This document shows positions 1 to 64,000 of a stretch of DNA of 64,000 nt, piece by piece. The DNA comes from Ancylobacter aquaticus (GTDB lineage Bacteria; Pseudomonadota; Alphaproteobacteria; Rhizobiales; Xanthobacteraceae): positions 1,116,001-1,180,000 of the forward strand of contig NZ_SMFY01000002.1 in NCBI RefSeq assembly GCF_004339465.1, in the 5' to 3' direction. Within the stretch, counting starts at the first letter, position 1, and each line of letters starts with the position of its first letter. A program made the position numbers and the translations under genes. The notes under the pieces are model-generated. The model saw only the letters and a program-made list of their open reading frames with translations, was not told where the DNA came from and searched no databases.

Positions 1-227
1 GCGTTCCAGGTGACGCGCGGGCGCGGGTAGAGGTGGCTCTCGACATGGTCGGTGTGCAGCTCGACAAAGCCGGGCAGCACATAGTCCCCGCCCATGTCCT
101 GCGCCCCGCGCGGTGCCGCGCCGGTGCCGATCTCGGTGATCAGCCCGTCGCGCACCACGAGATGGCCCTCGATCACCACCTCATCCAGCACCAGTCGTGC
201 ATTGGCGTAGACGGTCTCGTTCATCAT
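1..227 (-). CDS. phnM: PhnM, N-terminal part (cut by window edge)
   Basis: This is the first 75 codons of alpha-D-ribose 1-methylphosphonate 5-triphosphate diphosphatase, which removes pyrophosphate from the triphosphate intermediate of the C-P lyase pathway in the cytoplasm. The amidohydrolase-type start is visible: a short beta-rich N-terminus, then GDYVLPGFVELHTDHVESHL, where the HTDH motif supplies the first metal ligands. Two adjacent ATG codons could start translation; the outer one at 227 is only 4 bases after the phnL stop, so phnM is the next gene of the operon. The rest lies outside the window. Confidence 0.9.
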   Translation of the reverse strand, partial: MMNETVYANARLVLDEVVIEGHLVVRDGLITEIGTGAAPRGAQDMGGDYVLPGFVELHTDHVESHLYPRPRVTWN

Positions 228-231
228 TGCC

Positions 232-936
232 TCACGCCGCCACCCGGGCGAAATCGGTGACGTCGATCACCCGGTCGCAGGCGGCCTCGCGCACCTCGGC
301 ATCGTGGAAAATGCCGAGAATGGCGACGCCAGCCCGCTTCTTCTCGGCGATCAGTTCCACCACCACGGAGCGGTTGGCCGCGTCCAGCGAGGCGGTCGGC
401 TCGTCCATCAAGAGCAGCGGACGGTGGGCGATGAGGCCGCGGGCGATGTTCACCCGCTGCTGCTCACCGCCCGAGAAGGTGGCGGGCGGCAGGCTCCACA
501 GCCGTTCCGGCAGGTTCAGCCGGGCAAGCAGCGCGCCGGCCCGCGCCGTTGCTTCCTCGACGGGCACGCCGTCATGCACCAGCGGCTCGGCCACCACGTC
601 GCGGGCGCCGACACGCGGGATCACGCGCAAAAACTGGCTGACATAGCCCATGGTGGTGTCGCGCAGCCTTATCAGCCGGCGCGGCGCGGCGCTGGCGACA
701 TCCACCACCTCGTCGCCGTCGCGCACCCGTATGGCGCCGGCATCGACGCGGTAATTGCCGTAGACCATTTTTAGCAGCGAGCTCTTGCCGGCGCCCGAAG
801 GCCCGCCCAGCGCCACGCATTCGCCGGCGAAAAGCTGGAAGCCGGCGCCATTCACCACCGGCAGCCGCGCGCCTTCGCGCAGGTGCAGGATGAAGGTCTT
901 GGCGACGCCGGAGACATCGAGGATGGGGGTGTTCAT
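232..936 (-). CDS. phnL: PhnL, C-P lyase ABC-type ATPase
   Basis: PhnL is an ABC ATPase-like subunit needed for C-P bond cleavage. It is not a transporter component; in the known pathway it works with the PhnGHIJ core in forming alpha-D-ribose 1-methylphosphonate 5-triphosphate. The 234-residue protein has a Walker A (GGPSGAGKSS), an ABC signature (FSGGEQQRVNIA) and a Walker B ending LLMDEPTASLD, and its length is close to E. coli PhnL. I chose the ATG at 936 (MNTPILDVSGVAKTF) because family homology begins there; upstream codons fall in a repeat-like spacer. It is separated from phnK by 253 bases, the only large gap in the operon. Confidence 0.93.
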   Translation of the reverse strand: MNTPILDVSGVAKTFILHLREGARLPVVNGAGFQLFAGECVALGGPSGAGKSSLLKMVYGNYRVDAGAIRVRDGDEVVDVASAAPRRLIRLRDTTMGYVSQFLRVIPRVGARDVVAEPLVHDGVPVEEATARAGALLARLNLPERLWSLPPATFSGGEQQRVNIARGLIAHRPLLLMDEPTASLDAANRSVVVELIAEKKRAGVAILGIFHDAEVREAACDRVIDVTDFARVAA

Positions 937-1189
937 GGGTAGCTCTTCCAGCAAATCGGAAGCGACAAGAGGGTTTCGTGCGCGGCCGTGTCCCGGTCCA
1001 GCGACGGCGCAGCCGGAGCGCCGCGCCGGGACCCAGCGAAAAACACCTGCGTAGCGGGCCAATGCCGCCTTGGCGGCGTAACGCAGCCCCGTGCAACAGC
1101 ACGGGAGGCTGGGCCCCGGCTCGCGCTACGCACCGGCTGCGCCGGCGCTACGCTTGGCCGGGGAACGGGATGGGGGTTCATCGTCTGCC
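937..1189. repeat. phnK-phnL spacer with palindromic repeat-like units
   Basis: This 253-base spacer has no plausible gene. It contains two blocks with imperfect dyad symmetry: one around 990-1040 (TGTCCCGG ... CCGGGACC) and one around 1110-1170 (GGCCCCGGCTCGCGC ... GCCGGGGAACGGG). GC-rich palindromes of this style are dispersed intergenic repeats in many Hyphomicrobiales genomes. All other junctions from phnG to phnK overlap or are under 5 bases, so an inserted repeat is the simplest explanation. It may fold in the mRNA and change phnL/phnM expression; that is inference. Confidence 0.5.
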
Positions 1190-1966
1190 TCACGCCGCCA
1201 GAACCGAGGACACGAGCAGCTGCGTGTAGGGCTCGCGCGGGTCGTCCAGCACCTGGTCGGTGATGCCGGTCTCGATCACCCGCCCGTGCCGCATCACCAC
1301 CATGCGGTGCGAAAGCAGCCGGGCTACGGCGAGGTCATGGGTGACGATGATGACCGCCAGCCCCAGCTCCGCCACCAGCCCGCGAATGAGGTCGAGCAGC
1401 CGCGCCTGCACCGAGACGTCGAGCCCGCCGGTCGGTTCATCCATGAAGACGAGGCGCGGGCGCGTGACGAGGTTGCGGGCGATCTGCAGGCGCTGGCGCA
1501 TGCCGCCGGAAAAGGCGCGCGGGTCGTCGTCGATGCGGTCGCCGGCGATTTCCACCTTGGCCAGCCAGTCCAGCGCCTCATGGCGGATATTGCCATAATG
1601 GCGCCCGCCGACCGCCATCAGCCGCTCGCCGACATTGCCGCCGGCGGAGACCGCCATGCGCAGCCCGTCCGCCGGGTTCTGCCGCACGAAGCCCCAGTCG
1701 GTGCGCACCAGCAGGCGCTTCTCGGCTGCGCCGAGGGTGGAGAGGTCTTTGAGCCGCCCGTCGCGCAGGCGATAGGAGACGCGGCCCGCGCTCGGCTCAA
1801 GCTCGGTGGAGAGCAGGCCGAGCAGGGTCGACTTGCCCGAGCCGCTCTCGCCCACCACCGCCAGCACCTCGCCGGGATAGACCTCCAGCGCCACGTCGCG
1901 GCAGCCGATGCGGGCGCCGTAATTCTTCGACAGCCCTTCGGCAATCAGCAGGGGATGTTCGGTCAT
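1190..1966 (-). CDS. phnK: PhnK, C-P lyase ABC-type ATPase
   Basis: PhnK is the ABC ATPase-like subunit that binds the PhnGHIJ core through PhnJ. The 258-residue protein begins MTEHPLLIAEGLSKNYG and shows a Walker A (GESGSGKSTLL), signature (FSGGMRQRLQIARNL) and Walker B (LVFMDEPTGGLD). The ATG at 1966 overlaps the phnJ stop as ATGA, which implies translational coupling. Longer upstream extensions read through the end of phnJ and are not used. The overlap is intact although a repeat element sits just upstream in phnJ. Confidence 0.94.
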   Translation of the reverse strand: MTEHPLLIAEGLSKNYGARIGCRDVALEVYPGEVLAVVGESGSGKSTLLGLLSTELEPSAGRVSYRLRDGRLKDLSTLGAAEKRLLVRTDWGFVRQNPADGLRMAVSAGGNVGERLMAVGGRHYGNIRHEALDWLAKVEIAGDRIDDDPRAFSGGMRQRLQIARNLVTRPRLVFMDEPTGGLDVSVQARLLDLIRGLVAELGLAVIIVTHDLAVARLLSHRMVVMRHGRVIETGITDQVLDDPREPYTQLLVSSVLAA

Positions 1967-2979
1967 GGCTGGTCTCCCCCCTGGATCGTCATCCCGGACA
2001 GCATGGCACGCGACAATCCGGGACCGTCGCCCGAAAATGGCGCGCCATCGTCGCGCGATACGGGCTCTGCGCTCCGCACCGGCCGGGATGACGGGGGCTC
2101 CCCCGCCATTTCGCCGCGATGGCCCGCCGCCTGCCTTCCGTTGCAGTAATCGGTGTCCGAGCACACGAACATCCGCCCGCCCTTGTCGTCGAGGATCACC
2201 TCGTCGAGATAGACCCCGGTCGCCGCGCACAGCGCGCAGGGCTTGGCGAAGCGCTGCACCGTGAACGGGTGGTCCTCGAAATCCAGCGAGCGCACCTTCG
2301 TATAGGGCGGGATGGCGTAGATGCGCTTCTCGCGCCCGGCCCCGAACAGCTGCAGCGCCGGGCAGTCGTCGAGCTTGGGGTTGTCGAATTTCGGGATCGG
2401 CGAGGGGTCCATCACATAGCGCCCCGCCACTTCCACCGGGTAGGCATAGGTGGTGGCGATGTGCCCGTGGCGGGCGATGTCCTCGTAGAGCTTCACATGC
2501 ATGAGGCCGTATTCGGCCAGCGCGTGAAGCTGGCGCGTCTCGGTCTCGCGCGGCTCCAGAAAGCGCAGCGGCTCGGGGATCGGCACCTGGTAGACGAGGA
2601 TCTGGTTCTCGGACAGCGGCGTCTCGGGCACGCGGTGGCGGGTCTGGATGATGGTCGCCTCCACCGCCGAGGTGGTGGTGGCGACCCGTGCCGTCTTCTC
2701 GAAGAAGCCGCGAATGGCCACCGCATTGGTGGTGTCGTCGGCGCCCTGATCGATGACCTTGAGCACATCCTGCGGCCCGAGCACCGCGGCCGTCACCTGC
2801 ACGCCACCCGTGCCCCAGCCATAGGGCATCGGCATTTCGCGCGCGGCGAACGGCACCTGATAGCCGGGCACGGCGATCGCCTTGAGAATGGCGCGGCGGA
2901 TCATCCTTTTGGTCTGCTCGTCGAGATAGGCGAAATTGTAGGTGATCTCGGGCATGGTCCCGACACTGTGGGCGTTCAT
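1963..2979 (-). CDS. phnJ: PhnJ, radical-SAM C-P lyase with repeat-encoded C-terminal tail
   Basis: PhnJ cleaves the carbon-phosphorus bond of alkylphosphonates bound to ribose phosphate, using S-adenosylmethionine and a [4Fe-4S] cluster. In the 338-residue product I see the glycine-radical region (PGYQVPF, Gly39), the cluster cysteines in CALC (Cys248, Cys251) and in FVCSDTDYC (Cys273, Cys279). Family proteins end soon after this last motif at about 280 residues. Here about 55 extra residues follow, encoded largely by a palindromic repeat at 1987-2093. The ATG at 2979 overlaps the phnI stop as ATGA. The tail is low-complexity and probably disordered; whether it affects PhnK docking is unknown. 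Confidence 0.95.
   Translation of the reverse strand: MNAHSVGTMPEITYNFAYLDEQTKRMIRRAILKAIAVPGYQVPFAAREMPMPYGWGTGGVQVTAAVLGPQDVLKVIDQGADDTTNAVAIRGFFEKTARVATTTSAVEATIIQTRHRVPETPLSENQILVYQVPIPEPLRFLEPRETETRQLHALAEYGLMHVKLYEDIARHGHIATTYAYPVEVAGRYVMDPSPIPKFDNPKLDDCPALQLFGAGREKRIYAIPPYTKVRSLDFEDHPFTVQRFAKPCALCAATGVYLDEVILDDKGGRMFVCSDTDYCNGRQAAGHRGEMAGEPPSSRPVRSAEPVSRDDGAPFSGDGPGLSRAMLSGMTIQGGDQP
1987..2093. repeat. CGTCATCCCGG-type palindromic element inside phnJ
   Basis: This 107-base element is bounded by perfect 11-base inverted ends: CGTCATCCCGG at 1987-1997 and CCGGGATGACG at 2083-2093. It has internal CCGGGACC-type sequence like the intergenic elements at 51550-51641 and 55899-55980. It lies wholly within the phnJ reading frame and is translated as most of the extra C-terminal tail. 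Insertion into a coding region, with the frame left open, resembles the Rickettsia palindromic elements in behaviour; the family relation is not claimed. Confidence 0.8.
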
Positions 2980-4079
2980 TCCGCCGCTTCCTTCATCTGC
3001 GCCGCATGTTCGGCCCGCATGCGCCGCACGAGGTCCAGTTCGGCCTGGAAGTCGACGTAATGCGGCAGCTTCAGGTGCTCGACGAAGCCGGTCGCCTGCA
3101 CGTTGTCGCAATGGGAGAGCACGAATTCCTCGTCCTGCGCCGGGGCGCCGCGTTCCTCGCCGAGTTCCTCCCAGCGCAGCGCCCGCTCCACCAGCGCCAT
3201 GGACAGCGCCTTGCGCTCGCACTGGCCGAAGACGAGGCCATAGCCGCGGGTGAACTGCGGCGCCGTGGTCGCCGAGCCCTTGAACTGGTTGACGCTCTGG
3301 CACTCCGTCACCTGAACGGTGCCGAGCGAGAGTTCGAAGCCGAGTTCCGGGGCGTCGAAGATCACCTCGACATCGCCGAAGCGGATTTCGCCGACAAAGG
3401 GGTGCGAGCGCCCATAGCCGCGCTGGGTGGAATAGCCGAGCGCCAGCAGATAGCCCTCATCGCCGCGCGCCAGCGTCTGCAGCCGGGTCGAGCGGTCGAC
3501 GGGGAACGACACCGGGGCGCGGGTGATGTCGAAGGGCTCGGCGCCGTCATCGTCCGGCGCGCCCTCGATCAGCCCCTCCTGCCCCAGCAGGTCGGTGACG
3601 CGCGGCATGGAAACCGGGGCAGGAGCGTCATCCACCCGCGTGGCCTGATCGTTCCCCTCGCGCGCCTCGTCGGCCAGCCCGAGCGAGGTATCGAGAAGCC
3701 GGTGGGTATAGTCGAAGGTCGGCCCCAGCAACTGGCCGCCCGGCAGATCCTTGTAGGTGGCGGAGACCCGCCGGCGCACCAGCATTTCGGCCGTGTCCAG
3801 CGCCTTCGCATAGCCGAAGCGCGGCAAGGTGGTGCGGAAGGCGCGGATGAGGAAGATCGCCTCGATCAGGTCGCCGCGCGCCTGCTTCACCGCCAGCGCC
3901 GCCAGCTCGACATCGTAGAGCGAGCCTTCCGCCATCACCCGGTCCACCGCCAGCGTGAGTTGCTCGGCGATCTGGTCGAGCGTGATCGAGGGCAGGTTCG
4001 TGTTGCCGCGCCGGCGCTTGGCGAGAAGCGCGTGGGCGTTGCGGATGGCCTTCTCGCCACCCTTGGCCGCCACATACAT
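2976..4079 (-). CDS. phnI: PhnI, C-P lyase core subunit (nucleosidase-type)
   Basis: PhnI catalyses the first committed step, displacing adenine from ATP with the phosphonate, together with PhnG, PhnH and PhnL. The 367-residue protein aligns by eye along its length with E. coli PhnI: MYVAxKGGEKAI at the start, KDLPGGQLLGPTFDYTHRLLD, LARGDEGYLLALGYSTQRGYGRSHPF, and the ending AQDEEFVLSHCDNVQATGFVEHLKLPHYVDFQAELDLV region. It starts 3 bases after the phnH stop and ends in an ATGA overlap with phnJ, so it is embedded in the operon. Confidence 0.96.
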   Translation of the reverse strand: MYVAAKGGEKAIRNAHALLAKRRRGNTNLPSITLDQIAEQLTLAVDRVMAEGSLYDVELAALAVKQARGDLIEAIFLIRAFRTTLPRFGYAKALDTAEMLVRRRVSATYKDLPGGQLLGPTFDYTHRLLDTSLGLADEAREGNDQATRVDDAPAPVSMPRVTDLLGQEGLIEGAPDDDGAEPFDITRAPVSFPVDRSTRLQTLARGDEGYLLALGYSTQRGYGRSHPFVGEIRFGDVEVIFDAPELGFELSLGTVQVTECQSVNQFKGSATTAPQFTRGYGLVFGQCERKALSMALVERALRWEELGEERGAPAQDEEFVLSHCDNVQATGFVEHLKLPHYVDFQAELDLVRRMRAEHAAQMKEAAE

Positions 4080-4082
4080 CGC

Positions 4083-4676
4083 TCAACCCTCCTTCACGGT
4101 GACGGAACGCGGCAGGCCGGCGACACCGCCCGGCCCGGCCAACAGAAGATCGACCCCGAGCGGGAAGAGAGCGCGGTTTTCCGCCAGGCGGGCGACGATA
4201 TCCGCCGGTAGCGGCGTGGCGCCGAACGCCGCGCGCCCTTTGATGCCCGGCCCTTCCAGCACCAGCCCGCCGGTGAAGGCTTCCACCTGCACGATCAGCG
4301 TGGCGGAGGCGTCGGGATATTCCGGCGAGCCCTGCGCGAAATCGGAAAAGTCCGGCATGTCGGCGGGTTCGGCGATCAGCGCGAAACGCGCCTCGCGTGC
4401 ATCCGTGACAATCGGCGCGCCGGTGTGGAAGCGCAGGAAATCGCCCACCTCAGGCACGCGGGCCAGCGCCGCATCGAGCCAGAGCGGCGTCTCGTAGTCG
4501 CACAAGGCCAGCACCAGCGCGGCCGCTTCCGGATTGAGCGGGGCCGGCGGGGTGAGCGCGGTGATGATCGGCTCGACGCGCCCGGGCCGCGCCAGCGCCC
4601 ACATGGCGGTGCGGAAGGCGGCCTGCGAATCGAACACCGGATCGTCGAAGCCGTTCGCAAGAAGTGTGGCAGGCAT
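4083..4676 (-). CDS. phnH: PhnH, C-P lyase core subunit
   Basis: PhnH is a structural and required subunit of the (PhnGHIJ)2 core complex. The 197-residue product starts MPATLLANGFDDPVFDSQAAFRTAMWALARPGR, the usual PhnH opening with the F-DPVFxxQxxFRxxMxAMARPG pattern, and matches the normal size (about 194). I used the ATG at 4676, one base after the phnG stop; the longer upstream reading is antisense to nothing useful and overlaps phnG. Expression follows the PhnF-controlled promoter upstream of phnG. Confidence 0.93.
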   Translation of the reverse strand: MPATLLANGFDDPVFDSQAAFRTAMWALARPGRVEPIITALTPPAPLNPEAAALVLALCDYETPLWLDAALARVPEVGDFLRFHTGAPIVTDAREARFALIAEPADMPDFSDFAQGSPEYPDASATLIVQVEAFTGGLVLEGPGIKGRAAFGATPLPADIVARLAENRALFPLGVDLLLAGPGGVAGLPRSVTVKEG

Positions 4677-4677
4677 G

Positions 4678-5154
4678 TCAGTCCTCCCCGCGCACGAGGG
4701 TGAAGAAGTCGACCTTGGTCGCCGCCGTCTCGGCCCGCGCACCGGCCGATTCACTGGAAAGCCGCGCCCGCACCGGGGCCAGCGCATCCTCCACCGCCGC
4801 GCGCCGCGCCTCGTCCTGCCACAGCGCATCGAGAATGGCGGACTGGCGCGCCGCCTTCACGTCGCGGCCGAGCCGATAGGCGAAGCCGCTCGCGCCGCCC
4901 TCCAGCCGCACCGCCGCGCGGGCCACCGTCGCCTCGCCGAGATTGAACGGCGCGCCATCGCCCCCGGTCCGCCCGCGCAGCATCACCAGCCCGACTTCCG
5001 GTGGCTTGAGGTTGGACGCGGCGGGAAGCGGGGCGAGTTGCGCCAGGATGGCGTCCAGTTCAGTCGATTCCGCCCGCGCCATCACCGCCATCATGCCTTG
5101 CCGCGCAGTGCGGCAGGCGTTGGCGTCGCGGGGGTCTGCTGGGGAAGGCTGCAT
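4678..5154 (-). CDS. phnG: PhnG, C-P lyase core subunit
   Basis: PhnG is the small core subunit of C-P lyase and the first gene of this operon. The 158-residue protein has the family signatures GLVMLRGRTGGDGAPFNLGEATVARAAV-like core and the C-terminal KVDFFTLVRGED. I prefer the ATG at 5154 (MQPSPADPRDAN) to a longer start at 5217, because the latter lies inside the regulator operator. The first 20 residues are variable in this family, so the exact start is uncertain. Confidence 0.9.
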   Translation of the reverse strand: MQPSPADPRDANACRTARQGMMAVMARAESTELDAILAQLAPLPAASNLKPPEVGLVMLRGRTGGDGAPFNLGEATVARAAVRLEGGASGFAYRLGRDVKAARQSAILDALWQDEARRAAVEDALAPVRARLSSESAGARAETAATKVDFFTLVRGED

Positions 5155-5204
5155 GTGGGGATCCGCGCCTGACGTGCCGTAAAGGCCGTTTACATTTCGG
5201 CGGA

Positions 5205-5226
5205 TTTGTATATTCATCTATACAAA
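5205..5226. promoter_or_regulatory. PhnF-type operator in the phnG-phnF intergenic region
   Basis: A perfect inverted repeat, TTTGTATA-N6-TATACAAA (8-base arms, 22 bases), lies midway between the divergent phnG (start 5154) and phnF (start 5261). HutC-subfamily GntR regulators such as PhnF are known to bind GTxTA/TAxAC dyads of this kind. Its position allows one protein to repress both promoters. No second copy was noticed in the window. Confidence 0.75.
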
Positions 5227-5260
5227 CAGGCAAGCGCAGTTTTCGCACCGCGGTGAAAAT

Positions 5261-6031
5261 ATGGACCCGACCAACGACAGCGCCGTGACATCGCCCCTCT
5301 CCCCGGCGGAGGACGTGGCGCGCGGCACCGGCGTCTCGCTGTGGAAGCAGATCGCCGAGCGGATCGAAGCGGAGATTGTGGAGGGCCGCCTCACCCCCGG
5401 CGCGCGCCTGCCGACGGAGAACGAACTGGCGGAGCGCTTCGGCGTGAACCGCCACACGCTGCGCCGGGCGCTGGCCTCCCTCACCGAGCGAAGGTTGATC
5501 GAGGCGACGCCGGGGCGCGGCACCTTCGTGAAGGAGCCGCCGATCCGCTACCCCATCAATGCCCGCACCCGCTTCTCCGAGATCGTCTCGCGCGAGGGCC
5601 GCGCGCCCAGCGGCCGGCTCATCGGCTCGCGCGTCGAGCCCGCCTCGGCCGAGATCGCGCAGGCACTGGGCCTCGCCCCCGGCGCCGAGGTGCTGCGGGT
5701 CGATGTGATCCGCGAGGCGGACGGGGTCCCGATCACCGTCGCCTCGCACTGGTACGAGGCCGACCGCTGCCGCGACCTCGACCTGCTGGTCGCCGCCACC
5801 GGCTCGGTGACGCGGGCGCTGGAGACGCTGGGTCTCGGCGATTATCGCCGGCTTGAAACCCGCATCACCGCCCGCCCCGCCGACGAGGAGGATTGCCGCC
5901 TGCTCGCTCTCCCCTCCGGCCGCACCGTCATGGTAGTGGACGCCATCAATGGCGATCCGCAGCGCCGGCCGATCCAGTATTCCCACGCCCGATTCTGCGC
6001 CGATCGCGTGCAGCTTGTCGTGAAAACCTGA
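5261..6031 (+). CDS. phnF: PhnF, GntR/HutC-type repressor of phosphonate genes
   Basis: The 256-residue protein has an N-terminal winged helix of the GntR type (SLWKQIAERIEAEIVEGRLTPGARLPTENELAERFGVNRHTLRRALASL, residues about 25-75) and a C-terminal UTRA ligand-binding domain (about 100-245). This is the phosphonate operon regulator PhnF by domain plan and by its divergent position next to phnG. It probably represses phnGHIJKLM and itself through the dyad at 5205-5226. The effector is not known from sequence. It is followed after 11 bases by the flavoprotein gene, so the two are probably cotranscribed. Confidence 0.9.
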   Translation: MDPTNDSAVTSPLSPAEDVARGTGVSLWKQIAERIEAEIVEGRLTPGARLPTENELAERFGVNRHTLRRALASLTERRLIEATPGRGTFVKEPPIRYPINARTRFSEIVSREGRAPSGRLIGSRVEPASAEIAQALGLAPGAEVLRVDVIREADGVPITVASHWYEADRCRDLDLLVAATGSVTRALETLGLGDYRRLETRITARPADEEDCRLLALPSGRTVMVVDAINGDPQRRPIQYSHARFCADRVQLVVKT

Positions 6032-6042
6032 AAGGACAGAGC

Positions 6043-6651
6043 ATGGCCGCCCTCACCCGACTTGAGGATTTGCGTGCGCTTTATGGCGAGGTGCGCGAGC
6101 GCAGCCGCCGCAAGGTGCTGCCGGCCATCGACCCGCATGCGCGCGCCTTCATCGGCTATTCGCCGCTGGTCATGCTCTCGTCCATGGGCGCGGACGGGCG
6201 CGCCGACGTGACCCCGCGTGGCGATGCGCCGGGCTTCGTCGCGGTGGAGGACCCCGCCACGCTGCTGATCCCCGACCGGCCCGGCAACAACCGGCTCGAC
6301 ACGCTGACCAACCTGATCGGAAACCCGGCTGTCGGCCTGCTTTTTCTCATCCCCGGCGTCGACGAGACGCTGCGGATCAACGGCCGGGCGGAAATCCGCG
6401 ACGATGCCGAACTGCTCGCCCGCTTCGTGGTGAACGGCAAGGCGCCGACCACAGTGCTGCGCATCGCGGTGGAAGAGGTTTATCTGCACTGCGCCAAGGC
6501 GTTCATGCGCTCGGGGGCGTGGCAGCCGGAGAGCTTCCTGCCGCGCGACCGGCTTCCGAGCATGGGCGAAATGATGCGCGACCAGCTCGGCATGGCCGGC
6601 GCCGAGACGCAGGCGGAGATGCTGGAGCGCTACCGCGCCACGCTTTATTGA
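6043..6651 (+). CDS. FMN-dependent PPOX-type flavoprotein (MSMEG_1061 family)
   Basis: This 202-residue cytoplasmic protein has the pyridoxamine-5'-phosphate-oxidase split-barrel fold. Visible are AFIGYSPLVMLSSMGADGRADVTPRGDAPGFV (FMN-barrel strands), LLIPDRPGNNRLDTLTNLIGNPAVGLLFLIPG and a C-terminal HCAKAFMRSGAW segment, all typical of the MSMEG_1061 subgroup. The ATG at 6043 has AAAGGA upstream. It follows phnF closely, but homologues are found in many contexts, so a role in phosphonate metabolism is not shown. The substrate is unknown. Confidence 0.85.
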   Translation: MAALTRLEDLRALYGEVRERSRRKVLPAIDPHARAFIGYSPLVMLSSMGADGRADVTPRGDAPGFVAVEDPATLLIPDRPGNNRLDTLTNLIGNPAVGLLFLIPGVDETLRINGRAEIRDDAELLARFVVNGKAPTTVLRIAVEEVYLHCAKAFMRSGAWQPESFLPRDRLPSMGEMMRDQLGMAGAETQAEMLERYRATLY

Positions 6652-6671
6652 GGGGCGCCGGCGTCCCCCTC
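6650..6671. terminator. Hairpin between convergent genes
   Basis: GAGGGG (6650-6655) and CCCCTC (6666-6671) pair around a GC-rich loop in the 28-base gap between the flavoprotein gene and the convergent hydroxyacid oxidase gene. There is no clear T-run on either side, so it is only a possible bidirectional terminator. Confidence 0.35.
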
Positions 6672-6679
6672 GCGCCAGA

Positions 6680-7777
6680 TCACTCCTCGCGCCAGAGCAC
6701 TTGCGGGCCGATATCGGCCAGCGTGCGGCAGCCGGTCAGCACCATCGCCACCTCGAACTCGCACCTCAGCAGGTGCAGCACATGGGCGACGCCGGCCGGG
6801 CCGGCGACCGCCAGCCCGTAAAGGCAGGGCCGCCCCACCAGCACCGCGCTCGCGCCCAAGGCCAGCGCCTTCAGCACGTCCGTGCCGCGCCGTATGCCGC
6901 CATCCATCAGCACCGGAACCCGCCCGGCGACCTGCCGCGCCACGGCGGGAAGCGCGTCGAGGCTGGCCGGCACCGTGTCGAGCACCCGGCCGCCATGGTT
7001 GGAAACGATCAGCCCGTCGACGCCGTGCGACAACGCCGTTTCGGCGTCGTCCGCCGTCATGATGCCCTTGAGCAGGATCGGCAGCAGGGTGAGCGAGCGC
7101 AGCCAGGCGATGTCCTCCCAGCGCGCCGCGACATCGAGAAAGCCCCGGAACATCAGGCTCTCGCCCAGCGCGGCTTCGGCGATATGGCGCGTGTGCAGCC
7201 CGCGCAGATTGGCGTGCTCGGAGAGCTTCGGCCCGACATAGCCCGCCCGCTGCTCGCGGTTGCGCAGGCTGTGAACCGGCGCGTCCACCGTCACCACCAG
7301 CGCGCCATACCCCGCCGCCTCGGCACGTCGCACCAGTTCGGCGGTAAAGCCGCGATCATGCTGGATATAGAGCTGGAACCACAGCGGCGTGCGCGCCGCG
7401 CGGGCGATCTCCTCCAGCGTGACGTCGGATTCGGTGCTCGCCACCATGCCGGCCTTCGCCCCGCCGGCCCCGACCACGGTGGCGATCTCCGCCTCCGGCA
7501 CGGCGAGGCCGTGATGGGCGGTGGGCGCGACCAGTATGGGATGGGCGAAGGACTGGCCGAACAGGGAGAGCTCCGTGCCGCCGCCCTTGAAGTTCCCCAG
7601 CACACGCGGGGCGAGCCTCACCTTCTCGAACGCCGCGCGGTTCCAGCCCAGCGTCGCTTCATCCGCCGCGCCGCCGGAAAAATAAGCGTAGGCCTGCGCG
7701 CTCAGCCGCTCGCGTGCCAGCGTCTCGTAATCCTCCAGCGCCACCACGCCCGGCGGTATCGCATAATCGCTCGGCAT
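6680..7777 (-). CDS. FMN-dependent 2-hydroxyacid oxidase/dehydrogenase
   Basis: This 365-residue protein belongs to the FMN-dependent alpha-hydroxyacid dehydrogenase family (lactate/glycolate/mandelate oxidases). It has the TIM-barrel landmarks YFSGGAADEATLGWNR, FAHPILVAPTAHHGLA, QLYIQHDR, VVTVDAP, ILLKGIMTADDA and the active-site SNHGGRVLD with its catalytic histidine, followed by DGGIRRGTDVLKALALGA. The start at 7777 (MPSDYAIPPGVVALEDYE) fits family length. No membrane anchor is visible. The substrate cannot be told from sequence; lactate-type acids are most likely. Confidence 0.88.
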   Translation of the reverse strand: MPSDYAIPPGVVALEDYETLARERLSAQAYAYFSGGAADEATLGWNRAAFEKVRLAPRVLGNFKGGGTELSLFGQSFAHPILVAPTAHHGLAVPEAEIATVVGAGGAKAGMVASTESDVTLEEIARAARTPLWFQLYIQHDRGFTAELVRRAEAAGYGALVVTVDAPVHSLRNREQRAGYVGPKLSEHANLRGLHTRHIAEAALGESLMFRGFLDVAARWEDIAWLRSLTLLPILLKGIMTADDAETALSHGVDGLIVSNHGGRVLDTVPASLDALPAVARQVAGRVPVLMDGGIRRGTDVLKALALGASAVLVGRPCLYGLAVAGPAGVAHVLHLLRCEFEVAMVLTGCRTLADIGPQVLWREE

Positions 7778-7926
7778 GCTGTCCCCACTGCCCCGGTGCC
7801 GCTGTTCGGCGCGGCCCGTGCGCTTCATAGTCGCTTGTGGGCGATGATGCAGCATCAGGGCGTCGCGAACGGCCCATTAACCGGATGGCGCCATGATGGG
7901 GCGACAGGAAACGGGGATCTAGGGCG

Positions 7927-8538
7927 ATGGACGACGAGCGCCTGCGGGGCGAGACGCCCGGCCTGTCGCTGCGCGAGGCGATCCGCACCGCCCGCATGGA
8001 GGCGGCCGAGCGTTCCGGCGTCATCGTCGAACTGCGCGATGCCACCCTCGCCCGGCTGTCGATGCTGAACGAACTGCTCGACCCGGTCTTCGCGCAGGTG
8101 CCGCTGGACCATGTCGACCTGTTCGACCGTGGCCTGATGCCCGGGGAAATTCCGCGCCTGTTCATCGACATGGTGGCCCATGTGACGCTGGCCCGCGACC
8201 GCCGCACCTACCGCTTCCTGCAGGACACCCGCTCGGGCCGCCATGTGCTGGCCGAGAGCACCAACCCCAACGACATTGTCGATGCGGTGACGCGCTATAT
8301 CGCCCGCCGGCTGATCGCCCGCGAGCAGGCGATGGTGAGCGTCGGCGTCCCGCCGGAAATCGAGGCCGCTTTGCCGCATCCCGCGCCGCACCACCCCGTT
8401 TCGGGTCCGCCCGCCCCGACAGGGAACCGGCGCGGCGGCGCCCTGCCCTTCCTGCTCGGGCTGATTCTCGGGGCGCTCGCCATCGTGGCCTTCGCGACCC
8501 TCTATCCTGAAATCACCGACCGCTTATTGCCGCGGTGA
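7927..8538 (+). CDS. Conserved hypothetical protein with C-terminal membrane anchor
   Basis: I do not recognise a named function. The 203-residue protein has a hydrophilic, mostly alpha-helical N-terminal 150 residues (LDPVFAQVPLDHVDLFDRGLMPGEIPRLFIDMVAHV; DRRTYRFLQDTRSGRHVLAES), a proline-rich linker (about 145-170) and one hydrophobic segment near the end (LPFLLGLILGALAIVAFATLYP). It would be a tail-anchored inner-membrane protein with its bulk in the cytoplasm. Its 3' end overlaps the convergent metallophosphoesterase gene by 26 bases. Confidence 0.75.
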   Translation: MDDERLRGETPGLSLREAIRTARMEAAERSGVIVELRDATLARLSMLNELLDPVFAQVPLDHVDLFDRGLMPGEIPRLFIDMVAHVTLARDRRTYRFLQDTRSGRHVLAESTNPNDIVDAVTRYIARRLIAREQAMVSVGVPPEIEAALPHPAPHHPVSGPPAPTGNRRGGALPFLLGLILGALAIVAFATLYPEITDRLLPR

Positions 8539-9442
8539 GGACCCGCGTGCTGCGCGCCGCGACCGTCGTCTCGCCCCGCTGGAAGCCGCGCGCCTCCATG
8601 GTGCAGCGCCACGGGAAGCCGGCCCCGCCGACCCGCTCGATGCGGTAAAGATGATAGCCGCCCGGCCAGTGGCGGTCTTCCGGTCCGGCGGCGAAGGACG
8701 GCGCCTCGACGACGGGGATCAGCCCGGAATTCGGGCCGGGGATCATCTCCACCATCGGCACATGGTCGTGCCCGCAAATGACCAGCTCGGCGCCATGGCG
8801 GGCGAGCACGTCGCGCACCGCCGCCTCGTCGATCAGCCGCTTGTGGCCGGCGCGGATGCCGGCCGGCGGGTGATGGATCATCACCACGCGAAACAGACCT
8901 TCGGCGCCGAGTTCGTCCAGCACCGCGCCGAGCCGATCGCGCTGTTCGCGCCCGACCTTGCCGGTCGCCATGAAAGGGTGGGTGGGAATGGCGCTGGAAA
9001 CGCCGATCAGCGCCACATCGCCGCGACGGCGCACAAAGGGGAAGGCGCTCTCGTCGGTGACGTCGCCATTGACGCCGTCACCGCGCATATAGTCGCCCCA
9101 GTTGAGCAGCGAGTGATGGGCGGTGGAGCGCACATAGGCATCGTGATTGCCCGGCACCACCGTCACATCGGGCCCCTCGCCCAGCGATTTGAGGAAGTTG
9201 AGCCCGGTGGCGAATTCGGCGGCGAGACCGACATTCACCAGATCGCCGGTCACAGCGATATGATCGGGGGCCATCGCCTTGATGTCGTCGACCAGCAGGT
9301 CGATCGTGGCGATGGAGAATCGTCGCCGCCGTCCGCGCCGCCAGTTGAGCACGCCCAGCGCCCGCTTTCCCGCCAACTCGGCGAAGCGAGCGCGCGGCAG
9401 CGGTCCCAGATGGGCGTCGGTGACATGGGCAAGGACAAACAC
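8513..9442 (-). CDS. Calcineurin-like metallophosphoesterase
   Basis: The 309-residue protein carries all blocks of the calcineurin-like phosphoesterase fold: DAHLG near the start, GDLVN, GNHDAY, HHPP and GHDH, which supply the two-metal site. Overall plan and size recall Icc/CpdA-type cyclic-nucleotide phosphodiesterases, but the substrate is not defined. The start is a GTG at 9442 with AAGGA upstream, because the motif DAHLG is only about 10 residues in and no ATG is nearby. It is divergent from the Nudix gene across 75 bases. Confidence 0.88.
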   Translation of the reverse strand: MFVLAHVTDAHLGPLPRARFAELAGKRALGVLNWRRGRRRRFSIATIDLLVDDIKAMAPDHIAVTGDLVNVGLAAEFATGLNFLKSLGEGPDVTVVPGNHDAYVRSTAHHSLLNWGDYMRGDGVNGDVTDESAFPFVRRRGDVALIGVSSAIPTHPFMATGKVGREQRDRLGAVLDELGAEGLFRVVMIHHPPAGIRAGHKRLIDEAAVRDVLARHGAELVICGHDHVPMVEMIPGPNSGLIPVVEAPSFAAGPEDRHWPGGYHLYRIERVGGAGFPWRCTMEARGFQRGETTVAARSTRVLTAAISGR

Positions 9443-9517
9443 GGGAGTTTCCTTATCAGTCCGCGGAGGGGAAAGGAAAGCACCAGCGGTCACGCTTTTG
9501 CCAGTGTGCCCCCGCCC

Positions 9518-9982
9518 ATGCCGGTGTCGCGCCGGCTTCTGGTGCGCGTGCTGCATCTGTGGGGACGATGGACGCGTGGTGTCACGCTCGGCGTGCGCGC
9601 CGTGGTGATCGACGCAGACGGTACCGTGCTGCTGGTGCGCCATACCTACGTGCCGGGCTGGCACCTGCCGGGCGGCGCGGTCGATCCCCACGAGACGGCC
9701 GAGGCGGCGATGATCCGTGAACTCTTCGAGGAAACCGCCGTCACCCCCACGGCGCCGCCGCGCTTGCACGGCCTGCTGCTGAATCTCAACCTGGGGGCGC
9801 GCGACCATGTCGCGGTCTATGTCGTGACGCATTTCGAGCGGGGGACGGCACGCGTGCCGAATCGCGAGATCGCCGAAATCGGCTTCTTCGCCGCCGACGC
9901 CCTGCCGCCCGACACCACCCCCGCCACGCGCCGGCGCCTTGCCGAAGTGCTGGAAGGCCGGCGCGCGCCGGCACATTGGTGA
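9518..9982 (+). CDS. Nudix hydrolase
   Basis: The 154-residue protein has a complete Nudix box, G-GAVDPH-E-TAEAAMI-RELFEE-TAV, within a typical Nudix domain (residues about 20-140). Such enzymes hydrolyse nucleoside diphosphates linked to another group; the exact substrate is not predictable. A short N-terminal helix (RRLLVRVLHLWGRW) precedes the domain, as in many alphaproteobacterial homologues. It ends 122 bases before the tRNA gene that hosts the genomic island. Confidence 0.88.
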   Translation: MPVSRRLLVRVLHLWGRWTRGVTLGVRAVVIDADGTVLLVRHTYVPGWHLPGGAVDPHETAEAAMIRELFEETAVTPTAPPRLHGLLLNLNLGARDHVAVYVVTHFERGTARVPNREIAEIGFFAADALPPDTTPATRRRLAEVLEGRRAPAHW

Positions 9983-10104
9983 GGCCGCGGGGTGAAGCCG
10001 TCGGGGGCAACGCGCTTTCCCGCCTTGACACCGTCCGGGCCGCTTCCTTATATCGCGCCACTTCGCAGGTCGGCCGTCACGGGACAGTGAGGCCGGTTTG
10101 TTGT

Positions 10105-10181
10105 GGCGGGGTAGCTCAGCTGGTTAGAGCACGGGAATCATAATCCTGGGGTCGGGGGTTCAAGTCCCTCTCCCGCTACCA
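10105..10181 (+). tRNA. tRNA-Met (CAT), elongator; island attachment site
   Basis: The 77-base sequence folds as a full cloverleaf with encoded CCA: D arm GCTCAGCTGGTTAGAGC, anticodon loop ATCATAA with CAT, T arm GGGGG-TTCAAGT-CCCTC, and acceptor GGCGGGG pairing with TCCCGCT. The resemblance is to elongator tRNA-Met rather than initiator (no C-A start mismatch) or the modified Ile-CAT tRNA. Its 3' 45 bases recur at the far end of the island, so this gene is the integration target and remains intact. Confidence 0.93.
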
Positions 10182-10182
10182 C
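10137..10182 (+). repeat. attL: 46-bp direct repeat in tRNA-Met 3' end
   Basis: This copy begins in the anticodon loop (ATCATAATCC) and ends one base past CCA. It is identical to 30239-30284 over 46 bases; the sequences diverge on both sides. Such repeats arise from site-specific integration by a tyrosine recombinase. Confidence 0.93.
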
Positions 10183-10221
10183 AATAAAGCGAAGCAAATT
10201 CAATAACTTAGAGACATTGCA

Positions 10222-10241
10222 GCGGGCCTGAAAAGGCCCGC
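10222..10241. terminator. Hairpin downstream of tRNA-Met
   Basis: GCGGGCCT-GAAA-AGGCCCGC is a perfect 8-base stem with a tetraloop, 40 bases after the tRNA. No T-run follows, but the position fits termination of the tRNA transcript or insulation of the island end. Confidence 0.4.
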
Positions 10242-10342
10242 CATGTCGCATCCGTGTTGCAAGTCAGTTTCGTTGATTTACAACGGTTTCCGACGGGGCG
10301 CGCCAACTCCACGCGACATGGAATGCGACATGGTCGGCCATG

Positions 10343-10624
10343 TCACGGCAGCGCGCCGACCGCGCGCAGCACCATCTCAGCGCGGGTCGACGGCTTAGGA
10401 ACATCCCGCCAGGTGTGGCCGTCCGCCCCTGATTCCGGGAAGTGAAACCCCGCTGCCAGCGTGCCCTGCGGCACCCATCGCGCCGCATTGGCAGGCGGTA
10501 GGCTGGGATACAGCTGGACACCCAACAGCTGGGCCTCGAAATGCAGCCATTCCCGGTAGGCTTCGAGGATCTCGCGTTCGGTAGGCGTGATTCCGGCGAT
10601 TGCCGGCGCTGTGTTGCGCGACAT
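10343..10624 (-). CDS. Small hypothetical protein
   Basis: I do not recognise this 93-residue protein (MSRNTAPAIAGITPTEREILEAY...). It is soluble, with a predicted helical N-terminal half (TEREILEAYREWLHFEAQLLGVQLYPSLPP) and a tryptophan-containing C-terminal half. It is divergent from the XRE regulator gene at 10725, across 100 AT-richer bases, an arrangement common for small phage or island control genes. No membrane segment or signal is seen. Confidence 0.6.
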   Translation of the reverse strand: MSRNTAPAIAGITPTEREILEAYREWLHFEAQLLGVQLYPSLPPANAARWVPQGTLAAGFHFPESGADGHTWRDVPKPSTRAEMVLRAVGALP

Positions 10625-10724
10625 GGTGGTTGCTCCAAACGATTTGTTAAGGCAAAGTCGACACGAAACTTGCAACTTGCTTCGATTGAAGTCAACATGA
10701 TTTTAGCAATTTGGATGAAGCCCA

Positions 10725-10964
10725 ATGACCCCCGAACAATGCCGAGCTGGTCGAGCCCTCGTGGACTGGTCGCGAGAGCGGCTTGCCGATGCCTCGAAGG
10801 TCTCCCATCGGACCATCGTTGATTTCGAGCGAGGCGCGCGTGCGCCACGCGCGGGAACCCTTGAGGCACTGCGACATGCCCTTGAGGACCTCGGCGTCGT
10901 CTTCCTGGCGAGCGGCGAGGTGAAGGACGGCGGGCCGGGTGTCAGGCTGAAGAAGGAGGGATGA
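10725..10964 (+). CDS. XRE-family helix-turn-helix regulator
   Basis: This 79-residue protein is essentially one Cro/CI-type helix-turn-helix: CRAGRALVDWSRERLADASKVSHRTIVDFERGARAPRAGTLEALRHALEDLGVVF. It probably represses its own promoter and the divergent gene at 10343-10624, whose start lies 100 bases away. It is near the left end of the island. No oligomerisation or ligand domain is present. Confidence 0.82.
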   Translation: MTPEQCRAGRALVDWSRERLADASKVSHRTIVDFERGARAPRAGTLEALRHALEDLGVVFLASGEVKDGGPGVRLKKEG

Positions 10965-11019
10965 CGACAAGCCGTTCTCCCTAGTCGGGTGGCTCACGGC
11001 AGGTTGGAAAGGCCGACCA

Positions 11020-11712
11020 TCATTCAGGAGGATCGACTTCGCTTAACATGGCGTCGTTTGCTTCGATCCAACGCTCGAGTTCATTGATTAAGTCCGGCCA
11101 TACAGAATTGTACTCAAATTCAAACGCGCCCATGCAGATATCCATTAGATCTAAATGGTCAAACACAAGGGCGTTCCATCTATTTTCGAATTTAGTCGCG
11201 TAATCACATCGAATAATTCGGGGATAGCCGTATATAACGCCCTCATAATTTGGGTGGGCGACTTCGGAAAGGCCTGCATATATTTCAGTCAATCCCGGAT
11301 AATTCTTCTCAACCTTTTCTATAATGGTAACTATATTGATGGATTGAATGCTCGACGTCGTCCGGCGAGAACCCAACAAAAGCTGGCTCGTCTTCCGATT
11401 AAAGTCTTCGAAGGGTAGTTTCCCCTCGATCACCATTTGAGTGATCTGATTCAGATGAATCAGAAGTGCAGCGGTCTCGAACCCGCTTCGCAGCAGAATG
11501 CGAGCGCCCAGCCCGTGGCCGTCCTCGAACAGCGCATGCGATTGCATCATCAGGTCGTGAACCCGCCAAAATAATCCCTCCCGAAGAGCGACCGAGCGGA
11601 ACGGCGATTTCCACTTGTAGACGACAGGATTGCGGGCCAGCAGCCCGGCGACCTCTATGGTCGCTGGCAGCGATGCCCCCCAGGAAGCGAGCTTTTCTTC
11701 GACAGTGTTCAT
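11020..11712 (-). CDS. DUF5677-like hypothetical protein, AT-rich
   Basis: The 230-residue product (MNTVEEKLASWGASLPATIEVAGLLARNP...) resembles proteins with the DUF5677 domain: an all-helical protein with HALFEDGHGLGARILLRSGFETAALLIHL and a later GLSEVAHPNYEG segment. The function is unknown. Its central part is clearly more AT-rich than its neighbours (many AAT/ATA codons around 11100-11360), which suggests recent acquisition from another host. The longer possible start upstream lies in decayed phage sequence, so ATG 11712 is used. Confidence 0.65.
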   Translation of the reverse strand: MNTVEEKLASWGASLPATIEVAGLLARNPVVYKWKSPFRSVALREGLFWRVHDLMMQSHALFEDGHGLGARILLRSGFETAALLIHLNQITQMVIEGKLPFEDFNRKTSQLLLGSRRTTSSIQSINIVTIIEKVEKNYPGLTEIYAGLSEVAHPNYEGVIYGYPRIIRCDYATKFENRWNALVFDHLDLMDICMGAFEFEYNSVWPDLINELERWIEANDAMLSEVDPPE

Positions 11713-11726
11713 GGATGCCGACTTTA

Positions 11727-12200
11727 TCATAATCCGCGGGCATGAGGCGCTAAGCCTCCCAGCGGGCGCGCCAGGCGCGCCTGAGGCCTGCCCTTTACGG
11801 AGGTTTGCCGCGCGGTACGGCAAACCGGCCCTAAGGCCTCCAGTTCGGCCAGATTGCGATCGATCAGCTGGCGGATCACTCGGGGGCGGGCCAATCCCAG
11901 CCGCTTGCCTATGTCGAGGTCGCGAGCGACGAGCGTCGTCGGATCTATGCCAAGTTCACGCGCTGCTGCGCGTACGCCACCTTCGGGGCGGCCGGGTTTC
12001 GGCTCAAGTTGAGCCGAAACCTTCTCGGCACTCAGCTTCAGCCACAGCGCGACCTGCTCGTCCCGTTCCAGCGCCGTCAGCTCGGCACGGTGGAGGTTCT
12101 CGCGATCTCCCAAAGCTCCGGGCGCCGCGCTCCGTCCAGAGGATGAGATGCGGCGCGCGCTTGTCGACTGACCCACTCACAGTGGGTGAGCTCTTGAAAG
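11727..12200 (-). pseudogene. Chimeric remnant: ParB-like and phage antirepressor-like fragments
   Basis: Read on the minus strand, one frame contains RENLHRAELTALERDEQVAL, a hallmark of ParB/KorB-type nuclease domains, running into GGVRAAARELGID. It then joins directly to ARDLDIGKRLGLARPRVIRQ with LIDRNLAELEALG, which is typical of phage antirepressor/Rha-like proteins. Neither domain is complete, and a frame change is needed upstream near 12110-12130 (HLILWTERGAR in another frame). I read it as a deletion fusion of decayed phage genes. It could still express a small protein of about 149 residues. Confidence 0.45.
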
Positions 12201-12536
12201 CCTTCAGCGCAGCGCCGCGGAGGTAGCCGACCCCGGCTTTGTCCGCCGTGCGCTGGACGAAAAGCTCGCCGCCGGCCAAGAGACCCGGGCCGCAGCCGCA
12301 CGACAAACCGGTCCACTGGACTGAGCGTGTCCCGCGCCGGTGTGCAGCCATGGCTCGGCGCACAGAGGGCAAATCGTGATCGGCGCTGCTGCCGGAACGA
12401 GATGTTACACGCCTGCGCGCGACATCCTGGCGATGGCTGCAAAGGCGATGTCGAAGGCCATAGGAGATTGTTCAAAAAGGCGCCAAAGGTGCTCCGTTAT
12501 CCGCTTCTGGACTCCTAGGCGCCGGCAAAGGCAGCT
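12201..12536. other. Region without a supported gene upstream of the HWE kinase
   Basis: About 336 bases between phage-gene remnants and the histidine kinase. I see no convincing open reading frame, tRNA or terminator. A GGAAC occurs at 12394-12398 on the plus strand but lacks a matching GTT at the right distance, so I do not call a stress promoter here. The kinase promoter is presumably within this stretch. Confidence 0.4.
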
Positions 12537-13745
12537 ATGCTGAATTCAATGAGCACCGCAGCACACGCCTCACAACCGAGACCGGACGTGTACATCACGG
12601 ACGAGCTGTCGCGACGCCCGTCCACAGCGCCTGATTATCTCAAGGAAAAGCGGGCAATTCAGTTGCTCGCGGCCACGATGGCGAATGAGCCGGATCGGGT
12701 TTTGCCTCGATTCGTTGAGCTCGCGATCGAGCTGACGGGTGGCAGTTCGGCCGGCTTGAGCCTTTACGAGCCGGAGCCGGCGCCAGGCCAGTTCCGCTGG
12801 GCCTATCTGAAGGGCGTGCTCTCGCCATTTGACGGCGCGACGACGCCTCGCGATTTCAGCCCATGCGGTGTCACTCTGGACGAGAACCGCCCTGTGCTGT
12901 CCCTTCATCCGGAGCGGATTTATGATTGGATTTCGGACGCCGGTATCGTCGTGCCTGAGGTCTTGCTTGTCCCCCTGCATGTGGGGGACGCAGACGCCCT
13001 CGGGACGCTGTGGATTGTGTCGGAGCAAGAGGGACATTTCAACAGCGGCCATTCCCGGATAGCCGAGGAATTGGCGGCGTTCGTGAGCGTCGCGCTGCAG
13101 ATGCTTCGTTCTCAACAACGCCTGTCTCGCGCGCTTGATGAACAGGAAACCCTCACTCGGGAGATGGGTCATCGGATCCAGAACCTGTTCGCGATGGTGA
13201 GCAGCATCCTGCGCAACAGCGCCCGTATGGCATCTGATAAAGAAGATCTCGCGGAAAAGGCGCTTGGGCGCCTTCATGCTCTCTCCACAGCGCATGGCCT
13301 TGTGAGACGGACCTTTGCTACGGGCGACGAGGTCCCCGTTATCGCTGATGTCCGCGAGTTGATCTTGGCAATCTTGGCGCCGCACGACGTGGCGGACAGC
13401 CGCTTCGACATCCGCGGCCCCTCATTGGCGTGCGGGGAGCGGGCCATCAATGGCCTTGCATTGACCATGCATGAGCTCGCGACGAATTCGACCAAATATG
13501 GCGCTCTCAGCAGCGACGAAGGGAAAGTCGAGATCACCTGGGCGGTGCGCGAGCAACAGCTCGAACTCGACTGGCAAGAGACGGGTGGACCGTCCATTTC
13601 AGGCCCGCCGTCCACGTCGGGTTTTGGATCGAAGCTGGCAAAGCTCACAATTGAACGGCAGTTCGGCGGTTCGATCAGCTACGACTGGCGCCGCACCGGC
13701 CTGGCGGTCCGCTTATCCATCCCTATTGAAGCGCTGACTTCGTAG
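12537..13745 (+). CDS. Soluble GAF-HWE sensor histidine kinase
   Basis: This 402-residue kinase has an N-terminal GAF-like sensor domain (about 40-190) and a C-terminal HWE transmitter. The phospho-acceptor is His212 in EMGHRIQNLFAMVSSI; the N box is MHELATNSTKYGAL (Asn317); the family's W-x-E is WQETGG (346-351), and the G box is SGFGSKL. No membrane segment is seen, so it senses a cytoplasmic signal. HWE kinases commonly feed PhyR or single-domain regulators of the general stress response, which fits the island's EcfG-type promoters. No partner response regulator is adjacent. Confidence 0.88.
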   Translation: MLNSMSTAAHASQPRPDVYITDELSRRPSTAPDYLKEKRAIQLLAATMANEPDRVLPRFVELAIELTGGSSAGLSLYEPEPAPGQFRWAYLKGVLSPFDGATTPRDFSPCGVTLDENRPVLSLHPERIYDWISDAGIVVPEVLLVPLHVGDADALGTLWIVSEQEGHFNSGHSRIAEELAAFVSVALQMLRSQQRLSRALDEQETLTREMGHRIQNLFAMVSSILRNSARMASDKEDLAEKALGRLHALSTAHGLVRRTFATGDEVPVIADVRELILAILAPHDVADSRFDIRGPSLACGERAINGLALTMHELATNSTKYGALSSDEGKVEITWAVREQQLELDWQETGGPSISGPPSTSGFGSKLAKLTIERQFGGSISYDWRRTGLAVRLSIPIEALTS

Positions 13746-14251
13746 AGGACGCTTTGGCACTACGCCGCAACCCGCGACCGCAACGAGATGCTGTCGCTGA
13801 CGGATATGTGGAAGGCGGCGGGCGAGCCCGAAACGAAGCGCCCGGCCGAATGGCTCCGGCAGGACTCGACGAAGGATTTCATCGAAATCGTCATGGTTTC
13901 AAATGTGGGCCAGAACCACATTTCGACGCGCCGTGGCAACAATGGCGGAACCTTCGCGCACTGGCAGATCGGCCTCGCCTACGCGAAGTATCTCTCGCCC
14001 GAGTTCCACATGTGGTGCAACGAGGTGGTGCGTGAGCGGCCAGGCCGGACCTTTCGCGAGAACCGCGAGCGCTTCGTCGAGGGCGAGGATTTCGCCACGC
14101 TGAACCAGCCGGACGAAATTCGTACGCTTGGTTTCACGCGTCCGCAGGGTGGAACGCCGGCCACCGTGATCCATCACGCGTCGCGGCTATCTGAAGCTCG
14201 TGAAGCCGCTCACCGATGATCGAGCCTGGGAAGTGCAGGGCGAGATGATCA
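13746..14251 (+). pseudogene. Decayed KilA-N / ORF6N phage antirepressor
   Basis: Starting right after the kinase stop, one frame reads LWHYAATRDRNEMLSLTDMW and later AHWQIGLAYAKYLSPEFHMW, a KilA-N DNA-binding domain without its beginning. It then jumps to RTFRENRERFVEGEDFATLN, the interior of an ORF6N/Rha-type domain. Near 14165 the frame must shift to continue as RRGYLKLVKPLTDDRAWEVQ. Missing start, internal fusion and frameshift mark this as a pseudogene. A 143-residue product could still be made from an ATG at 13788. Confidence 0.6.
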
Positions 14252-14494
14252 ATTCAGACCTTCGATCCGCCGCAGCACGCTTTCGATACGGGTCGTTACG
14301 GCCTCAATCTGCGCAGGGTCCTCGCTGACGGCCGCTGTCATTATCTCATCGATCAGGGCGTCGATCTCTGGCCCGTTGGCGTCACGAGTAGAGTTCAAAA
14401 ATTCGATCGCCGACAGAAGGGTGTCAAGCACTCGAGGAGGATCGATGTTGAGCACAATCTCGCGTGCTAGCGGTGTCTTCAAGCTCTGGTCCAT
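14249..14494 (-). CDS. Small acidic hypothetical protein in a stress-promoter operon
   Basis: I do not recognise this 81-residue protein (MDQSLKTPLAREIVLNIDPPRVLDTLL...). It is acidic and predicted helical, with a heptad-like C-terminal half (PEIDALIDEIMTAAVSEDPAQIEAVTTRIESVLRRI). It lies 68 bases downstream of the gene at 14563-14862 on the same strand, so both may be expressed from the EcfG-type promoter at 14905-14929. Confidence 0.6.
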   Translation of the reverse strand: MDQSLKTPLAREIVLNIDPPRVLDTLLSAIEFLNSTRDANGPEIDALIDEIMTAAVSEDPAQIEAVTTRIESVLRRIEGLN

Positions 14495-14562
14495 GATCCC
14501 GTCCCCCTCGCTGTCGAGGATACGGGATCGGCAGGGCGTCGGTCCATCCCGACCGGATTGCA

Positions 14563-14862
14563 TTAAGGGACGAGGGAACTGGTCGGCTTCAGAAAACGGA
14601 CTTCGGAACCGGTGCCGGTAAGGCTGCGCAAGACGACCTCATGAGTGCTCCCGTCTTGAAGCGCCAGCGACGCTCGACCCTCTTCAGCCGACAGCATCAC
14701 ATTCAAGGATGCCTCGATCTGTCCGGTGACCACGATCTCGCCTGCGTCCAGCCCCTTGGTGAGGCGGCAGACAGTGAGAAAATACTCCGCCTTTGTCGGC
14801 GGGTGGTCATCGGCATAAAGGGTACCAATACCTTGCAGGCGCCGGATGACTTGCATGGGCAT
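14563..14862 (-). CDS. Hypothetical protein under a predicted general-stress promoter
   Basis: The 99-residue product (MPMQVIRRLQGIGTLYADDH...) is not recognised. It looks like a small beta-rich domain (EIVVTGQIEASLNVMLSAEEGRASLALQDGSTHEVVLRSL) with no signal peptide or membrane segment. AAGGAG precedes the ATG at 14862. A consensus EcfG-type promoter lies about 43-67 bases upstream, which is the best clue to its role. Confidence 0.62.
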   Translation of the reverse strand: MPMQVIRRLQGIGTLYADDHPPTKAEYFLTVCRLTKGLDAGEIVVTGQIEASLNVMLSAEEGRASLALQDGSTHEVVLRSLTGTGSEVRFLKPTSSLVP

Positions 14863-14904
14863 TTGTCTCCTTGCGCTAACACTTTAGCGCCCCATCGCCG
14901 CTCC

Positions 14905-14929
14905 AACCTGCAACATGGAAGAACGTTCC
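14905..14929 (-). promoter_or_regulatory. EcfG-type general-stress promoter (GGAAC-N16-GGTT)
   Basis: On the minus strand GGAAC (14929-14925) is followed after exactly 16 bases by GGTT (14908-14905). The alphaproteobacterial sigma-EcfG consensus is GGAAC-N16/17-CGTT. The predicted transcript would start near 14897 and reach the ATG at 14862. Confidence 0.65.
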
Positions 14930-15438
14930 GTGAGGGCATGCCCCTGTCGCACAAGACGTAGGAGCAAAAGTCCGCCGGCTCGGCGACAACGCCTCCCACG
15001 GCATGCGGTGCACGAGCGCGGGCAAGCGCCGCGCCATGCTGCGGCTGCTCGACGATGCGGAATGGACCGCGTGGAGCGATCGATAGATCGCGCGTCCGTC
15101 AGGACTGTCCAACTCCTCTTCTGGCGCTTCGCCGCGATAGCCTGCGCCTTTCGGCTATCGAAACGCAAAAATGGCCCCGCCCTCACGAAGGAGAGCGAGG
15201 CCAACGAACATCTGATGGTGAAACTTGCGCTAGCCCGCGCCCGATGTCGCGGCCGCCCATCCTCGCACAGGAGCCCCGCGCGGTGATTGCCGACAGGCTC
15301 GGCTTTTCGATAGGGGCGGTCGGGCGGTTGCTGCATGTGCTGTGCGTCATGCCGCTTGATCCGTTGTAAGAGCGGGAGGGGCCGGCCCTCCGAAACTGAG
15401 TCCCCGACCAACCCGCGGCGATATCCCTATTTTTTCGA
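14930..15438. other. Region without a supported gene
   Basis: About 510 bases hold only short overlapping frames without recognisable domains. A plus-strand frame near 15270-15369 ends LGFSIGAVGRLLHVLCVMPLDPL and could be the tail of an old helix-turn-helix gene, but it has no intact start. I call no gene here. Confidence 0.45.
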
Positions 15439-15458
15439 GTTTGCGCCAAAATGCAAAC
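15439..15458. promoter_or_regulatory. Inverted repeat upstream of the HTH-ImmA gene
   Basis: GTTTGC-N8-GCAAAC sits 6 bases before the preferred ATG at 15465. HigA-like proteins generally bind a dyad over their own promoter, so this is a candidate autoregulatory operator. Its proximity to the start argues against the TTG at 15441 as the true start. Confidence 0.5.
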
Positions 15459-15464
15459 TTGCCT

Positions 15465-16607
15465 ATGTTGAGCATCACAATGAGCGAAGAGCCCCGCACT
15501 CCCGGCCAACTTATAACCGAGCTACTCAAGGAGCGCGGCTGGACCAATCGCGTGCTCGCGATTGTTCTCGAGGTAAACGAACCCATTGTGAGCCGGATGG
15601 CCAGCGACAAGCGCCCCATTGATGCTGCGATGGCTATCGCGCTGGAGGATGTATTCGGCGTTCCTGCGCAGAGATTCATCGCCTTGCAAGGCAGCGTCGA
15701 TCTCGCGAAAGCGCGAATCCTGTCGCGACCTGATCCCAAGCGCGCTGTGCGCGCCAAGATCTACGGCTATCTGCCAGTGGCGGAGATGGTCAAGCGCGGA
15801 TGGGTCGACGTCGAGGGCATGCGAGACCCTGAAGCGGTCGAGGCCGCGCTTAGACGGTTCTTCAAGGTCAACCGGATCGAAGATGTATCGGCCTTCGCTT
15901 TTGCCGCGAAGAAGACAGGCGCGGGCGGCGGTGCCAGCCCAGCCCAGCTCGCTTGGCTCCATCGAGTGAAGATGATCGCGAGCGAAATGCTGATAGGCTC
16001 CTACTCTCCTCAGAAGGTCGATGAGGCCATCGCCAAGATTTCCCCGCTGCGTGCGCATCCCGAGCATATGGCTCGCGTTCCGAGGATCCTTGCTGAGGCT
16101 GGTATTCGCTATGTGGTGGTGGAAAGTCTGCCGGGTGGCAAGATCGATGGCGCCTGTTTCTGGCTCGACGAGCGCACGCCGGTTATTGGCATGTCCCTTC
16201 GCTTCGATCGAATCGACAACTTCCTCTTTGTGCTGAGGCATGAGCTTGAACACGTTCGTCGGCGCGACGGCATCGAGACGCCAGTTATAGACGTCGATGT
16301 GGGGCGTCATGCCGACCATGAACTGGAAACCCAGGAACGCGTCGCCAACGATGCGGCGCGAGAGTTTTGTGTCCCGCAGAGGGACATGGACGCTTTTGTC
16401 GCCCGCAAGGCTCCCTACTTCTCTGATCTGGATCTTATCGGCTTCGCGCGCGTGCTGAAGGTCCATCCAGGTCTCGTAGCCGGACAGCTTCAGTTCCGGA
16501 CCGGCAGATACAACCACTTCCGCAGCCATCTCGCGACAGTTCGTGAATTCGTTCTTCCCACCGCCGAGGTGGACGGCTGGGGCAACATTCACCCGATAGA
16601 AATGTGA
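15465..16607 (+). CDS. HigA-like HTH fused to ImmA/IrrE metallopeptidase
   Basis: The 380-residue protein starts with a HigA-type helix-turn-helix (PGQLITELLKERGWTNRVLA, then VNEPIVSRMASDKRPIDAAMAIALEDVFG). A long middle domain is followed by an ImmA/IrrE (DUF955-like) zinc peptidase with HELEH near residue 260 (FLFVLRHELEHVRRRDG). Such proteins cleave regulators or act as parts of toxin-antitoxin-like modules. The next gene begins 11 bases later and is probably its partner. Alternative starts are TTG 15441 and ATG 15480; I chose ATG 15465. The substrate is unknown. Confidence 0.83.
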   Translation: MLSITMSEEPRTPGQLITELLKERGWTNRVLAIVLEVNEPIVSRMASDKRPIDAAMAIALEDVFGVPAQRFIALQGSVDLAKARILSRPDPKRAVRAKIYGYLPVAEMVKRGWVDVEGMRDPEAVEAALRRFFKVNRIEDVSAFAFAAKKTGAGGGASPAQLAWLHRVKMIASEMLIGSYSPQKVDEAIAKISPLRAHPEHMARVPRILAEAGIRYVVVESLPGGKIDGACFWLDERTPVIGMSLRFDRIDNFLFVLRHELEHVRRRDGIETPVIDVDVGRHADHELETQERVANDAAREFCVPQRDMDAFVARKAPYFSDLDLIGFARVLKVHPGLVAGQLQFRTGRYNHFRSHLATVREFVLPTAEVDGWGNIHPIEM

Positions 16608-16618
16608 GGGTTTAGACG

Positions 16619-17116
16619 TTGGCAGGAAAGAAACAGCTTCAGCAGATCATTGCTTTTTACCGCCTGAAGACAGGCGAAACCGAACTCGATCCTCGGAAGA
16701 TGGCCGAGTTCGCTGCCCGGAACGGGGTTGCGCTGCCGGATCCGAAAGACCCTCTGGACCTGCTGGCGCGAGAAATCAGTGCAGCGGCTCGTGAAGAACT
16801 TCGCCGAGACGAAACCACGAATCGGCCATATCGAGCCTACCACTCCCTGCCGATCCAGCACCCGGATGGACAGGTGTCTTTCGTATTCGTTGACATCGAG
16901 GACGCTACCCGCCCTCAGATGCATCGCTCGCTGACAAAGCGCCGTGAGCAGATGGTCGGCGACGCGGTGCATCTGATCTACGACGCCGACCGCTGGAATT
17001 CTCAAAACCCGCACCTTGCCCCCATCCAGATCGCCTTGGACTTCGGCCCGGACGTCGAATGGCGGAAGGCAATGGATGAGATGACTGATGAGAGTGCGGA
17101 GGGCAAGGAGGACTAG
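16619..17116 (+). CDS. Partner protein of the HTH-ImmA gene, unknown function
   Basis: This 165-residue protein (LAGKKQLQQIIAFYRLKTGET...) is not recognised. It begins at a TTG at 16619, preceded by GAGGG and by an in-frame stop 6 bases upstream, so an unusual start is forced unless translation begins even later. It is a soluble alpha/beta protein with a charged tail (EMTDESAEGKED). It lies 11 bases after the peptidase gene and is very likely cotranscribed, as toxin/antitoxin or substrate/protease partners often are. The role is inferred only from position. Confidence 0.65.
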   Translation: MAGKKQLQQIIAFYRLKTGETELDPRKMAEFAARNGVALPDPKDPLDLLAREISAAAREELRRDETTNRPYRAYHSLPIQHPDGQVSFVFVDIEDATRPQMHRSLTKRREQMVGDAVHLIYDADRWNSQNPHLAPIQIALDFGPDVEWRKAMDEMTDESAEGKED

Positions 17117-17384
17117 CGGGCGATGACATCGCCGGACGCTCACCCGCTGATCCTCAGCCAGTGACGCACAGCGTTGACCGCCTTATCGCCCGCCCTATCG
17201 GCTCCCGCCCCTCAAGCGTCGCGATGCCGTAAAAGCCGGGGAGGTTCACCCGCTGCCGCAGACGCCGACAACACAGCGCGCGGATTTCGTGTTGGCGTCT
17301 CTCGACCCCGTATAGCCAAGCCGCCGGCCGTATCCATGCCGACAGCCCCTTGTGGGACACCTTCCGAGCGTCATCCTCTTTCGA

Positions 17385-17666
17385 CTAGAACTGGCCAGCC
17401 TTAACGCTGGAAGGGCGGCTGGGAATCGCCACTTCCCCCTGATCCGTAAGAGTCGGGAACTCGCCGGCATTCACCAGCGCTTCGATCGGCTCAACCGGTG
17501 TGCCGGATGTCTCTTCGACCGAGAGCAGCGTCTCGGGCCGCCCTTCCTCGATCGCCAGAATCTCCTTGGCCTGGACCCAATGATCCTCAGCCCGGCCTTC
17601 CGGGCGGCCTTCCTGCTCCCAGATCTGGTGGGCCCGCGCGCGTATGGTTTCGTCACGTTCGTCCAT
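17385..17666 (-). CDS. DUF2934 protein
   Basis: The 93-residue protein begins MDERDETIRARAHQIWEQEGRPEGRAEDHWVQAKE, which is the DUF2934 motif found in many small alphaproteobacterial stress proteins. The C-terminal half is acidic and likely flexible. GGGAGGA precedes the ATG. It is divergent from topoisomerase IB, and both have consensus EcfG-type promoters in the 114-base gap. The molecular function is unknown. Confidence 0.85.
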   Translation of the reverse strand: MDERDETIRARAHQIWEQEGRPEGRAEDHWVQAKEILAIEEGRPETLLSVEETSGTPVEPIEALVNAGEFPTLTDQGEVAIPSRPSSVKAGQF

Positions 17667-17692
17667 GGAGTTCCTCCCGCTTGTTTAGCGAG

Positions 17693-17718
17693 AACGCGCT
17701 GTAGGCCCGGACCGTTCC
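17693..17718 (-). promoter_or_regulatory. EcfG-type general-stress promoter (GGAAC-N17-CGTT)
   Basis: On the minus strand GGAAC (17718-17714), 17 bases, then CGTT (17696-17693), both matching the sigma-EcfG consensus exactly. It would drive the DUF2934 gene with a leader of about 20 bases. Its -35 element forms a palindrome with the -35 of the opposite promoter. Confidence 0.75.
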
Positions 17719-17722
17719 GGCC

Positions 17723-17747
17723 GGAACCGGCGACACCGAGGCACGTT
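17723..17747 (+). promoter_or_regulatory. EcfG-type general-stress promoter (GGAAC-N16-CGTT)
   Basis: On the plus strand GGAAC (17723-17727), 16 bases, then CGTT (17744-17747): a perfect consensus match. It lies 34 bases upstream of the topoisomerase IB start and is back-to-back with the DUF2934 promoter (GTTCC-GGCC-GGAAC). Confidence 0.78.
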
Positions 17748-17780
17748 GAGCGTCAGTCGTGCGGAGGCGCGTTCATCGAC

Positions 17781-18872
17781 ATGGCAGAAAAAACCACCAT
17801 CCGGCGCCTGGCGCGCCGCTTCGATCTCAAGATCGTCTCACCCGCAAGTCTCACGATCCGCCGCAAGCGTCGCGGACGTGGCTTCAGCTACGAGACCGCC
17901 GACGGCGTACAGCTGAAGGACGCTCAGGAACTGGCAAGGCTGCGCGGCCTCGCCGTGCCGCCGGCCTACCGCAATGTGTGCTTCGCCGCTGATCCGCGCG
18001 CCCATCTCCAGGCGATCGGCGAAGATGCCGCCGGGCGGCTGCAATACCGCTATCATCCGGATTGGACGCTGGTGCGCGAGACGTTGAAGGCCGACCGGCT
18101 TTCCGGCCTCGCGCAGGCGCTACCTCGCATCCTGCGCTGTGTACGCCGGGAATTGCGCCAGCCGTCGTCTCCCCGCCGCTTCGCGCTCGCCGCCGTGGTG
18201 CAACTCGTCGCGCTCACCGCGATCCGCGCCGGCAGCGAGGAGTATGTGCGTGAGCACGGCACGCGCGGAGCGACGACGCTGCTGAAATCGCATCTGCGGC
18301 TCAACGACGACGAGGTGGCACTGGCCTTCAAGGGCAAGGGCGGCAAGACCATCCGCAAGCAGTGCCGCGACGCCGATCTCGCCCGGGCACTTGCGCGGCT
18401 GAAGGAGATTCCCGGCGTGCGCCTGTTCAAATACCGGGGCGAGGATGGCGGCGTTTACGCGGTACGTGGCGCCGACGTGAACGCCTTTCTGAAAGCTATC
18501 AGCGGGCAGGCAATCTCGCTGAAGGATTTCCGCACCCTCACCGCATCGCTCGGCGTGCTCGATCGGCTCGGCCGGCTGGAGCCGGCCGGAAATGAGCGCG
18601 GCAGGCGTCAGCAGATCCGGCAGGCGATCGCCCCCTTGGCCGACGAACTCGCCAACACGCTGGTGGTCTGCCGCACCAGCTATGTCCATGATAGCGTGAT
18701 CTCCGCCTTTGAGGCCGGCACGCTTGCCAAGTCCGGACCCGAGGCGCGCTCCCCCCTCGCGCGGATGCAATTGCTGTCCGAACTCCTGCGGAGCAAAGGC
18801 TGCCGCCCGGGATGCGCTCGAAAGAGCGTCAGCCGCGGCGCAGCGGGAGCGGCCGAGGCGATGGCGCCATAG
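17781..18872 (+). CDS. DNA topoisomerase IB
   Basis: The 363-residue protein is a bacterial (poxvirus-like) type IB topoisomerase, which relaxes supercoils through a 3'-phosphotyrosyl intermediate. The catalytic residues can be placed: Arg149 in IRAGSEEY, Lys187 in FKGKGGKTIRK, Arg251 in LKDFRTLTAS and the nucleophile Tyr301 in CRTSYVHDSV. The usual FRTWHAT motif reads FRTLTAS here, a divergence near the active site. Family members in rhizobia are often stress-induced; the consensus EcfG promoter directly upstream supports that. The start at 17781 follows GGAG at some distance. Confidence 0.9.
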   Translation: MAEKTTIRRLARRFDLKIVSPASLTIRRKRRGRGFSYETADGVQLKDAQELARLRGLAVPPAYRNVCFAADPRAHLQAIGEDAAGRLQYRYHPDWTLVRETLKADRLSGLAQALPRILRCVRRELRQPSSPRRFALAAVVQLVALTAIRAGSEEYVREHGTRGATTLLKSHLRLNDDEVALAFKGKGGKTIRKQCRDADLARALARLKEIPGVRLFKYRGEDGGVYAVRGADVNAFLKAISGQAISLKDFRTLTASLGVLDRLGRLEPAGNERGRRQQIRQAIAPLADELANTLVVCRTSYVHDSVISAFEAGTLAKSGPEARSPLARMQLLSELLRSKGCRPGCARKSVSRGAAGAAEAMAP

Positions 18873-19116
18873 TCCCCAGCCGGCCAGACAGAAACCGAAC
18901 CGCACCTCGTATCGGTGTCGGCATCACCGTCTGCCGCAGCGTGCGCCTTGCCTATTAGCGGCATTCCTGTGGCGCTTCTCTGCGCTGATTTCGGTCTCAA
19001 CCCCGACAACGTCGGCGCCTCGCCGCGCAGTTCTGCGCCGCCTGCTCGATGGAAGGCTCGCGCTGCAATTTTCTGATCATGGCGCGAGCAGCTTGGCAAC
19101 GTAGGCCATGGCTTCC

Positions 19117-20286
19117 TCAGGGTTTCAGCACGACCTTGATGCAGCCATCGTGCTTGTCGCGGAACGTCTTGTAGAGATCGGGGCCCTCTTCCAGCGTCGC
19201 CCGATGAGTAATGACGAAAGACGGGTCGATCTCGCCCTTCTCGATCCGCTCGAGCAGCATGGGCAGATAATGCTGCACCGGCGTCTGGGCCATGCGGAAA
19301 CGCAGGCCTCGATTGATCGCCGAGCCCATCGGCACCTTGTCGAGAAAGCCGCCATAGACGCCGACAATGGAAACGGTGCCGAAGTTACGGCAGCAATGGA
19401 TCGCCTGGCGCAGCACATGCGGGCGATCGGTTCCCATGAACAGGGCGGTCTTCACCCGGTCGAGCACGGAATCGGCACTGGCCGTTGTATCTGCTTCGGT
19501 GCCCACCGCATCGATGCAGCCATCCGCCCCGCGCCCATGGGTGAGTTCCATGATGCGCTCATAGATATCCTCTTCGTGGAAATCGAGCGTCAGCGCGCCG
19601 CCGGCCCGCGCGAGCGCGAGACGCTCGGGCACGGTGTCGATGGCAATCACCCGCTCGGCGCCGAGCAGGAAGGCGGAACGGATCGCCATCTGGCCGATCG
19701 GCCCGCAGCCCCAGATCGCGATCGTGTCGCCCGGCTGGATCTCGCAGAATTCGGCGGCCATGTAACCGGTGGGGAAGATGTCAGACAGAAAGAGAACCTG
19801 CTCGTCGCTCAGCCCGTCCGGCACTTTGATAGGCCCGACATCGGCATAGGGAATGCGCAGATACTCGGCCTGACCGCCGGCATACCCGCCCAGCAGGTGC
19901 GAATAGCCGAACAGGCCGCCGGGGGAATTGCCCCAGAGCTTGGCCGCCTTCTCCCGGTCGGGGTTGCTGCGCTCGCACCCGGAGAAATAACCCCGCTTGC
20001 AGAAGAAGCACTCGCCGCAGGAGATGGTGAAGGGCACCACAACGCGGTCGCCGACTTTCAGCTTGCTGTTGCCGGCACCGACCTCGACCACTTCGCCCAT
20101 GGTCTCATGGCCGAGCACGTCGCCCTGCTCCATGCCGGGAATGATGCCGCCATAGATATGAAGGTCCGACCCGCAGATGGCGCAGGCGGTGACCTTGATG
20201 ATGGCGTCGCGGCCATCCTCGATCTTGGGATCGGGTACGCTCTCGCAGCGTATGTCGCCCTTGCCGTGCCAGGTCAGCGCTTTCAT
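19117..20286 (-). CDS. Zinc-dependent alcohol dehydrogenase (formaldehyde dehydrogenase-like)
   Basis: The 389-residue medium-chain dehydrogenase shows the catalytic-zinc region [11 protein letters not shown] and [12 protein letters not shown], four structural-zinc cysteines in [15 protein letters not shown], and the NAD-binding [15 protein letters not shown]. The insertions and order match the glutathione-independent formaldehyde-dehydrogenase-like group (FDH_like). The substrate is not certain; small aldehydes or alcohols are likely. It lies 94 bases downstream of the DUF892 gene on the same strand and may share its stress promoter. Confidence 0.87.
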
Positions 20287-20380
20287 GGGCTCCTCGAAGG
20301 TTCAGGGCGGCACCTCGCCGCATTTGGACTATTAGGCAGGCAAGGCGGGCGCCAACCATCCGGCCGGCGCCCATACACCC

Positions 20381-20878
20381 TCACGCGGCCTTGAGGGCCT
20401 TCTGGTTTGCGACTTGGTCGGCCAGCGCCGACAGACTGTCGTCGGTCAGCGACTCTTCCTGGAGCGTCGCGTCCAGCAGCTTGACGGCGTCCTTCATGCC
20501 GAGCACTTCGGCCCAGCGCTTGAGCGTGCCATAGCGAGCGATCTCATAATGCTCGACAGCCTGGGCAGCTGCGACAAGACCGGCGTCGAGGGCCGGCTGG
20601 CCCTTGAATTCCTCAAGGATCTCTTCGCCTTCCTCGAGGATGCCCTCGATGGCGGCGCAGGTTTTGCCCTGCGGGCGCTTGCCGAGCAGCTCGAATACCT
20701 GCTGAAGGCGCTCTATCTGGCCTTCGGTTTCATCCCGATGCTTCTCGAACGCCGCCTTCAGCTCGGGCGACTGCGCGCCCCGCGCCATTTTCGGCAATGC
20801 CTTCACGATCTTGCGCTCGGCGTAATAAATGTCCTTGAGGGTCTCGTGAAAGAGTACTTCGAGGTTTTTCTCGGCCAT
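20381..20878 (-). CDS. DUF892 (YciE/YciF-type) ferritin-like protein
   Basis: The 165-residue, all-helical protein (MAEKNLEVLFHETLKDIYYAERKIVKALPKM) belongs to the DUF892 family of ferritin-like four-helix bundles. The metal-ligand pattern is visible: E...YxxE in helix 1, HRDETEGQIERL in helix 2, and EHYEIARYG in helix 3. Homologues are hallmarks of stress regulons in alphaproteobacteria. I used the ATG at 20878; a TTG start two codons upstream is less likely. An EcfG-type promoter lies at 20919-20943. Confidence 0.9.
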   Translation of the reverse strand: MAEKNLEVLFHETLKDIYYAERKIVKALPKMARGAQSPELKAAFEKHRDETEGQIERLQQVFELLGKRPQGKTCAAIEGILEEGEEILEEFKGQPALDAGLVAAAQAVEHYEIARYGTLKRWAEVLGMKDAVKLLDATLQEESLTDDSLSALADQVANQKALKAA

Positions 20879-20918
20879 TTCCAATCTCCGTGCGTTTCTC
20901 TCCCAAGCTCGAGCGGAG

Positions 20919-20943
20919 AACCGCGTGAGAAGCTCTTCGTTCC
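20919..20943 (-). promoter_or_regulatory. EcfG-type general-stress promoter (GGAAC-N16-GGTT)
   Basis: On the minus strand GGAAC (20943-20939), 16 bases, then GGTT (20922-20919). It is 41 bases upstream of the DUF892 start, a typical distance. The C-to-G change at the first -10 base is tolerated in known EcfG promoters. Confidence 0.68.
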
Positions 20944-20958
20944 CGGCGTTGATAAAGG

Positions 20959-21588
20959 CTATGAGGATACCGCTCCCAGAAAATCTTCCGTGGCGACCAT
21001 GTAGATTTGTTGGGCGAAGCGGGTTCGGTAAATTGTAAGCGCCGCTTCATGTCCCTCATCTGATGACGAACAGACAGCATCATCCACAATCACAATGCGA
21101 TATCCTCTGTCGACCCCGTCCATGACGGTGGCCAGCACGCACATGTCGGTCTCCGCTCCGGTGACGATCAGGGTGTCCACGCTGTGACGGTTGAGGATTG
21201 CCGCCAGCGCGGGCGCTGAGAACGCAGAGAAGCGGCGCTTGTCCACCGTGCGGGCCGGCGGCGCGAAGCAAGCCAGATCCTCGACTAACGCAATCTCCGC
21301 CGGGTCGAGTCTCTCCAGCGTGAGATGTGACCAGCGCTGGTAATATTGCCGCCATGTGCCGATCTCAGCTTCCGGATCGGCAGCCGGGATGAAGCGGGTG
21401 AAGACTGTCCGCTCAGCGAGGCGCTCCGCGACCGCAACAATGTTCGGCAGTACCCCGACCATCCATGGCGTTGGCCAGGGCCCTTCAGGCGAGAAAAGAC
21501 GCTGCATGTCGAGACATAGATGAAAGGCCGTGCCGCTCGCCAGACCGGCTGAGATGGTGCGGGCCAAGCCGCTCTCGAAACGATCCAT
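20959..21588 (-). CDS. Isochorismatase-family cysteine hydrolase
   Basis: The 209-residue protein has the catalytic triad pattern of the isochorismatase-like hydrolases: Asp in LCLDMQRLF, Lys in VDKRRFSAF and Cys in GAETDMCVLATVMDG. Members hydrolyse amides or vinyl ethers (nicotinamidase, N-carbamoyl compounds); the substrate here is unknown. GGAGGACC precedes the ATG at 21588. A predicted EcfG promoter is upstream. Its gene sits between other stress-type genes on the island. Confidence 0.87.
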   Translation of the reverse strand: MDRFESGLARTISAGLASGTAFHLCLDMQRLFSPEGPWPTPWMVGVLPNIVAVAERLAERTVFTRFIPAADPEAEIGTWRQYYQRWSHLTLERLDPAEIALVEDLACFAPPARTVDKRRFSAFSAPALAAILNRHSVDTLIVTGAETDMCVLATVMDGVDRGYRIVIVDDAVCSSSDEGHEAALTIYRTRFAQQIYMVATEDFLGAVSS

Positions 21589-21614
21589 TTGCGGTCCTCC
21601 AGTCGCGAAGGAAA

Positions 21615-21639
21615 AACAGCGCGCCGATGCGAGCGTTCC
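21615..21639 (-). promoter_or_regulatory. EcfG-type general-stress promoter (GGAAC-N16-TGTT)
   Basis: On the minus strand GGAAC (21639-21635), 16 bases, then TGTT (21618-21615), placed 27 bases upstream of the hydrolase start. This is one mismatch from the full consensus at the least conserved -10 base. Confidence 0.62.
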
Positions 21640-21874
21640 GCTGCAGGCGGCGGCAATACTCGCCGACGGAGGCCTTGTTTGGGAACCGACAGCCACAAAC
21701 GCATCACGACGCATTCAACTCGAGCCGCGGGTGGGACGAAGCCGCCGCAGCCGGTAGAGCGCTAGAATTCTACGTTTGACGCCAGCTCTGGCGGCATTCC
21801 GAGCGGAATTAACCTCCTCCGCACTCGCGAGAAGCTTCACTGGCGACTGAAGGGGTCTGGCCAACATAGAATGG

Positions 21875-22120
21875 TTACCGTCGGGCCTGCCACCAGGCAC
21901 CGATGACAAAGCCAAGCGCCGCGCCGATTAGGACCCCGTTGAGGGGGGAAATTGTCGTACGAAACGTCTGGTTAGTGCTTCGATATACCTGTGCGCCTTG
22001 CTGCCGGATATATACGGCGGCGTCTTCGATCCGCTGCACGGCCTTGTCGATGGGCTCCGGCTTACACCGGGCTTCCAATGGATCGGCATAGGATTGCAGG
22101 TCATCATTGGCGTTGGACAC
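21875..22120 (-). CDS. Small tail-anchored membrane protein (DUF883/ElaB-like)
   Basis: This 81-residue protein has an amphipathic helical N-terminus (DKAVQRIEDAAVYIRQQGAQVYRSTNQTFRT) and one C-terminal membrane segment (GVLIGAALGFVIGAWWQARR). That plan matches the ElaB/YqjD/DUF883 class of small stress-induced inner-membrane proteins, though similarity is by layout rather than strict motif. No EcfG promoter was found directly upstream; it may be read through from the gene at 22193. Confidence 0.68.
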   Translation of the reverse strand: MSNANDDLQSYADPLEARCKPEPIDKAVQRIEDAAVYIRQQGAQVYRSTNQTFRTTISPLNGVLIGAALGFVIGAWWQARR

Positions 22121-22147
22121 GAAAGCCTCCGAATCCGGTGATGGAAC

Positions 22148-22174
22148 AAGGAGGGCACCGCTGGCGCCCTCCTT
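22148..22174 (-). terminator. Hairpin after the secreted-protein gene
   Basis: AAGGAGGGC (22148-22156) pairs with GCCCTCCTT (22166-22174), a perfect 9-base stem just downstream of the gene ending at 22193 on the minus strand. The T-run is weak, so it may be a processing or attenuation hairpin instead. Confidence 0.5.
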
Positions 22175-22192
22175 ACCGCGAACAGCCCCATA

Positions 22193-22612
22193 CTAGCCGC
22201 GCATCAGCTTTTCCGCCTCGTCGAGTGCTTTCTGGCATGCGTTGTCGTCGCCGGCTTTATCAGCCTGTTTGGCGCGGGCTACGGCGTCGCTGACCTGCTT
22301 GGCCGAAGAGGCACCTCCCTGCGCGGCCGTCGGTTGCCCAGAGGTCTGGGCCCGGACATCGGCCGGCGACGTGGCTTTGTTTCCGACGGTGGCGTTCATG
22401 CCGGCAGTGCCGCCGGTTCCGGGTGCTTCCCCAGCACGCGGCACGCCGGGATCCGAAGCAGTCGTCGCCGCCGGGGCCGATTGTGTGGGCCCAGACCCGG
22501 CGTCCGTCGCGGAAAGGTCCTTCTCAATTTGGGCGATACGCTCCGTGCATGGACCGGCGTAAGCGGCGCCGGCCATCAGGGACAACGTGGCGCAGAGTGC
22601 GATCATCTTCAT
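22193..22612 (-). CDS. Secreted Ala/Gly-rich hypothetical protein
   Basis: The 139-residue precursor starts with a clear signal peptide (MKMIALCATLSLMAGAAYA) and a mature part with GPCTERIAQIEKDL, a long disordered Ala/Gly/Thr/Pro-rich middle, and a helical end (AVARAKQADKAGDDNACQKALDEAEKLM). One cysteine is near each end of the mature chain and they could form a disulfide. It is predicted periplasmic. AGGAGG precedes the ATG, and a perfect EcfG promoter lies 36-60 bases upstream. Confidence 0.78.
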   Translation of the reverse strand: MKMIALCATLSLMAGAAYAGPCTERIAQIEKDLSATDAGSGPTQSAPAATTASDPGVPRAGEAPGTGGTAGMNATVGNKATSPADVRAQTSGQPTAAQGGASSAKQVSDAVARAKQADKAGDDNACQKALDEAEKLMRG

Positions 22613-22647
22613 GGCGTTCCTCCTACCGATAAGTTCGGCGGGGGAGG

Positions 22648-22672
22648 AACGGGCGGGGACAACGCATGTTCC
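22648..22672 (-). promoter_or_regulatory. EcfG-type general-stress promoter (GGAAC-N16-CGTT)
   Basis: On the minus strand GGAAC (22672-22668), 16 bases, then CGTT (22651-22648), a perfect match to the sigma-EcfG consensus, upstream of the secreted-protein gene. Confidence 0.75.
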
Positions 22673-22766
22673 CTCTGCAGCATCAACTGCAGCCATATGA
22701 AGGTGGGCGAGATCGTTAGGTCAGCGATGATGCCGGTAGCGCCAGAGCGAGGACGTCTGATCTCGC

Positions 22767-22982
22767 TCAAGGTTCTTTAATGAGTTCAAGGTATTCGGCC
22801 GTCATCGTTTCGATCTCCTCGGCGCTGAAAGGCCAGACGCCGTCGACGATACCCTGCCGGATTTCGTTGGCGAGGACCGGCCAATAGCGATCCACCAGCG
22901 CAGGAATATCAGCTTCGTTGACATTTCGGTTTCGCAGATCAATGGCGCAGAGCTCCCTGGCGGTATCTTCAGTCTTTTTCAC
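22767..22982 (-). CDS. Small acidic hypothetical protein
   Basis: A 71-residue protein starting at a GTG (VKKTEDTARELCAIDLRNRNVNEADIPALVDRYWPVLANEIRQG...) with GGAG 9 bases upstream. It is helical and soluble, with no known domain. The reading frame extends further upstream without a good start, so the GTG is chosen on the ribosome site and on the fall in coding character beyond it. Confidence 0.6.
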   Translation of the reverse strand: MKKTEDTARELCAIDLRNRNVNEADIPALVDRYWPVLANEIRQGIVDGVWPFSAEEIETMTAEYLELIKEP

Positions 22983-23089
22983 GGTGGTGCTCCTGACATT
23001 TCCACCTACACATGTGCCGGCGGCGACTATATCAGGGCAGATACTCTCTCTGCCAAGAGGTATTCTCGGGCCAGAGTAGTCTGCATGCC

Positions 23090-23362
23090 TCAGATGAAAA
23101 AGCGGGAAACCTCGTCCGCGTCCTGGAGCACTATAAAGCCGAGGCCGGCGGCCGTGAGATCGGTCGGCTTGATGTTGATCCAGCGTCCGGCTTCCGTCAC
23201 GAGAATGGCCCTGCCAGCCGCGCGCGCCTCGATGATCATGATCATCTCGGAGAGTACCCTTCCGCTCGCCCTCCCATCCTCGAAGCTGATTTCGAAGGTG
23301 GCGGTCGATGAGCCGAGGCCGCTTGCGCGAAGCCATCCTGTGGCGTGTACTGTTCTGACCAT
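23090..23362 (-). CDS. Hypothetical protein
   Basis: The 90-residue protein (MVRTVHATGWLRASGLGSSTATFEISFEDGRASGR...) is not recognised. It looks like a small beta-rich domain with alternating hydrophobics (FEISFEDGRASGRVLSEM, RAILVTEAGRWINIKP), with no signal or membrane segment. It sits in a run of small minus-strand genes on the island, 29 bases after the ribbon-helix-helix gene, and may be in the same transcript. Confidence 0.62.
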   Translation of the reverse strand: MVRTVHATGWLRASGLGSSTATFEISFEDGRASGRVLSEMIMIIEARAAGRAILVTEAGRWINIKPTDLTAAGLGFIVLQDADEVSRFFI

Positions 23363-23391
23363 AAATGTCGCTCGCTCCCGACCGGGCTTCC

Positions 23392-23625
23392 TCAGGAGCC
23401 GGGATTGTGCCGGTAGTGCTGCAAAACGAATAGGCGCAGCGCTGAGGAGAGACTTCCGTATACCCTAAGTGAATCGATGCTTGAGACGAGCTCCGCGATC
23501 GACTGCCCGCGGTCGCGGGCAATGTCTTTCAGCGACGACCAAAATTCGTCCTCGAGGGATACGCTGGTTTTCTGCCCGTTCGTAATCACTGACCGCTTCG
23601 GAACGGACTTTGCACTCTCGGCCAT
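23392..23625 (-). CDS. Ribbon-helix-helix domain protein (RHH_4 type)
   Basis: The 77-residue protein contains PKRSVITNGQKTSVSLEDEFWSSLKDIARDRGQSIAELVSSID, the ribbon-helix-helix_4 pattern found in alphaproteobacterial small regulators. The ribbon residues (KTSVSLE) would contact DNA as a dimer. Starts at ATG 23625 or, four codons upstream, ATG 23637 are both possible. Its target is unknown; it may control neighbouring island genes. Confidence 0.82.
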   Translation of the reverse strand: MAESAKSVPKRSVITNGQKTSVSLEDEFWSSLKDIARDRGQSIAELVSSIDSLRVYGSLSSALRLFVLQHYRHNPGS

Positions 23626-23783
23626 GCTTGACTCCATTCCAGATCGCGATGTCACACCCGCTCCTATCGCCGATTCCAAACCGAGCTCCTAGTGTCACGA
23701 TGATGACAAACACGTCAGGGCAGGGATACCGCGCAACGTCGCTCTGATCTACCGGAGTATCGGCGCACCGCGACAGGCGTCGC

Positions 23784-24014
23784 TCACAATCCGCCGCGGT
23801 GCCGAATTGCATTGACAGAGACGGAAGCGATCAGCCTGGATTCGCCATCGAAAACCTCTAGGGCCACGCCTTCGCCGGGCGCCATGCTCCCGTCAACATC
23901 CCGAAGCAATTGTCCGACAGAGGCGACGGCTTCCGACCACGCGTGGTCATCGCTGGTCAGTTCGATCTCATGGATCGGACGACGGTCGGACCATTTGAAG
24001 GAGTAAGTTGGCAC
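23784..24014 (-). CDS. DUF6894-like small protein
   Basis: The 76-residue product begins at a GTG (VPTYSFKWSDRRPIHEIELTSDDHAWSEAVASVGQLLRDVDG...) and resembles the DUF6894 pattern of M-PxYxFxxxDG... with L...AW.EA. These small proteins are abundant in Hyphomicrobiales and have no known function. Frame choice is supported by alternating hydrophobic residues (VALEVFDGESRLIASVSV). No EcfG promoter with correct spacing was seen. Confidence 0.6.
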   Translation of the reverse strand: MPTYSFKWSDRRPIHEIELTSDDHAWSEAVASVGQLLRDVDGSMAPGEGVALEVFDGESRLIASVSVNAIRHRGGL

Positions 24015-24167
24015 GTCGCACCTCGCACGTTCCCCCTTCAGCAACCCGGACCCGCCGGTTCTGTTTCCGCCAGGACATGAATTCTTGGAACAGGCGGGCC
24101 CTGGAAACGCTGGCACGGGTGCGCCGATCTCGACCTGGCGACCCGCCGCGAGACATTCGCTCGACGA

Positions 24168-24395
24168 TCAGCGGCTGGGGGCTGGAACCGCGACAAGCGA
24201 GATCTTTCTGCTATCGCATTCGCCGCACCGAAACTGCCGCACCATCGCCTTATGCGACACGCGATGATCACGACCAAGCTGGAGGGCTAGAAACGAGAGA
24301 TCGAGCATGCGGGTTTTCCAACACACCAAACATGTCGCTCTGACCCCAAGTCCGAGGTCGATGCATTCGCCGAGGGTCGCGTTCTCCAGGTCCAT
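24168..24395 (-). CDS. Small zinc-ribbon-like protein
   Basis: The 75-residue protein has two CxxC pairs, CLVC (about residue 22) and CGEC (about 61), plus a nearby basic stretch, so it can form a zinc ribbon. It begins MDLENATLGECIDLGLGVRA. No family is recognised with confidence. It might be a nucleic-acid-binding island protein. Confidence 0.62.
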   Translation of the reverse strand: MDLENATLGECIDLGLGVRATCLVCWKTRMLDLSFLALQLGRDHRVSHKAMVRQFRCGECDSRKISLVAVPAPSR

Positions 24396-24531
24396 TGTGG
24401 CAGCATAGTAACAAGAGAGGGACACGCCAAAGCACAACATGGCTGGAGCGTGTGACGCCTCCACGAAGCCGGATCGGAACTGCCGCGGCTCAGGCCGGCT
24501 TGATAAGGCACTACCTTAGGAGTGCCGCTGA

Positions 24532-24837
24532 ATGGATCACAGCAAACACGTCAGGCTCACCCCGACAGAGCTCATCCCGCAGAACCTCGAAGGCGCGGCG
24601 GTCTTCGGTCCTCACAACGAGAAGATCGGGATCGTCTCTCAGCTGCACGGGACCGGTCCCGACAGCCGGGTGGTTGTCGACGTCGACCTGCACAGCATGT
24701 TGGGCGCTGGGGCAAAGCCGGTGGCCCTGCCGATCAGCAATCTCGACTTCATGCGAGATAACGACGGATCGGTTCACGCGGTAACGTCTTGGACAAAAGA
24801 GCAGCTGAGCGAGCAACCTGACCACCGAGGGTTCTGA
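24532..24837 (+). CDS. PRC-barrel domain protein
   Basis: The 101-residue protein is a single PRC-barrel-like domain: LIPQNLEGAAVFGPHNEKIGIVSQLH, then VVVDVDLHSMLGAGAKPVALPISNLDFMRDNDGSVHA. Such proteins are common in rhizobial stress regulons. A GGAAC at 24476-24480 is followed by GCTT after 17 bases, a weak match that I do not call a promoter. It is convergent with the tape measure gene. Confidence 0.78.
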   Translation: MDHSKHVRLTPTELIPQNLEGAAVFGPHNEKIGIVSQLHGTGPDSRVVVDVDLHSMLGAGAKPVALPISNLDFMRDNDGSVHAVTSWTKEQLSEQPDHRGF

Positions 24838-24861
24838 AGGCTGTCCCGCTGCCGGGCCGGG

Positions 24862-26880
24862 TCAATCGATACCGGCGTCAGAATGGATGCCACGAAGGCT
24901 TTGCCCGAGGTCTCCGCGCCCCATGCGCGGCGCCACGGTGGACGCATTCACCGCGTTGATCTCGCTGCGCAGGAGCCTGATCTTCGCCAGCGCCTCGTCG
25001 ATCGAGCCCGCGTCGATGGCAGGGGCGACCCGCGTCGCTCCGACCTGGTCGAGGGCGCTCTTCGCCTCCCCGGCCTTCGCCGATAGATCGCCCAGAGCGG
25101 CCGCACCAGCGGCGCCGAGATCGCCGGGCACCTTGGGCGGGGCTGGCTCGTCGAAGGCCGCCGGCGGGACGGTGATGGCCGGGCCGCGCAGCGGGTTCGG
25201 CTCCGGCATCGGCGCCGCAGGAGGCGCCGGCTGCGCCGTCTTCTCCGCCTGCCGTGCCCGCCAGTTGTGGAAGGAAGCCCGGCCAGTTGCAGCGTCGATC
25301 GGTACCTCTACCGGCGGCGGTGGCGTCCGCAGGTTCTCTGCCGCGATCTTGTCCCACTGGCTGGCTTCGCGAAGGCGCTTGAGCGCCTCGGTCAGCTTCT
25401 CAATATCGCGGACGATCTCCGCACCGAAGCCGAGATCCTTCGCCGTCGGTGTCAGGGCGGCATAATCGGCTTGCGCCGCTGCAATCTGTTTCTCGACCGT
25501 AGCCATTTCCTTTTGCCGCGCTGCATCGCGGGCATCGATCTCCCGGGCTCGGGCGAGATCAGGATTGGCGCGCTCGGCGTCGCGGCGATCATTGGCCGCC
25601 TTCTTCTCCTCCGGCGTCGCGATGCCCAGCCCCTTGCGGGCGACCTCCATGACGTCGGCCAGGGACATGCCGGTCGTGGATCGCAACCAGTTGCTGAAGT
25701 CGTCGAGCTCGCCCTTGGCGCCCCGGATGTCTTGCAAAATCCCTTCCATGAGGCCGACGCCTGGCGCTGCGGTCAGCGCGCCGATCTCACGGACGAAGTC
25801 GTCCCATTTGTTTGAAAGGCGGTCGAGCTCGGTCATCGTGTCACCCGAGAGCTGCGACAGCGCGCCGGCAACCGATCCAGCGGAGTTCTTCAGCTGGGCC
25901 TCGATCCTGCCAACCTCTTCACGCTGCGCGAGCAGCGATCTCATGCCTCTCGCAAATTCCATATCTGAGAAAAGTTGCGGGATTTTCGAGAGATCGCCTT
26001 TGGTCGCCTTGGCGGCGAGGTCGATAAAGACCTCAAGCAGGTCTTTGCCCTCGCGCCGAGCCTGCGCCATCTCTTTCCGGAGGTTGACGCCGAACTTCAT
26101 GAAGCGTTTGGCGGTTTCCTGCGATTCCATCTTGGCGAAGATGTTTGACATCGACGACGCGGCTTCTTCAGAATTCCCCATTTGCGACCGCATCACCTGC
26201 AGCATAGCCACTAACTTGCGGACACCTTCTTCGCCGCGCAGGCCGACCGCGGCGGCATTAGCCGCGAGGCTGGGCAGATAGCGGGCCATGTCGCGGAGCT
26301 CGAATTTCCCCAGGTTGCCGCCCTGAACCAAAATGTCGAATGCCGCTTGCATCTGGCTCCCGGCGATCTTGAAACTCGTCGCCAGAGCATCGGCAGTGCT
26401 GGCGATGTCTGCCGTCTGCGCGCCGGCGGCGTGGGCCGTGGCGACGACGGCGGGCAGGAACGCCATCGCCTCAGGTAGCGATCGACCGGCGGCGACGAGG
26501 GCTTCCAGACCGCTGACGACTTGATCGAGCGGCACCCCTACCTTGTCGGCGATCGTGCCGACATCCGCCGTGGCTGTCTTGACCTCGCCGGCCGACGCGC
26601 CGGCGGTGATCCCGACCCGGGTCATCGTCCGCTCAAGTTCAGCGAACGACGTGATCGCCGCGCGCATTCCGATCGCAGCGCCGGCAATGCCACCCACGGC
26701 GCCGAGCACCCTCGTCGATGCGATCGCCGCCGCGTCGCTCGCCCTGCCAGCCATTGCCGTTGCCACGCTGGCGCGCGTCACGGTGCTTTGCAGACGCCGA
26801 ACGGAAGCGCCCGCTTTTGCAGCTGGGGCGGTCACTCCGTCGACGAGCCGGACGCTGAGAATTGAGGTGAGGCTCGCCAT
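24862..26880 (-). CDS. Phage tail tape measure protein (TP901-type)
   Basis: The 672-residue protein is a short tape measure protein: an N-terminal TP901 core with the repeated alanine/glycine helices (AVGGIAGAAIGMRAAITSFAELERTMTRVGITAGASAGEVKTA), then a coiled coil (RREEVGRI..., KEMATVEKQIAAAQADY) and a proline-rich C-terminal part. It would set tail length in a siphophage or GTA-like particle. It starts with a one-base TAATG overlap after the tail chaperone gene. No further tail genes follow; a PRC-barrel gene is convergent at its end. Confidence 0.87.
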   Translation of the reverse strand: MASLTSILSVRLVDGVTAPAAKAGASVRRLQSTVTRASVATAMAGRASDAAAIASTRVLGAVGGIAGAAIGMRAAITSFAELERTMTRVGITAGASAGEVKTATADVGTIADKVGVPLDQVVSGLEALVAAGRSLPEAMAFLPAVVATAHAAGAQTADIASTADALATSFKIAGSQMQAAFDILVQGGNLGKFELRDMARYLPSLAANAAAVGLRGEEGVRKLVAMLQVMRSQMGNSEEAASSMSNIFAKMESQETAKRFMKFGVNLRKEMAQARREGKDLLEVFIDLAAKATKGDLSKIPQLFSDMEFARGMRSLLAQREEVGRIEAQLKNSAGSVAGALSQLSGDTMTELDRLSNKWDDFVREIGALTAAPGVGLMEGILQDIRGAKGELDDFSNWLRSTTGMSLADVMEVARKGLGIATPEEKKAANDRRDAERANPDLARAREIDARDAARQKEMATVEKQIAAAQADYAALTPTAKDLGFGAEIVRDIEKLTEALKRLREASQWDKIAAENLRTPPPPVEVPIDAATGRASFHNWRARQAEKTAQPAPPAAPMPEPNPLRGPAITVPPAAFDEPAPPKVPGDLGAAGAAALGDLSAKAGEAKSALDQVGATRVAPAIDAGSIDEALAKIRLLRSEINAVNASTVAPRMGRGDLGQSLRGIHSDAGID

Positions 26881-27206
26881 TACCGGGCCCCCTCAATGAG
26901 GGCTCGGATCGATTCCGGCAACGTTGATACGAAAGTGCCGATTACTGCCTGCTCGTCGCCGCCGCGCAGCGCGCGGAAGAGGCTGAGCGGTTCCCCCGTG
27001 GTGGCGGCCAACACGTCCAAGATTGTCTCATGCATGCCGGACTGCACATCGAGCGCGATACCAAGCGCCACCGGTGGCAGGCTGATCTCTTCGACGAGGC
27101 GACCGCCGAGCGTGAAGGGGTGCGCCAGGCGGCAGGCGGCAAAGCCGGCAAACCCGGAGCCCGGGCGGCCGTCTCGCTGGCTGGTCTTTTCCGTCTCGAC
27201 TTCCAT
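26880..27206 (-). CDS. Phage tail assembly chaperone-like protein
   Basis: The 108-residue protein (EVETEKTSQRDGRP... HPFTLGGRLVEEISLPPVAL...) has the compact layout of phage tail assembly chaperones of the Mu gp41/E type: a short strand region then helices (GMHETILDVLAATTGEPLSLFRALRGGDEQAVIGTFVSTLPESIRALIEG). Its place directly before a tape measure gene, with a TAATG overlap, supports this. Nothing recognisable as the major tail protein lies upstream. Confidence 0.75.
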   Translation of the reverse strand: MEVETEKTSQRDGRPGSGFAGFAACRLAHPFTLGGRLVEEISLPPVALGIALDVQSGMHETILDVLAATTGEPLSLFRALRGGDEQAVIGTFVSTLPESIRALIEGAR

Positions 27207-27735
27207 CGCTCGTTCCTCGTTTGCATCGCTCTAGGCACGGCTCCGCCCTTTCCGCCTCCCGGTCTCCCCTCGGAAACCGCGAGCCCCTGGCCATGGGGAG
27301 CGCGCCTGAGCGCGCCGCGTACTTGCTACCCCTTGGACCTGATGGTCCCCGGCGCGTTGTCCCCGCACCGTCCGCCGGAGGCTTTTTCAGGCGCCTCCAC
27401 GAGAGCTGCGTGTCTGGAAGCCACCCAGATGACCGCAACTGCCGTTCCTCGACCTTTCCCCGGTGGTGCCGGGTACCGTTCAGGCTGCGGGATGGAATGG
27501 GCACACCAGCGCCCGCATTTTTATTCCGGAGTTTTTGAGCACTCCCGGCAGGTGCGCAGACGCTCATCGAGGCGCTCTAAGGCGCCGCCGCGGGGCAGGT
27601 CTGGTCGAGACCGCGGCAGGTGCCACGATCGCGGTGCGGGTCTTCGAGAGTGGCGGGACCTCCGAGCACCACTCACCAGGTGCCCGCTGCCGACGATCGT
27701 AGAATTGGAGTGGCCGGCCGAAGCCGGCCCGATCG
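27207..27735. other. Region without a supported gene upstream of the tail genes
   Basis: About 530 bases show only short frames without domain-like composition. A GC-rich hairpin (GCGCGCCTGAGCGCGC near 27300) and GGCCGGC inverted sequence near 27710-27730 are present. In a complete prophage the major tail protein and connector genes would be here or nearby, so this is probably the scar of their loss. Confidence 0.45.
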
Positions 27736-28038
27736 TCAGAGCGGGCGCTGGCGGTGGCGATCGGAGACGGCGGCGAGAGCCGCCTGCCTCGTCGGGTGTT
27801 CACCGATCAGTTCGCCGGCGGCATCGAACGCTTGGAAATGGCGTGAACCGACCTCGGCGAACGCGCCCATGCGCGTCATGCCGTCATAGATAGCTGTGGG
27901 GTGCTCGATAAGAAAAACTTGCGCTTTGGCCTTCCGGAGATTAGATTTCCTGAAGGCTATTCTCCGCGGCCTATCTTCTGCAGCGCCCCCGAGGAAGCCA
28001 CCCTCGGGGGCGTTTTGCGTTTCAAGGGCCCCCGTCAT
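27736..28038 (-). CDS. Small hypothetical island protein
   Basis: The 100-residue protein (MTGALETQNAPEGGFLGGAAEDRPRRI... HFQAFDAAGELIGEHPTRQAALAAV) is not recognised. Its start overlaps the stop of the upstream gene as ATGA, which supports real, coupled translation. An unusual feature is a perfect GC-rich hairpin with a plus-strand T-run inside its 5' part (27984-28016). Confidence 0.58.
   Translation of the reverse strand: MTGALETQNAPEGGFLGGAAEDRPRRIAFRKSNLRKAKAQVFLIEHPTAIYDGMTRMGAFAEVGSRHFQAFDAAGELIGEHPTRQAALAAVSDRHRQRPL
27984..28016 (+). terminator. Strong hairpin with T-run inside a minus-strand gene
   Basis: CGCCCCCGAGG (27984-27994) pairs perfectly with CCTCGGGGGCG (28002-28012) across a 7-base loop and is followed by TTTT on the plus strand. 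It has the shape of a Rho-independent terminator for plus-strand transcription, antisense to the gene at 27736-28038. Confidence 0.5.
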
Positions 28039-28271
28039 GCGGCACCGCCTTGCGACCACGTGCCGGCTCGCATCGGGATAGGCTCGCAACGAACGGCGAG
28101 CGCCTCGGCCAGGTTCTGCGCAACCTCGATCGCGAGCGAGCGATCCGCAAGGTGAGGCGAGATCGGCCACCACTTGCCATGAGGTTCGATGAGGACGGTC
28201 ACGAACCTGTCGTCGGCCGTCTGACCTTCAAATCGGTAAATTGCGGTGTAGCGCTCTCGGGTGCCTGTCAT
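28035..28271 (-). CDS. Small hypothetical island protein
   Basis: The 78-residue protein (MTGTRERYTAIYRFEGQTADDRFVTVLIEPHGKWWPISPHLADRS...) looks like a real soluble alpha/beta protein but matches no family I know. It lies 11 bases after the AlpA-like gene and overlaps the next gene by ATGA, forming a three-gene minus-strand unit typical of phage early genes. Confidence 0.62.
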   Translation of the reverse strand: MTGTRERYTAIYRFEGQTADDRFVTVLIEPHGKWWPISPHLADRSLAIEVAQNLAEALAVRCEPIPMRAGTWSQGGAA

Positions 28272-28282
28272 GATGGGCCCCC

Positions 28283-28468
28283 TCACGCGGCTTGACGGAA
28301 AAAACGCACCAACTCGCTGCGTTCGGCGACCCATCGGTTGCCGATCTGCTTCGCGGGGAGCTTGCCGTTCGAGAGCATATAATGCGTCTGACGAACGGTC
28401 CGGCCGATCGCGACTGCGATCGCTTCAAGCCCCCAGATTAGATCGAGATCCTGACTGCGCTGTTCCAA
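28283..28468 (-). CDS. AlpA/excisionase-like helix-turn-helix protein
   Basis: The 61-residue protein (MEQRSQDLDLIWGLEAIAVAIGRTVRQTHYMLSNGKLPAKQIGNRWVAERSELVRFFRQAA) is a MerR-like/AlpA-type winged HTH, as used by phage excisionases and prophage regulators. Its position, divergent from the Arc-like gene and one gene from the integrase, fits a recombination directionality factor. It heads a minus-strand unit with two small genes. Confidence 0.8.
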   Translation of the reverse strand: MEQRSQDLDLIWGLEAIAVAIGRTVRQTHYMLSNGKLPAKQIGNRWVAERSELVRFFRQAA

Positions 28469-28510
28469 TGCAAAGCTCCTTGTGCGTGCGGCATCCGTGT
28501 GTCATCCAAT

Positions 28511-28567
28511 GTGTGTCATCGGTGCGGCATGGCCGTCAAGGAAAAAGTGTGGCATCGGTGCGGCATG
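28511..28567. repeat. Tandem 21-base repeats at the AlpA/Arc divergent control region
   Basis: Two copies of a 21-base sequence, differing at one position, start at 28511 and 28547 (36-base period). Each contains CATCGGTGCGGCATG; extra partial copies (GCATCCGTGTGTCATCC) lie just upstream at about 28490-28506. They sit between the AlpA-like and Arc-like genes, so they are likely operator sites, although an upstream start would also translate them as a repeated HRCGM. Confidence 0.6.
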
Positions 28568-28939
28568 TCGAGAGAAGATCTGCATTTCCGGTTACGGATA
28601 CCCGAGGCTCTGAAGGGGCGCATTTCGGCCAGTGCCGATGCGAACAACCGGAGCATGACTGCCGAGATGATCTCCCGACTGGAGACCTCGTTCGGCCCGC
28701 CGCAGGACATGCTCTTGCAAGCACTAGCCGCTCTTGGCGATAAACTTCTCGAGGACGAGCATATAGTAGAATTGCCGGCGGCGGCTGTGCAGACGTTAAG
28801 AGAAGCCGCCGAGAAACGCGGCCTATCAATGGAAGATCTAGTCAATAGACTTGTGACGAAGGCCGCCTACCACATCGGAGCGAAGACGGACGTTGGGCTA
28901 GAATTATTGCGCCGTATTGATAAAAATACAGAGGACTAG
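28565..28939 (+). CDS. Arc-family ribbon-helix-helix repressor
   Basis: The 124-residue protein opens MSREDLHFRLRIPEALKGRISASADANNRSMTAEMISRLE, the Arc/MetJ-type DNA-binding domain: ribbon HFRLRIP, then two helices. The C-terminal part is helical and may oligomerise. I start it at ATG 28565; upstream starts at 28499 and 28529 would translate repeated operator DNA. It ends 2 bases before the integrase gene and probably regulates integration and its own promoter. Confidence 0.82.
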   Translation: MSREDLHFRLRIPEALKGRISASADANNRSMTAEMISRLETSFGPPQDMLLQALAALGDKLLEDEHIVELPAAAVQTLREAAEKRGLSMEDLVNRLVTKAAYHIGAKTDVGLELLRRIDKNTED

Positions 28940-28941
28940 TT

Positions 28942-30189
28942 ATGTCCGTCCGCAAGCGCGTCTGGACTACACCGAAGGGCGAAGAAAAGTCCGCTTGGGT
29001 TGCTGATTATCTCGACGCCAAAGGCACGCGCCGGCTGAAGACGTTCAAGCTGAAGAAGCACGCGGACGCATTCGCCGCGACGGCGAACGTTGAGGTACGC
29101 GAGGGAACCCACGTCGCCGATTCCGCCAGCATCACTGTCGCGAAAGCTGGGGACATGTGGCTTGCCAGCGGCGAGGCCAACGGGCTCGAGCGATCATCAA
29201 TCGCCCAACGGAAGCGCCACCTGGCTCTCCATATCGTCCCGCTGATCGGCCCTACCCTCGTCAGCAAAATCTCGGTGCCAGCGGTGCGCTCGTTCGAAGA
29301 CGAGCTCCGGGCGAAGGGCACTTCTGCCGCCATGGTCAAGAAGCTAGTGGTCAGTCTCGGCTCGATCCTGTCGGACGCCCAAGAGCGCGGCCTTGCGGCG
29401 AAAAATCCCGTCAGGGATATGAAATCGCGGCGCGGCGCTAGCGGCCGCCGTGCGGAGGGGCGCCAGAAGAGCCGGCTGACGGTCGGCGAGGACATCCCGA
29501 CACCCGATGAGGTTCGGAGGATCCTTGAAGCCGCCTCCGGCCGCTGGCGGCCGTTGCTCATCACTGCGGTGTTCACAGGGATGCGAGCCTCGGAGCTCCG
29601 CGGGCTGCGCTGGCAGGACATAGATTTCGACGAGCGCACAGTCCGCGTGCGGCAGCGCGCGGATGAATACGGCATCATTGGCCCGCCGAAGTCGGAAGCC
29701 GGAATCCGGGACATCCCCGTGCCGCCCATCGTCGTCCACACCTTGCGGGAGTGGAGACTGGCGTGCCCGCGCCGGGCAACCCGCAGGACAGATGACACGG
29801 GGAAGGCAGCGACAGAGCTGCACCTCGTGTTTCCCAACGGGCTGGGCAAGGTCGAGAATTACAAGAATATTCTGCGCCGGGGCTTCGGGCCCGTGCAGAT
29901 CGCTGCCGGCGTCTCGGTCCTATCCGGGAAAATCGACAAGGAAGGGCAGCCGATCCTCGCCGGGAAGTATGGAGGCCTGCACGCCTTGCGGCACTTCTTC
30001 GCGTCTTGGTGCATAAACAGACCCCGTGATGGAGGGCTCGGCCTGCCGCTGAAGGTGGTGCAGGAACGCATGGGCCATGCCACGATCAGCATGACCGGCG
30101 ACGTGTACGGCCATCTTTTTCCTCGCGCCGACGATGCCGACGAAATGGCGGCCGCAGAGCGGGCGCTGCTCATGCCGCACGCGACATAG
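28942..30189 (+). CDS. Tyrosine recombinase (island integrase)
   Basis: The 415-residue phage-type integrase has an N-terminal arm-binding part (about 1-65), a SAM-like core-binding domain (about 65-160) and the catalytic domain with Arg215 (TGMRASEL), Lys250, His347-x-x-Arg350 (HALRHFF), His379 (GHATISM) and the nucleophile Tyr389 (DVYGHLF). It lies 50 bases from the right-hand 46-base repeat, so it is the enzyme that inserted the island into tRNA-Met. All catalytic residues are present. It directly follows the Arc-like repressor gene. Confidence 0.94.
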   Translation: MSVRKRVWTTPKGEEKSAWVADYLDAKGTRRLKTFKLKKHADAFAATANVEVREGTHVADSASITVAKAGDMWLASGEANGLERSSIAQRKRHLALHIVPLIGPTLVSKISVPAVRSFEDELRAKGTSAAMVKKLVVSLGSILSDAQERGLAAKNPVRDMKSRRGASGRRAEGRQKSRLTVGEDIPTPDEVRRILEAASGRWRPLLITAVFTGMRASELRGLRWQDIDFDERTVRVRQRADEYGIIGPPKSEAGIRDIPVPPIVVHTLREWRLACPRRATRRTDDTGKAATELHLVFPNGLGKVENYKNILRRGFGPVQIAAGVSVLSGKIDKEGQPILAGKYGGLHALRHFFASWCINRPRDGGLGLPLKVVQERMGHATISMTGDVYGHLFPRADDADEMAAAERALLMPHAT

Positions 30190-30238
30190 ACGCGACATGA
30201 GATCCGGAAACCCTTAAATCACGGGCATCCGACAAAGC

Positions 30239-30284
30239 ATCATAATCCTGGGGTCGGGGGTTCAAGTCCCTCTCCCGCTACCAC
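30239..30284 (+). repeat. attR: 46-bp direct repeat, right end of island
   Basis: This copy is identical to the 3' part of tRNA-Met at 10137-10182 (anticodon loop to one base past CCA) but has no tRNA 5' half. It is the distal attachment site of the element. Confidence 0.93.
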
Positions 30285-30370
30285 TCGAACCCATGATATT
30301 TCAATGGGTTAGCGAAGTCTTCCGGAAGAAGCCAGTTCGCCGCGCGACCGCCCCGGCCGAACGGCGGCAC

Positions 30371-31942
30371 CTATGCGGGCGACGTCGCCCCCAGCGCTGC
30401 GACATAGCTTGCAAGCGCCTCGCTCTGGCGCTCGTCGGCGCGCAGGCCGAGATAGCCGTCGGGCCGAACGATGAAGAGGGCAAGGCCCTCGACGCCGAGC
30501 CGTTCCGCCAGCGCGGGGTCCAGGCCGTCACTTCCATCGACGTGTGTGCCATGGGCGGAAAGGGTGAAACCCATCTCCACGATGGCGCCGCCGACATGGC
30601 GGGCAACGGCGCGCTGGAGGTCCGCGAGGCTCTCCGGCGCGCACGCCGCCCCGGCGACCAGCACCGCCATGTGTCCCGCCCGTGCGGCGATCATGTCCGG
30701 CCCGGCGTGGCCAGCGGCAGGGGGGTGATGCGGCCAGAGCGCCCCGGCGCCGACGCCCGCATCGGAAGCACTCCCGATGACAATCGGCGATGAGCGGTAG
30801 TCGATGTCGAGTTCCGCTTCCGCCGTCGCCTCCTGATGGCGGGTGACGGGGTCGGAGAGCGCGCCCCGGATCGCCGCATCGCGCTGGAGCCGCTGGCCGG
30901 CGTCGAGAAAGAGCTGCGCGCGGTCCATCTCGTCGCCCATATCCGTCACTTTCTGCGCGACAGGGCGGCGCTCCGCCTCATAGCTGTCCAGCAGCGTCTC
31001 GGCGCAGTGGCCCGAACTGACCAGCGCAAGTTTCCAGCCGAGGTTGAAGGCGTCCTGCAGCCCGGTATTCATGCCATGCCCCTGCAGCGGGCTGCAGGTG
31101 TGGGCGGCATCGCCGGCGAGCAGCAGCCGCCCCGCCCGGTACTGCCGTGCGACCCGGCTGTAGCAATGGAAGCGGACCGGATTGGCGATCGCGGAGAAGG
31201 CGGCGTCGGGCAAATAGCGCTTCAGCGTGAGCGAGGCATCCGCCACAAGATCGGAATTCTCGGCGCTGGGCCGGACATATACGCGCCAACGCTGGCCCGG
31301 GAGGGCCGTGAGGATGATCGGGGGAGAGTCGAAATAGGCGAAATTGCCCTCATGCGAGTGCGGCCAGCCGTCGATGGCCGCGTCGAATACCGCCCACGGC
31401 TCCTCGATGGCATGGCCGTCCTGCTCGATGCCGGCAAGCGTGCGAACCAGACTGTGATGCCCATCGCAGCCGACAACCCAGCGGGCGGCCAGTGTGCGCT
31501 CCCCGGCTTTGTCCCGCACGGTGGCCATCACCTGCTCGTCCTGTTCTTCCAGGCCCACCAGCCGCGTACCGCGCGTCACCCGCCCGCCGAACCCTTCGAG
31601 GTGGCGGGTGAGTATGCCTTCGGTGACTTCTTCGGAAACGCCGACATTGAAGGGAAAGCGGCTCCCCGACAGCGCAAGGTCGATCTCGCCGAGCACCGCC
31701 CCATCGGAGTGGATTCGCGCCATACGCTGGCGAACCCCTGCCTCAAGCAGCGGGCCGGCAAGGCCAAGCGCGTCGAAAATCTCGACGGAGCGCGGATGCA
31801 CCACGGTCGCCCGGTCCCAGGACAGCGGCCGATCATGCTCGTCGATCAGCAGGCATCCGACGCCCCGCCGCACAAGCTCGGCGGCCAGCAGCAGGCCCGT
31901 GGGGCCAGCGCCCACGACAAGAACATCCACGTCGGCCACCAT
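30371..31942 (-). CDS. FAD-dependent aromatic-ring monooxygenase (PheA/TfdB type)
   Basis: The 523-residue flavoprotein belongs to the NAD(P)H-dependent para-hydroxybenzoate-hydroxylase fold group. It shows the N-terminal dinucleotide motif VVGAGPTGLLLAAEL, the GCDGHHSLVR (DG) motif and the second FAD motif RLLLAGDAAHTCSPLQGHGMN. The long C-terminal thioredoxin-like domain places it with phenol, resorcinol or rifampicin hydroxylases. No aromatic pathway genes are adjacent, so the substrate is open. It is the first chromosomal gene right of the island. Confidence 0.87.
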   Translation of the reverse strand: MVADVDVLVVGAGPTGLLLAAELVRRGVGCLLIDEHDRPLSWDRATVVHPRSVEIFDALGLAGPLLEAGVRQRMARIHSDGAVLGEIDLALSGSRFPFNVGVSEEVTEGILTRHLEGFGGRVTRGTRLVGLEEQDEQVMATVRDKAGERTLAARWVVGCDGHHSLVRTLAGIEQDGHAIEEPWAVFDAAIDGWPHSHEGNFAYFDSPPIILTALPGQRWRVYVRPSAENSDLVADASLTLKRYLPDAAFSAIANPVRFHCYSRVARQYRAGRLLLAGDAAHTCSPLQGHGMNTGLQDAFNLGWKLALVSSGHCAETLLDSYEAERRPVAQKVTDMGDEMDRAQLFLDAGQRLQRDAAIRGALSDPVTRHQEATAEAELDIDYRSSPIVIGSASDAGVGAGALWPHHPPAAGHAGPDMIAARAGHMAVLVAGAACAPESLADLQRAVARHVGGAIVEMGFTLSAHGTHVDGSDGLDPALAERLGVEGLALFIVRPDGYLGLRADERQSEALASYVAALGATSPA

Positions 31943-32021
31943 GGCTCACGTCCTCACGCCCAAGCATCGTTATTCGTCACGAGTGGAGCCAGAAGCTCCT
32001 GGTGGATCGACGGGTCGGACC

Positions 32022-33614
32022 CTAGCGCGTCCAGATCGCCAGTCCCGCGTCGTCGAGATAGTCGATGCGGACCGTTTCCGGCTTGCCCTGACCTTTGAAC
32101 TGCACCGAGGAAAGCGAGCCATAGGGCGCGTTCTCGCTGCGGGGCGCGATCGAGAAAGTGTCGCCGTCCCAATGCGTCATCGGCATTTTGATCGCCCCCG
32201 GGCCGAGCGTGAGGACAAGGCCGCTCTCCCCCTGCGAGATGGTCGCCGGGCCGAAATAGGCGCTGTCATAGGTGCCGACATATTCCGCCAGCGGGCGGGC
32301 CGGCCTGGGGGAGATAGGCGCGGTCTGCCCCACAAGATCGCCCACCGGGTCATAGTTCTGCATCAGCAGCGGGTGCATCAGCGCGTACCAGTCCCGCGTC
32401 ACCTCCCCGAACTGGAGAAGATCGAGGAAATGGCCGGTGATCGCCTCCGGCGCGCCGACGGGTCCGGCGTTGGTCAGGACAATGATGCCGAGATCGGCGG
32501 AGGGCAGGATATGCACATTGGTGGCGGCACCGGTGACGAAAGCGCCGGAATGGCTCATGTCGGGCCGGCCGTTCGCATTGACCGCCACGTTGAAGCCGAA
32601 GCCGTAGAAGCCGGAGCGCGAGGCGATGGTCCGGGCCGGCGAGCTGAACGCCTGTGGACGCAGGGCCGGCAACATCGCGGCGGGAGAGATAAGGGTCTTG
32701 CCATCGCGCTCGCCATCGGCCAGCAGCAGCTTCAGCCACTCGGCGAGGTCGACCACATTGGAGGTCACGCCGCCGGCGGGCGACTGCTGGTCCGGATCGC
32801 GCGTGAAGCCGGCGACGAAATGCCCGTCCTGCAGCGTGTGCAGCGTGGCCCGGTTGTCGCGCGTGAGGAAGTCGGCATAGCGCGAACTGGTGGCGGTCAT
32901 GCCGAGCGGGCCATACAGCGCCTGCTGCGCCAGTTCGTGCCACGTCTTGCCGGCCGCTGCCGCCACCGCCTCGGCGCCGGTGGTGAAGCCGAAATTTGAG
33001 TAGTTGAAGCTGGTCCGGAACGCCACCAGCGGCAGCATCCGCAACCTTTCGAGGATGGTTTTCCGGTCGAAGCCGATATCCTCAAGCGTGTCCCCCGCCG
33101 CGTGCGGCAGGCCGGAGCGATGCGAATAATAGTCGCCCACCGTGCCATGGGCGGTCACATAGGCATCGCCTACGGCAAAGCCCGGCAGGTGTTTTTCAAT
33201 CGGGTCGTCCCAGCTCACCTTGCCCGCCGTCACCTCGATGGCGGCAATGGTGGCGGCGATCGGCTTCGACATCGAGGCGATCTGGAACACGGTCGAGGTA
33301 TCGACGGGCGCGTCCTTGCCGAGTTCGCGAACGCCGAAGCCGCGCGCGAAGACCGTCTTGCCTCCCTGCACCACGACGACGGCGGCGCCGGGGACCCCGC
33401 TGCGCTTCAGCACGCTCTCCACGGCGGCGGGCAGGTCCGCCAGGGCTTTCTCAAGCCCGCCTTTCGCCAGCGGCACCATATCCTCGGGCGGAATGGCGCC
33501 CAGCGTCAGCGGCACGGTCTGGGACAGGGCCGGGACGGCAAGAACAGAGCTGACGAGCACTGCGGCGGTGATGTGCAGCCAGCTCAGCGGGCGTTGCCCG
33601 ACGTGTTTCACCAT
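32022..33614 (-). CDS. Secreted class C beta-lactamase-family serine hydrolase
   Basis: The 530-residue protein begins with a signal peptide (HITAAVLVSSVLAVPALSQ) and carries the S-x-x-K motif SMSK (Ser114, Lys117) and the Y-x-N motif YSN (205-207) of the beta-lactamase/DD-peptidase fold. A C-terminal extension of about 150 residues (EYVGTYDSAYFGPATI...) is a lipocalin-like DUF3471-type domain often found in such esterases. It is likely periplasmic. Whether it acts on beta-lactams, peptides or esters is not known. Confidence 0.86.
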   Translation of the reverse strand: MVKHVGQRPLSWLHITAAVLVSSVLAVPALSQTVPLTLGAIPPEDMVPLAKGGLEKALADLPAAVESVLKRSGVPGAAVVVVQGGKTVFARGFGVRELGKDAPVDTSTVFQIASMSKPIAATIAAIEVTAGKVSWDDPIEKHLPGFAVGDAYVTAHGTVGDYYSHRSGLPHAAGDTLEDIGFDRKTILERLRMLPLVAFRTSFNYSNFGFTTGAEAVAAAAGKTWHELAQQALYGPLGMTATSSRYADFLTRDNRATLHTLQDGHFVAGFTRDPDQQSPAGGVTSNVVDLAEWLKLLLADGERDGKTLISPAAMLPALRPQAFSSPARTIASRSGFYGFGFNVAVNANGRPDMSHSGAFVTGAATNVHILPSADLGIIVLTNAGPVGAPEAITGHFLDLLQFGEVTRDWYALMHPLLMQNYDPVGDLVGQTAPISPRPARPLAEYVGTYDSAYFGPATISQGESGLVLTLGPGAIKMPMTHWDGDTFSIAPRSENAPYGSLSSVQFKGQGKPETVRIDYLDDAGLAIWTR

Positions 33615-33870
33615 GATGCTCTCTCTCCGAGAAGGCGGCTCTTTTCAGGGGTACGCATGTGCAACGACCCGGTGGTCGCTGTCCCGTCTTCCTACACCAT
33701 GGGGCCGCGCGCAACGGAAGCGCGACCCTATCGCGCCACCTGCGAGCGGTACAATCGCCGAATGGCCCGCGCCGCCGAAACCGGCGCGCCGGACGCGTGC
33801 CGCTCACCGGAACGGCCGGCACGCCGCACGGGACGCCGGCGCGTCGTGAGCCCTGGAGGACCGGCAGCGA
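33615..33870. other. Intergenic region, no gene seen
   Basis: These 256 bases lie between the BatD gene end and the serine hydrolase start, all on the minus strand. I see neither a gene nor a clear terminator; a promoter for the hydrolase is expected here but not identifiable by eye. Confidence 0.35.
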
Positions 33871-35052
33871 TCACGCCCGCCGGTCCCTCGGTGCGTGTGC
33901 GAGGATGGTTCTTATCACCGCCTCCCGGTCGAACCCGGTCGCATCGGCCGTCCGCCCATACAGCATGGCGTCGAGTTCGGTGGTCTCGCACCCGTTCACC
34001 GGCAGGTTGAGTTCGCGCCGACGGCGCAGATACGCCTCCGCGGCACGCCGGATTGCGAACAGGTCGCCGGTGCGGGCCGCCCGCTTCAGCCAGCGCCGCG
34101 TCGGATCGAAGGGGGAGAGCCGCCGCAGGTCGCGCAGGATCTGCGCCCGTCGGCGCGGCGCCAGCCCGGTGACGCAGAGGCTGATGCCGGTCAGGCCACC
34201 CGCGACCAGCGCAAGCCAGCCCGCGCCCGATTCGGCGGCCGGTAGCCGCTCCGTGCCGCTGCGATTATCCCGGAAACTGGCATAGCCGAAAGGAAGAGCT
34301 GTGATCTCCGCCATTCGCATTTCGCGGGCCGCCGTGTCGAACCAGGCGATGGGCACCGGCGGCAGCACGCCCGGCTCTCCGGTTGTGGGGCGCAGGTGCC
34401 ATTCCCAGACCACCGTCGTCACCGGACCCGCCGGCGTCGGGAGCATCTCGCGCTGTTCCGGCGCGGCGAAGCTGATCAGCCACGGCTCGCGCAGGATAGG
34501 GCGCGGCGGCAGCATGTGCGGCAGCGCACCCTGGGCCTTCAGCGTGACGCGGCGGACTAGCGTCTCGCCGTCGCGCAGTTCCCCCGGGGCGGCGGACAGC
34601 GTGTCCTCGACGGTGAGGCTGCGGGCGGAAAGCGGCGTTCCCTCGCCGGGATAGGGGGCCACCGCAAGAGTAACCGGCGCCGCCGTCACATCGAGCGGGG
34701 CGCGCAGATTCGTCTCATCGACCACGGTGAGGTGATGTGTCACCGGCCCCAGCGTCAGCGTCCCCGCGTGACGGGGAAAGACCGCGAGGCGCCGCTCGAA
34801 CACCCGCACGGTGCGCCCGGCGATCTCCTCGTCCCGCCACTGGTCGCGCGCGAGCTGCATCCAGTCATACGCCGCCGAGCCGGGGAAGTTCAGCGTCTCC
34901 AGCGCGATCCGGCTGGTGTATTCGCCCCTCAGCGTCACCGGGATCATCTCGCCGGCGACCGGATGCGCGCCCTCCGGCAGCAGGAGACGCAGACTGTCCG
35001 CATGGGCGTCGCCGGCGATCAGGAGCAGCAGCAGGACGATCCACCTCACCAT
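33871..35052 (-). CDS. BatD-like membrane protein, last gene of MoxR-vWA operon
   Basis: The 393-residue protein has a signal peptide (WIVLLLLLIAGDAHA), a long beta-rich periplasmic part (BatD/Aer-like repeats, e.g. VTLRGEYTSRIALETLNFPG, GTLTLGPVTHHLTVV), one membrane segment (GWLALVAGGLTGISLCVTGLA) and a cytoplasmic helical tail. This is the BatD plan. BatD proteins work with vWA membrane proteins and a MoxR ATPase in a poorly defined envelope-assembly or chaperone role. Its ATG overlaps the TPR gene stop by 7 bases. Confidence 0.82.
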   Translation of the reverse strand: MVRWIVLLLLLIAGDAHADSLRLLLPEGAHPVAGEMIPVTLRGEYTSRIALETLNFPGSAAYDWMQLARDQWRDEEIAGRTVRVFERRLAVFPRHAGTLTLGPVTHHLTVVDETNLRAPLDVTAAPVTLAVAPYPGEGTPLSARSLTVEDTLSAAPGELRDGETLVRRVTLKAQGALPHMLPPRPILREPWLISFAAPEQREMLPTPAGPVTTVVWEWHLRPTTGEPGVLPPVPIAWFDTAAREMRMAEITALPFGYASFRDNRSGTERLPAAESGAGWLALVAGGLTGISLCVTGLAPRRRAQILRDLRRLSPFDPTRRWLKRAARTGDLFAIRRAAEAYLRRRRELNLPVNGCETTELDAMLYGRTADATGFDREAVIRTILAHAPRDRRA

Positions 35053-35678
35053 CTCTCGCCCTCCTCGGGCCGCAGCAGGCCGAGTCCGGCCCGCCGCTCA
35101 TATTCCTTGCGCAACCGCAGGCGCAGAAATTCGCCGGGATCGTCGGCCAGTGTCTCCAGCCACGCATCGGAGGCGGCGAAGCCGCGCGCGTCGATCGGCT
35201 TTTTCCATTCGGGATCGGGCGTGCCGGCCAGTGTCGGGCCGCCCTCTTGCGGCATGGGGCCGAGACCGCCTTCCCCCGGAAGCCGGCCCGGCACGGTCGA
35301 CTCGCCTGTCGTCTTCGGCACCATGGCATCGACCATGTCGCGCAGCCGGCGTGCGTCGGCATCCGACGGATTGGCGAAGAGCACCGCGTCGAAATAGGCG
35401 ACCGAGAGGGCGTGCCGGCCGTTGGCGGCGAGCGTCAGCGCGCGATTGAAGGTCTGGCTGCGTCCCGCCTGCGCAAACGCCGCATCGGCACGCGCGAAGT
35501 CGGCCGCCCGGTACAAAGCGAGGCCGCGCGCGGCCGGCTCGTCCAGCAGCCGCGCGGCTGCGCTCGGCGCGCCGATCCGCAGCGCGAAACGCCCCCAGGC
35601 GGTAGGACCGGCGAGGAGCATGCAGGCCAGACCCGCACTCGCGACGAGGGCGAGGCGGAAGAGCACCGGACGGTTCAT
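35046..35678 (-). CDS. BatC/MxaK-like TPR-region protein
   Basis: The 210-residue protein has one N-terminal membrane segment (LFRLALVASAGLACMLLAGP) and a tetratricopeptide-like region (ARGLALYRAADFARADAAFAQAG, FNRALTLAANGRHALSVAYFDAVLFANPSDADARRL). It ends in a charged juxtamembrane tail (ERRAGLGLLRPEEGERW). In Bat and Mxa operons such a protein accompanies the two vWA proteins. The ATG overlaps the upstream vWA stop as ATGA. Confidence 0.8.
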   Translation of the reverse strand: MNRPVLFRLALVASAGLACMLLAGPTAWGRFALRIGAPSAAARLLDEPAARGLALYRAADFARADAAFAQAGRSQTFNRALTLAANGRHALSVAYFDAVLFANPSDADARRLRDMVDAMVPKTTGESTVPGRLPGEGGLGPMPQEGGPTLAGTPDPEWKKPIDARGFAASDAWLETLADDPGEFLRLRLRKEYERRAGLGLLRPEEGERW

Positions 35679-36559
35679 CCGCGCCTCCGGAAAAGGCCGA
35701 GCAGCGACAGCCCGGCCAGCCCGGCGAGAAAGGGGCCGAGATCGAGGAACGCCAGCGTCGCCAGCACCGGGTCCGGCTCCAGCGCGCCCTGCCGCGCGAG
35801 GCGCCGCAACACCGGCGCGGGCGCGCGGGCGGCAGCGGCGAGGCTGCCGAGCGTCTCCAGCCCGGCGATGTCGGCCGTGCCCCCGGCAGCGCCATCCAGC
35901 GTCAATATAGAGAGGCGAACGCCTTCGCCGGCAAGGCGCTCGGCCTCGGCGCGGGCGGCGTCGTCGAGGCCGCCGCCGTCGGAGATCAGCACGAGGTCGG
36001 CGTCACGGCTCGCCTGCAGCATCTGCCGCGCCAGCGCCAGCGCACTGGCGGGTCGGCTGCCGCCGCCCGGCAGGGTCTCGCGGCCGAGCACGGCGATCTG
36101 GCTCTCCAGCGTCGCCGGGTCGGATGTCGGCGCCGCCACCTCATAGGCCTCGCCGGAATAGACCAGCAGGCCGACCGGACGTCCGGCGGCGGCGGTCAGC
36201 AGGGCAGCGGCAGCGGCCTGGGCATCGGCGAGGGCCGGCCCCTCCGCCACCGAGGGCGACAGGTCGATGGCGATCAGGATCGCCCCGCTCCCCGCCAGAA
36301 GGGGCGCGTTCTTGCGTGGCACGGCCGGGCCACTGAGGCCGAGGCAAAGCAAGGCCGCCGCCGCGAGCGAGGCCACGCGCCGGTTGTCGGCCCCTCCCCG
36401 CAACTGTCCCAGCGCCCGCATCGCCCCCACCATGGCCGGCGGCATCACCCGCTCCCACCCTCCGGAAGCGGGACCGCGCCACCACTGCCACAGCGCAATG
36501 CCCATGAGCAGCGGCAAGACCGCGAGCCACAGGGGACGCAGCAGCACCAGTTCGCTCAC
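35675..36559 (-). CDS. vWA-domain membrane protein 2 (BatB/MxaL-like)
   Basis: The 294-residue protein starts at a GTG (VSELVLLRPLWLAVLPLLMGI) that overlaps the previous stop as GTGA. Two N-terminal membrane segments precede a von Willebrand A domain with MIDAS motif DLSPS (ILIAIDLSPSVAEG) and LVLISDGGG. A final membrane segment (LGPFLAGLAGLSLLGLF) follows. With its neighbour it forms the BatA/BatB pair. A longer ATG-like start upstream lies within vWA 1 and is not needed. Confidence 0.85.
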   Translation of the reverse strand: MSELVLLRPLWLAVLPLLMGIALWQWWRGPASGGWERVMPPAMVGAMRALGQLRGGADNRRVASLAAAALLCLGLSGPAVPRKNAPLLAGSGAILIAIDLSPSVAEGPALADAQAAAAALLTAAAGRPVGLLVYSGEAYEVAAPTSDPATLESQIAVLGRETLPGGGSRPASALALARQMLQASRDADLVLISDGGGLDDAARAEAERLAGEGVRLSILTLDGAAGGTADIAGLETLGSLAAAARAPAPVLRRLARQGALEPDPVLATLAFLDLGPFLAGLAGLSLLGLFRRRG

Positions 36560-37497
36560 GCCCGCCTCCACGTCGCGAGCAGCAGCATCAGCGCCAGCGC
36601 CAGCGCGCCGGGCCACATCCAGAGCGGGCGCCAGTAGAGCAGCGGGGGGCGCTTCATCGGGTTCGGTTCGAGCTGGTCCAGCGTGGCGGCCATGGCTTCG
36701 AGATCCGCCATGTCGCGCACGCGGAAGCTGGTGCCGCCGCCGACCTCGGCAATCGCGCGCAGGGCGACGGCGTCCACCGCGTCGCGCGAGGCCGGCTGGT
36801 TCTCGCTATCCTCCGGGCCGAGCGCGATGGTGTGCACCCGTACGCCATGGCTCGCCGCGAGCCGCGCCACGTCCGCTGCCTGAACCTTGCCCGATGTATC
36901 CACCCCGTCGGAGAGCAGGACGATGACCTTGCTCGTGGCATCGCTGCCCATGATCCGCCGCGTGGCCAGCCCCAGCCCGTCCGATATGGCGGTGGAGCGG
37001 CCGGAAATGCCGATCTGGGCGATGTCGATGGCACGCGCCACCGAAGCGACGTCGAAGGTCGGCGGCTGCGCCACATAGGCCCTGTCGCCGAAGATCACGA
37101 GCCCGATCCGGTCGCCCCGCCGCGCCATGACGAAGCGTGCGGCGACGCGCTTGACCGCATCGAGCCGCGAGAGCGGTTTGCCGTCGAGAACGAAGTCCTC
37201 CTTGAGCATGCTGCCGGAGAGGTCGAGCGCCAGCAGGATCTCCCGGCCCGAGGCCGTCACCACCTCGCGCGTCGCCGCCATCTGCGGGCCGGCGAGCGCC
37301 AGCACCAGCGCGATCCAGGCGGCGAGGAGGACCGCCTGCCCAGCCCTGTCCCCGCCTCCGCGCGCCGGCAGCGCTGCGGCGAAGGCACCCGGTGCCACGC
37401 GCAGCGCGGCCTCCGCCGGCGCCCGCACGGCGAGAAGAAACCGCGCAAGCAACGGGATCGGAAGCAGCAGCAGGGCGAGCGGATAGGCAAGCGTCAT
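36556..37497 (-). CDS. vWA-domain membrane protein 1 (BatA-like)
   Basis: The 313-residue protein has N-terminal membrane segments (YPLALLLLPIPLLARFLL; AVLLAAWIALVLALAGPQM), a vWA domain with intact MIDAS DLSGS (EILLALDLSGSMLKEDF), a conserved VIVLLSDGVDTSG strand and a C-terminal membrane segment. This is the BatA type. It overlaps the DUF4381-like gene as ATGA. vWA proteins partner with MoxR ATPases (next in the operon) to act on envelope or metalloenzyme substrates. Confidence 0.87.
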   Translation of the reverse strand: MTLAYPLALLLLPIPLLARFLLAVRAPAEAALRVAPGAFAAALPARGGGDRAGQAVLLAAWIALVLALAGPQMAATREVVTASGREILLALDLSGSMLKEDFVLDGKPLSRLDAVKRVAARFVMARRGDRIGLVIFGDRAYVAQPPTFDVASVARAIDIAQIGISGRSTAISDGLGLATRRIMGSDATSKVIVLLSDGVDTSGKVQAADVARLAASHGVRVHTIALGPEDSENQPASRDAVDAVALRAIAEVGGGTSFRVRDMADLEAMAATLDQLEPNPMKRPPLLYWRPLWMWPGALALALMLLLATWRRA

Positions 37498-37859
37498 CGG
37501 CGCGCACGCCTCGCCTTGAGCGCAATGCGCTCGCTCGCCTTCAGCGCGATGCGCTCGATGGCTTCCGGCGCGAGCGGCGGCCCGCCGCCATAGGCCAGCG
37601 CGCGCAGCTCCTCCGGCAGGTGCCCGAGAAGGCGGCCGATCGCCAGCACCCGTTCCTGCGGCGGCATTCCGCGCGTGGCGCGAATGAGCGCCCGCCGCGA
37701 GGGACGGCGCGCGAGGAACGGCGCCGCCAGCAGCGCCAGCAACGCCGCGAGCAACAGCCCCGCACCGAACAGCGCCAGCAGGTCGGTCGCGTTCACCTGC
37801 ATGAGCGCCGGCGGCAGGCGTCCCTCCGGCAGGGCGGCGATGAGTTCAGCCTGCGTCAT
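37494..37859 (-). CDS. Small membrane protein, DUF4381-like
   Basis: The 121-residue protein has one membrane segment (LLALFGAGLLLAALLALLAAPFLA) and a basic C-terminal half ending KASERIALKARRARR. A DUF4381-type protein is usual between DUF58 and BatA in these operons, and size and layout fit. Two direct repeats (RIALKASERIALKA) occur at its end. It overlaps the DUF58 gene by 14 bases. Confidence 0.72.
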   Translation of the reverse strand: MTQAELIAALPEGRLPPALMQVNATDLLALFGAGLLLAALLALLAAPFLARRPSRRALIRATRGMPPQERVLAIGRLLGHLPEELRALAYGGGPPLAPEAIERIALKASERIALKARRARR

Positions 37860-38685
37860 CGGCCATCGCCTTGAGGCTCACATTCAGCGCCCGCAGCCGC
37901 TGCGCCAGCGCCGCGCTGTTGAAGGGAGCCAGCCGCGCAAGGCGGGTGAGCGCGCCGGCCTGGACGGGCAGCGGCGCCGGCGGCGGCGCGGTCTCGAGCG
38001 GGTCCAGCGGCAGCACGACCTGCACCCGGCGCCGGCGGGCGAGCCGGCCCAGCGCAGGCTCGTCCTCCGGCGCGAGGCCCTCGGGGCCGGTGGCGATGAG
38101 CACCGCGCCGCCGGGCGGGGAAAGCCGCGCGGCGCGGATCAGCGCTTCCTCCAGCGACGGCGCCTCGCGGCCGGAGCCGAGAGCCTGGTCGTGGCGGCTG
38201 GCGAGCATGTGGCATATGCGGATCATCTGCGGCGTGCCGCCGCCCAGCGGCACCGCCGCCACGCCCTCGGCGGTGACGGCGATCGCCGCCAGCGAGGCGC
38301 CCCGCGCCACGGCCTCCCACCCTTGCCGCGCCGCCAGCCGCGCCGCGCGCACCGAGCGCAGCGACGCGCCGGTGCCCCACAGCATGGGCGGCCGGAAATC
38401 CGCGATCAGCAGCAGCGTGTCGTCCCGGTCCTCGTGAAAGGCGCGGATATGCGGGGCGCCCGTGCGAGCGGTGGCGGAAGGGTCGATGCGGCGGGCGTCA
38501 TCGCCCTCGGCGAAGGCGCGGATCTCGCGCAGATCCATCCCCGCGCCCGGCGGCCTGGCGGCAGCGGCACCCGGCCGACGGGACGCGGGCTGCGTTCGCC
38601 CCGTTCTGGGAGCCCCCTCGCGAAGCGCCAGCAATTCGCGGGCGTGAAGCCGGATTCCGGGCGCCTCCAGCGCGGCGCTCACCAT
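37846..38685 (-). CDS. DUF58 protein (MxaS-like)
   Basis: The 279-residue cytoplasmic protein has the DUF58 core (GMDLREIRAFAEGDDARRIDPSATARTGAPHIRAFHEDRDDTLLLIADFR), a degenerate vWA-like fold. DUF58 proteins always accompany MoxR ATPases. It starts 7 bases inside the moxR gene end and overlaps the next gene. The N-terminal membrane segments often seen in the family are absent, as in MxaS. Confidence 0.85.
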   Translation of the reverse strand: MVSAALEAPGIRLHARELLALREGAPRTGRTQPASRRPGAAAARPPGAGMDLREIRAFAEGDDARRIDPSATARTGAPHIRAFHEDRDDTLLLIADFRPPMLWGTGASLRSVRAARLAARQGWEAVARGASLAAIAVTAEGVAAVPLGGGTPQMIRICHMLASRHDQALGSGREAPSLEEALIRAARLSPPGGAVLIATGPEGLAPEDEPALGRLARRRRVQVVLPLDPLETAPPPAPLPVQAGALTRLARLAPFNSAALAQRLRALNVSLKAMADDAG

Positions 38686-39629
38686 GGCTCGACCAGGCGC
38701 AATATGTCGGTGACGAGGGTGCGCCCGCTGCGTCCTTCGCCGATGGCCGACCAGCTCGGTATCAGCCGGTGGGCGAGCGCGTCGGGCGCGAGGGCGATGA
38801 CGTCTTCCGGCAGCACATAGTCACGCGCCTTCAGCCAGGCGCGCGCCTGCGCGGCCACGGCGAGGGCGAGCGTGCCGCGCGGGGAGACCGGATGCTCGAC
38901 CCATTGCGCAACCGCACCGCCGGGCCGCGACGCCATGACCAGCCGGACAATGAAGTCCTTCAGCGCCGGCGCCAGATGCACACGCGCCACCTCGGCCTTC
39001 GCCTCATGCAGCGCCTCCGCCGTCAGCGGGCTGGCAAGAAAGGTCGCTCCGGCGATCCGCTCGGCGGAGACGAGGTCAAGAATGGCGCGCTCCTGCTCGG
39101 CCAGCGGCAGGCCGAGGGAGAGATGCAGCAGGAAGCGGTCCATCTGTGCTTCGGGCAGCGGAAAGGTGCCCTCGTGCTCGATCGGGTTCTGCGTCGCCAC
39201 CACCATGAAGGGATCGGGAAGCGGGCGGCTGATGCCCGCGCTCGTCACCTGGCCCTCGGCCATGGCTTCCAGCAGCGCAGACTGCACCTTGGGCGGGGCG
39301 CGGTTGATCTCGTCCACCAGCACCAGCGCGTGGAACAGCGGGCCAGGCACGAAATCGAAGCCGCCGCTTTCCGGGCGGAACACCTGCGTGCCGGTGAGGT
39401 CCGAGGGCAGCAGGTCCGGCGTGCACTGGATGCGCGCATGGCTGCCGGGGAGATGGGCGGCGAGCCGCTTGACCGCCCGCGTCTTGGCGATGCCCGGCGG
39501 TCCCTCGATAAGCACATGGCCGCCGGCGAGAAGGGCGATCAGCAGCCTTTCGACCAGTTCCTCATGGCCGATAAGCCCGGCAGCGACGGCGGCGCCGAGC
39601 CGCGCAATCGGATGGCTCATGTCGTTCAT
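38679..39629 (-). CDS. MoxR-family AAA+ ATPase
   Basis: The 316-residue ATPase has a Walker A (EGPPGIAKTRAVKRL), Walker B with the MoxR hallmark LVDEINRAPPKVQSALLEAM, a sensor I MVVATQNPIEHEGTFPLPEAQMDRFL and a C-terminal lid. MoxR proteins act as chaperone-like ATPases with vWA partners, for example in inserting metal into methanol dehydrogenase (MxaR) or in stress. No dehydrogenase gene is adjacent here. It begins 105 bases after the sensor kinase gene, with a strong hairpin in the gap. Confidence 0.9.
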   Translation of the reverse strand: MNDMSHPIARLGAAVAAGLIGHEELVERLLIALLAGGHVLIEGPPGIAKTRAVKRLAAHLPGSHARIQCTPDLLPSDLTGTQVFRPESGGFDFVPGPLFHALVLVDEINRAPPKVQSALLEAMAEGQVTSAGISRPLPDPFMVVATQNPIEHEGTFPLPEAQMDRFLLHLSLGLPLAEQERAILDLVSAERIAGATFLASPLTAEALHEAKAEVARVHLAPALKDFIVRLVMASRPGGAVAQWVEHPVSPRGTLALAVAAQARAWLKARDYVLPEDVIALAPDALAHRLIPSWSAIGEGRSGRTLVTDILRLVEPW

Positions 39630-39713
39630 GTGGCGATCTTCCCGTGCCCGATTCCCCGGCGGCTCCGAGGATGCGGGCGGGTGGGACAGGCCGCCAGAGA
39701 GGCCTTCCCGGCC

Positions 39714-39736
39714 GACCCGGGAAGATCGCCCGGGTC
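39714..39736 (-). terminator. Perfect hairpin between sensor kinase and moxR genes
   Basis: GACCCGGG (39714-39721) and CCCGGGTC (39729-39736) form a perfect 8-base stem with a 7-base loop over the kinase stop codon. There is no T-run, so it may be an attenuator or RNA-stability hairpin that sets the ratio between the regulatory genes and the Bat-type operon. Confidence 0.42.
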
Positions 39737-41060
39737 AGAGCGGCAGGCGGGCAAGGGCGCGCATGCCGCCCGCCACCGGCGTCAACGCGAAGCTGCCACC
39801 GAGCGCGTCGACCCGCTCGCGGATGCCGAGCAGGCCGAAGCCATCGCCGATCTCGCCGTCATGGCGGGGCGAGCCATTATCGGTCGCGGTCAGGGTGATG
39901 TCCTCGCCGACCGCGATGCGCAGGGCAACGGTGGTGGGCGCACCATGCCGGATCGCGTTGGTCAGGCATTCCTGGGCGATGCGGTAGAGGCTGAGCGCCA
40001 GATCGTCGGGTACCGCGTCCACAGGGCCGGCGAGTTCCAGCCCGAAGCGCACCGCCGGCACGCGCGCGCGCCAATCCGCCACCATCCGCTCCAGCGCGGG
40101 GCGCAGGCCCAGATCGTCCAGGTCCGGCGGACGCAGCCGGGCAAGTTCGGCCCGCAGGCTGTCCATCATCTGGCCGGTGATCTCGGCGATGCGTGCCCCG
40201 TCCTGCGCGGTGGTCTCGCCGGACTGCGCGATCGCGGCCGCCATGGCGCGGGTCGCCGTGAGGCATTGGCCGAACTCGTCATGGAGTTCCCGCGCCAGCG
40301 CCCGCCGCTCGCTCTCCTGCACGGTGAACAGCCGCCGCGTAAGCTCGGCGCGCATGGCCTGCGCGTCCTGCAGGGTGGCGGCCGTGTCGTTCACCGCCGT
40401 GCTCAGCCGATCGAATTCGGCCACACGCAGCGGCGGCAGGCGGGCGGCGAAATCCCCCCGCTGCAGGCGTTCGATGCCACGCAGCAGCAGCCGGAACGGT
40501 GCCAGCAGGCGCATCACCAACAGGCCGGTCAGCAGCGCCCCGCCCATTGCCATACCCAGCGCGACGCGCATCAGGTCGCCGGTGCGGGCCCAGGCGCGGG
40601 TGACGATGACGCCGGGGTCGGCGATAGCGGTCACATAGGCGTTGGTGACATAGCGGGTGCGCACCGGCACGGCGACCGATCCCGGCACCAGTCCGAGACG
40701 CTGCGCCAGCCAGACGAACCATTCCGGGGGCGTGGGCGCCGCCACATAAGGGCCGCAGCGCCGCTGGATCGGGTGGTCGCGCGGCCCGAGCTCGACACAG
40801 ATCCCCGGCGCGATCAGGCTCCAGGCGGGGAACTCCTGCCAGTCGCGGAAGACCGGCGTCGGCGCCACGCCGCCGAAGGCCAGCCCCTCGAAGCTGGGCC
40901 GGGCGGCGATGGCGTCGGCGACGAGGGTGGCGGTGGTCTGGGCATCCCGGCGCGCCGCGTTCCCGGTGTCCCACAGCACCCAGAAGGCGGCGACCAACAG
41001 GGTGAGCAGCCCGGCGGCCAGCACCCGCAGCACCAGCTGAGGCAGCAGGCCGCGCATCAT
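39735..41060 (-). CDS. NarL-type sensor histidine kinase
   Basis: The 441-residue kinase has two membrane segments (about 10-30 and about 168-190) around a periplasmic sensor of some 135 residues with a possible disulfide (ICVELG ... RRCGPY), a HAMP region (RLLAPFRLLLRGIERLQRGDF), a HisKA_3 box (RRALARELHDEFGQCLTATR) and an ATPase domain (GFGLLGIRERVDALGG). The ATG overlaps the response regulator stop as ATGA, so the two form a pair. It is directly upstream of the MoxR operon, which it may regulate. Confidence 0.88.
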   Translation of the reverse strand: MMRGLLPQLVLRVLAAGLLTLLVAAFWVLWDTGNAARRDAQTTATLVADAIAARPSFEGLAFGGVAPTPVFRDWQEFPAWSLIAPGICVELGPRDHPIQRRCGPYVAAPTPPEWFVWLAQRLGLVPGSVAVPVRTRYVTNAYVTAIADPGVIVTRAWARTGDLMRVALGMAMGGALLTGLLVMRLLAPFRLLLRGIERLQRGDFAARLPPLRVAEFDRLSTAVNDTAATLQDAQAMRAELTRRLFTVQESERRALARELHDEFGQCLTATRAMAAAIAQSGETTAQDGARIAEITGQMMDSLRAELARLRPPDLDDLGLRPALERMVADWRARVPAVRFGLELAGPVDAVPDDLALSLYRIAQECLTNAIRHGAPTTVALRIAVGEDITLTATDNGSPRHDGEIGDGFGLLGIRERVDALGGSFALTPVAGGMRALARLPL

Positions 41061-41692
41061 AGCGCGGGCACGAGGCCGGCGCGCTGCGCCTTCAAAACGA
41101 GGTCCGCGTCGCCCGAGGCGCCGAGCTTGGCGCGGATTTGCGACAAGTTGTTCTGCACCGTCTTGGAGGAGAGATTGAGATCGCGGGCAATCGCCCGGCC
41201 GTTCATGCCGCGCATCAGCAGCAGCAGGATGTCGCGCTCACGCGGGGTCAGGCCCGCGACGGGGCTGGCCTCGACCACCGCGCGGGCGAATTCCTGCGCC
41301 ATGTCGGTGGAAAGAGCACGCCTCCCGCCCATCACCGTCGCGATGGCGCGCACGAGTTCGTCCGGCGGGCTGGCCTTGGAAACGAAGCCCCTCGCCCCGG
41401 CCGCCATAGCCTTCTGCGCGAAAACGGCGCCCTGATGCATGGAGACGACGATGATGCGGGCCTGGTCATCGCGGGCGAGGATGGCCTCCACCGCCGCGAA
41501 GCCCCCGCCCCCCGGCATGGAAAGGTCCATCAGCACGATGTCGGGCCGGTGCTCGGCGAAGGCACTCAGCGCGTCCACGCCGTCTCCCGCTTCGGCCACC
41601 ACGGAAAAGCCGGGCTGACGCCCGAGCAGGCGGCGGTAGCCCTCGCGTACAATCGGATGATCGTCGACCAGGAGAATGCGGATCGGGTCCAT
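41057..41692 (-). CDS. NarL/FixJ-type response regulator
   Basis: The 211-residue regulator has a receiver domain with Asp acceptor in IVLMDLSMPG (and acidic pair LVDDH) and a LuxR-type DNA-binding domain (GLTPRERDILLLLMRGMNGRAIARDLNLSSKTVQNNLSQIRAKL). The start at 41692 gives the usual DDH motif about 10 residues in. It is the first gene of the regulatory pair. Confidence 0.9.
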   Translation of the reverse strand: MDPIRILLVDDHPIVREGYRRLLGRQPGFSVVAEAGDGVDALSAFAEHRPDIVLMDLSMPGGGGFAAVEAILARDDQARIIVVSMHQGAVFAQKAMAAGARGFVSKASPPDELVRAIATVMGGRRALSTDMAQEFARAVVEASPVAGLTPRERDILLLLMRGMNGRAIARDLNLSSKTVQNNLSQIRAKLGASGDADLVLKAQRAGLVPAL

Positions 41693-41830
41693 GGCCGGAT
41701 GATATCGCGGCCGGGCCTGCGCACCAACGGCCGCGTCGGCACTGCCGGGCCGTCTTCCACCCGCTGAACGCGCGACGCGATTCCTATGGGTGGGCGCTGT
41801 GCGTCGCGGCATCTCCTTGCCGTGGGCATA

Positions 41831-41858
41831 AAAAAGCCCGGCCGAAGCCGGGCTTTTC
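41831..41858 (-). terminator. Rho-independent terminator after the BA14K gene
   Basis: The stem AAAAGCCCGGC / GCCGGGCTTTT closes a CGAA tetraloop. On the minus strand it ends in a T-run 22 bases after the BA14K stop. It can also act on the plus strand. Confidence 0.85.
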
Positions 41859-41879
41859 TTCACCGCTGACGCGGCTGGT

Positions 41880-42395
41880 TCACGGCGAAACGCACTGCTG
41901 GCGCGGGCCGTTATAGGGCTGGAACGTGTTGTCCGACGCGCGGTAGGAGCGGTACTGGCTCGCGCACCACTGAACATGGCCATTGCCCGAGTAGGACTGA
42001 GAGGGCTGGGACGCAGCCGCGCCGATCACGCCGCCGAGGATCGCGCCAGCGGCGAAAGCACCGGCCGGGAAGTACCAGCCATTATACTGGCGGTAGCCGG
42101 GGCGGTAATAATTGTAGCCACGGTAGCCATTGTAGTAATGGTTGCCACCCTGGTTCCAATAACCACGGCGCGCGCCCTGGCGGTAACCCTGACGGTTCCC
42201 CTGGCGGTAGCCCTGCCTATAGGCGCGGCGGTTGCCCTGGCGATACTGGACATTCTCCACGCCCGGAATCGGGCTGGTCGCGGTGAGCGGAGCCGGAGCC
42301 ACTGTCTGCGGCATCATCGGCAGCGCCACAGCAGGCGCGGCGACAGATGTGAAGACCATCGCGGCCGCAGCAATGGCAATGGAAAACTTTTTCAT
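41880..42395 (-). CDS. BA14K-family secreted protein
   Basis: The 171-residue precursor has a signal peptide ([23 protein letters not shown]), a repeated RQGNR/YRQG-rich basic stretch (about residues 50-85), a Tyr/Asn-rich stretch, a hydrophobic [13 protein letters not shown] segment and the C-terminal BA14K signature [29 protein letters not shown] with two cysteines. The family, first described from a Brucella antigen, has lectin-like activity in some members. It is monocistronic with its own terminator. Confidence 0.86.
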
Positions 42396-42542
42396 CGTAG
42401 CATTCCTCCGTTATCTTGACCGTTGCTATGTAATAACGGCCTGCCGATGAATGCTGGCTGAACGAAATCTATTTTAATACGACAGATTCCTGAACAAGCG
42501 TTCATAGTAGCCACAGCGCGGCCCTCGAAGGCCATAACGCGA

Positions 42543-42570
42543 AAAGGCGCGCAGGGTTCCCGCGCGCCTT
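42543..42570 (-). terminator. Terminator after the GlcG/HbpS-like gene
   Basis: GGCGCGC / GCGCGCC pair across AGGGTTCCC, 30 bases downstream of the stop at 42600 on the minus strand, with AAAA on its left giving a short T-run in the minus-strand transcript. Confidence 0.6.
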
Positions 42571-42599
42571 CCATCAGCGGTATTTATTTACGTTGAACG

Positions 42600-43037
42600 T
42601 CAGTCGGCGCCGGGATCGGCCGTAAAGCCCGCCGCCGCGATGCCCGCGCCCGCTGCCGCCTCGTCATTTTCCGAGGTATCGCCGGATATGCCGACGGCGC
42701 CGATCACCTCGCCCGCCCCGTCGCGGATCAGCACGCCGCCCGGCACCGGCACCAGCGCCCCGCCTGCGAGATGACCCACGGCGGCGACGAAGAAGGCCTG
42801 CTCCTTCGCCCGCTTGAAGATCGAGCGGGAGCCAATGCCGAGCGCGAGCGCGCCATAGGCCTTGCCATGGGCGACCTCGAAGCGCTTCAGGCTGGTGCCG
42901 TCTTCCGCCGCCGATACCTTCACCGCGCCGCGCGCATCGAGCACGACCACTGCCATCGGCTTGAAGTCGCCGGCCCGGCAATGGCCAAGCGCGGTGGAGA
43001 GAATGGTCTGGGCGGCGTCGAGGCTGAGATCGGGCAT
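42600..43037 (-). CDS. GlcG/HbpS-like heme-binding-fold protein
   Basis: The 145-residue protein has the GlcG/HbpS (PF03928-type) domain: LDAAQTILSTALGHCRAGDFKPMAVVVLDARGAVKVSAAEDGT, GKAYGALALG, and the G-rich VPGGVLIRDGAGEVIGAVGISGD end. Its role is unclear; members are found beside glycolate, propanediol and other catabolic genes. It is divergent from the TRAP transporter, and the gap holds a 20-base sequence also found upstream of the FAD/Fe-S oxidase. I start it at ATG 43037. Confidence 0.85.
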   Translation of the reverse strand: MPDLSLDAAQTILSTALGHCRAGDFKPMAVVVLDARGAVKVSAAEDGTSLKRFEVAHGKAYGALALGIGSRSIFKRAKEQAFFVAAVGHLAGGALVPVPGGVLIRDGAGEVIGAVGISGDTSENDEAAAGAGIAAAGFTADPGAD

Positions 43038-43124
43038 GCGTTTTCCCTGTATGGCGTGTTTTTCCGACCCCGACTGTGCCTTTCGCGACCCGACCGTCAA
43101 GTCTCGCCTTGCCATGACGGCTAA

Positions 43125-43144
43125 ATTTTGCATTCATAATTCAT
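43125..43144. promoter_or_regulatory. Shared 20-base regulatory sequence, copy 1
   Basis: ATTTTGCATTCATAATTCAT occurs here and, identically, at 49398-49417. It contains the direct repeat ATTCAT-A-ATTCAT. It lies between the divergent GlcG/HbpS-like and TRAP genes (88 and 112 bases from their starts). A binding site for the FCD-type GntR regulator at 50841 is the likeliest meaning. Confidence 0.7.
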
Positions 43145-43255
43145 AGTTCGGTTTGGCCGAGGATCGCGGATGCCCGTCTGGCGTCCGTCCATGGCCCTGC
43201 CGCGCGAGACACAAGCACCGGAAAACCGGGCACACGGAAACCCAAGGAGCACGCC

Positions 43256-44239
43256 ATGATCCGCCTCACGCGAATCGTGTCGGCAATTGCCGGCACCGTA
43301 TTGTTTGCCGCCACGGCGGCAGCCGCGCCGATCGAAATCAAGCTGGGCCATGTGGGCGAGCCTGGTTCGCTGTTCGATCAGACCTCGCAGGAATTCGCCA
43401 AACGCGCCAACGCCAAGCTCGGCGACAAGGCCCATGTCACCATCTACGGCTCGAGCCAGCTCGGCGGCGACACCGAACTGCTCAAGAAGCTGAAGCTCGG
43501 CACCGTCGACCTCGCCCTCCCCTCGACCGTGATGACGACGGTCGCGCCGGAGTTCGGCGTGTTCGAGATGCCCTATCTCGTCAAGGACCGCGACCACGCC
43601 GCCAAGATTCGCGACGCCGTCATCACCCCGGTCCTCGTGCCCATCGCCAAGGATAAGGGCTACGAGATCATCGGCGTGTGGGAGAACGGCATCCGCCACG
43701 TCACCAACAACACTCGGGCGATCGACAAGCCCGATGACCTTAAGGGCATCAAGCTGCGCGTCCCGCAGGGCGTGTGGCGGGTGCGGATGTTCCAGGCCTA
43801 TGGCGCGACGCCGAGCCCGATGGCGCTGTCGGAAGTCTTCGTCGCGCTGCAGACCGGGGTGATGGATGGGCAGGAGAATCCGCTGGCCCAGATCTATCCG
43901 TCGCGCTTCCAGGAAGTGCAGAAGTACCTGTCGATGACCGGCCACGTCTACACGCCGGCCTATGTCACCGCCGGGCGCAGCTGGTCACGTCTGCCGCCGG
44001 ACGTGCAGAAGGCGCTCGCCGAGACCGCCGTCGAGATGCAGCCTGTCGCTCTCGAGATCGCGGCCCGACTCGACGACGAACTGCTCGGCAAGCTCAAGGA
44101 GGCCGGGATGCAGGTGAACGAGGTCGACAAGGCCGCCTTCATCGAGGCGTCGAAGCCCGTCTATGAGGAGTTCGCGAAGGAAGTGCCGGGCGGCCAGAAG
44201 CTGGTCGACGACTCCCTCGCCCTCGGCAAGGGCTCCTGA
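43256..44239 (+). CDS. TRAP transporter solute-binding protein (DctP family)
   Basis: The 327-residue precursor has a signal peptide (IVSAIAGTVLFAATAAAA) and the DctP fold with the conserved arginine and QxxPLAQ region (GVWRVRMFQ, MDGQENPLAQIYPSRFQEVQKYLSMTGH). It binds an organic acid in the periplasm for the DctQM permease encoded next. AAGGAG precedes the ATG. The substrate is not decided by sequence; a 2-hydroxy acid is inferred from the regulon. Confidence 0.9.
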   Translation: MIRLTRIVSAIAGTVLFAATAAAAPIEIKLGHVGEPGSLFDQTSQEFAKRANAKLGDKAHVTIYGSSQLGGDTELLKKLKLGTVDLALPSTVMTTVAPEFGVFEMPYLVKDRDHAAKIRDAVITPVLVPIAKDKGYEIIGVWENGIRHVTNNTRAIDKPDDLKGIKLRVPQGVWRVRMFQAYGATPSPMALSEVFVALQTGVMDGQENPLAQIYPSRFQEVQKYLSMTGHVYTPAYVTAGRSWSRLPPDVQKALAETAVEMQPVALEIAARLDDELLGKLKEAGMQVNEVDKAAFIEASKPVYEEFAKEVPGGQKLVDDSLALGKGS

Positions 44240-44351
44240 GCCCGCTTCCGGCCGGCAGCCCCAGCGGCGCGCCGGCCGGAACGCCGCACGAACCTTCCCC
44301 CCGCTCCTTACAGAACGCGCGGCCGAGCGCCCGCGCCCGTGGAACAGGAAC

Positions 44352-44900
44352 ATGCTCGCACTCAGAAGATCCTACGACCGGATCTTGGAAATCATCGCCG
44401 CAGTGCTGATGGCGGCCCTGACCGTCATCATCGTGCTCGGCTTCGTCTTCCGGGCTATCGACCTGTCGCTGGTCTGGTATGACGAGATTGCCTCGATCGG
44501 CCTGTGCTGGCTGACCTATTACGGCAGCGCCCTGGCCGCCCTGCGCGGCGCCCATATCGGCTTTCCCGGCATCGTGAACGCCTTCCCGCCGTCGCTGCGC
44601 GTGGCCTCCACCATCGTGGCGGAAATCATCGTGCTCGTCTTCTTCGTCATCCTCACCGTTACCGGCCTTGAGGTGCTGGACATCCTCCAGGGCAGCACGC
44701 TCGTCTCGCTGCCAAACGTGTCGCTGGTCGTCACCCAGTCGGTGATCCCGATCACGGCGGTGCTGTTCATTATCGCCGAACTGATGCGCTTTCCGGAGGT
44801 GCTGGCCGCCGCCCGGGGTTCCGGCTTCGAGGACCATGAGCTGAAGGAAGCGCTGGAAACCATTCAAGAGACCCCGGCAAGCGGAGGCACGCCCCGATGA
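44352..44900 (+). CDS. TRAP transporter small permease (DctQ)
   Basis: The 182-residue protein has four membrane segments (LEIIAAVLMAALTVIIVLGFVF; LCWLTYYGSALAALRGAHIG; VAEIIVLVFFVILTVTGL; QSVIPITAVLFIIAELMRF) and the DctQ-typical YDEIASIGLCWLTYYGSALAALRG motif. It forms the small membrane subunit with DctM. It overlaps the DctM gene as ATGA. Confidence 0.9.
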   Translation: MLALRRSYDRILEIIAAVLMAALTVIIVLGFVFRAIDLSLVWYDEIASIGLCWLTYYGSALAALRGAHIGFPGIVNAFPPSLRVASTIVAEIIVLVFFVILTVTGLEVLDILQGSTLVSLPNVSLVVTQSVIPITAVLFIIAELMRFPEVLAAARGSGFEDHELKEALETIQETPASGGTPR

Positions 44901-46216
44901 GCAGCACAATGGGTCTGATGTTCCTCGGCCTGTTCGGCATGGTGCTGCTGAACGTGCCGATCGCGGTGGCGCTCGGCATGGTGGCAGTGATCGCCATCTG
45001 GGCGACACAGGGTGCCGACATGCTGCCGAACGTGGCGCTGGTCATGTTCGAGGGCGCCACCAACTTCCCGCTGCTCGCCATCCCGCTTTTCATCTTCGCG
45101 GGTGGCATCATGAACTCGTCGTCGATCTCGCGGCGGCTGATCAACCTTGCCTCGGCCATGCTCGGCTTCGTGCGCGGCGGCCTCGCCATGGTGACGATCG
45201 GCTCCTCGATGTTCTTCGCCGAGATTTCCGGCTCGGCGGTGGCCGGCGTCGCGGCGCTCGGCTCGCTGCTCATCCCGGCCATGAAGAGCCGGGGTTACAG
45301 CAAGGAGTTCGCGGCGGCGATCTCGTCCTCCTCGGCAAGTCTCGCAATCATCCTGCCGCCGTCCATTCCGATGATCCTCTACGCGGTTATGGCGCAGGTC
45401 TCGGTGGTGAAGATGTTCATCTCCGGCCTGCTGCCCGGCCTGCTCGGCGGCGCCGGCCTCGCTTTGGCGAGCTGGTACTACGCGGTGAAGAACGACTTCC
45501 CCATTGAGCAGCGCTTCGCCTGGAGCCGGCTGGTGACGGCGTTCCGGGAAGCGCTGTGGGCGCTGATGCTGCCGGTCATCATTCTCGGCGGCATCTTCGG
45601 CGGCTTCGTCACCGCCACCGAGGGCGCGGCGGTCGCCGTGTGCGCGGCGCTGTTCATCGCCGTCGTCATCTACCGCGAGTTGAGCTTCATGGCGCTGTAC
45701 CGTGCCCTGGTCGACGGCGCGCTGCAGACGGCGGTGGTGATGCTGCTGGTTGCCTCCTCGGCGCTGGTCGGCGTGTTCCTCACCGAGAGCCGGGTGCCGC
45801 AGGCGCTGGCCAGCTCGATCGCCGACTTCACCACCAACCCTTACCTCGTGCTGCTGCTGCTCAACATCCTGTTCCTCATTCTCGGGATGTTCCTGCATTC
45901 GGCGGCGGCGATCATCCTGACCGTGCCGATCGTCCTGCCTCTGATCCAGCAGGTGGGCATCGACCCGGTGCATTTCGGACTGGTGCTGACGCTGAACCTC
46001 GCCATCGGCCAGCAGACACCGCCCGTCGCCTCGGTGCTCATCGCCGCCTGCTCGATCGCCAAGTCGGATATCTGGCAGACGACGAAGGCCAATCTCGGCT
46101 TCCTGCTCGTGTTGCTCACGGTGCTGATGATCTGCACCTATGTGCCCTGGTTCGCCCTGGCGCCGACGCAGTGGTTCTATGGAGACCCCTCCATCGGCGC
46201 CATGCCGGCCAACTGA
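44897..46216 (+). CDS. TRAP transporter large permease (DctM)
   Basis: The 439-residue integral membrane protein has about 12 membrane segments and the DctM signatures AIPLFIFAGGIMN, SSSASLAIILPPSIPMILYAVM and NLAIGQQTPPVASVL. It uses the sodium gradient to move the substrate delivered by the DctP protein. It is the last gene of the three-gene operon, followed by a strong terminator. Confidence 0.92.
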   Translation: MSSTMGLMFLGLFGMVLLNVPIAVALGMVAVIAIWATQGADMLPNVALVMFEGATNFPLLAIPLFIFAGGIMNSSSISRRLINLASAMLGFVRGGLAMVTIGSSMFFAEISGSAVAGVAALGSLLIPAMKSRGYSKEFAAAISSSSASLAIILPPSIPMILYAVMAQVSVVKMFISGLLPGLLGGAGLALASWYYAVKNDFPIEQRFAWSRLVTAFREALWALMLPVIILGGIFGGFVTATEGAAVAVCAALFIAVVIYRELSFMALYRALVDGALQTAVVMLLVASSALVGVFLTESRVPQALASSIADFTTNPYLVLLLLNILFLILGMFLHSAAAIILTVPIVLPLIQQVGIDPVHFGLVLTLNLAIGQQTPPVASVLIAACSIAKSDIWQTTKANLGFLLVLLTVLMICTYVPWFALAPTQWFYGDPSIGAMPAN

Positions 46217-46240
46217 CGGCCGCACGACCGAACGCCCCCA

Positions 46241-46274
46241 ACCTCCCCGGCCAACGCCGGGGAGGTCTTTTTTT
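46241..46274 (+). terminator. Rho-independent terminator of the TRAP operon
   Basis: ACCTCCCCGGC and GCCGGGGAGGT form a perfect 11-base stem with a CAAC loop, followed by seven T residues. It lies 25 bases after the DctM stop. Confidence 0.93.
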
Positions 46275-46303
46275 GTCCGCATGCACGGGCGACCGAGCCA
46301 ATG

Positions 46304-46332
46304 AAAAAGGCCCCCGCGCGAGCGCGGGGGCC
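46304..46332 (-). terminator. Rho-independent terminator of the FAD/Fe-S oxidase gene
   Basis: GGCCCCCGCGC / GCGCGGGGGCC pair with a 2-base loop (46309-46332) and are followed on the minus strand by TTTTT (46308-46304). The oxidase gene stops at 46361. Confidence 0.88.
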
Positions 46333-46360
46333 TTGAGAAGGTCAGGCGGGCGCCTGGGGT

Positions 46361-49336
46361 CTACTCCGCCGCCGTCAACTGGCCCACCAGCCCTTCAGCT
46401 CGTGCGGCTTTGAGGCTGCGCGCCAGCACGGCGACCACATGCACCGCCTCGCGGGCGGCGCCGTCATGAATCTGGTGGCGGCAGGAGGTGCCGTCGGCGA
46501 CGATGAGCGTTCCCGCCTCCGCCTTGCGTACCGCCGGCAGCAGCGACAATTCAGCCATGGCGAGCGAGGTGTCGATGGTCTCGCTGTGATAGCCGAAGGC
46601 CCCGGCCATGCCGCAGCAGCTCGATTCCACCGTCTCCACATGCAGCCCCGGCACGAGACGCAGCGCCTTTTCCACCGCGCCCATGGCGCCGAAGCTCTTC
46701 TGGTGGCAGTGGCCGTGCAGCAGCGCTTTCTCGGCCAGCGGCGCCAGCGGCAGGTCGAAGCGCCCGGCGTCGATCTCGCGGGCGATGAACTCCTCGATCA
46801 GCAGCGCATGGGCGGAAAGCGCCTGCGCCCCCTCCCCCGGCAGCATGGAGGGCAGTTCGTCGCGAAAGGCGAGCAGGCAGCTCGGCTCCAGCCCCACCAC
46901 CGGCACGCCACGCGCGACGAAGGGGGCGTAGGTCTCGACCACCCGCCGCGCCTCCGCCTTCGCCTCGTCGACCAGCCCGGCGGAAAGGAAGGTGCGCCCG
47001 CAGCACAGCGCGCGCCGGCCGCCATCCACCGGACGCGGCATGTGAACGCGGTAGCCGGCGGCAACCAGCACCTCCAGCGCGGCGACCACGTTTTCCTTTT
47101 CGAACCAGCGGTTGAAGGTGTCGGCGAACAGCACCACCTCGCGCCCGCCCTCCGGGCCGAAGGCAATGTCGGTCTGGCGAAAGGCGTCGGCCCGCCAGCG
47201 CGGCAGGGTGCGGCGGGCGCTGAACTGGGCGGCGATCTCCGACAGCTTCGCCGCCCCCGGCAGGGTGTCGCGCAGGTTCAGCAGCCACGGGACTTTCGAG
47301 GCGAGGCCGGCATAGCGCGGCATATAGGCGACGAGCCGCTGGTGCAGGGTGATGCCCTTCGCCTTCGCCCGCGCCGCCAGCGCCTCGATCTTCATCTTGG
47401 CCATGTCGACGCCGGTCGGGCATTCGCGCCGGCAGCCCTTGCAGGAGACGCAGAGCTTGAGCGTCTCCATCATCTCGTCGGAGGCCAGCGCGTCGGGGCC
47501 GAGACGGCCGGAAAGGGCGAGGCGCAGCGTGTTGGCGCGCCCGCGCGTCACGTCCTTCTCATCGCGGGTGACCCGGTAGCTCGGGCACATGACGCCGCCC
47601 ACCGCCTTACGGCAGGCGCCGTTGTTGTTGCACATCTCGATGGCGCCCTGCAGGCCGCCGCCCTCGCCGGAATAGCCGGACCAATCGAGCGCCGCCTTGA
47701 TCGGCGCCACCTTGTAGTCGGGGGCGTAGCGGAACAGGCTGCGATCGTCGAATTTCGGCGCGCGGACGATCTTGCCGGGATTGTAGAGCCCTCCGGGGTC
47801 GAAGCGGTCCTTCACCTCCTCGAAGGCGCGCACGAGCCGCGTGCCGTACATGGTCTCGTGGAATTCCGAGCGCACGATGCCGTCGCCATGCTCGCCGGAA
47901 TGCGAGCCCTTATACGCGCGCACCATGGCGAAGGCTTCCTCGGCGATGGCGCGCATCGCCTTCACGTCCTTCTCCAGCCGCAGGTTCAGCACCGGGCGCA
48001 CATGCAGGCACCCCTCGGAGGCGTGGGCGTACCAGGTGCCGCGCGTGCCGTTTCTCTCGAAAACCTCCGTCAGCCGCGCCGTGTAGTCGGCAAGGTGCGG
48101 CAGCGGCACGGCGCAGTCCTCGACAAAGGAGACGGGCTTTCCCGCCTGCTTCATCGACATCATGATGTTGAGCCCGGAGGTCCGCACGTCGGCAATCGCC
48201 GCCTGCAGCCCCGCCTCGCGCACGCTCACCACGCCGCCCCAGTTGGCGCCCTCGCGGTCCCAGCCGAAGCCGAGATCGCCCACCGTGTCTTCCAGCAGCT
48301 TGAGCCGGCGCTCGTTCTCCGCCTCGTCCTCGGCGAACTCGACCAGCAGGATGGCGTCCGGCGTGCCGCGCACGAACTGCTTGAGCGTCGCCTGGAACAT
48401 CGGGATTTCGCCGGCCAGCGCCAGCAGCGTCGCGTCCACCAACTCGACCGCGATGGGCTTCAGCTTCACCAGATGCTGGGCGGCGTCCATCGCCTGGTAG
48501 AAGCTGCCGAAATGGCAGGCACCTATCACCTTCTTGCCGATCAGCGGCCAGAGCTTCAGCTCGATCCGGGTGGAATAGGCGAGCGTGCCTTCCGAACCCA
48601 CGAGGATATGGGCGAGGTTGGCGCCGCGTGGATTCGGCACCAGCGCGTCGAGATTGTAGCCGCCGACCCGGCGCTGCACGGCGGGGAAGCGCGCCGCCAC
48701 CTCCCCTGCCTCGCGGGCGCCGAGATCGAACAGGTCGCGGGCGAGCGGGGCCAGTGGCGAATCGGGCGGCAGGCTCGACAGGTTGTGGTCCACCGGACCG
48801 AAATACGCCTTGTCGCCATTTGCCAGCATGGCGTCGATGGAGAGCACATTGTCGCGCATCGTGCCGTAGCGCAGCGAGCGCCCGCCGCAGCTGTTGTTGC
48901 CAGCCATGCCGCCGATGGTGGCGCGGCTGGCGGTGGAAACATCCACCGGAAACCACAGCCCATGCGGCTTCAGCACGCGGTTGAGGTCGTCGAGCACGAT
49001 ACCCGGTTCGACCACGCAGCGCCGGTTCGCCACATCGAGTTCTAGGATGCGGTTGAGGTGCTTGGAACCGTCGATGACGAGCGAATCATTGATGGTCTGC
49101 CCGCATTGCGAGGTGCCACCCCCGCGCGGGGTGACGGGAATGCCCTCGGCGCGCGCCAGCGCGATGGCACGCTCGGCCTCCTCCGTCGTGCGCGGCACGA
49201 CGACCCCCAGCGGCATGATCTGGTAGAACGAGGCGTCGGTGGCGTAGCGTCCGCGATTGAAGCGGTCGAACCACACGTCTCCCGAGACGTCCGCTTTCAG
49301 ACGCCGCTCCAGTCCGGGCGTCAGCCGTGCCGCCAT
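46361..49336 (-). CDS. FAD- and Fe-S-containing 2-hydroxyacid oxidase (YdiJ/GlcDF-fusion type)
   Basis: This 991-residue protein joins a FAD-binding oxidase domain (RGRYATDASFYQIMPLGVVVPRT, VTPRGGGTSQCGQTIN, GGMAGNNSCGGRSLRYG), a FAD-oxidase C-terminal cap, a ferredoxin-like domain (CNNNGACRK...; CVSCKGCRRECPTGVDMAKMK) and a C-terminal cysteine-rich CCG domain (ALCCGRTFLSAG; ESSCCGMAGAFGYH). This equals glycolate oxidase GlcD plus GlcF in one chain, as in YdiJ. It probably oxidises a D-2-hydroxy acid and passes electrons to the respiratory chain. The regulon suggests glycolate or D-lactate-like substrates, but this is inference. Confidence 0.9.
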   Translation of the reverse strand: MAARLTPGLERRLKADVSGDVWFDRFNRGRYATDASFYQIMPLGVVVPRTTEEAERAIALARAEGIPVTPRGGGTSQCGQTINDSLVIDGSKHLNRILELDVANRRCVVEPGIVLDDLNRVLKPHGLWFPVDVSTASRATIGGMAGNNSCGGRSLRYGTMRDNVLSIDAMLANGDKAYFGPVDHNLSSLPPDSPLAPLARDLFDLGAREAGEVAARFPAVQRRVGGYNLDALVPNPRGANLAHILVGSEGTLAYSTRIELKLWPLIGKKVIGACHFGSFYQAMDAAQHLVKLKPIAVELVDATLLALAGEIPMFQATLKQFVRGTPDAILLVEFAEDEAENERRLKLLEDTVGDLGFGWDREGANWGGVVSVREAGLQAAIADVRTSGLNIMMSMKQAGKPVSFVEDCAVPLPHLADYTARLTEVFERNGTRGTWYAHASEGCLHVRPVLNLRLEKDVKAMRAIAEEAFAMVRAYKGSHSGEHGDGIVRSEFHETMYGTRLVRAFEEVKDRFDPGGLYNPGKIVRAPKFDDRSLFRYAPDYKVAPIKAALDWSGYSGEGGGLQGAIEMCNNNGACRKAVGGVMCPSYRVTRDEKDVTRGRANTLRLALSGRLGPDALASDEMMETLKLCVSCKGCRRECPTGVDMAKMKIEALAARAKAKGITLHQRLVAYMPRYAGLASKVPWLLNLRDTLPGAAKLSEIAAQFSARRTLPRWRADAFRQTDIAFGPEGGREVVLFADTFNRWFEKENVVAALEVLVAAGYRVHMPRPVDGGRRALCCGRTFLSAGLVDEAKAEARRVVETYAPFVARGVPVVGLEPSCLLAFRDELPSMLPGEGAQALSAHALLIEEFIAREIDAGRFDLPLAPLAEKALLHGHCHQKSFGAMGAVEKALRLVPGLHVETVESSCCGMAGAFGYHSETIDTSLAMAELSLLPAVRKAEAGTLIVADGTSCRHQIHDGAAREAVHVVAVLARSLKAARAEGLVGQLTAAE

Positions 49337-49397
49337 GATCGCTCACTCCCTCACGCCCGTCTCGGCAGCGCCGGCGCGCCGCCATGGACTTAAACGC

Positions 49398-49425
49398 ATT
49401 TTGCATTCATAATTCATTTATGCAA
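49398..49425. promoter_or_regulatory. Shared 20-base regulatory sequence, copy 2, with flanking dyad
   Basis: Bases 49398-49417 are identical to 43125-43144. Here the site is extended into the inverted repeat TTGCAT-N13-ATGCAA (49401-49425). It lies 62 bases from the oxidase start and 98 from the aminotransferase start, suited to joint control of both divergent genes. Confidence 0.72.
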
Positions 49426-49514
49426 GATGGGGACGCCGAAGCGGGCCTTCGCCTGCCACCCCCGCGCATCCGTGAAGAGGCGCATCAGCCGCGCCGACCA
49501 AGGGAGAGAAGAAA

Positions 49515-50720
49515 ATGTCCAGCAATGCCGCCCGGGTCGCGGGTCGTCATTTCCTGCAGATTCCGGGGCCGACCCCGGTGCCCGACCGCATCCTGCGCGC
49601 GATGGACATGCCGACCATCGACCATCGCGGCCCCGAGTTCCAGAAGCTCGGCAAGCGCGTTCTGGAGGGCATGAAGACCGTCTTCAAAACGGCCAACCCG
49701 GTCATCATCTACCCCGCCTCCGGCACCGGCGCGTGGGAAGCCGCGCTCGCCAACGTGCTCTCCCCCGGCGACAAGGTGCTGATGTTCGAGACCGGCCATT
49801 TCGCCACGCTCTGGCGGAACATGGCGATCAAGCTCGGCCTGCACCCGATTTTCATCGAATCCGACTGGCGCATCGGTGCCGATGCCGACGCCCTCGAGGC
49901 ACGGCTGCGCGAGGACAAGGCGCACGAGATCAAGGCGGTCTGCGTCGTCCACAACGAGACCTCCACCGGCTGCATCTCGCTGATCCCCGAGGTTCGTAAG
50001 GCCATCGACAATGCCGGCCATCCGGCGCTGCTGATGGTCGACACCATTTCCTCGCTGGCCTCGATCGACTTCCACCATGACGAATGGGGCGTCGACGTCA
50101 CGGTTTCCGGCTCGCAGAAGGGCCTGATGCTGCCGCCCGGCCTCTCCTTCAACGCTGTTTCCGACAAGGCGCTGGCTGCCGCGAAGACCTCCACCACGCC
50201 CAAGCTGTTCTGGTCGTGGGAGGAGCAGTTGCCGCACAACGAGAAGGGTTATTTTCCCTACACGCCCGGCACCAACCTGCTCTACGGCCTCGCCGAGGCG
50301 ATCGACATGCTGCACGAGGAAGGCCTCGACAACGTCTTCGCCCGCCACGACCGCCATGCCGAGGCGACCCGCCGTGCGGTACGCGCCTGGGGCCTGGAAG
50401 TCCTCTGCCGCGAGCCGAAATACTACTCCTCCTCGCTCACCGCCGTGCTGATGCCGGAGGGCCACGACGCCGACGCCTTCCGCGAGAAGACGCTGAACCA
50501 TTTCGACATGTCGCTCGGCACCGGCCTCACCAAGCTGTCGGGCCGAGTGTTCCGCATCGGCCATCTCGGCGACACCAACGACCTGACCATTCTCGGCGCG
50601 CTGTCGGGCGTCGAGATGGGGTTGTCGGTGGCCGGCGTGCCGCACAAGAAGGGCGGAGCGCAGGCCGCGATGGACTACCTCGCCGACTGCGCCCGCGGCA
50701 CGCTCAGCGCGGCCGCGTGA
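49515..50720 (+). CDS. Class V aminotransferase (serine-glyoxylate aminotransferase type)
   Basis: The 401-residue enzyme has the class V fold of serine-glyoxylate/alanine-glyoxylate aminotransferases: FLQIPGPTPVPDRIL, PASGTGAWEAALANVL, VHNETSTGCISLI, LLMVDTISSLASIDF and the PLP lysine in VSGSQKGLMLPPGLSF. In methylotrophs this enzyme (SgaA) makes hydroxypyruvate and glycine for the serine cycle. In this regulon it may aminate the 2-oxo acid produced by the neighbouring oxidase (e.g. glyoxylate to glycine). The FCD regulator follows. Confidence 0.87.
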   Translation: MSSNAARVAGRHFLQIPGPTPVPDRILRAMDMPTIDHRGPEFQKLGKRVLEGMKTVFKTANPVIIYPASGTGAWEAALANVLSPGDKVLMFETGHFATLWRNMAIKLGLHPIFIESDWRIGADADALEARLREDKAHEIKAVCVVHNETSTGCISLIPEVRKAIDNAGHPALLMVDTISSLASIDFHHDEWGVDVTVSGSQKGLMLPPGLSFNAVSDKALAAAKTSTTPKLFWSWEEQLPHNEKGYFPYTPGTNLLYGLAEAIDMLHEEGLDNVFARHDRHAEATRRAVRAWGLEVLCREPKYYSSSLTAVLMPEGHDADAFREKTLNHFDMSLGTGLTKLSGRVFRIGHLGDTNDLTILGALSGVEMGLSVAGVPHKKGGAQAAMDYLADCARGTLSAAA

Positions 50721-50840
50721 TCCATCGCTCCGGCAGGCGCGCGACCTTCGTTGACCTTGCGAAATTCGCCGGCCGGAGCGATTTAAGGGTACATAGAACG
50801 TCATGCCGCGCCGGGTGCGCGGCGACCTGGAGATTCGCCT

Positions 50841-51524
50841 GTGGCGATGTCGGACACGGCCATCATTCCCCGGCGCAGCCTGCATGACGAGCTGGCGGCG
50901 CAGCTGCGCGACATGCTGATGCGCGGCGACCTGAAGGCCGGCGACAAGATTTCCGAACAGGCACTGTGCCAGCGCTTCGGCGTGTCGCGCACACCGCTGC
51001 GCGAGGCGCTGAAGGTGCTCGCCAATGAGGGGCTTGTCATTCTCTCGCCCAATCGCGGCGCCAGCGTCGCCCGCGTCTCTCCCGACGAGGTGGACGAGCT
51101 TTTCCCCATCATGGGTGCGATGGAGGCGCTGGCCGGCGAGGCCGCCTGTGCCCGCGCCAGCGATGCGGATATCGCCGCCGTGCAGGCGCTGCATGACGAG
51201 ATGCTGGTGCATTACCGCGCCAGCGACCCCGCTGCCTATCTCCGGCTCAACCGCCGCATCCACGAAGCCTTCTTCGACATGGCGGGCAACAACGCCCTCA
51301 CCCAGCTCTACCAGACGCTGATGGTCCGCATCCACGCGGTGCGCTTTGTCGCGCAGAAATCGAGCGAGCGCTGGCGCGAGGCGGTGGAGGACCATGAGGA
51401 GATGATGGCCGCGCTCCACGCCCGCGACGGCGCCCGGCTCGGCGCCATCCTCAAGCAGCATCTGCGGCACAAGGCGGCGATGGTGCATGAATCGCTCGTC
51501 GACCTCGCCCGCGCCGCCGAATAG
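50841..51524 (+). CDS. GntR-family regulator with FCD domain
   Basis: The 227-residue protein has a GntR winged helix (LHDELAAQLRDMLMRGDLKAGDKISEQALCQRFGVSRTPLREALKVLANEGLV) and a C-terminal FCD metal/ligand-binding domain (LFPIMGAMEALAGEAACA..., RLNRRIHEAFFDMAGNNAL). FCD regulators sense organic acids. It starts at a GTG at 50841 with GGAG 8 bases upstream. By position it should control the aminotransferase, oxidase and TRAP genes through the 20-base sites. It is a close paralogue of the regulator at 52973. Confidence 0.88.
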   Translation: MAMSDTAIIPRRSLHDELAAQLRDMLMRGDLKAGDKISEQALCQRFGVSRTPLREALKVLANEGLVILSPNRGASVARVSPDEVDELFPIMGAMEALAGEAACARASDADIAAVQALHDEMLVHYRASDPAAYLRLNRRIHEAFFDMAGNNALTQLYQTLMVRIHAVRFVAQKSSERWREAVEDHEEMMAALHARDGARLGAILKQHLRHKAAMVHESLVDLARAAE

Positions 51525-51549
51525 GCCCGTCACCGCACCTCCGATACCG

Positions 51550-51641
51550 CGTCATCCCGGACGGCCAAAGGCCGATCCGGGACCGTAGTCATGCGGGTGC
51601 GCGATCCCGGCCCTGCGGCTTCGCCTTTGGCCGGAATGACG
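51550..51641. repeat. CGTCATCCCGG-type palindromic repeat
   Basis: Ends are CGTCATCCCGG (51550-51560) and CCGGAATGACG (51631-51641), with internal GATCCGGGACCG and GATCCCGG. It lies between convergent genes and belongs to the family seen at 1987 and 55899. Confidence 0.8.
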
Positions 51642-51676
51642 TGAAAGGGCGGGACCCTCGGCCTCGCGCCCGCCCC

Positions 51677-52273
51677 TCACGCCGCCTTCAGTTCGCCGGC
51701 GCTCTTCATCGCGCTTTCGAGCGCCGCCTCGCGCTGGCCGGCCGCGATGCCGTCGGCAATGATGAATTCCGGCGTGATGCCGATGAAGCCGAACACCCAG
51801 CGCAGATAGGTCTCGGCATGCTCGGCCGCCACTGCGAAGGCCGGGTCGGCATAGAAGCCGCCGCGCGCCAGCGCCACGATCACCCGTTTGCCGGCCGCCA
51901 GTCCCGTGACCTTGCCGCCATCGCCATAGGCGAAGGTCTTTCCGGGCACGAGAATGCGGTCAATCCAGGCGCGCAGCTGGGTGGGAATGGAGAAATTGTA
52001 CATCGGCGCGCCGATCACCACGATGTCGGCGGCGCGGAAATCGTCGAGCGCCTGCTGGCTCGCCCCATCGCCCTTGCCGCCCGAAAGCGGGTGGTCGGCC
52101 GGCATGCTGGCGGGCGTCGCGTGCGGCAGCGGGTCGGCCGCGAGATCGCGATAGAGGACGGCGAGGGAGGGATCGGCGGCGGTCAGCCGCGCCACAATGG
52201 CGGCGCTGACCTGCCGGCTCACCGAATGATCGCCGAGGATGGAGGAATCGAGGTGAAGAAGAGCGAGGGACAT
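51677..52273 (-). CDS. azoR: FMN-dependent NADH-azoreductase (AzoR-like)
   Basis: The 198-residue flavodoxin-fold enzyme has [19 protein letters not shown] (FMN phosphate loop), [29 protein letters not shown] and ARGGFY, the markers of the AzoR/AcpD family. It reduces quinones and azo compounds with NADH, using FMN, and protects against thiol or quinone stress. It is divergent from an HxlR-type regulator that probably represses it. Confidence 0.9.
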
Positions 52274-52294
52274 GGGGACGACCGTGATTTGCTA

Positions 52295-52309
52295 GTTACG
52301 ATTTGTAAC
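52295..52309. promoter_or_regulatory. HxlR-type operator between azoR and regulator genes
   Basis: GTTAC-N5-GTAAC, a perfect dyad, lies 22 bases upstream of azoR and 70 bases upstream of the regulator gene. HxlR/YodB-type regulators bind TTAC/GTAA dyads of this form. A further TTAC half-site follows at about 52318-52321. Confidence 0.65.
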
Positions 52310-52378
52310 CTGGACTAATTACGTGCCTGTTCGTATAGTCCGCAAGAACGCACATCGCTGAACCTGAGGCACAGGGAA

Positions 52379-52789
52379 GTGACTGAGGAACAAACGCATT
52401 TCCACACTGAGGGCTGTCTTGCCGTCAGCCGCGTGCTCGCCCGCGTCGGCGACAAATGGAGCGTGCTGATCGTCATGCTGCTGGCCGGGGGGCCGCGCCG
52501 CTTCAATGAGATGAAGCGCATGGTCGACGGCATTTCCCAACGCATGCTCACCCTCACCTTGCGCGGGCTGGAGCGCGACGGGCTGGTCTCGCGCACGGTC
52601 TTCCCCACCATCCCGCCCCGCGTGGATTATGAGCTGACGCCGCTGGGCCATTCGCTGCGCGAGCCGGTGATGGCGCTCGGCCAATGGGCGCAGGCCAACC
52701 TCGCCGGCATCGCCGAGGCGCAGGCCGATTTCGACCGCCGTGGCGGCGCGCCGGACGCGCCCCCGGCGCAGACGCCGCGGCCGGGCTGA
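52379..52789 (+). CDS. HxlR-family transcriptional regulator
   Basis: The 136-residue protein has the HxlR winged helix ([61 protein letters not shown]) and one cysteine (Cys13), as in redox-sensing YodB-type members. It starts at GTG 52379. Its divergent neighbour azoR and the dyad between them indicate quinone- or thiol-responsive control. Confidence 0.88.
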
Positions 52790-52823
52790 CGCCGTTCTGC
52801 ACGCCCGGCGGGGCGCGCGCTCC

Positions 52824-52839
52824 ATCCGTAATTATTGAT
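52824..52839. promoter_or_regulatory. FCD-regulator operator, copy 1 (ATC-N2-TAATTA-N2-GAT)
   Basis: This symmetric sequence lies upstream of the second FCD regulator gene. The same 16-base site, with one difference in the N positions, occurs at 53762-53777 before the CoA-transferase gene. It is a candidate autoregulatory site. Confidence 0.7.
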
Positions 52840-52972
52840 GAGAACGCCCGAATGCGCTAAGCAAACGACATCCGCAGCCCGTTCGTCGAGCGAGCGCCGT
52901 GTGAGGCGAACGCGCCCGGCTCTCACTGGCGAGGAAGCAGGCCGGGGCACCGGGCCGCCCGAGGACTACCGC

Positions 52973-53728
52973 ATGCCGTCATCCACCATCGTTCGACATT
53001 CCCTGCATGAATCGCTGGTGGCGCCTTTGCGCGAGATGATCCTGCAGGGCGAATTGCGGCCCGGCGACAAGGTGCCGGAAGAACAGCTCTGCGAGCGCTT
53101 CGGCGTGTCGCGCACGCCGATCCGCGAAGCGCTGAAGGTGCTGGCGGCGGAGGGCGTGCTGCAGATCCTGCCGCATCGCGGCGCCATCGTCGCCCGCATC
53201 ACCGAGGAGCAGATCGAGGAGCTTTTCCCGATCATGGCGTCGCTGGAGCGCCTTGCCGGCCTGCTCGCCGGCGCCCGCGCCTCGGACGCCGACATCGCCC
53301 GCGTGCGCGCGCTGCACGATCGGATGATGGGACATTTCGAGAACGACGAGGAGGCGGATTATCTGCGCCACAACCGGCTGATCCACGAAGCCTTCTTCGA
53401 TATCGCCGGCAACGCGACCCTGTCGGCCTATTACCAGCAGATCCTCACCCGCATCCATGCCTGCCGCTTCGTGGTGCGCAAGAGCCGCGCGCACTGGGAG
53501 GCGGCTGTGAACGAGCACAAGGCGATGATCGAGGCGCTGGAGGCCCGCGACGCCCCGCGCCTGGCCGATCTGCTGGAGCGCCATGTCACCGGCACCACCG
53601 CCGGCATTGCCCACGCCTTCATCGAACGCAGCCAGGCCGCCAAGCGCAGCGAGGCGGACGAACGCGCCCGCACTGAAAAGGCCCCTGCCTCCCGCGCCGG
53701 GCGCATGGCGGCCCTTCGCACTTCCTGA
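52973..53728 (+). CDS. GntR-family regulator with FCD domain (second copy)
   Basis: The 251-residue protein repeats the plan of the regulator at 50841: winged helix (SLHESLVAPLREMILQGELRPGDKVPEEQLCERFGVSRTPIREALKVLAAEGVL), FCD domain (LFPIMASLERLAGLLAGA, RHNRLIHEAFFDIAGN) and a charged tail. I start it at ATG 52973 (GAGGA 7 bases upstream) because a longer start at 52835 would lie inside the operator. It probably controls the following CoA-transferase/crotonase operon. Confidence 0.88.
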   Translation: MPSSTIVRHSLHESLVAPLREMILQGELRPGDKVPEEQLCERFGVSRTPIREALKVLAAEGVLQILPHRGAIVARITEEQIEELFPIMASLERLAGLLAGARASDADIARVRALHDRMMGHFENDEEADYLRHNRLIHEAFFDIAGNATLSAYYQQILTRIHACRFVVRKSRAHWEAAVNEHKAMIEALEARDAPRLADLLERHVTGTTAGIAHAFIERSQAAKRSEADERARTEKAPASRAGRMAALRTS

Positions 53729-53761
53729 TCCTCTACTTCCCCATGGGGAGCGAAGCGGTCA

Positions 53762-53777
53762 ATCTGTAATTATTGAT
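53762..53777. promoter_or_regulatory. FCD-regulator operator, copy 2 (ATC-N2-TAATTA-N2-GAT)
   Basis: The site lies 37 bases before the CoA-transferase start and 34 after the regulator stop. It matches copy 1 at 52824-52839 in 15 of 16 bases. It implies that the regulator controls this operon and itself. Confidence 0.72.
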
Positions 53778-53813
53778 TGTGAATGCGGCCGCTATCCGCA
53801 GAAAGGACACCCG

Positions 53814-55067
53814 ATGAGCGATGTTCGAGACCCGATCGGCGAGACCCCTGCCGCAACGCCGCGCGGGGCCCGCCCGCTTCCGCTGGCCGGCGTGCGGGTG
53901 CTCGATGTCAGCCAGGTGATGGCCGGCCCCTATAGCTGCATGCTGCTCGGCGATCTCGGCGCCGACGTCATCAAGATCGAGCCGCCCGGCACCGGCGACC
54001 AGACGCGCGGCGCCATGGGCTTCAAGATGAAGGGGCCCGACTCGATGGGCTTCCTAAACATGAACCGCAACAAGCGCTCCGTGGTCCTCAACCTCAAGAC
54101 CGAGGCCGGCCGCGAGGCGTTTTACGAGTTGGTGAAGACCGCCGACATACTGGTCGAGAACTACCGCCCCGGCGTGATGAAGAAGCTGAAATGCGACTAT
54201 GAGACGGTGCAGAAATACAATCCCCGCCTCGTCTACGCCTCCATCTCCGGCTTCGGCCAGACCGGCCCCTGGGCCGGCCGCCCCGGCTTCGATCTGATGG
54301 CGCAGGCCATGTCCGGCGTGATGAGCGTCACCGGCCATCCCGGCGGCCCGCCGGTCAAGGCAGGTGTTCCGGTGGCCGATATCGGCTGCGGCCTGTTCGC
54401 CACCTATGCCGTGCTCGGTGCCTATATCGGCGCGAAGAACACCGGCGAGGGCCAGTATATCGACGCCTCGCTGTTCGAGGCGGCGCTCGCCTTCTCGGTG
54501 TGGGACATCTCGGAATATTGGGGTCGCGGCACGGAGCCGATCCCGCTTGGCACCGCCAACCGGATGAGCGCGCCCTATCAGGCGGTGAAGTCCAAGGACG
54601 GCTATTTCGTCATGGGCGCCACCAACCAGAAGCTCTGGCTGCAGCTCTGCGAGACGCTGGAGCGCCCGGAGTTGGTGGATGATCCGCGCTTCACCACCAA
54701 CCCCGATCGCCTCGCCCATCGCGAGGTACTGATCGAGGAACTGGAGAAGAGCTTCGTCACCCGCACCTCGGATGACTGGGTGGAGAGCCTGCTCGCCGTC
54801 GGCATCCCGGCCGGCACGATGTATTCCTACCCGGAAGCCTTCGAGAGCGAACACGGCCAACACCGGCAGATGCGGATGGAGATCGACCATCCTAACGAGG
54901 GCACCGTCTCCAATATCGGCTTCGCGGTGAAGCTCACCGGCACGCCGCAGGAAGTGCGCCGCCATCCCCCGCTGCTCGGGCAGCACAATGACGAGGTGCT
55001 GAAGGAAGTCGGCCTCGACGCCGAAGCCGTCGAGAGCCTCGCCGCGCGCGGAGCCTTTGCGCCATGA
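53814..55067 (+). CDS. CaiB/BaiF-family (class III) CoA-transferase
   Basis: The 417-residue enzyme is a class III CoA-transferase: LAGVRVLDVSQVMAGPYSCMLLGDLGADVIKIEPPGTGDQTR at the start, LNMNRNKRSVVLNLK, and the catalytic aspartate in PVADIGCGLFATYAVLGAY. It moves CoA between a donor (often succinyl-CoA) and a carboxylic acid. The acid is unknown; the crotonase-like gene overlapping by ATGA should act on the CoA ester produced. GAAAGGA precedes the ATG. Confidence 0.9.
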   Translation: MSDVRDPIGETPAATPRGARPLPLAGVRVLDVSQVMAGPYSCMLLGDLGADVIKIEPPGTGDQTRGAMGFKMKGPDSMGFLNMNRNKRSVVLNLKTEAGREAFYELVKTADILVENYRPGVMKKLKCDYETVQKYNPRLVYASISGFGQTGPWAGRPGFDLMAQAMSGVMSVTGHPGGPPVKAGVPVADIGCGLFATYAVLGAYIGAKNTGEGQYIDASLFEAALAFSVWDISEYWGRGTEPIPLGTANRMSAPYQAVKSKDGYFVMGATNQKLWLQLCETLERPELVDDPRFTTNPDRLAHREVLIEELEKSFVTRTSDDWVESLLAVGIPAGTMYSYPEAFESEHGQHRQMRMEIDHPNEGTVSNIGFAVKLTGTPQEVRRHPPLLGQHNDEVLKEVGLDAEAVESLAARGAFAP

Positions 55068-55885
55068 ACCTCGCCACCCCGAACCTCGCCACCCCGATGG
55101 ACTCCAGCACCGCACCCGGCGAGGGCCGCGTTCACCTGACCCGCGAGGGCGCTGTCGCCCGCCTCGTCTTCGACCGCCCCACCGCCCGCAACGCCATGAC
55201 CTGGCGCATGTATGACGAGATGGCGCAGGCCTGCGCAACCATTGCCGCCGACCCGTCCATCCGCGTCGCCGTGCTGCGCGGCGCCGGCGGCAAGGCGTTT
55301 GTCGCCGGCACAGATATCGAGCAGTTCCGTGCCTTCGCCTGCGGCGCGGACGGCATCGCCTATGAGGAGAAGGTCGACCATTATATCAGCCTGCTGGAGC
55401 AGGTGCCGGTACCGACCATTGCGGTGGTCGAGGGCTGGGCAGCGGGCGGCGGCATGGCCATCGCCAATGCCTGCGATTTCCGCGTCGCCACGCCGGGGGC
55501 GCGCTTCGGCGTGCCCATCGCCCGCACGCTGGGCAACTGCCTCTCGGCCTCGAACCTCCAGCGCCTCGTCACGACACTGGGAGTGAGCCTTGTGCGGCGC
55601 ATGCTGCTGGCCGCCGAGATGCCGACCGCCGAGGAGATGCCGGGGGATTATGTCGCGATCCACGCGCCGGGCGAGATCGACGCGGCGCTGGACGCGCTGT
55701 GCGCGCGCCTCGCCGCCAATGCACCGCTGACGTTACGCGTCACCAAGCAGATGCTGGCTCGCCTCGCGAACGACCCGCACGCGCCGGACGCCGACCTTGT
55801 GCGCGAGATCTATGGCAGCGCCGATTTCCGCGAAGGCGTGGAGTCGTTCCTCGCCAAGCGCCCGGCGCAGTGGCGGGGGGAATAG
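55064..55885 (+). CDS. Crotonase-fold protein lacking both catalytic glutamates
   Basis: The 273-residue protein has the crotonase fold: FDRPTARNAM, the oxyanion loop GGKAFVAGTDIEQF and the second loop WAAGGGMAIANACDFRVA. The two glutamates of classical enoyl-CoA hydratase (Glu144 and Glu164 in rat) are replaced by Ala132 (GGGMAIA) and Ile152 (FGVPIAR). Simple hydration is therefore unlikely; isomerase, racemase, hydrolase or a lyase activity is possible. It is cotranscribed with the CoA-transferase. The start at 55064 overlaps it; a second ATG at 55097 is possible. Confidence 0.86.
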   Translation: MNLATPNLATPMDSSTAPGEGRVHLTREGAVARLVFDRPTARNAMTWRMYDEMAQACATIAADPSIRVAVLRGAGGKAFVAGTDIEQFRAFACGADGIAYEEKVDHYISLLEQVPVPTIAVVEGWAAGGGMAIANACDFRVATPGARFGVPIARTLGNCLSASNLQRLVTTLGVSLVRRMLLAAEMPTAEEMPGDYVAIHAPGEIDAALDALCARLAANAPLTLRVTKQMLARLANDPHAPDADLVREIYGSADFREGVESFLAKRPAQWRGE

Positions 55886-55898
55886 CCGGGGCACATGC

Positions 55899-55980
55899 CG
55901 TCGTCCCGGCCGAAGAGCCGGGATCGCTCCCCGCTCATTGCGCGATCCCGGATACGGCCTGAGGCCGTTCCGGGATGACG
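55899..55980. repeat. CGTCATCCCGG-type palindromic repeat
   Basis: Ends are CGTCGTCCCGG (55899-55909) and CCGGGATGACG (55970-55980), with internal GCCGGGATCG and GCGATCCCGG. It lies between the convergent crotonase and binding-protein genes and may stabilise or terminate transcripts. Confidence 0.82.
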
Positions 55981-55995
55981 TTCAAACGATCGGCC

Positions 55996-57009
55996 TCAGC
56001 GGATCGGCGGCGCGTACTGGATGCCGCCGGCGCTCCACAGCTGGTTGATGCCGCGCGGAATGCCGAGCTTCGACTGCGCGCCGATATTGCGCTCGAACAC
56101 TTCGCCGTAATTGCCGACACTCTTGACGATCCGCGTCGCCCAGTCCTTGGTCAGGCCGAGCTTCTCGCCATAGGCGCCATCCGAGCCGACGAAGCGCTTC
56201 ACATCCGGCTTTTCCGACGTCGCCGCCTGGTCGAGCGTCTGCGTGCTGATGCCGAGTTCCTCGGCGTTCACCAGCGCGTAGTAGCTCCACTTGACGATGT
56301 TGAGCCAGTTGTCGTCGCCCTGCCGCACCACGGGGCCGAGCGGCTCCTTGGAGATGACGTCGGGCAGCACGACATGGTCCGCCGGCGTGCCGAGCTTCAG
56401 ACGCAGTGCGTAGAGCTGCGACACGTCGGTGGTCAGCACATCGCACTTGCCGTCGGCATAGGCCTTCACGACCTCGTCGACGCTGGGCAGCTGGATCAGC
56501 TCCAGCTCCATCTTGTTCTGGCGGAAATAGTCCTCGGCGTTCTGCACGCTGGTGGTGCCGCTCTGGGTGCAGACCTTGGAGCCTCCAAGCTCCAGCGCGC
56601 CCATCACGTTCTTGGCCGCCGGCACCATGAAACCCTGTCCGTCATAATAGGAGACGGCGGCGAACATCAGGCCGAGATCGGCCTCGCGCTGCATCGTCCA
56701 GGTCGAGTTGCGCGAGAGCAGGTCGACCTCGCTCTTCTGCAGGGCCGGGAAGCGCGCCTCGGCGGAGAGCGGCACATACTCGACCTTCGACGCATCGTCG
56801 AAGATCGCCGCCGCCACCGCCTTGCAGAGATCGACGTCGAAGCCGCTCCACTGCCCCTTGTCATCCTTGGCCGAGAAGCCGGCGAGGCCCTGGCTGACGC
56901 CGCATTTCAGCATGCCGCGTGCCTTCACGTCGGCGAGCGTGCTCGCCTGAGCGGCGCCGGCCGTCAGAAGAACGCCGGCGGCGGCCAGCGCGGTTGCGAT
57001 CCTGTTCAT
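55996..57009 (-). CDS. General L-amino-acid ABC transporter binding protein (AapJ-like)
   Basis: The 337-residue precursor has a signal peptide (NRIATALAAAGVLLTAGAAQA) and the family-3 binding fold (VKARGMLKCGVSQGLAGFSAKDDKGQWSGFDVDLCKAVAAAIF, ALQKSEVDLLSRNSTWTMQRE). It closely resembles AapJ of the rhizobial general L-amino-acid permease. No AapQMP permease genes are adjacent, so it is an orphan binding protein here. Two conserved cysteines (KCGVSQG, LCKA) match AapJ. Confidence 0.88.
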   Translation of the reverse strand: MNRIATALAAAGVLLTAGAAQASTLADVKARGMLKCGVSQGLAGFSAKDDKGQWSGFDVDLCKAVAAAIFDDASKVEYVPLSAEARFPALQKSEVDLLSRNSTWTMQREADLGLMFAAVSYYDGQGFMVPAAKNVMGALELGGSKVCTQSGTTSVQNAEDYFRQNKMELELIQLPSVDEVVKAYADGKCDVLTTDVSQLYALRLKLGTPADHVVLPDVISKEPLGPVVRQGDDNWLNIVKWSYYALVNAEELGISTQTLDQAATSEKPDVKRFVGSDGAYGEKLGLTKDWATRIVKSVGNYGEVFERNIGAQSKLGIPRGINQLWSAGGIQYAPPIR

Positions 57010-57056
57010 CTTTCCCCCAGATCCGATCGAAAGGCGAGCCGCGAGACGTGCGCCGC

Positions 57057-57692
57057 TCACAGTTCCGGCGCCTGCCGGATGACCACCTTCGTCCCAACCG
57101 GGACGCGATTATAGAGATCCTGCACGTCGGAATTGACCAGACGGAAGCAGCCCGACGAAATCGCCATGCCGATGGTGTTCGGCATGTTGGTGCCGTGAAT
57201 GCGGTAGACGGTGGAACCGAGATAGAGCGCGGCAGCGCCCATCGGGTTGCCCGGCCCGCCGGCCATGAAGCGCGGCAGATAAGGCTGGCGCTGGATCATT
57301 TCCGGCGGCGGGGTCCAGTCCGGCCATTCCGCCTTGCGGCTCACCTTCTGCAGCCCGGCCCACTGGAAGCCGTCGCGCCCGACGCCGATGCCGTAGCGCA
57401 GCGCCCGGTTGTCGCCGAGCACGAGATAGAGGAAGCGCTCATTGGTGTGGACGATGATGGTGCCCGGCGGCTCATTGGTGCGGAAATAGACCGGCTGCCG
57501 GCGGAACGCCGGGTCCAGCTGTTCCTCGCCCGGCGAGGGCACATAGCCGGGCTTTTCCGGCACATCGACGATCTGGTTGCCCATGCCCGCTGTCGGGCGC
57601 ATCTGGGCGTTGGCCGTGCCGAGCGGGAGCACAAGGGCAACGGCCACCGCCGCCGCCGCCATCAGGCCTGCTCCCATCAAACGAAGACGCAT
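57057..57692 (-). CDS. L,D-transpeptidase (YkuD family)
   Basis: The 211-residue precursor has a signal peptide (MGAGLMAAAAVAVALVLPLGTANA) and a YkuD catalytic domain: PPGTIIVHTNERFLYLVLGD, RIHGTNMPNTIG and SSGCFRLVNSDVQDLY with the nucleophile cysteine. It makes 3-3 crosslinks in peptidoglycan or anchors proteins to it. The start at 57692 is taken at the signal peptide. It lies 47 bases upstream of the binding-protein gene, on the same strand. Confidence 0.9.
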   Translation of the reverse strand: MRLRLMGAGLMAAAAVAVALVLPLGTANAQMRPTAGMGNQIVDVPEKPGYVPSPGEEQLDPAFRRQPVYFRTNEPPGTIIVHTNERFLYLVLGDNRALRYGIGVGRDGFQWAGLQKVSRKAEWPDWTPPPEMIQRQPYLPRFMAGGPGNPMGAAALYLGSTVYRIHGTNMPNTIGMAISSGCFRLVNSDVQDLYNRVPVGTKVVIRQAPEL

Positions 57693-57811
57693 GTCACTTC
57701 CCCTCTGAAGGCCTGGCACACGCCAAGGCGGGCCGCCGAGTCACGGGTCGCTCCCTAGCACGGATCGAACGGGGGAAATGACGTCAAGTCAATCACAGTG
57801 TGATGAAATCC

Positions 57812-57839
57812 GCGCCGGCCAGACACGGCCGGCCGGCGC
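57812..57839 (-). terminator. GC-rich hairpin after xylA
   Basis: GCGCCGGCC and GGCCGGCGC form a 9-base stem 18 bases after the xylA stop on the minus strand. The T-run is poor, so termination is only likely. Confidence 0.45.
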
Positions 57840-57856
57840 AGACCTGTCGGAAGCCG

Positions 57857-59176
57857 TCAGCGCAGATAGGTGCCGACCAGCGCTTCCAGCCGCTCCTGCC
57901 GGCCGGAACGCGGCTGCGGGTCCAGCGACTGCGCCTCGGCGCGGGCGGCGACGGCCTCCAGCGAACTTTCACCCGTCAGCATCGCCTTGTTCTGCGGCGC
58001 GTCCCAGCCGGCATAGCGCTCATCCACCGCCTTCTGCAGCGCGCCGTCCTCGATCATGTCGGCGGCTATCAGAAGGGCGCGGGCGCACACATCCATCGAG
58101 CTCGCATGGGCAATGACGAGGTCTTCCGGCTCGATGGACTGGCGGCGCACCTTGGCGTCGAAATTGGTGCCTCCGGTGGAGTAGCCGCCCGCGCGCAGGA
58201 TTTCGTACATGGCGAGCGCGGTGTCCTCGACATTGGTCGGGAACTGGTCGGTGTCCCAGCCGGACTGGGCGTCGCCCTTGTTCATGTCGATGGAGCCGAA
58301 GATGCCGAGCGCCGCCGCCATGGCGATCTCGTGCTCGAAGCTGTGGCCGGCCAGCGTGGCGTGGTTGGCCTCGATGTTGACCTTCACTTCCTTCTCCAGC
58401 CCGGCGCGGCACAACAGGCCGTACACGGTGGAGACGTCGAAATCGTACTGGTGCTTGGTCGGCTCCTGCGGCTTCGGCTCGATCAGGATCGTGCCCTTGA
58501 AGCCGATCTTGTGCTTGTGCTCGACCACCATGTTGAGGAAGCGGCCCATCTGGTCGAGTTCGCGCTTCAGGTCGGTGTTGAGCAGCGTCTCATAGCCCTC
58601 GCGGCCGCCCCACAGCACATAGTTTTCGCCACCGAGTTCGTGCGTCACTTCCAGCACGTTCTTCACCTGCGAGGCGCAATAGGCGAACACATCGGGGTCC
58701 GGGTTGGTGGCGGCACCCGACATGAAGCGGCGGTTGGAGAACAGGTTCGCCGTGCCCCAGAGCAGCTTGGTCTTCGAGCCCTCCATCTTGCGGGCGAGAA
58801 TCTCGGCGATGGCGCGCACATTGGCGTTGGATTCCGCCAACGTCTTGCCCTCGGGGGCGATATCGCGGTCGTGGAAGGCGAAGAACGGGACGTCGAGAAT
58901 GTCGAACAGCTCGAACGCCACGTCCGCCTTGGCACGCGCCAGCGCCATCTCGTCGGCGCCATGCATCCACGGGCGCAGGAAGGTCTCGCCGCCGAAGGGG
59001 TCGCCGCCGGGCCAGGTGAAGCTGTGCCAATAGGCGACGGCGAAGCGCAGATGGTCCTCCATGCGCTTGCCCAGCACCATCCGGTCCTTGTCGTACCAGT
59101 GGAAGGCGAGCGGGTCCCGGCTCTCCGGTCCCGCATATTTCAGCGTCTCGATGGAGGGGAAGAAGCGGGCGGTCAT
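57857..59176 (-). CDS. xylA: Xylose isomerase, class II
   Basis: The 439-residue enzyme converts D-xylose to D-xylulose with two divalent metals. Class II xylose isomerase signatures are clear: [18 protein letters not shown] with the catalytic histidine, [62 protein letters not shown] and [21 protein letters not shown]. Its ATG overlaps the xylB stop. It is the last gene of the regulator-xylB-xylA unit. Confidence 0.97.
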
Positions 59177-60630
59177 GACGTCACTCCCTTGAGGGCGGGG
59201 TACAGCGCCTTGTAGAGCGCGTGCCGTTCCGCATAGGCCTGTTGAAGAACGGGGTCGGGTTCGATGGTCTCGATGCGGCGCGGCGGCAGGCAGATCTCAG
59301 CCGGACTTTCCCCGGTCGCCGCCATACGGGCGAGCCGCGCGGCGCCGAACGCCCCGCCCCTCTCGCCGTCCTCGACCCGGTTGAGCGGAATGCCCAGCAC
59401 GCTGGCGAGCACCGCCGTCCAGAAGCGGGAGCGCGAGCCACCGCCGATGACGTCGGCCTGGGTAAGCCTCGTGCCGGCAGCGGAGAGCGCGTCGAGGCAA
59501 TCCTTGAAGGCGAAGGACACGCCCTCCAGCACCGCCTGGGTCAGTTCGTCCCGGCCGGTGTCGTGGTCCATGCCGACAAAGGCGGCGCGGATCGCGGTGT
59601 CGTTGTGCGGCGTGCGCTCGCCGGAGAGATACGGCAGGAAGGTCGCGCGCGAGGGAGCCTTCGGCGCCTCGCCCAGCGGGGCCAGCAGGTCGCCCGGCGC
59701 CTCCTTCGCCACATTCGCCCACCAGCCCAGCGCCGAGGCGGCGGACAGGATCACCCCCATCTGGTGCCAGGTGGCGGGAATGGCATGGCAGAAAGCGTGG
59801 ACGCTCGATTGCGGGTTGGGCGCGTAGCGGTCCGTCGTCGCCCACAGCACGCCGGACGTGCCGAGCGAGACGAACGCGTCATTGGCGCCGATGGCCCCGA
59901 GGCCGATAGCGCCAGCGGCGTTGTCGCCTGCCCCGCCGGCGAGAACCGGGGGGGTCTCCATGCCCCAGCGCGCCGCCAGCTCCGGCTTGATGCGCCCGGC
60001 CGCCGCGCTGCCCTCGACAAGGCGCGGCATGTTCTCGCGCGACATGTCGGTGGCGGCCAGCGCCTCGTCCGACCAGTCGCGCTTGCCGACATCGAGCCAG
60101 AGCGTGCCGGAAGCGTCCGACATTTCCTCGACCATCTCGCCGGTGAGCCGGAACCCGACATAGGCCTTGGGCAGCAGCACCTTGGCCATGCGGGCGAACA
60201 GGTCCGGCTCATGCTTGCGCACCCACATCAATTTGGGTGCGGTGAAGCCGGGAAAGGCGAGATTGCCGGCGATCTGGTGCAGCGCCGGAAAACGCGCCTC
60301 CAGTTCGCGGCACTCGGCGGAAGAGCGCCCGTCATTCCACAATATGGCGGGGCGCAGCACCTTGCCGAAGGCGTCGAGCAGCACCGCGCCGTGCATCTGG
60401 CCGGAAAGGCCGATTCCGCGCACGGCGGCGAGCGCCTTTGGCTGCTCCGCCTTCAGCGTGTCGATGCTGGCCAGCGTCGCCTGCCACCAGTCTTCCGGGC
60501 TCTGTTCGCTGAAGCCGGGCTGCGGACGCGCGATCGCCAGCGGCGTCTCCGCCGTCGCGATCACGCTTTGCGCGTCGTCGACCAGCACCGCCTTGATGGC
60601 GGAGGTTCCAATATCGAGGCCGAGATACAT
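59173..60630 (-). CDS. xylB: Xylulokinase
   Basis: The 485-residue FGGY-family kinase phosphorylates D-xylulose. It has the start [75 protein letters not shown] and [11 protein letters not shown] ... [11 protein letters not shown]. The ATGA overlap with xylA implies coupled translation. It lies 35 bases after the LacI-type regulator gene. Confidence 0.95.
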
Positions 60631-60665
60631 GCCTCACACCCTTTCGGCAAAACGGAGAGAAAACG

Positions 60666-61703
60666 TCACGGCAGGTTGTCCCGCAGGAAGATGTCGATGC
60701 GGATGCGTTCCTGTTCGTTCATCAGCGGCTCGCCGGCGCAATGGGCCAGCAGCACCCGAGCGGCCGAGCGCGACTGGTGCCCGGCATCCTGGTTGATGAC
60801 CGCGTCCATCACCCCGCGCAGCAAAAAGCGCCGCGTGTCGTCGGTGAGGTCGTGGCCGATGAAGACGAGGTCGCCGGCGCGGTTGGCGGCCGAGATCGCG
60901 GCCGCAATGCCGCGATTGCCGGCGCCGACATTGTAGAGCCCCACAAGGTCCGGCACGTCGCGCAGCATCCGCGTGACGATGGCCTCGTTGCGCTCGTCCT
61001 CGTCGAGGCTCTCCCGCACCGGCAGCACCTTCAGCGCCGGATATTCGCCAGCCATCACCTGGGTGAAGCCGAACTGCCGCTCCGCATGGTCGCGCAGCGC
61101 CGGCGTGCCGACGATGAGGCCGATGGCGCCGCGCCTTCCCCCGGCGAAGCGCCCGAGCAGGGTGGCTGCGGTGCGGCCGGCGGCGATGTTGTCGATGCCG
61201 ACATAATGCAGCCGGTGCGAGGCCGGCACGTCCGACACCAGCGTCACCACCGCCACGCCCGAGGCGACAAGATCGTCGATCGCCACCCGCACGCGCGGAT
61301 GATCGAGGGCGACGACGGCCACCCCGTCATAATGGCCCATCAACCCCTCAAGCGCCGCCGCCAGCGTCTCGGGCGCGAAAACGTCGACGCGCAGCGTGTC
61401 GATATAGGCGTTGTTGGCGGCCAGCCAGCTCGCGGTGTTCGCCACCTGCTCGCCCAGCATCCGCATGAACACGTTGGAGCCGACTGGCAGCACGAAGCAG
61501 AAACGATAGGTTTCCCCGCGCGCAAGCCGGGCGGCGGCCAGGTTCGGGCGGTAGCCGAGGCGGGAAACCGCCTCTTTCACCCGCTCGGCCGTCACGCCCC
61601 GCACCCCGGCGCGACCGTTGAGCACGCGGTCGGCGGTGGCCAGCGAAACGCCGGCCTCGCGGGCAACGTCTTGCAGGGTTATGCGCGAAACACCTCTGGA
61701 CAT
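60666..61703 (-). CDS. LacI-family regulator of the xylose genes
   Basis: The 345-residue regulator has a LacI helix-turn-helix (ITLQDVAREAGVSLATADRVLNGRAGVRGVTAERVKEAVSRLGYRPN) and a periplasmic-binding-protein-like sensor domain (residues about 60-330). Its place between xylBA and divergent xylF indicates that it represses both units, with xylose or a derivative as inducer. The name XylR is used for unrelated regulators elsewhere, so no symbol is given. Confidence 0.9.
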   Translation of the reverse strand: MSRGVSRITLQDVAREAGVSLATADRVLNGRAGVRGVTAERVKEAVSRLGYRPNLAAARLARGETYRFCFVLPVGSNVFMRMLGEQVANTASWLAANNAYIDTLRVDVFAPETLAAALEGLMGHYDGVAVVALDHPRVRVAIDDLVASGVAVVTLVSDVPASHRLHYVGIDNIAAGRTAATLLGRFAGGRRGAIGLIVGTPALRDHAERQFGFTQVMAGEYPALKVLPVRESLDEDERNEAIVTRMLRDVPDLVGLYNVGAGNRGIAAAISAANRAGDLVFIGHDLTDDTRRFLLRGVMDAVINQDAGHQSRSAARVLLAHCAGEPLMNEQERIRIDIFLRDNLP

Positions 61704-61994
61704 GACGCCATGTTGCCCTCAAAATCTGAGGTACGCAACTCAGGCTGTGGAGCGTCGCTTTAGCCAAAAGAGCGAGGAGCCGAAGCCCTCGCAATTTGTT
61801 ACCTTGCCCTCCAGCGCCCCGCTAAGACGAGGTGAAACCCCACTGCCGGTCCGTTGGTGGCCGGCCAATATGCCGACGCCCGACCCTCGATTGAGGTTCG
61901 GACGTCAGAAAAAAGCACCGAGGCATGCGCGCCCCTTTGGGAGTGCGCGCGAAACCTCCGGCACCGGCCTGTCGCACCCCTTTGGGAGGAAAGC
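61704..61994. promoter_or_regulatory. Divergent control region of the xylose genes
   Basis: The 291-base gap must hold both promoters and the LacI-type operator. I see no perfect 14-18-base dyad. A 12-base sequence, CCCCTTTGGGAG, occurs twice (61932-61943 and 61977-61988); the second copy overlaps the xylF ribosome-binding site (GGGAGGA). Confidence 0.5.
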
Positions 61995-63035
61995 ATGAAT
62001 CTTAAACTGACGATCTCCGCCGTGGCCCTCACCACCGTGATGGCGATGGGCGCCGCCCACGCCCAGCAGCCCGTGGTCGGCGTGAGCTGGTCGAACTTCC
62101 AGGAAGAGCGCTGGAAGACCGACGAGGCCGCGATCAAGAAGGCGCTCGAAGCCGCCGGCGCCAAGTACATCTCGGCCGACGCCCAGTCCTCGGCTTCCAA
62201 GCAGCTGTCCGATGTCGAGGCGCTGATCGCCCAGGGCGCCACCTCGCTCATCATCCTGGCGCAGGATTCCGACGCCATCGCCCCGGCCATCGCCAAGGCG
62301 CAGAACGAAGGCATCCCGGTGGTCGGCTATGACCGGCTGATCGAGAACCCCTATGCCTACTACATCACCTTCGACAACAAGGAAGTCGGCCGCATCCAGG
62401 CCACCGAAGTGATGAAGATCAAGCCGAAGGGCAACTACATCTTCATCAAGGGCTCGGCCGCCGATCCGAACGCCGACTTCCTGTTCTCCGGCCAGATGGA
62501 AGCGCTCAAGGCCGCGATGGACAAGGGCGACATCAAGAATGTCGGCGAGGCCTATTCCGACAGCTGGCTGCCGGCCAACGCCCAGCGCAACGCCGAGCAG
62601 TTCCTGACCGCCAACAACAACAAGGTCGACGCCGTCGTCGCCTCCAATGACGGCACCGCCGGCGGCGCCATCGCCGCGCTGTCCGCGCAGGGCCTTGCCG
62701 GCTCCGTGCCTGTCTCCGGCCAGGACGCCGATTTCGCGGCTCTCAACCGCATCGCGCTCGGCACCCAGACCGTGTCGGTGTGGAAGGATTCCCGCGAACT
62801 CGGCAAGCGCGCCGCCGAAATCGCCCTCGATCTCGCCAAGGGCACCGACCCCAAGGCGGTTACGGGCACCACCACCTTCACCGACGGTCCGAAGAAGGTC
62901 CCGATGAACTCGACCTTCCTCACCCCGGTGCCGATCACCAAGGACAATCTCGACGTGATCATCGAAGCCGGCTGGGTGCCGAAGGCCACCGTCTGCCAAG
63001 GCGTGAAGCCGGGCACGGTGAAGGCGTGCGATTGA
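61995..63035 (+). CDS. xylF: D-xylose ABC transporter binding protein
   Basis: The 346-residue precursor has a signal peptide ([19 protein letters not shown]) and the XylF periplasmic fold: [85 protein letters not shown] and [29 protein letters not shown]. It delivers xylose to the XylGH permease. Ribosome site GGGAGGA is strong. Confidence 0.95.
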
Positions 63036-63080
63036 TCGAGCTGCGATTGATCCGCCCGCGACAGATGCGGTAGCCATTGT

Positions 63081-63103
63081 GCGGCGGGGGCCACCCCCGC
63101 CGC
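63081..63103 (+). promoter_or_regulatory. Intercistronic hairpin between xylF and xylH
   Basis: GCGGCGGGGG-CCA-CCCCCGCCGC is a perfect 10-base stem 45 bases after xylF, without a T-run. Such hairpins downstream of binding-protein genes usually protect the upstream mRNA or reduce read-through, so that binding protein exceeds permease. Confidence 0.65.
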
Positions 63104-63155
63104 CTGCCCACGCGACACCGCGCCCAGTCACGCGCGCGGCGGGGAGAGGATGCTC

Positions 63156-64000
63156 ATGACCGACACCACAACTACCCAGTCTCCCATCCCCGCCGCCCGC
63201 CCGCCGGGCTCTCCCGCACCAACCGCCGGCTCGGGATCGGCGCCCGCCTCCGCGCCCACCAGCTTCATCGGTGCGCTGGAGATCGACGTCCGCTTCCTCG
63301 GCATGCTCGGCGCGCTTGCCGTTATCTGGGTGGTGTTCGACGTCCTCGCCGGCGGCACCTTCCTCACTGCCCGCAATCTCTGGAACCTGTCGGTCCAGAG
63401 CTCGTCCATCGCCGTCATGTCCACCGGCATGGTGCTGGTGATCGTGATGCGCCACATCGACCTGTCGGTTGGCTCCATTCTCGGCGTCACCGGCATGATC
63501 ATGGCGGTGTTCCAGGTCAGCACCCTGCTCCCAACCTTCGGCTTCAACCATCCGGCGGTGATTGTCCTCACCCTCGCCATCGGAATCGCCGCCGGCGCCG
63601 CCATCGGCACCTTGCACGGCTTCGTCATCGCCTATCTCGGCGTGCCGGCCTTCATCGTCACGCTGGGCGGCCTGCTAGTGTGGCGCGGCGCCGCCTGGGC
63701 GGTGGCCGAGGGCAAGACGATCCCGCTCGTCGACGACAATTTCAAGCTGCTCGGCGGCGGTGCCAATGGGTCCGTCGGCGAGATGTGGAGCTGGGTGATC
63801 GCCGTCGTCGCCTGCCTCGCCATCGCCTTCGCCGCCATTCAGGCGCGCCGGCAGCGCCAGCGCTTCCATTTTCCGCAGAAGCCGATCTGGGCCGAGTTCG
63901 TCATCGTTTCCGCCGGCTGCCTGGCGGTTATCGCCGCCACGCTGGTGGTCAATGCGTACACCCTGCCCCCGGTGCTCGCCCGCCGCTATGCCGAGGCCGC
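63156..64000 (+). CDS. xylH: D-xylose ABC transporter permease (partial, runs off window)
   Basis: The reading frame is open from ATG 63156 to the window end (281 codons seen). After a 40-residue Pro/Ala/Ser-rich cytoplasmic N-terminus come membrane segments of the BPD_transp_2 type: LGMLGALAVIWVVFDVLAGG, SIAVMSTGMVLVIVMRHIDLSVGS, AVIVLTLAIGIAAGAAIGTLHG. The motif IDLSVGSILG and FIVTLGGLLVWRGAAW are typical of XylH. GGGGAGAGG precedes the ATG. The xylG ATPase gene is not between xylF and xylH and should lie beyond the window. Confidence 0.9.
   Translation, partial: MTDTTTTQSPIPAARPPGSPAPTAGSGSAPASAPTSFIGALEIDVRFLGMLGALAVIWVVFDVLAGGTFLTARNLWNLSVQSSSIAVMSTGMVLVIVMRHIDLSVGSILGVTGMIMAVFQVSTLLPTFGFNHPAVIVLTLAIGIAAGAAIGTLHGFVIAYLGVPAFIVTLGGLLVWRGAAWAVAEGKTIPLVDDNFKLLGGGANGSVGEMWSWVIAVVACLAIAFAAIQARRQRQRFHFPQKPIWAEFVIVSAGCLAVIAATLVVNAYTLPPVLARRYAEA

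Follow-up and report, generated by a model that had tools for sequence, protein, structure and literature searches.

Putative sigma-EcfG promoters before the cargo genes of a phage-like element in a tRNA-Met gene of Ancylobacter aquaticus

Alphaproteobacterial regulons of the sigma factor EcfG include genes of recognizable kinds. In the portion of the S. melonis report available to us, the EcfG table (PMC6599016) lists topoisomerase IB as well as a PRC-barrel gene that has GGTT, and the accessible part of a study of S. granuli describes up to 14 different -10 boxes among promoters of the general stress response (GSR) (PMC7083833). Parts of the GSR can also be borne on plasmids, as the available sections of two reports describe for EcfG2 of R. 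etli (PMC3892343) and PakD/PkrD of S. melonis (PMC6599016).

Here, we describe a computational analysis of 64,000 nucleotides of the A. aquaticus genome (the window, in whose positions all coordinates are given), which had been described in an earlier note as holding a transferable set of stress genes wired to the host sigma-EcfG network. We consider it probable, at roughly 0.8, that the island is a degenerate phage-like element that has taken up part of a putatively EcfG-wired stress locus resident in the genus. The element seems to carry a ready-wired piece of the host stress response because its predicted switches match those of the host sigma factor and most have been kept before the same genes in related species.

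The insertion and its phage-like scaffold

The island is a site-specific insertion. It is 20.1 kb long, and at its borders stand two perfect 46-bp direct copies of the 3' end of tRNA-Met, spaced 20,102 nucleotides apart. Relatives G013 and G016 possess the empty site, in which a single 46-bp copy adjoins the right flank. Together with the integrase (Table 1), these borders uphold the earlier assignment of a tRNA-Met island. The position of the HTH_17 protein suggests a possible excisionase-like role, and the tRNA was the sole Rfam match. The island does not classify as an intact prophage, since the tape-measure protein is the only structural protein recognized among the proteins scanned; no transfer genes were recognized in that set. 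The phage collection contained no near match to the island and only distant matches (<60%) to the integrase. G013 has a prophage devoid of the cargo, with which pieces of the scaffold are colinear. The complete 20-kb unit was found in no other genome among 60 relatives, an observation that weighs against our reading and amends the earlier one of a transferable set.

Table 1. Island features, with positions in the 64,000-nt window
Feature	Position	Strand	Evidence or remark
tRNA-Met (CAT), integration target, intact	10105..10181	+	ARAGORN, Rfam
attL, 46-bp copy of tRNA-Met 3' end	10137..10182	+	perfect direct repeat
GAF-HWE histidine kinase	12537..13745	+	PF07536 6.2e-15, PF13185; no upstream EcfG-type site
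'104', 81-aa frame behind u99	14249..14494	-	gene caller; homologues sit in u99 loci
u99, 99-aa protein	14563..14862	-	no family match
EcfG-type site GGAAC-N16-GGTT	14905..14929	-	42 nt before u99; motif in 6/7 u99 homologues
DUF2934 protein	17385..17666	-	PF11154 1.5e-13
EcfG-type site GGAAC-N17-CGTT	17693..17718	-	26 nt before DUF2934; motif in 12/12 homologues
EcfG-type site GGAAC-N16-CGTT	17723..17747	+	33 nt before topoisomerase IB; 11/12 homologues (>=60% identity)
DNA topoisomerase IB	17781..18872	+	PF01028, PF21338; start from gene caller
Zn alcohol dehydrogenase (ADH), behind DUF892	19117..20286	-	PF08240, PF00107; no motif of its own
DUF892, ferritin-like	20381..20878	-	PF05974 3.7e-62
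EcfG-type site GGAAC-N16-GGTT	20919..20943	-	40 nt before DUF892; relaxed motif in 30/37 homologues
Isochorismatase-fold hydrolase	20959..21585	-	PF00857 5.1e-35; start read from sequence
EcfG-like site GGAAC-N16-TGTT	21615..21639	-	29 nt before isochorismatase; 1/5 homologues
81-aa protein, DUF883-like by eye	21875..22120	-	no Pfam or NCBIfam match
Small secreted protein, signal-peptide-like N terminus (by eye)	22193..22612	-	no family match
EcfG-type site GGAAC-N16-CGTT	22648..22672	-	35 nt before secreted protein; relaxed motif in 12/15 homologues
u71	22767..22982	-	homologues in congeners' stress loci
u90	23090..23362	-	homologues in congeners' stress loci
Decayed EcfG-like site GGAAC-N17-GCTT	24476..24501	+	before small gene; NGTT in 3/3 homologues
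Small protein, PRC-barrel-like by eye	24532..24837	+	no Pfam or NCBIfam match
Phage tape-measure protein (scaffold)	24862..26880	-	PF10145; phrog_34270 8e-89
HTH_17 protein	28283..28468	-	PF12728 1.4e-4, below cut-off
Tyrosine integrase, 415 aa	28942..30189	+	PF00589 7.7e-17, phrog_1 1.7e-62
attR, second 46-bp copy	30239..30284	+	perfect direct repeat

Placement and recurrence of the EcfG-type sites

As the earlier note had claimed, six GGAAC-N16/17-NGTT sites, with spacers of 16 or 17 nt, each precede an island gene at the positions and strands given there, and three possess the full CGTT. A start codon follows each site at 26-42 nt; two of the other sites have GGTT and one TGTT. The absence of the consensus -10 from three of six sites counts against our reading. 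A decayed seventh site, overlooked earlier, lies on the island (Table 1), and an extra CGTT site is present at 42536-42560, beyond the island but inside the window.

Such sites might be chance matches in G+C-rich intergenic DNA, with the genes driven by other promoters. The relaxed motif by itself is indeed only mildly above chance, with 8 matches in the whole window against 2.85 expected, a number reached by 2 of 100 shuffles. Genome-wide, the CGTT form only modestly outnumbers its reversed control (72 sites vs 53), and the DGTT form gives 84 sites vs 53 in the control. Motif-only shuffle statistics are too weak to decide, and placement and homologue footprints were used. Of the seven relaxed sites on the island, six have a same-strand start 26-42 nt downstream; the seventh (22646-22670, + strand) overlaps the opposite-strand site at 22672-22648. 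In the same placement test, which covered 29 island genes, ten of these set by hand, 300 control motifs with permuted letters averaged 0.06, with a maximum of 2. Relative to the genome rate, the six promoter-placed sites in 20.1 kb compare with ~0.27 expected (Poisson P ~4e-7, uncorrected for the reader's choice of place among ~240 such stretches). The six sites are thus significant because of their position before genes and not because of motif count alone. By our gene calls, 48 of the 72 genomic CGTT sites have a same-strand start no more than 150 nt downstream. DGTT sites are mostly away from promoters, 7 of the first 30 of the 84 being upstream of genes, which also counts against our reading. 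These calls came from a simple purpose-made caller trained on a 400-kb background and the window. The background, which also served the permuted-motif controls, was picked after the strict sites had been seen, holds none and was excluded from the strict counts.

Footprints were counted before homologues of island genes in relatives, with the window's own rows dropped; since the species are related, the homologues do not count as independent observations. Five of the six promoters recur before homologous genes. The motif precedes every DUF2934 homologue and most of those of u99, DUF892 and the secreted protein (Table 1), and among topoisomerase IB homologues its frequency follows identity, from 11/12 at >=60% through 15/44 at 40-60% to 0/7 below 40%. 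Its distance to the start in homologues is 24-32 nt for DUF2934, 38-42 nt for u99, ~40 nt (29-84) for DUF892 and ~37 nt (32-60) for the secreted protein, and spacer identity to the majority base averages 49-62%. No motif was present before homologues of ADH (0/8), u71 (0/9), u90 (0/9), RHH (0/5), '104' (0/7), DUF6894 (0/3), the integrase (0/11) or the tape measure (0/1). For HWE, XRE, KilA, u165, Arc and DUF5677 zero homologues passed the filter, and the DUF883-like comparison consists of one homologue. The isochorismatase site is the weakest of the six: its motif recurs before a single one of five homologues, and the closest homologues (75-76%, outside the filter) have no site in the 150 nt upstream, so this part of the earlier proposal fared poorly. 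Footprints in five gene families and none in eight other island families, together with the promoter placement and the excess over the genome rate, make chance matches a very improbable explanation. The finding of no sigma-70-like site in 14200-24900, vs 2.0 in shuffles, is weak evidence in the same direction.

Origin of the cargo and the island kinase

Loci in the congeners G014, G015 and G019 have five to seven cargo genes in common with the island and no tRNA, and contain 6, 7 and 8 CGTT sites per 20 kb, respectively. The cargo therefore looks like a captured piece of a genus regulon, taken from stress loci outside tRNA sites, rather than a regulon shown to travel. The transferable set envisaged earlier finds support in the insertion, the host module and the recurrence of five of six sites. 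The small secreted protein has a 70% paralogue at G000:C2:484198. '104' and u99 may be carried on one transcript. A single-sequence structure prediction for u99 was set aside (mean pLDDT 42).

The cargo genes could instead be chromosomal residents of the lineage that the element inserted around or rearranged. The DUF2934-topoisomerase IB pair occupies one conserved setting without a tRNA in G002, G009 and G016, and coding scores are host-like for ADH and DUF892 and intermediate for topoisomerase IB, as residence would predict. However, the cargo is enclosed by the two 46-bp repeats, and the single copy in relatives joins the flanks. Moreover, the DUF892 of the island groups with that of G027:C16 (96/95 support), and another copy has remained at C3. 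Residence is thus quite unlikely. It also counts against our capture reading that ADH, which ties two captured pairs, is without its own motif.

The host encodes an HWE kinase, PhyR, NepR and an ECF sigma factor adjoining NepR, which we named EcfG from its ECF sigma domains and its place beside NepR. The CGTT-form motif precedes host phyR and nepR, and NepR was found at the host locus only. Under the capture reading, a 20.1-kb phage-like integrative element sits in the tRNA-Met gene, and its middle would be a piece of a GSR locus acquired together with its promoters. Upon stress, phosphorylated host PhyR would sequester NepR and free EcfG, which would then transcribe from the five conserved sites and perhaps the sixth. 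The products would be u99, DUF2934, topoisomerase IB, DUF892 and the small secreted protein, and read-through may reach ADH, behind DUF892, and other downstream genes. Such cargo would be silent in good times and presumably useful to the cell under stress.

Alternatively, selection may have gathered stress genes on elements into an evolved mobile GSR cassette, whose kinase feeds host PhyR; the element would then drive the response as well as read it. An HWE kinase is present on the island, as reported earlier, and another lies near the DUF892-ADH pair of G027:C16, the closest accessory pair. Ten loci with plasmid copies of DUF892 or topoisomerase IB in other families were hand-picked from 50 listed matches; in four of them the motif stands 23-83 nt ahead of the gene. 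The island kinase, however, has no EcfG-type motif in the upstream DNA read and scores 37.6 bits against a PhyK model with a cut-off of 750, which argues against the role suggested for it. The two kinases are 36% alike over half their length, and a sister element in the G008 tRNA-Met gene bears no EcfG-type site. We regard selection for such a cassette as unlikely, and it is similarly doubtful that the island forms a closed system joining the network at input and output, with promoters that read host EcfG and its own soluble GAF-HWE kinase feeding PhyR.

Comparison with described systems

EcfG-wired cargo in an element is ordinary in principle and unusual in its concentration. If our reading is true, an element can acquire genes with promoters readable by any host that shares EcfG; its cargo would therefore be quiet until stress and need no regulator of its own. 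The recurrence of their promoters gives u99, DUF2934 and the small secreted protein a testable link to the GSR. The literature matches listed, from a coverage mostly outside subscription journals, included none on an integrative element wired to EcfG.

The island resembles the alphaproteobacterial sigma-EcfG regulon, as far as the accessible part of PMC6599016 describes it, in its promoter motif, the PhyR-NepR-sigma module of its host and its topoisomerase IB and PRC-barrel kinds of genes. It differs in that part of the regulon lies inside a tRNA-targeted element, and neither DUF2934 nor u99 appeared in that part of the S. melonis description. Like the plasmid-borne EcfG2 and PakD/PkrD, in the available portions of those reports, it places GSR parts on accessory DNA, but those parts are regulators whereas the island holds output genes. 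Finally, the island has the tRNA 3'-end repeats, tyrosine integrase, phage genes and composition shift of other tRNA-targeted islands and prophage remnants, and unlike them much of its cargo appears to be under one alternative sigma factor of the host.

EcfG-type sites on the tRNA-Met island

An earlier note had claimed six sites of the form GGAAC-N16/17-NGTT on the 20.1-kb island in tRNA-Met, and a motif search of the window recovered all of them. Their placement just upstream of genes (u99, DUF2934, topoisomerase IB, DUF892, isochorismatase and a small secreted protein) was borne out as well: a start codon follows each site after 26 to 42 nt and, read in context, a ribosome-binding stretch is visible for most. 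The relaxed motif alone is a poor guide, with 8 matches in the whole window versus 2.85 expected; placement is what stands out, in that 6 of the 7 island sites occupy a promoter position and none of 300 permuted motifs places more than 2 there.

The host genome encodes NepR once, flanked by PhyR and by an ECF sigma factor that we take for EcfG, and adjoined by an HWE kinase; sites with the full -10 form, CGTT, lie upstream of both phyR and nepR. Genome-wide, the CGTT form occurs 72 times versus 53 for its reversed pattern, with a same-strand start no more than 150 nt downstream of 48 of the 72. The other -10 forms (DGTT) number 84 versus 53, and 7 of the first 30 checked are at the upstream position. 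From these counts and upstream fractions, 0.27 promoter-placed sites are expected per 20.1 kb versus the 6 in the island, a comparison uncorrected for the stretch having been picked by the earlier note.

Features of the island, in window positions (G numbers, relatives' genomes; L numbers, their loci)
Feature	Position	Observation
Left repeat of tRNA-Met 3' end	10137-10182	46 bp, perfect
Scaffold gene	11727-12113	
KilA-N protein	13788-14219	weak PADLOC match, PDC-S22 (2e-9)
u99	14563-14862	multi-copy family: 5 in G007, 3 in G010
Six EcfG-type sites	14929-14905, 17718-17693, 17723-17747, 20943-20919, 21639-21615, 22672-22648	
Noncoding stretch	15010-15091	about 80% conserved in G013 (L402) and G018 (L416); no Rfam match
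XRE/ImmA-like protein and 165-aa partner	15480-17116	first protein matches PADLOC PD-Lambda-2_B (6e-42)
Tape-measure protein	24862-27206	shares 88% identity with its counterpart in a fuller tRNA-Asp prophage, G013:C13 (L402)
Right repeat of tRNA-Met 3' end	30239-30284	46 bp, perfect

Promoter footprints before homologues

The motif was sought within 160 nt upstream of fetched homologues, after removal of rows from the window itself and of upstream ends that were identical; these homologues stem from related species and are not independent of one another. The relaxed motif precedes 12 of 12 DUF2934 homologues, 30 of 37 for DUF892, 12 of 15 for the secreted protein and 6 of 7 for u99, as well as PRC-like (3/3) and DUF883-like (1/1) genes. 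Topoisomerase IB homologues that are at least 60% identical have it in 11 of 12 cases; at 40-60% identity the count is 15 of 44, and below that 0 of 7. Within the same 160 nt it is absent before homologues of the alcohol dehydrogenase ADH (0/8), u71 (0/9), u90 (0/9), RHH (0/5), '104' (0/7), DUF6894 (0/3), integrase (0/11), tape measure (0/1), u110 (0/1) and HTH_17 (0/1). With permuted motifs the mean per group never exceeded 0.15, and individual maxima went as high as 6. In the spacers, mean identity to the majority base is 49-62%, and the core is kept; since the search itself fixes the core, the informative part is spacer change together with distance.

Only 1 of 5 isochorismatase homologues carries the motif. 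The nearest ones (G028, G007, G010) have differing starts, fall outside the footprint filter and show no site in the 150 nt upstream; there the gene lies downstream of DUF2934 on the same strand, and so may be read from the DUF2934 promoter.

The soluble HWE kinase also claimed for the island does have HWE and GAF domains, but it lacks an EcfG-type site and does not reach the PhyK model. Its homologues were all too distant to enter the footprint comparison, and the kinase remains a loose end. The PADLOC match of the XRE/ImmA-like protein suggests that the island may also carry a phage-defence operon.

Borders and origin of the cargo

A tyrosine integrase lies inside the right end, and G+C drops from 0.69 left of the left border to 0.58 right after it, ranging from 0.58 to 0.66 within. 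G013 and G016 have an empty site, where sequence like the right flank directly follows tRNA-Met. Of the matches listed for 60 relatives, the longest unbroken one spans only some 2.3 kb of the island. G008 has a sister element, roughly 18 kb long, in a tRNA-Met gene (G008:C39; L398, L417), with a 75% identical integrase and other cargo; the 99.6 kb read there contain no GGAAC-N16/17-NGTT. Scaffold pieces (u110, a short stretch of the scaffold gene, the noncoding stretch and the tape measure) recur in the same order in the G013 tRNA-Asp prophage (L402), which is without the stress genes.

Stretches without tRNA in G014, G015 and G019 contain DUF892 and a pair of DUF2934 genes, joined in varying combinations by topoisomerase IB, isochorismatase, the DUF883-like gene, u90 and u71, with 6, 7 and 8 CGTT sites per 20 kb, respectively. 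No integrase was seen in them by eye; they lie on a 355-kb contig (G014) and on 4.6-Mb contigs (G015, G019). Congeners' stress loci with 6-8 such sites per 20 kb (L267, L268, L285) include, by eye, alpha-amylase- or trehalose synthase-like genes. DUF2934-topoisomerase IB-ADH occurs in a conserved setting in G002 and G009, DUF2934-topoisomerase IB as a pair alone in G016, and DUF892-ADH at G027:C16. In the host, only the right flank of the G002 setting was found at like similarity (C2:148595-151539). Island DUF892 groups with the G027:C16 gene (96/95), apart from the host's C3 copy, which also has a GGTT-type site, and island topoisomerase IB groups with G002 and G009 (97/94). From these loci, settings and groupings, the island appears to be a patchwork of stress genes resident in the genus, its pairs meeting at ADH, by a route that is inferred.

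Comparison with known systems

Among the entries of the EcfG table for S. melonis are topoisomerase IB, a small secreted protein and a PRC-barrel gene whose site has GGTT (PMC6599016), and in S. granuli there is wide variation of the -10 boxes (PMC7083833). Plasmid-borne parts of the general stress response are already described (PMC3892343, PMC6599016). Plasmid records with a homologue number 411 for DUF892 and 373 for topoisomerase IB, and the motif lies 23-83 nt upstream in 4 of 10 plasmid loci hand-picked from 50 listed. Given these precedents, the kind of arrangement is already known, and the variant here is its concentration on one integrative element.
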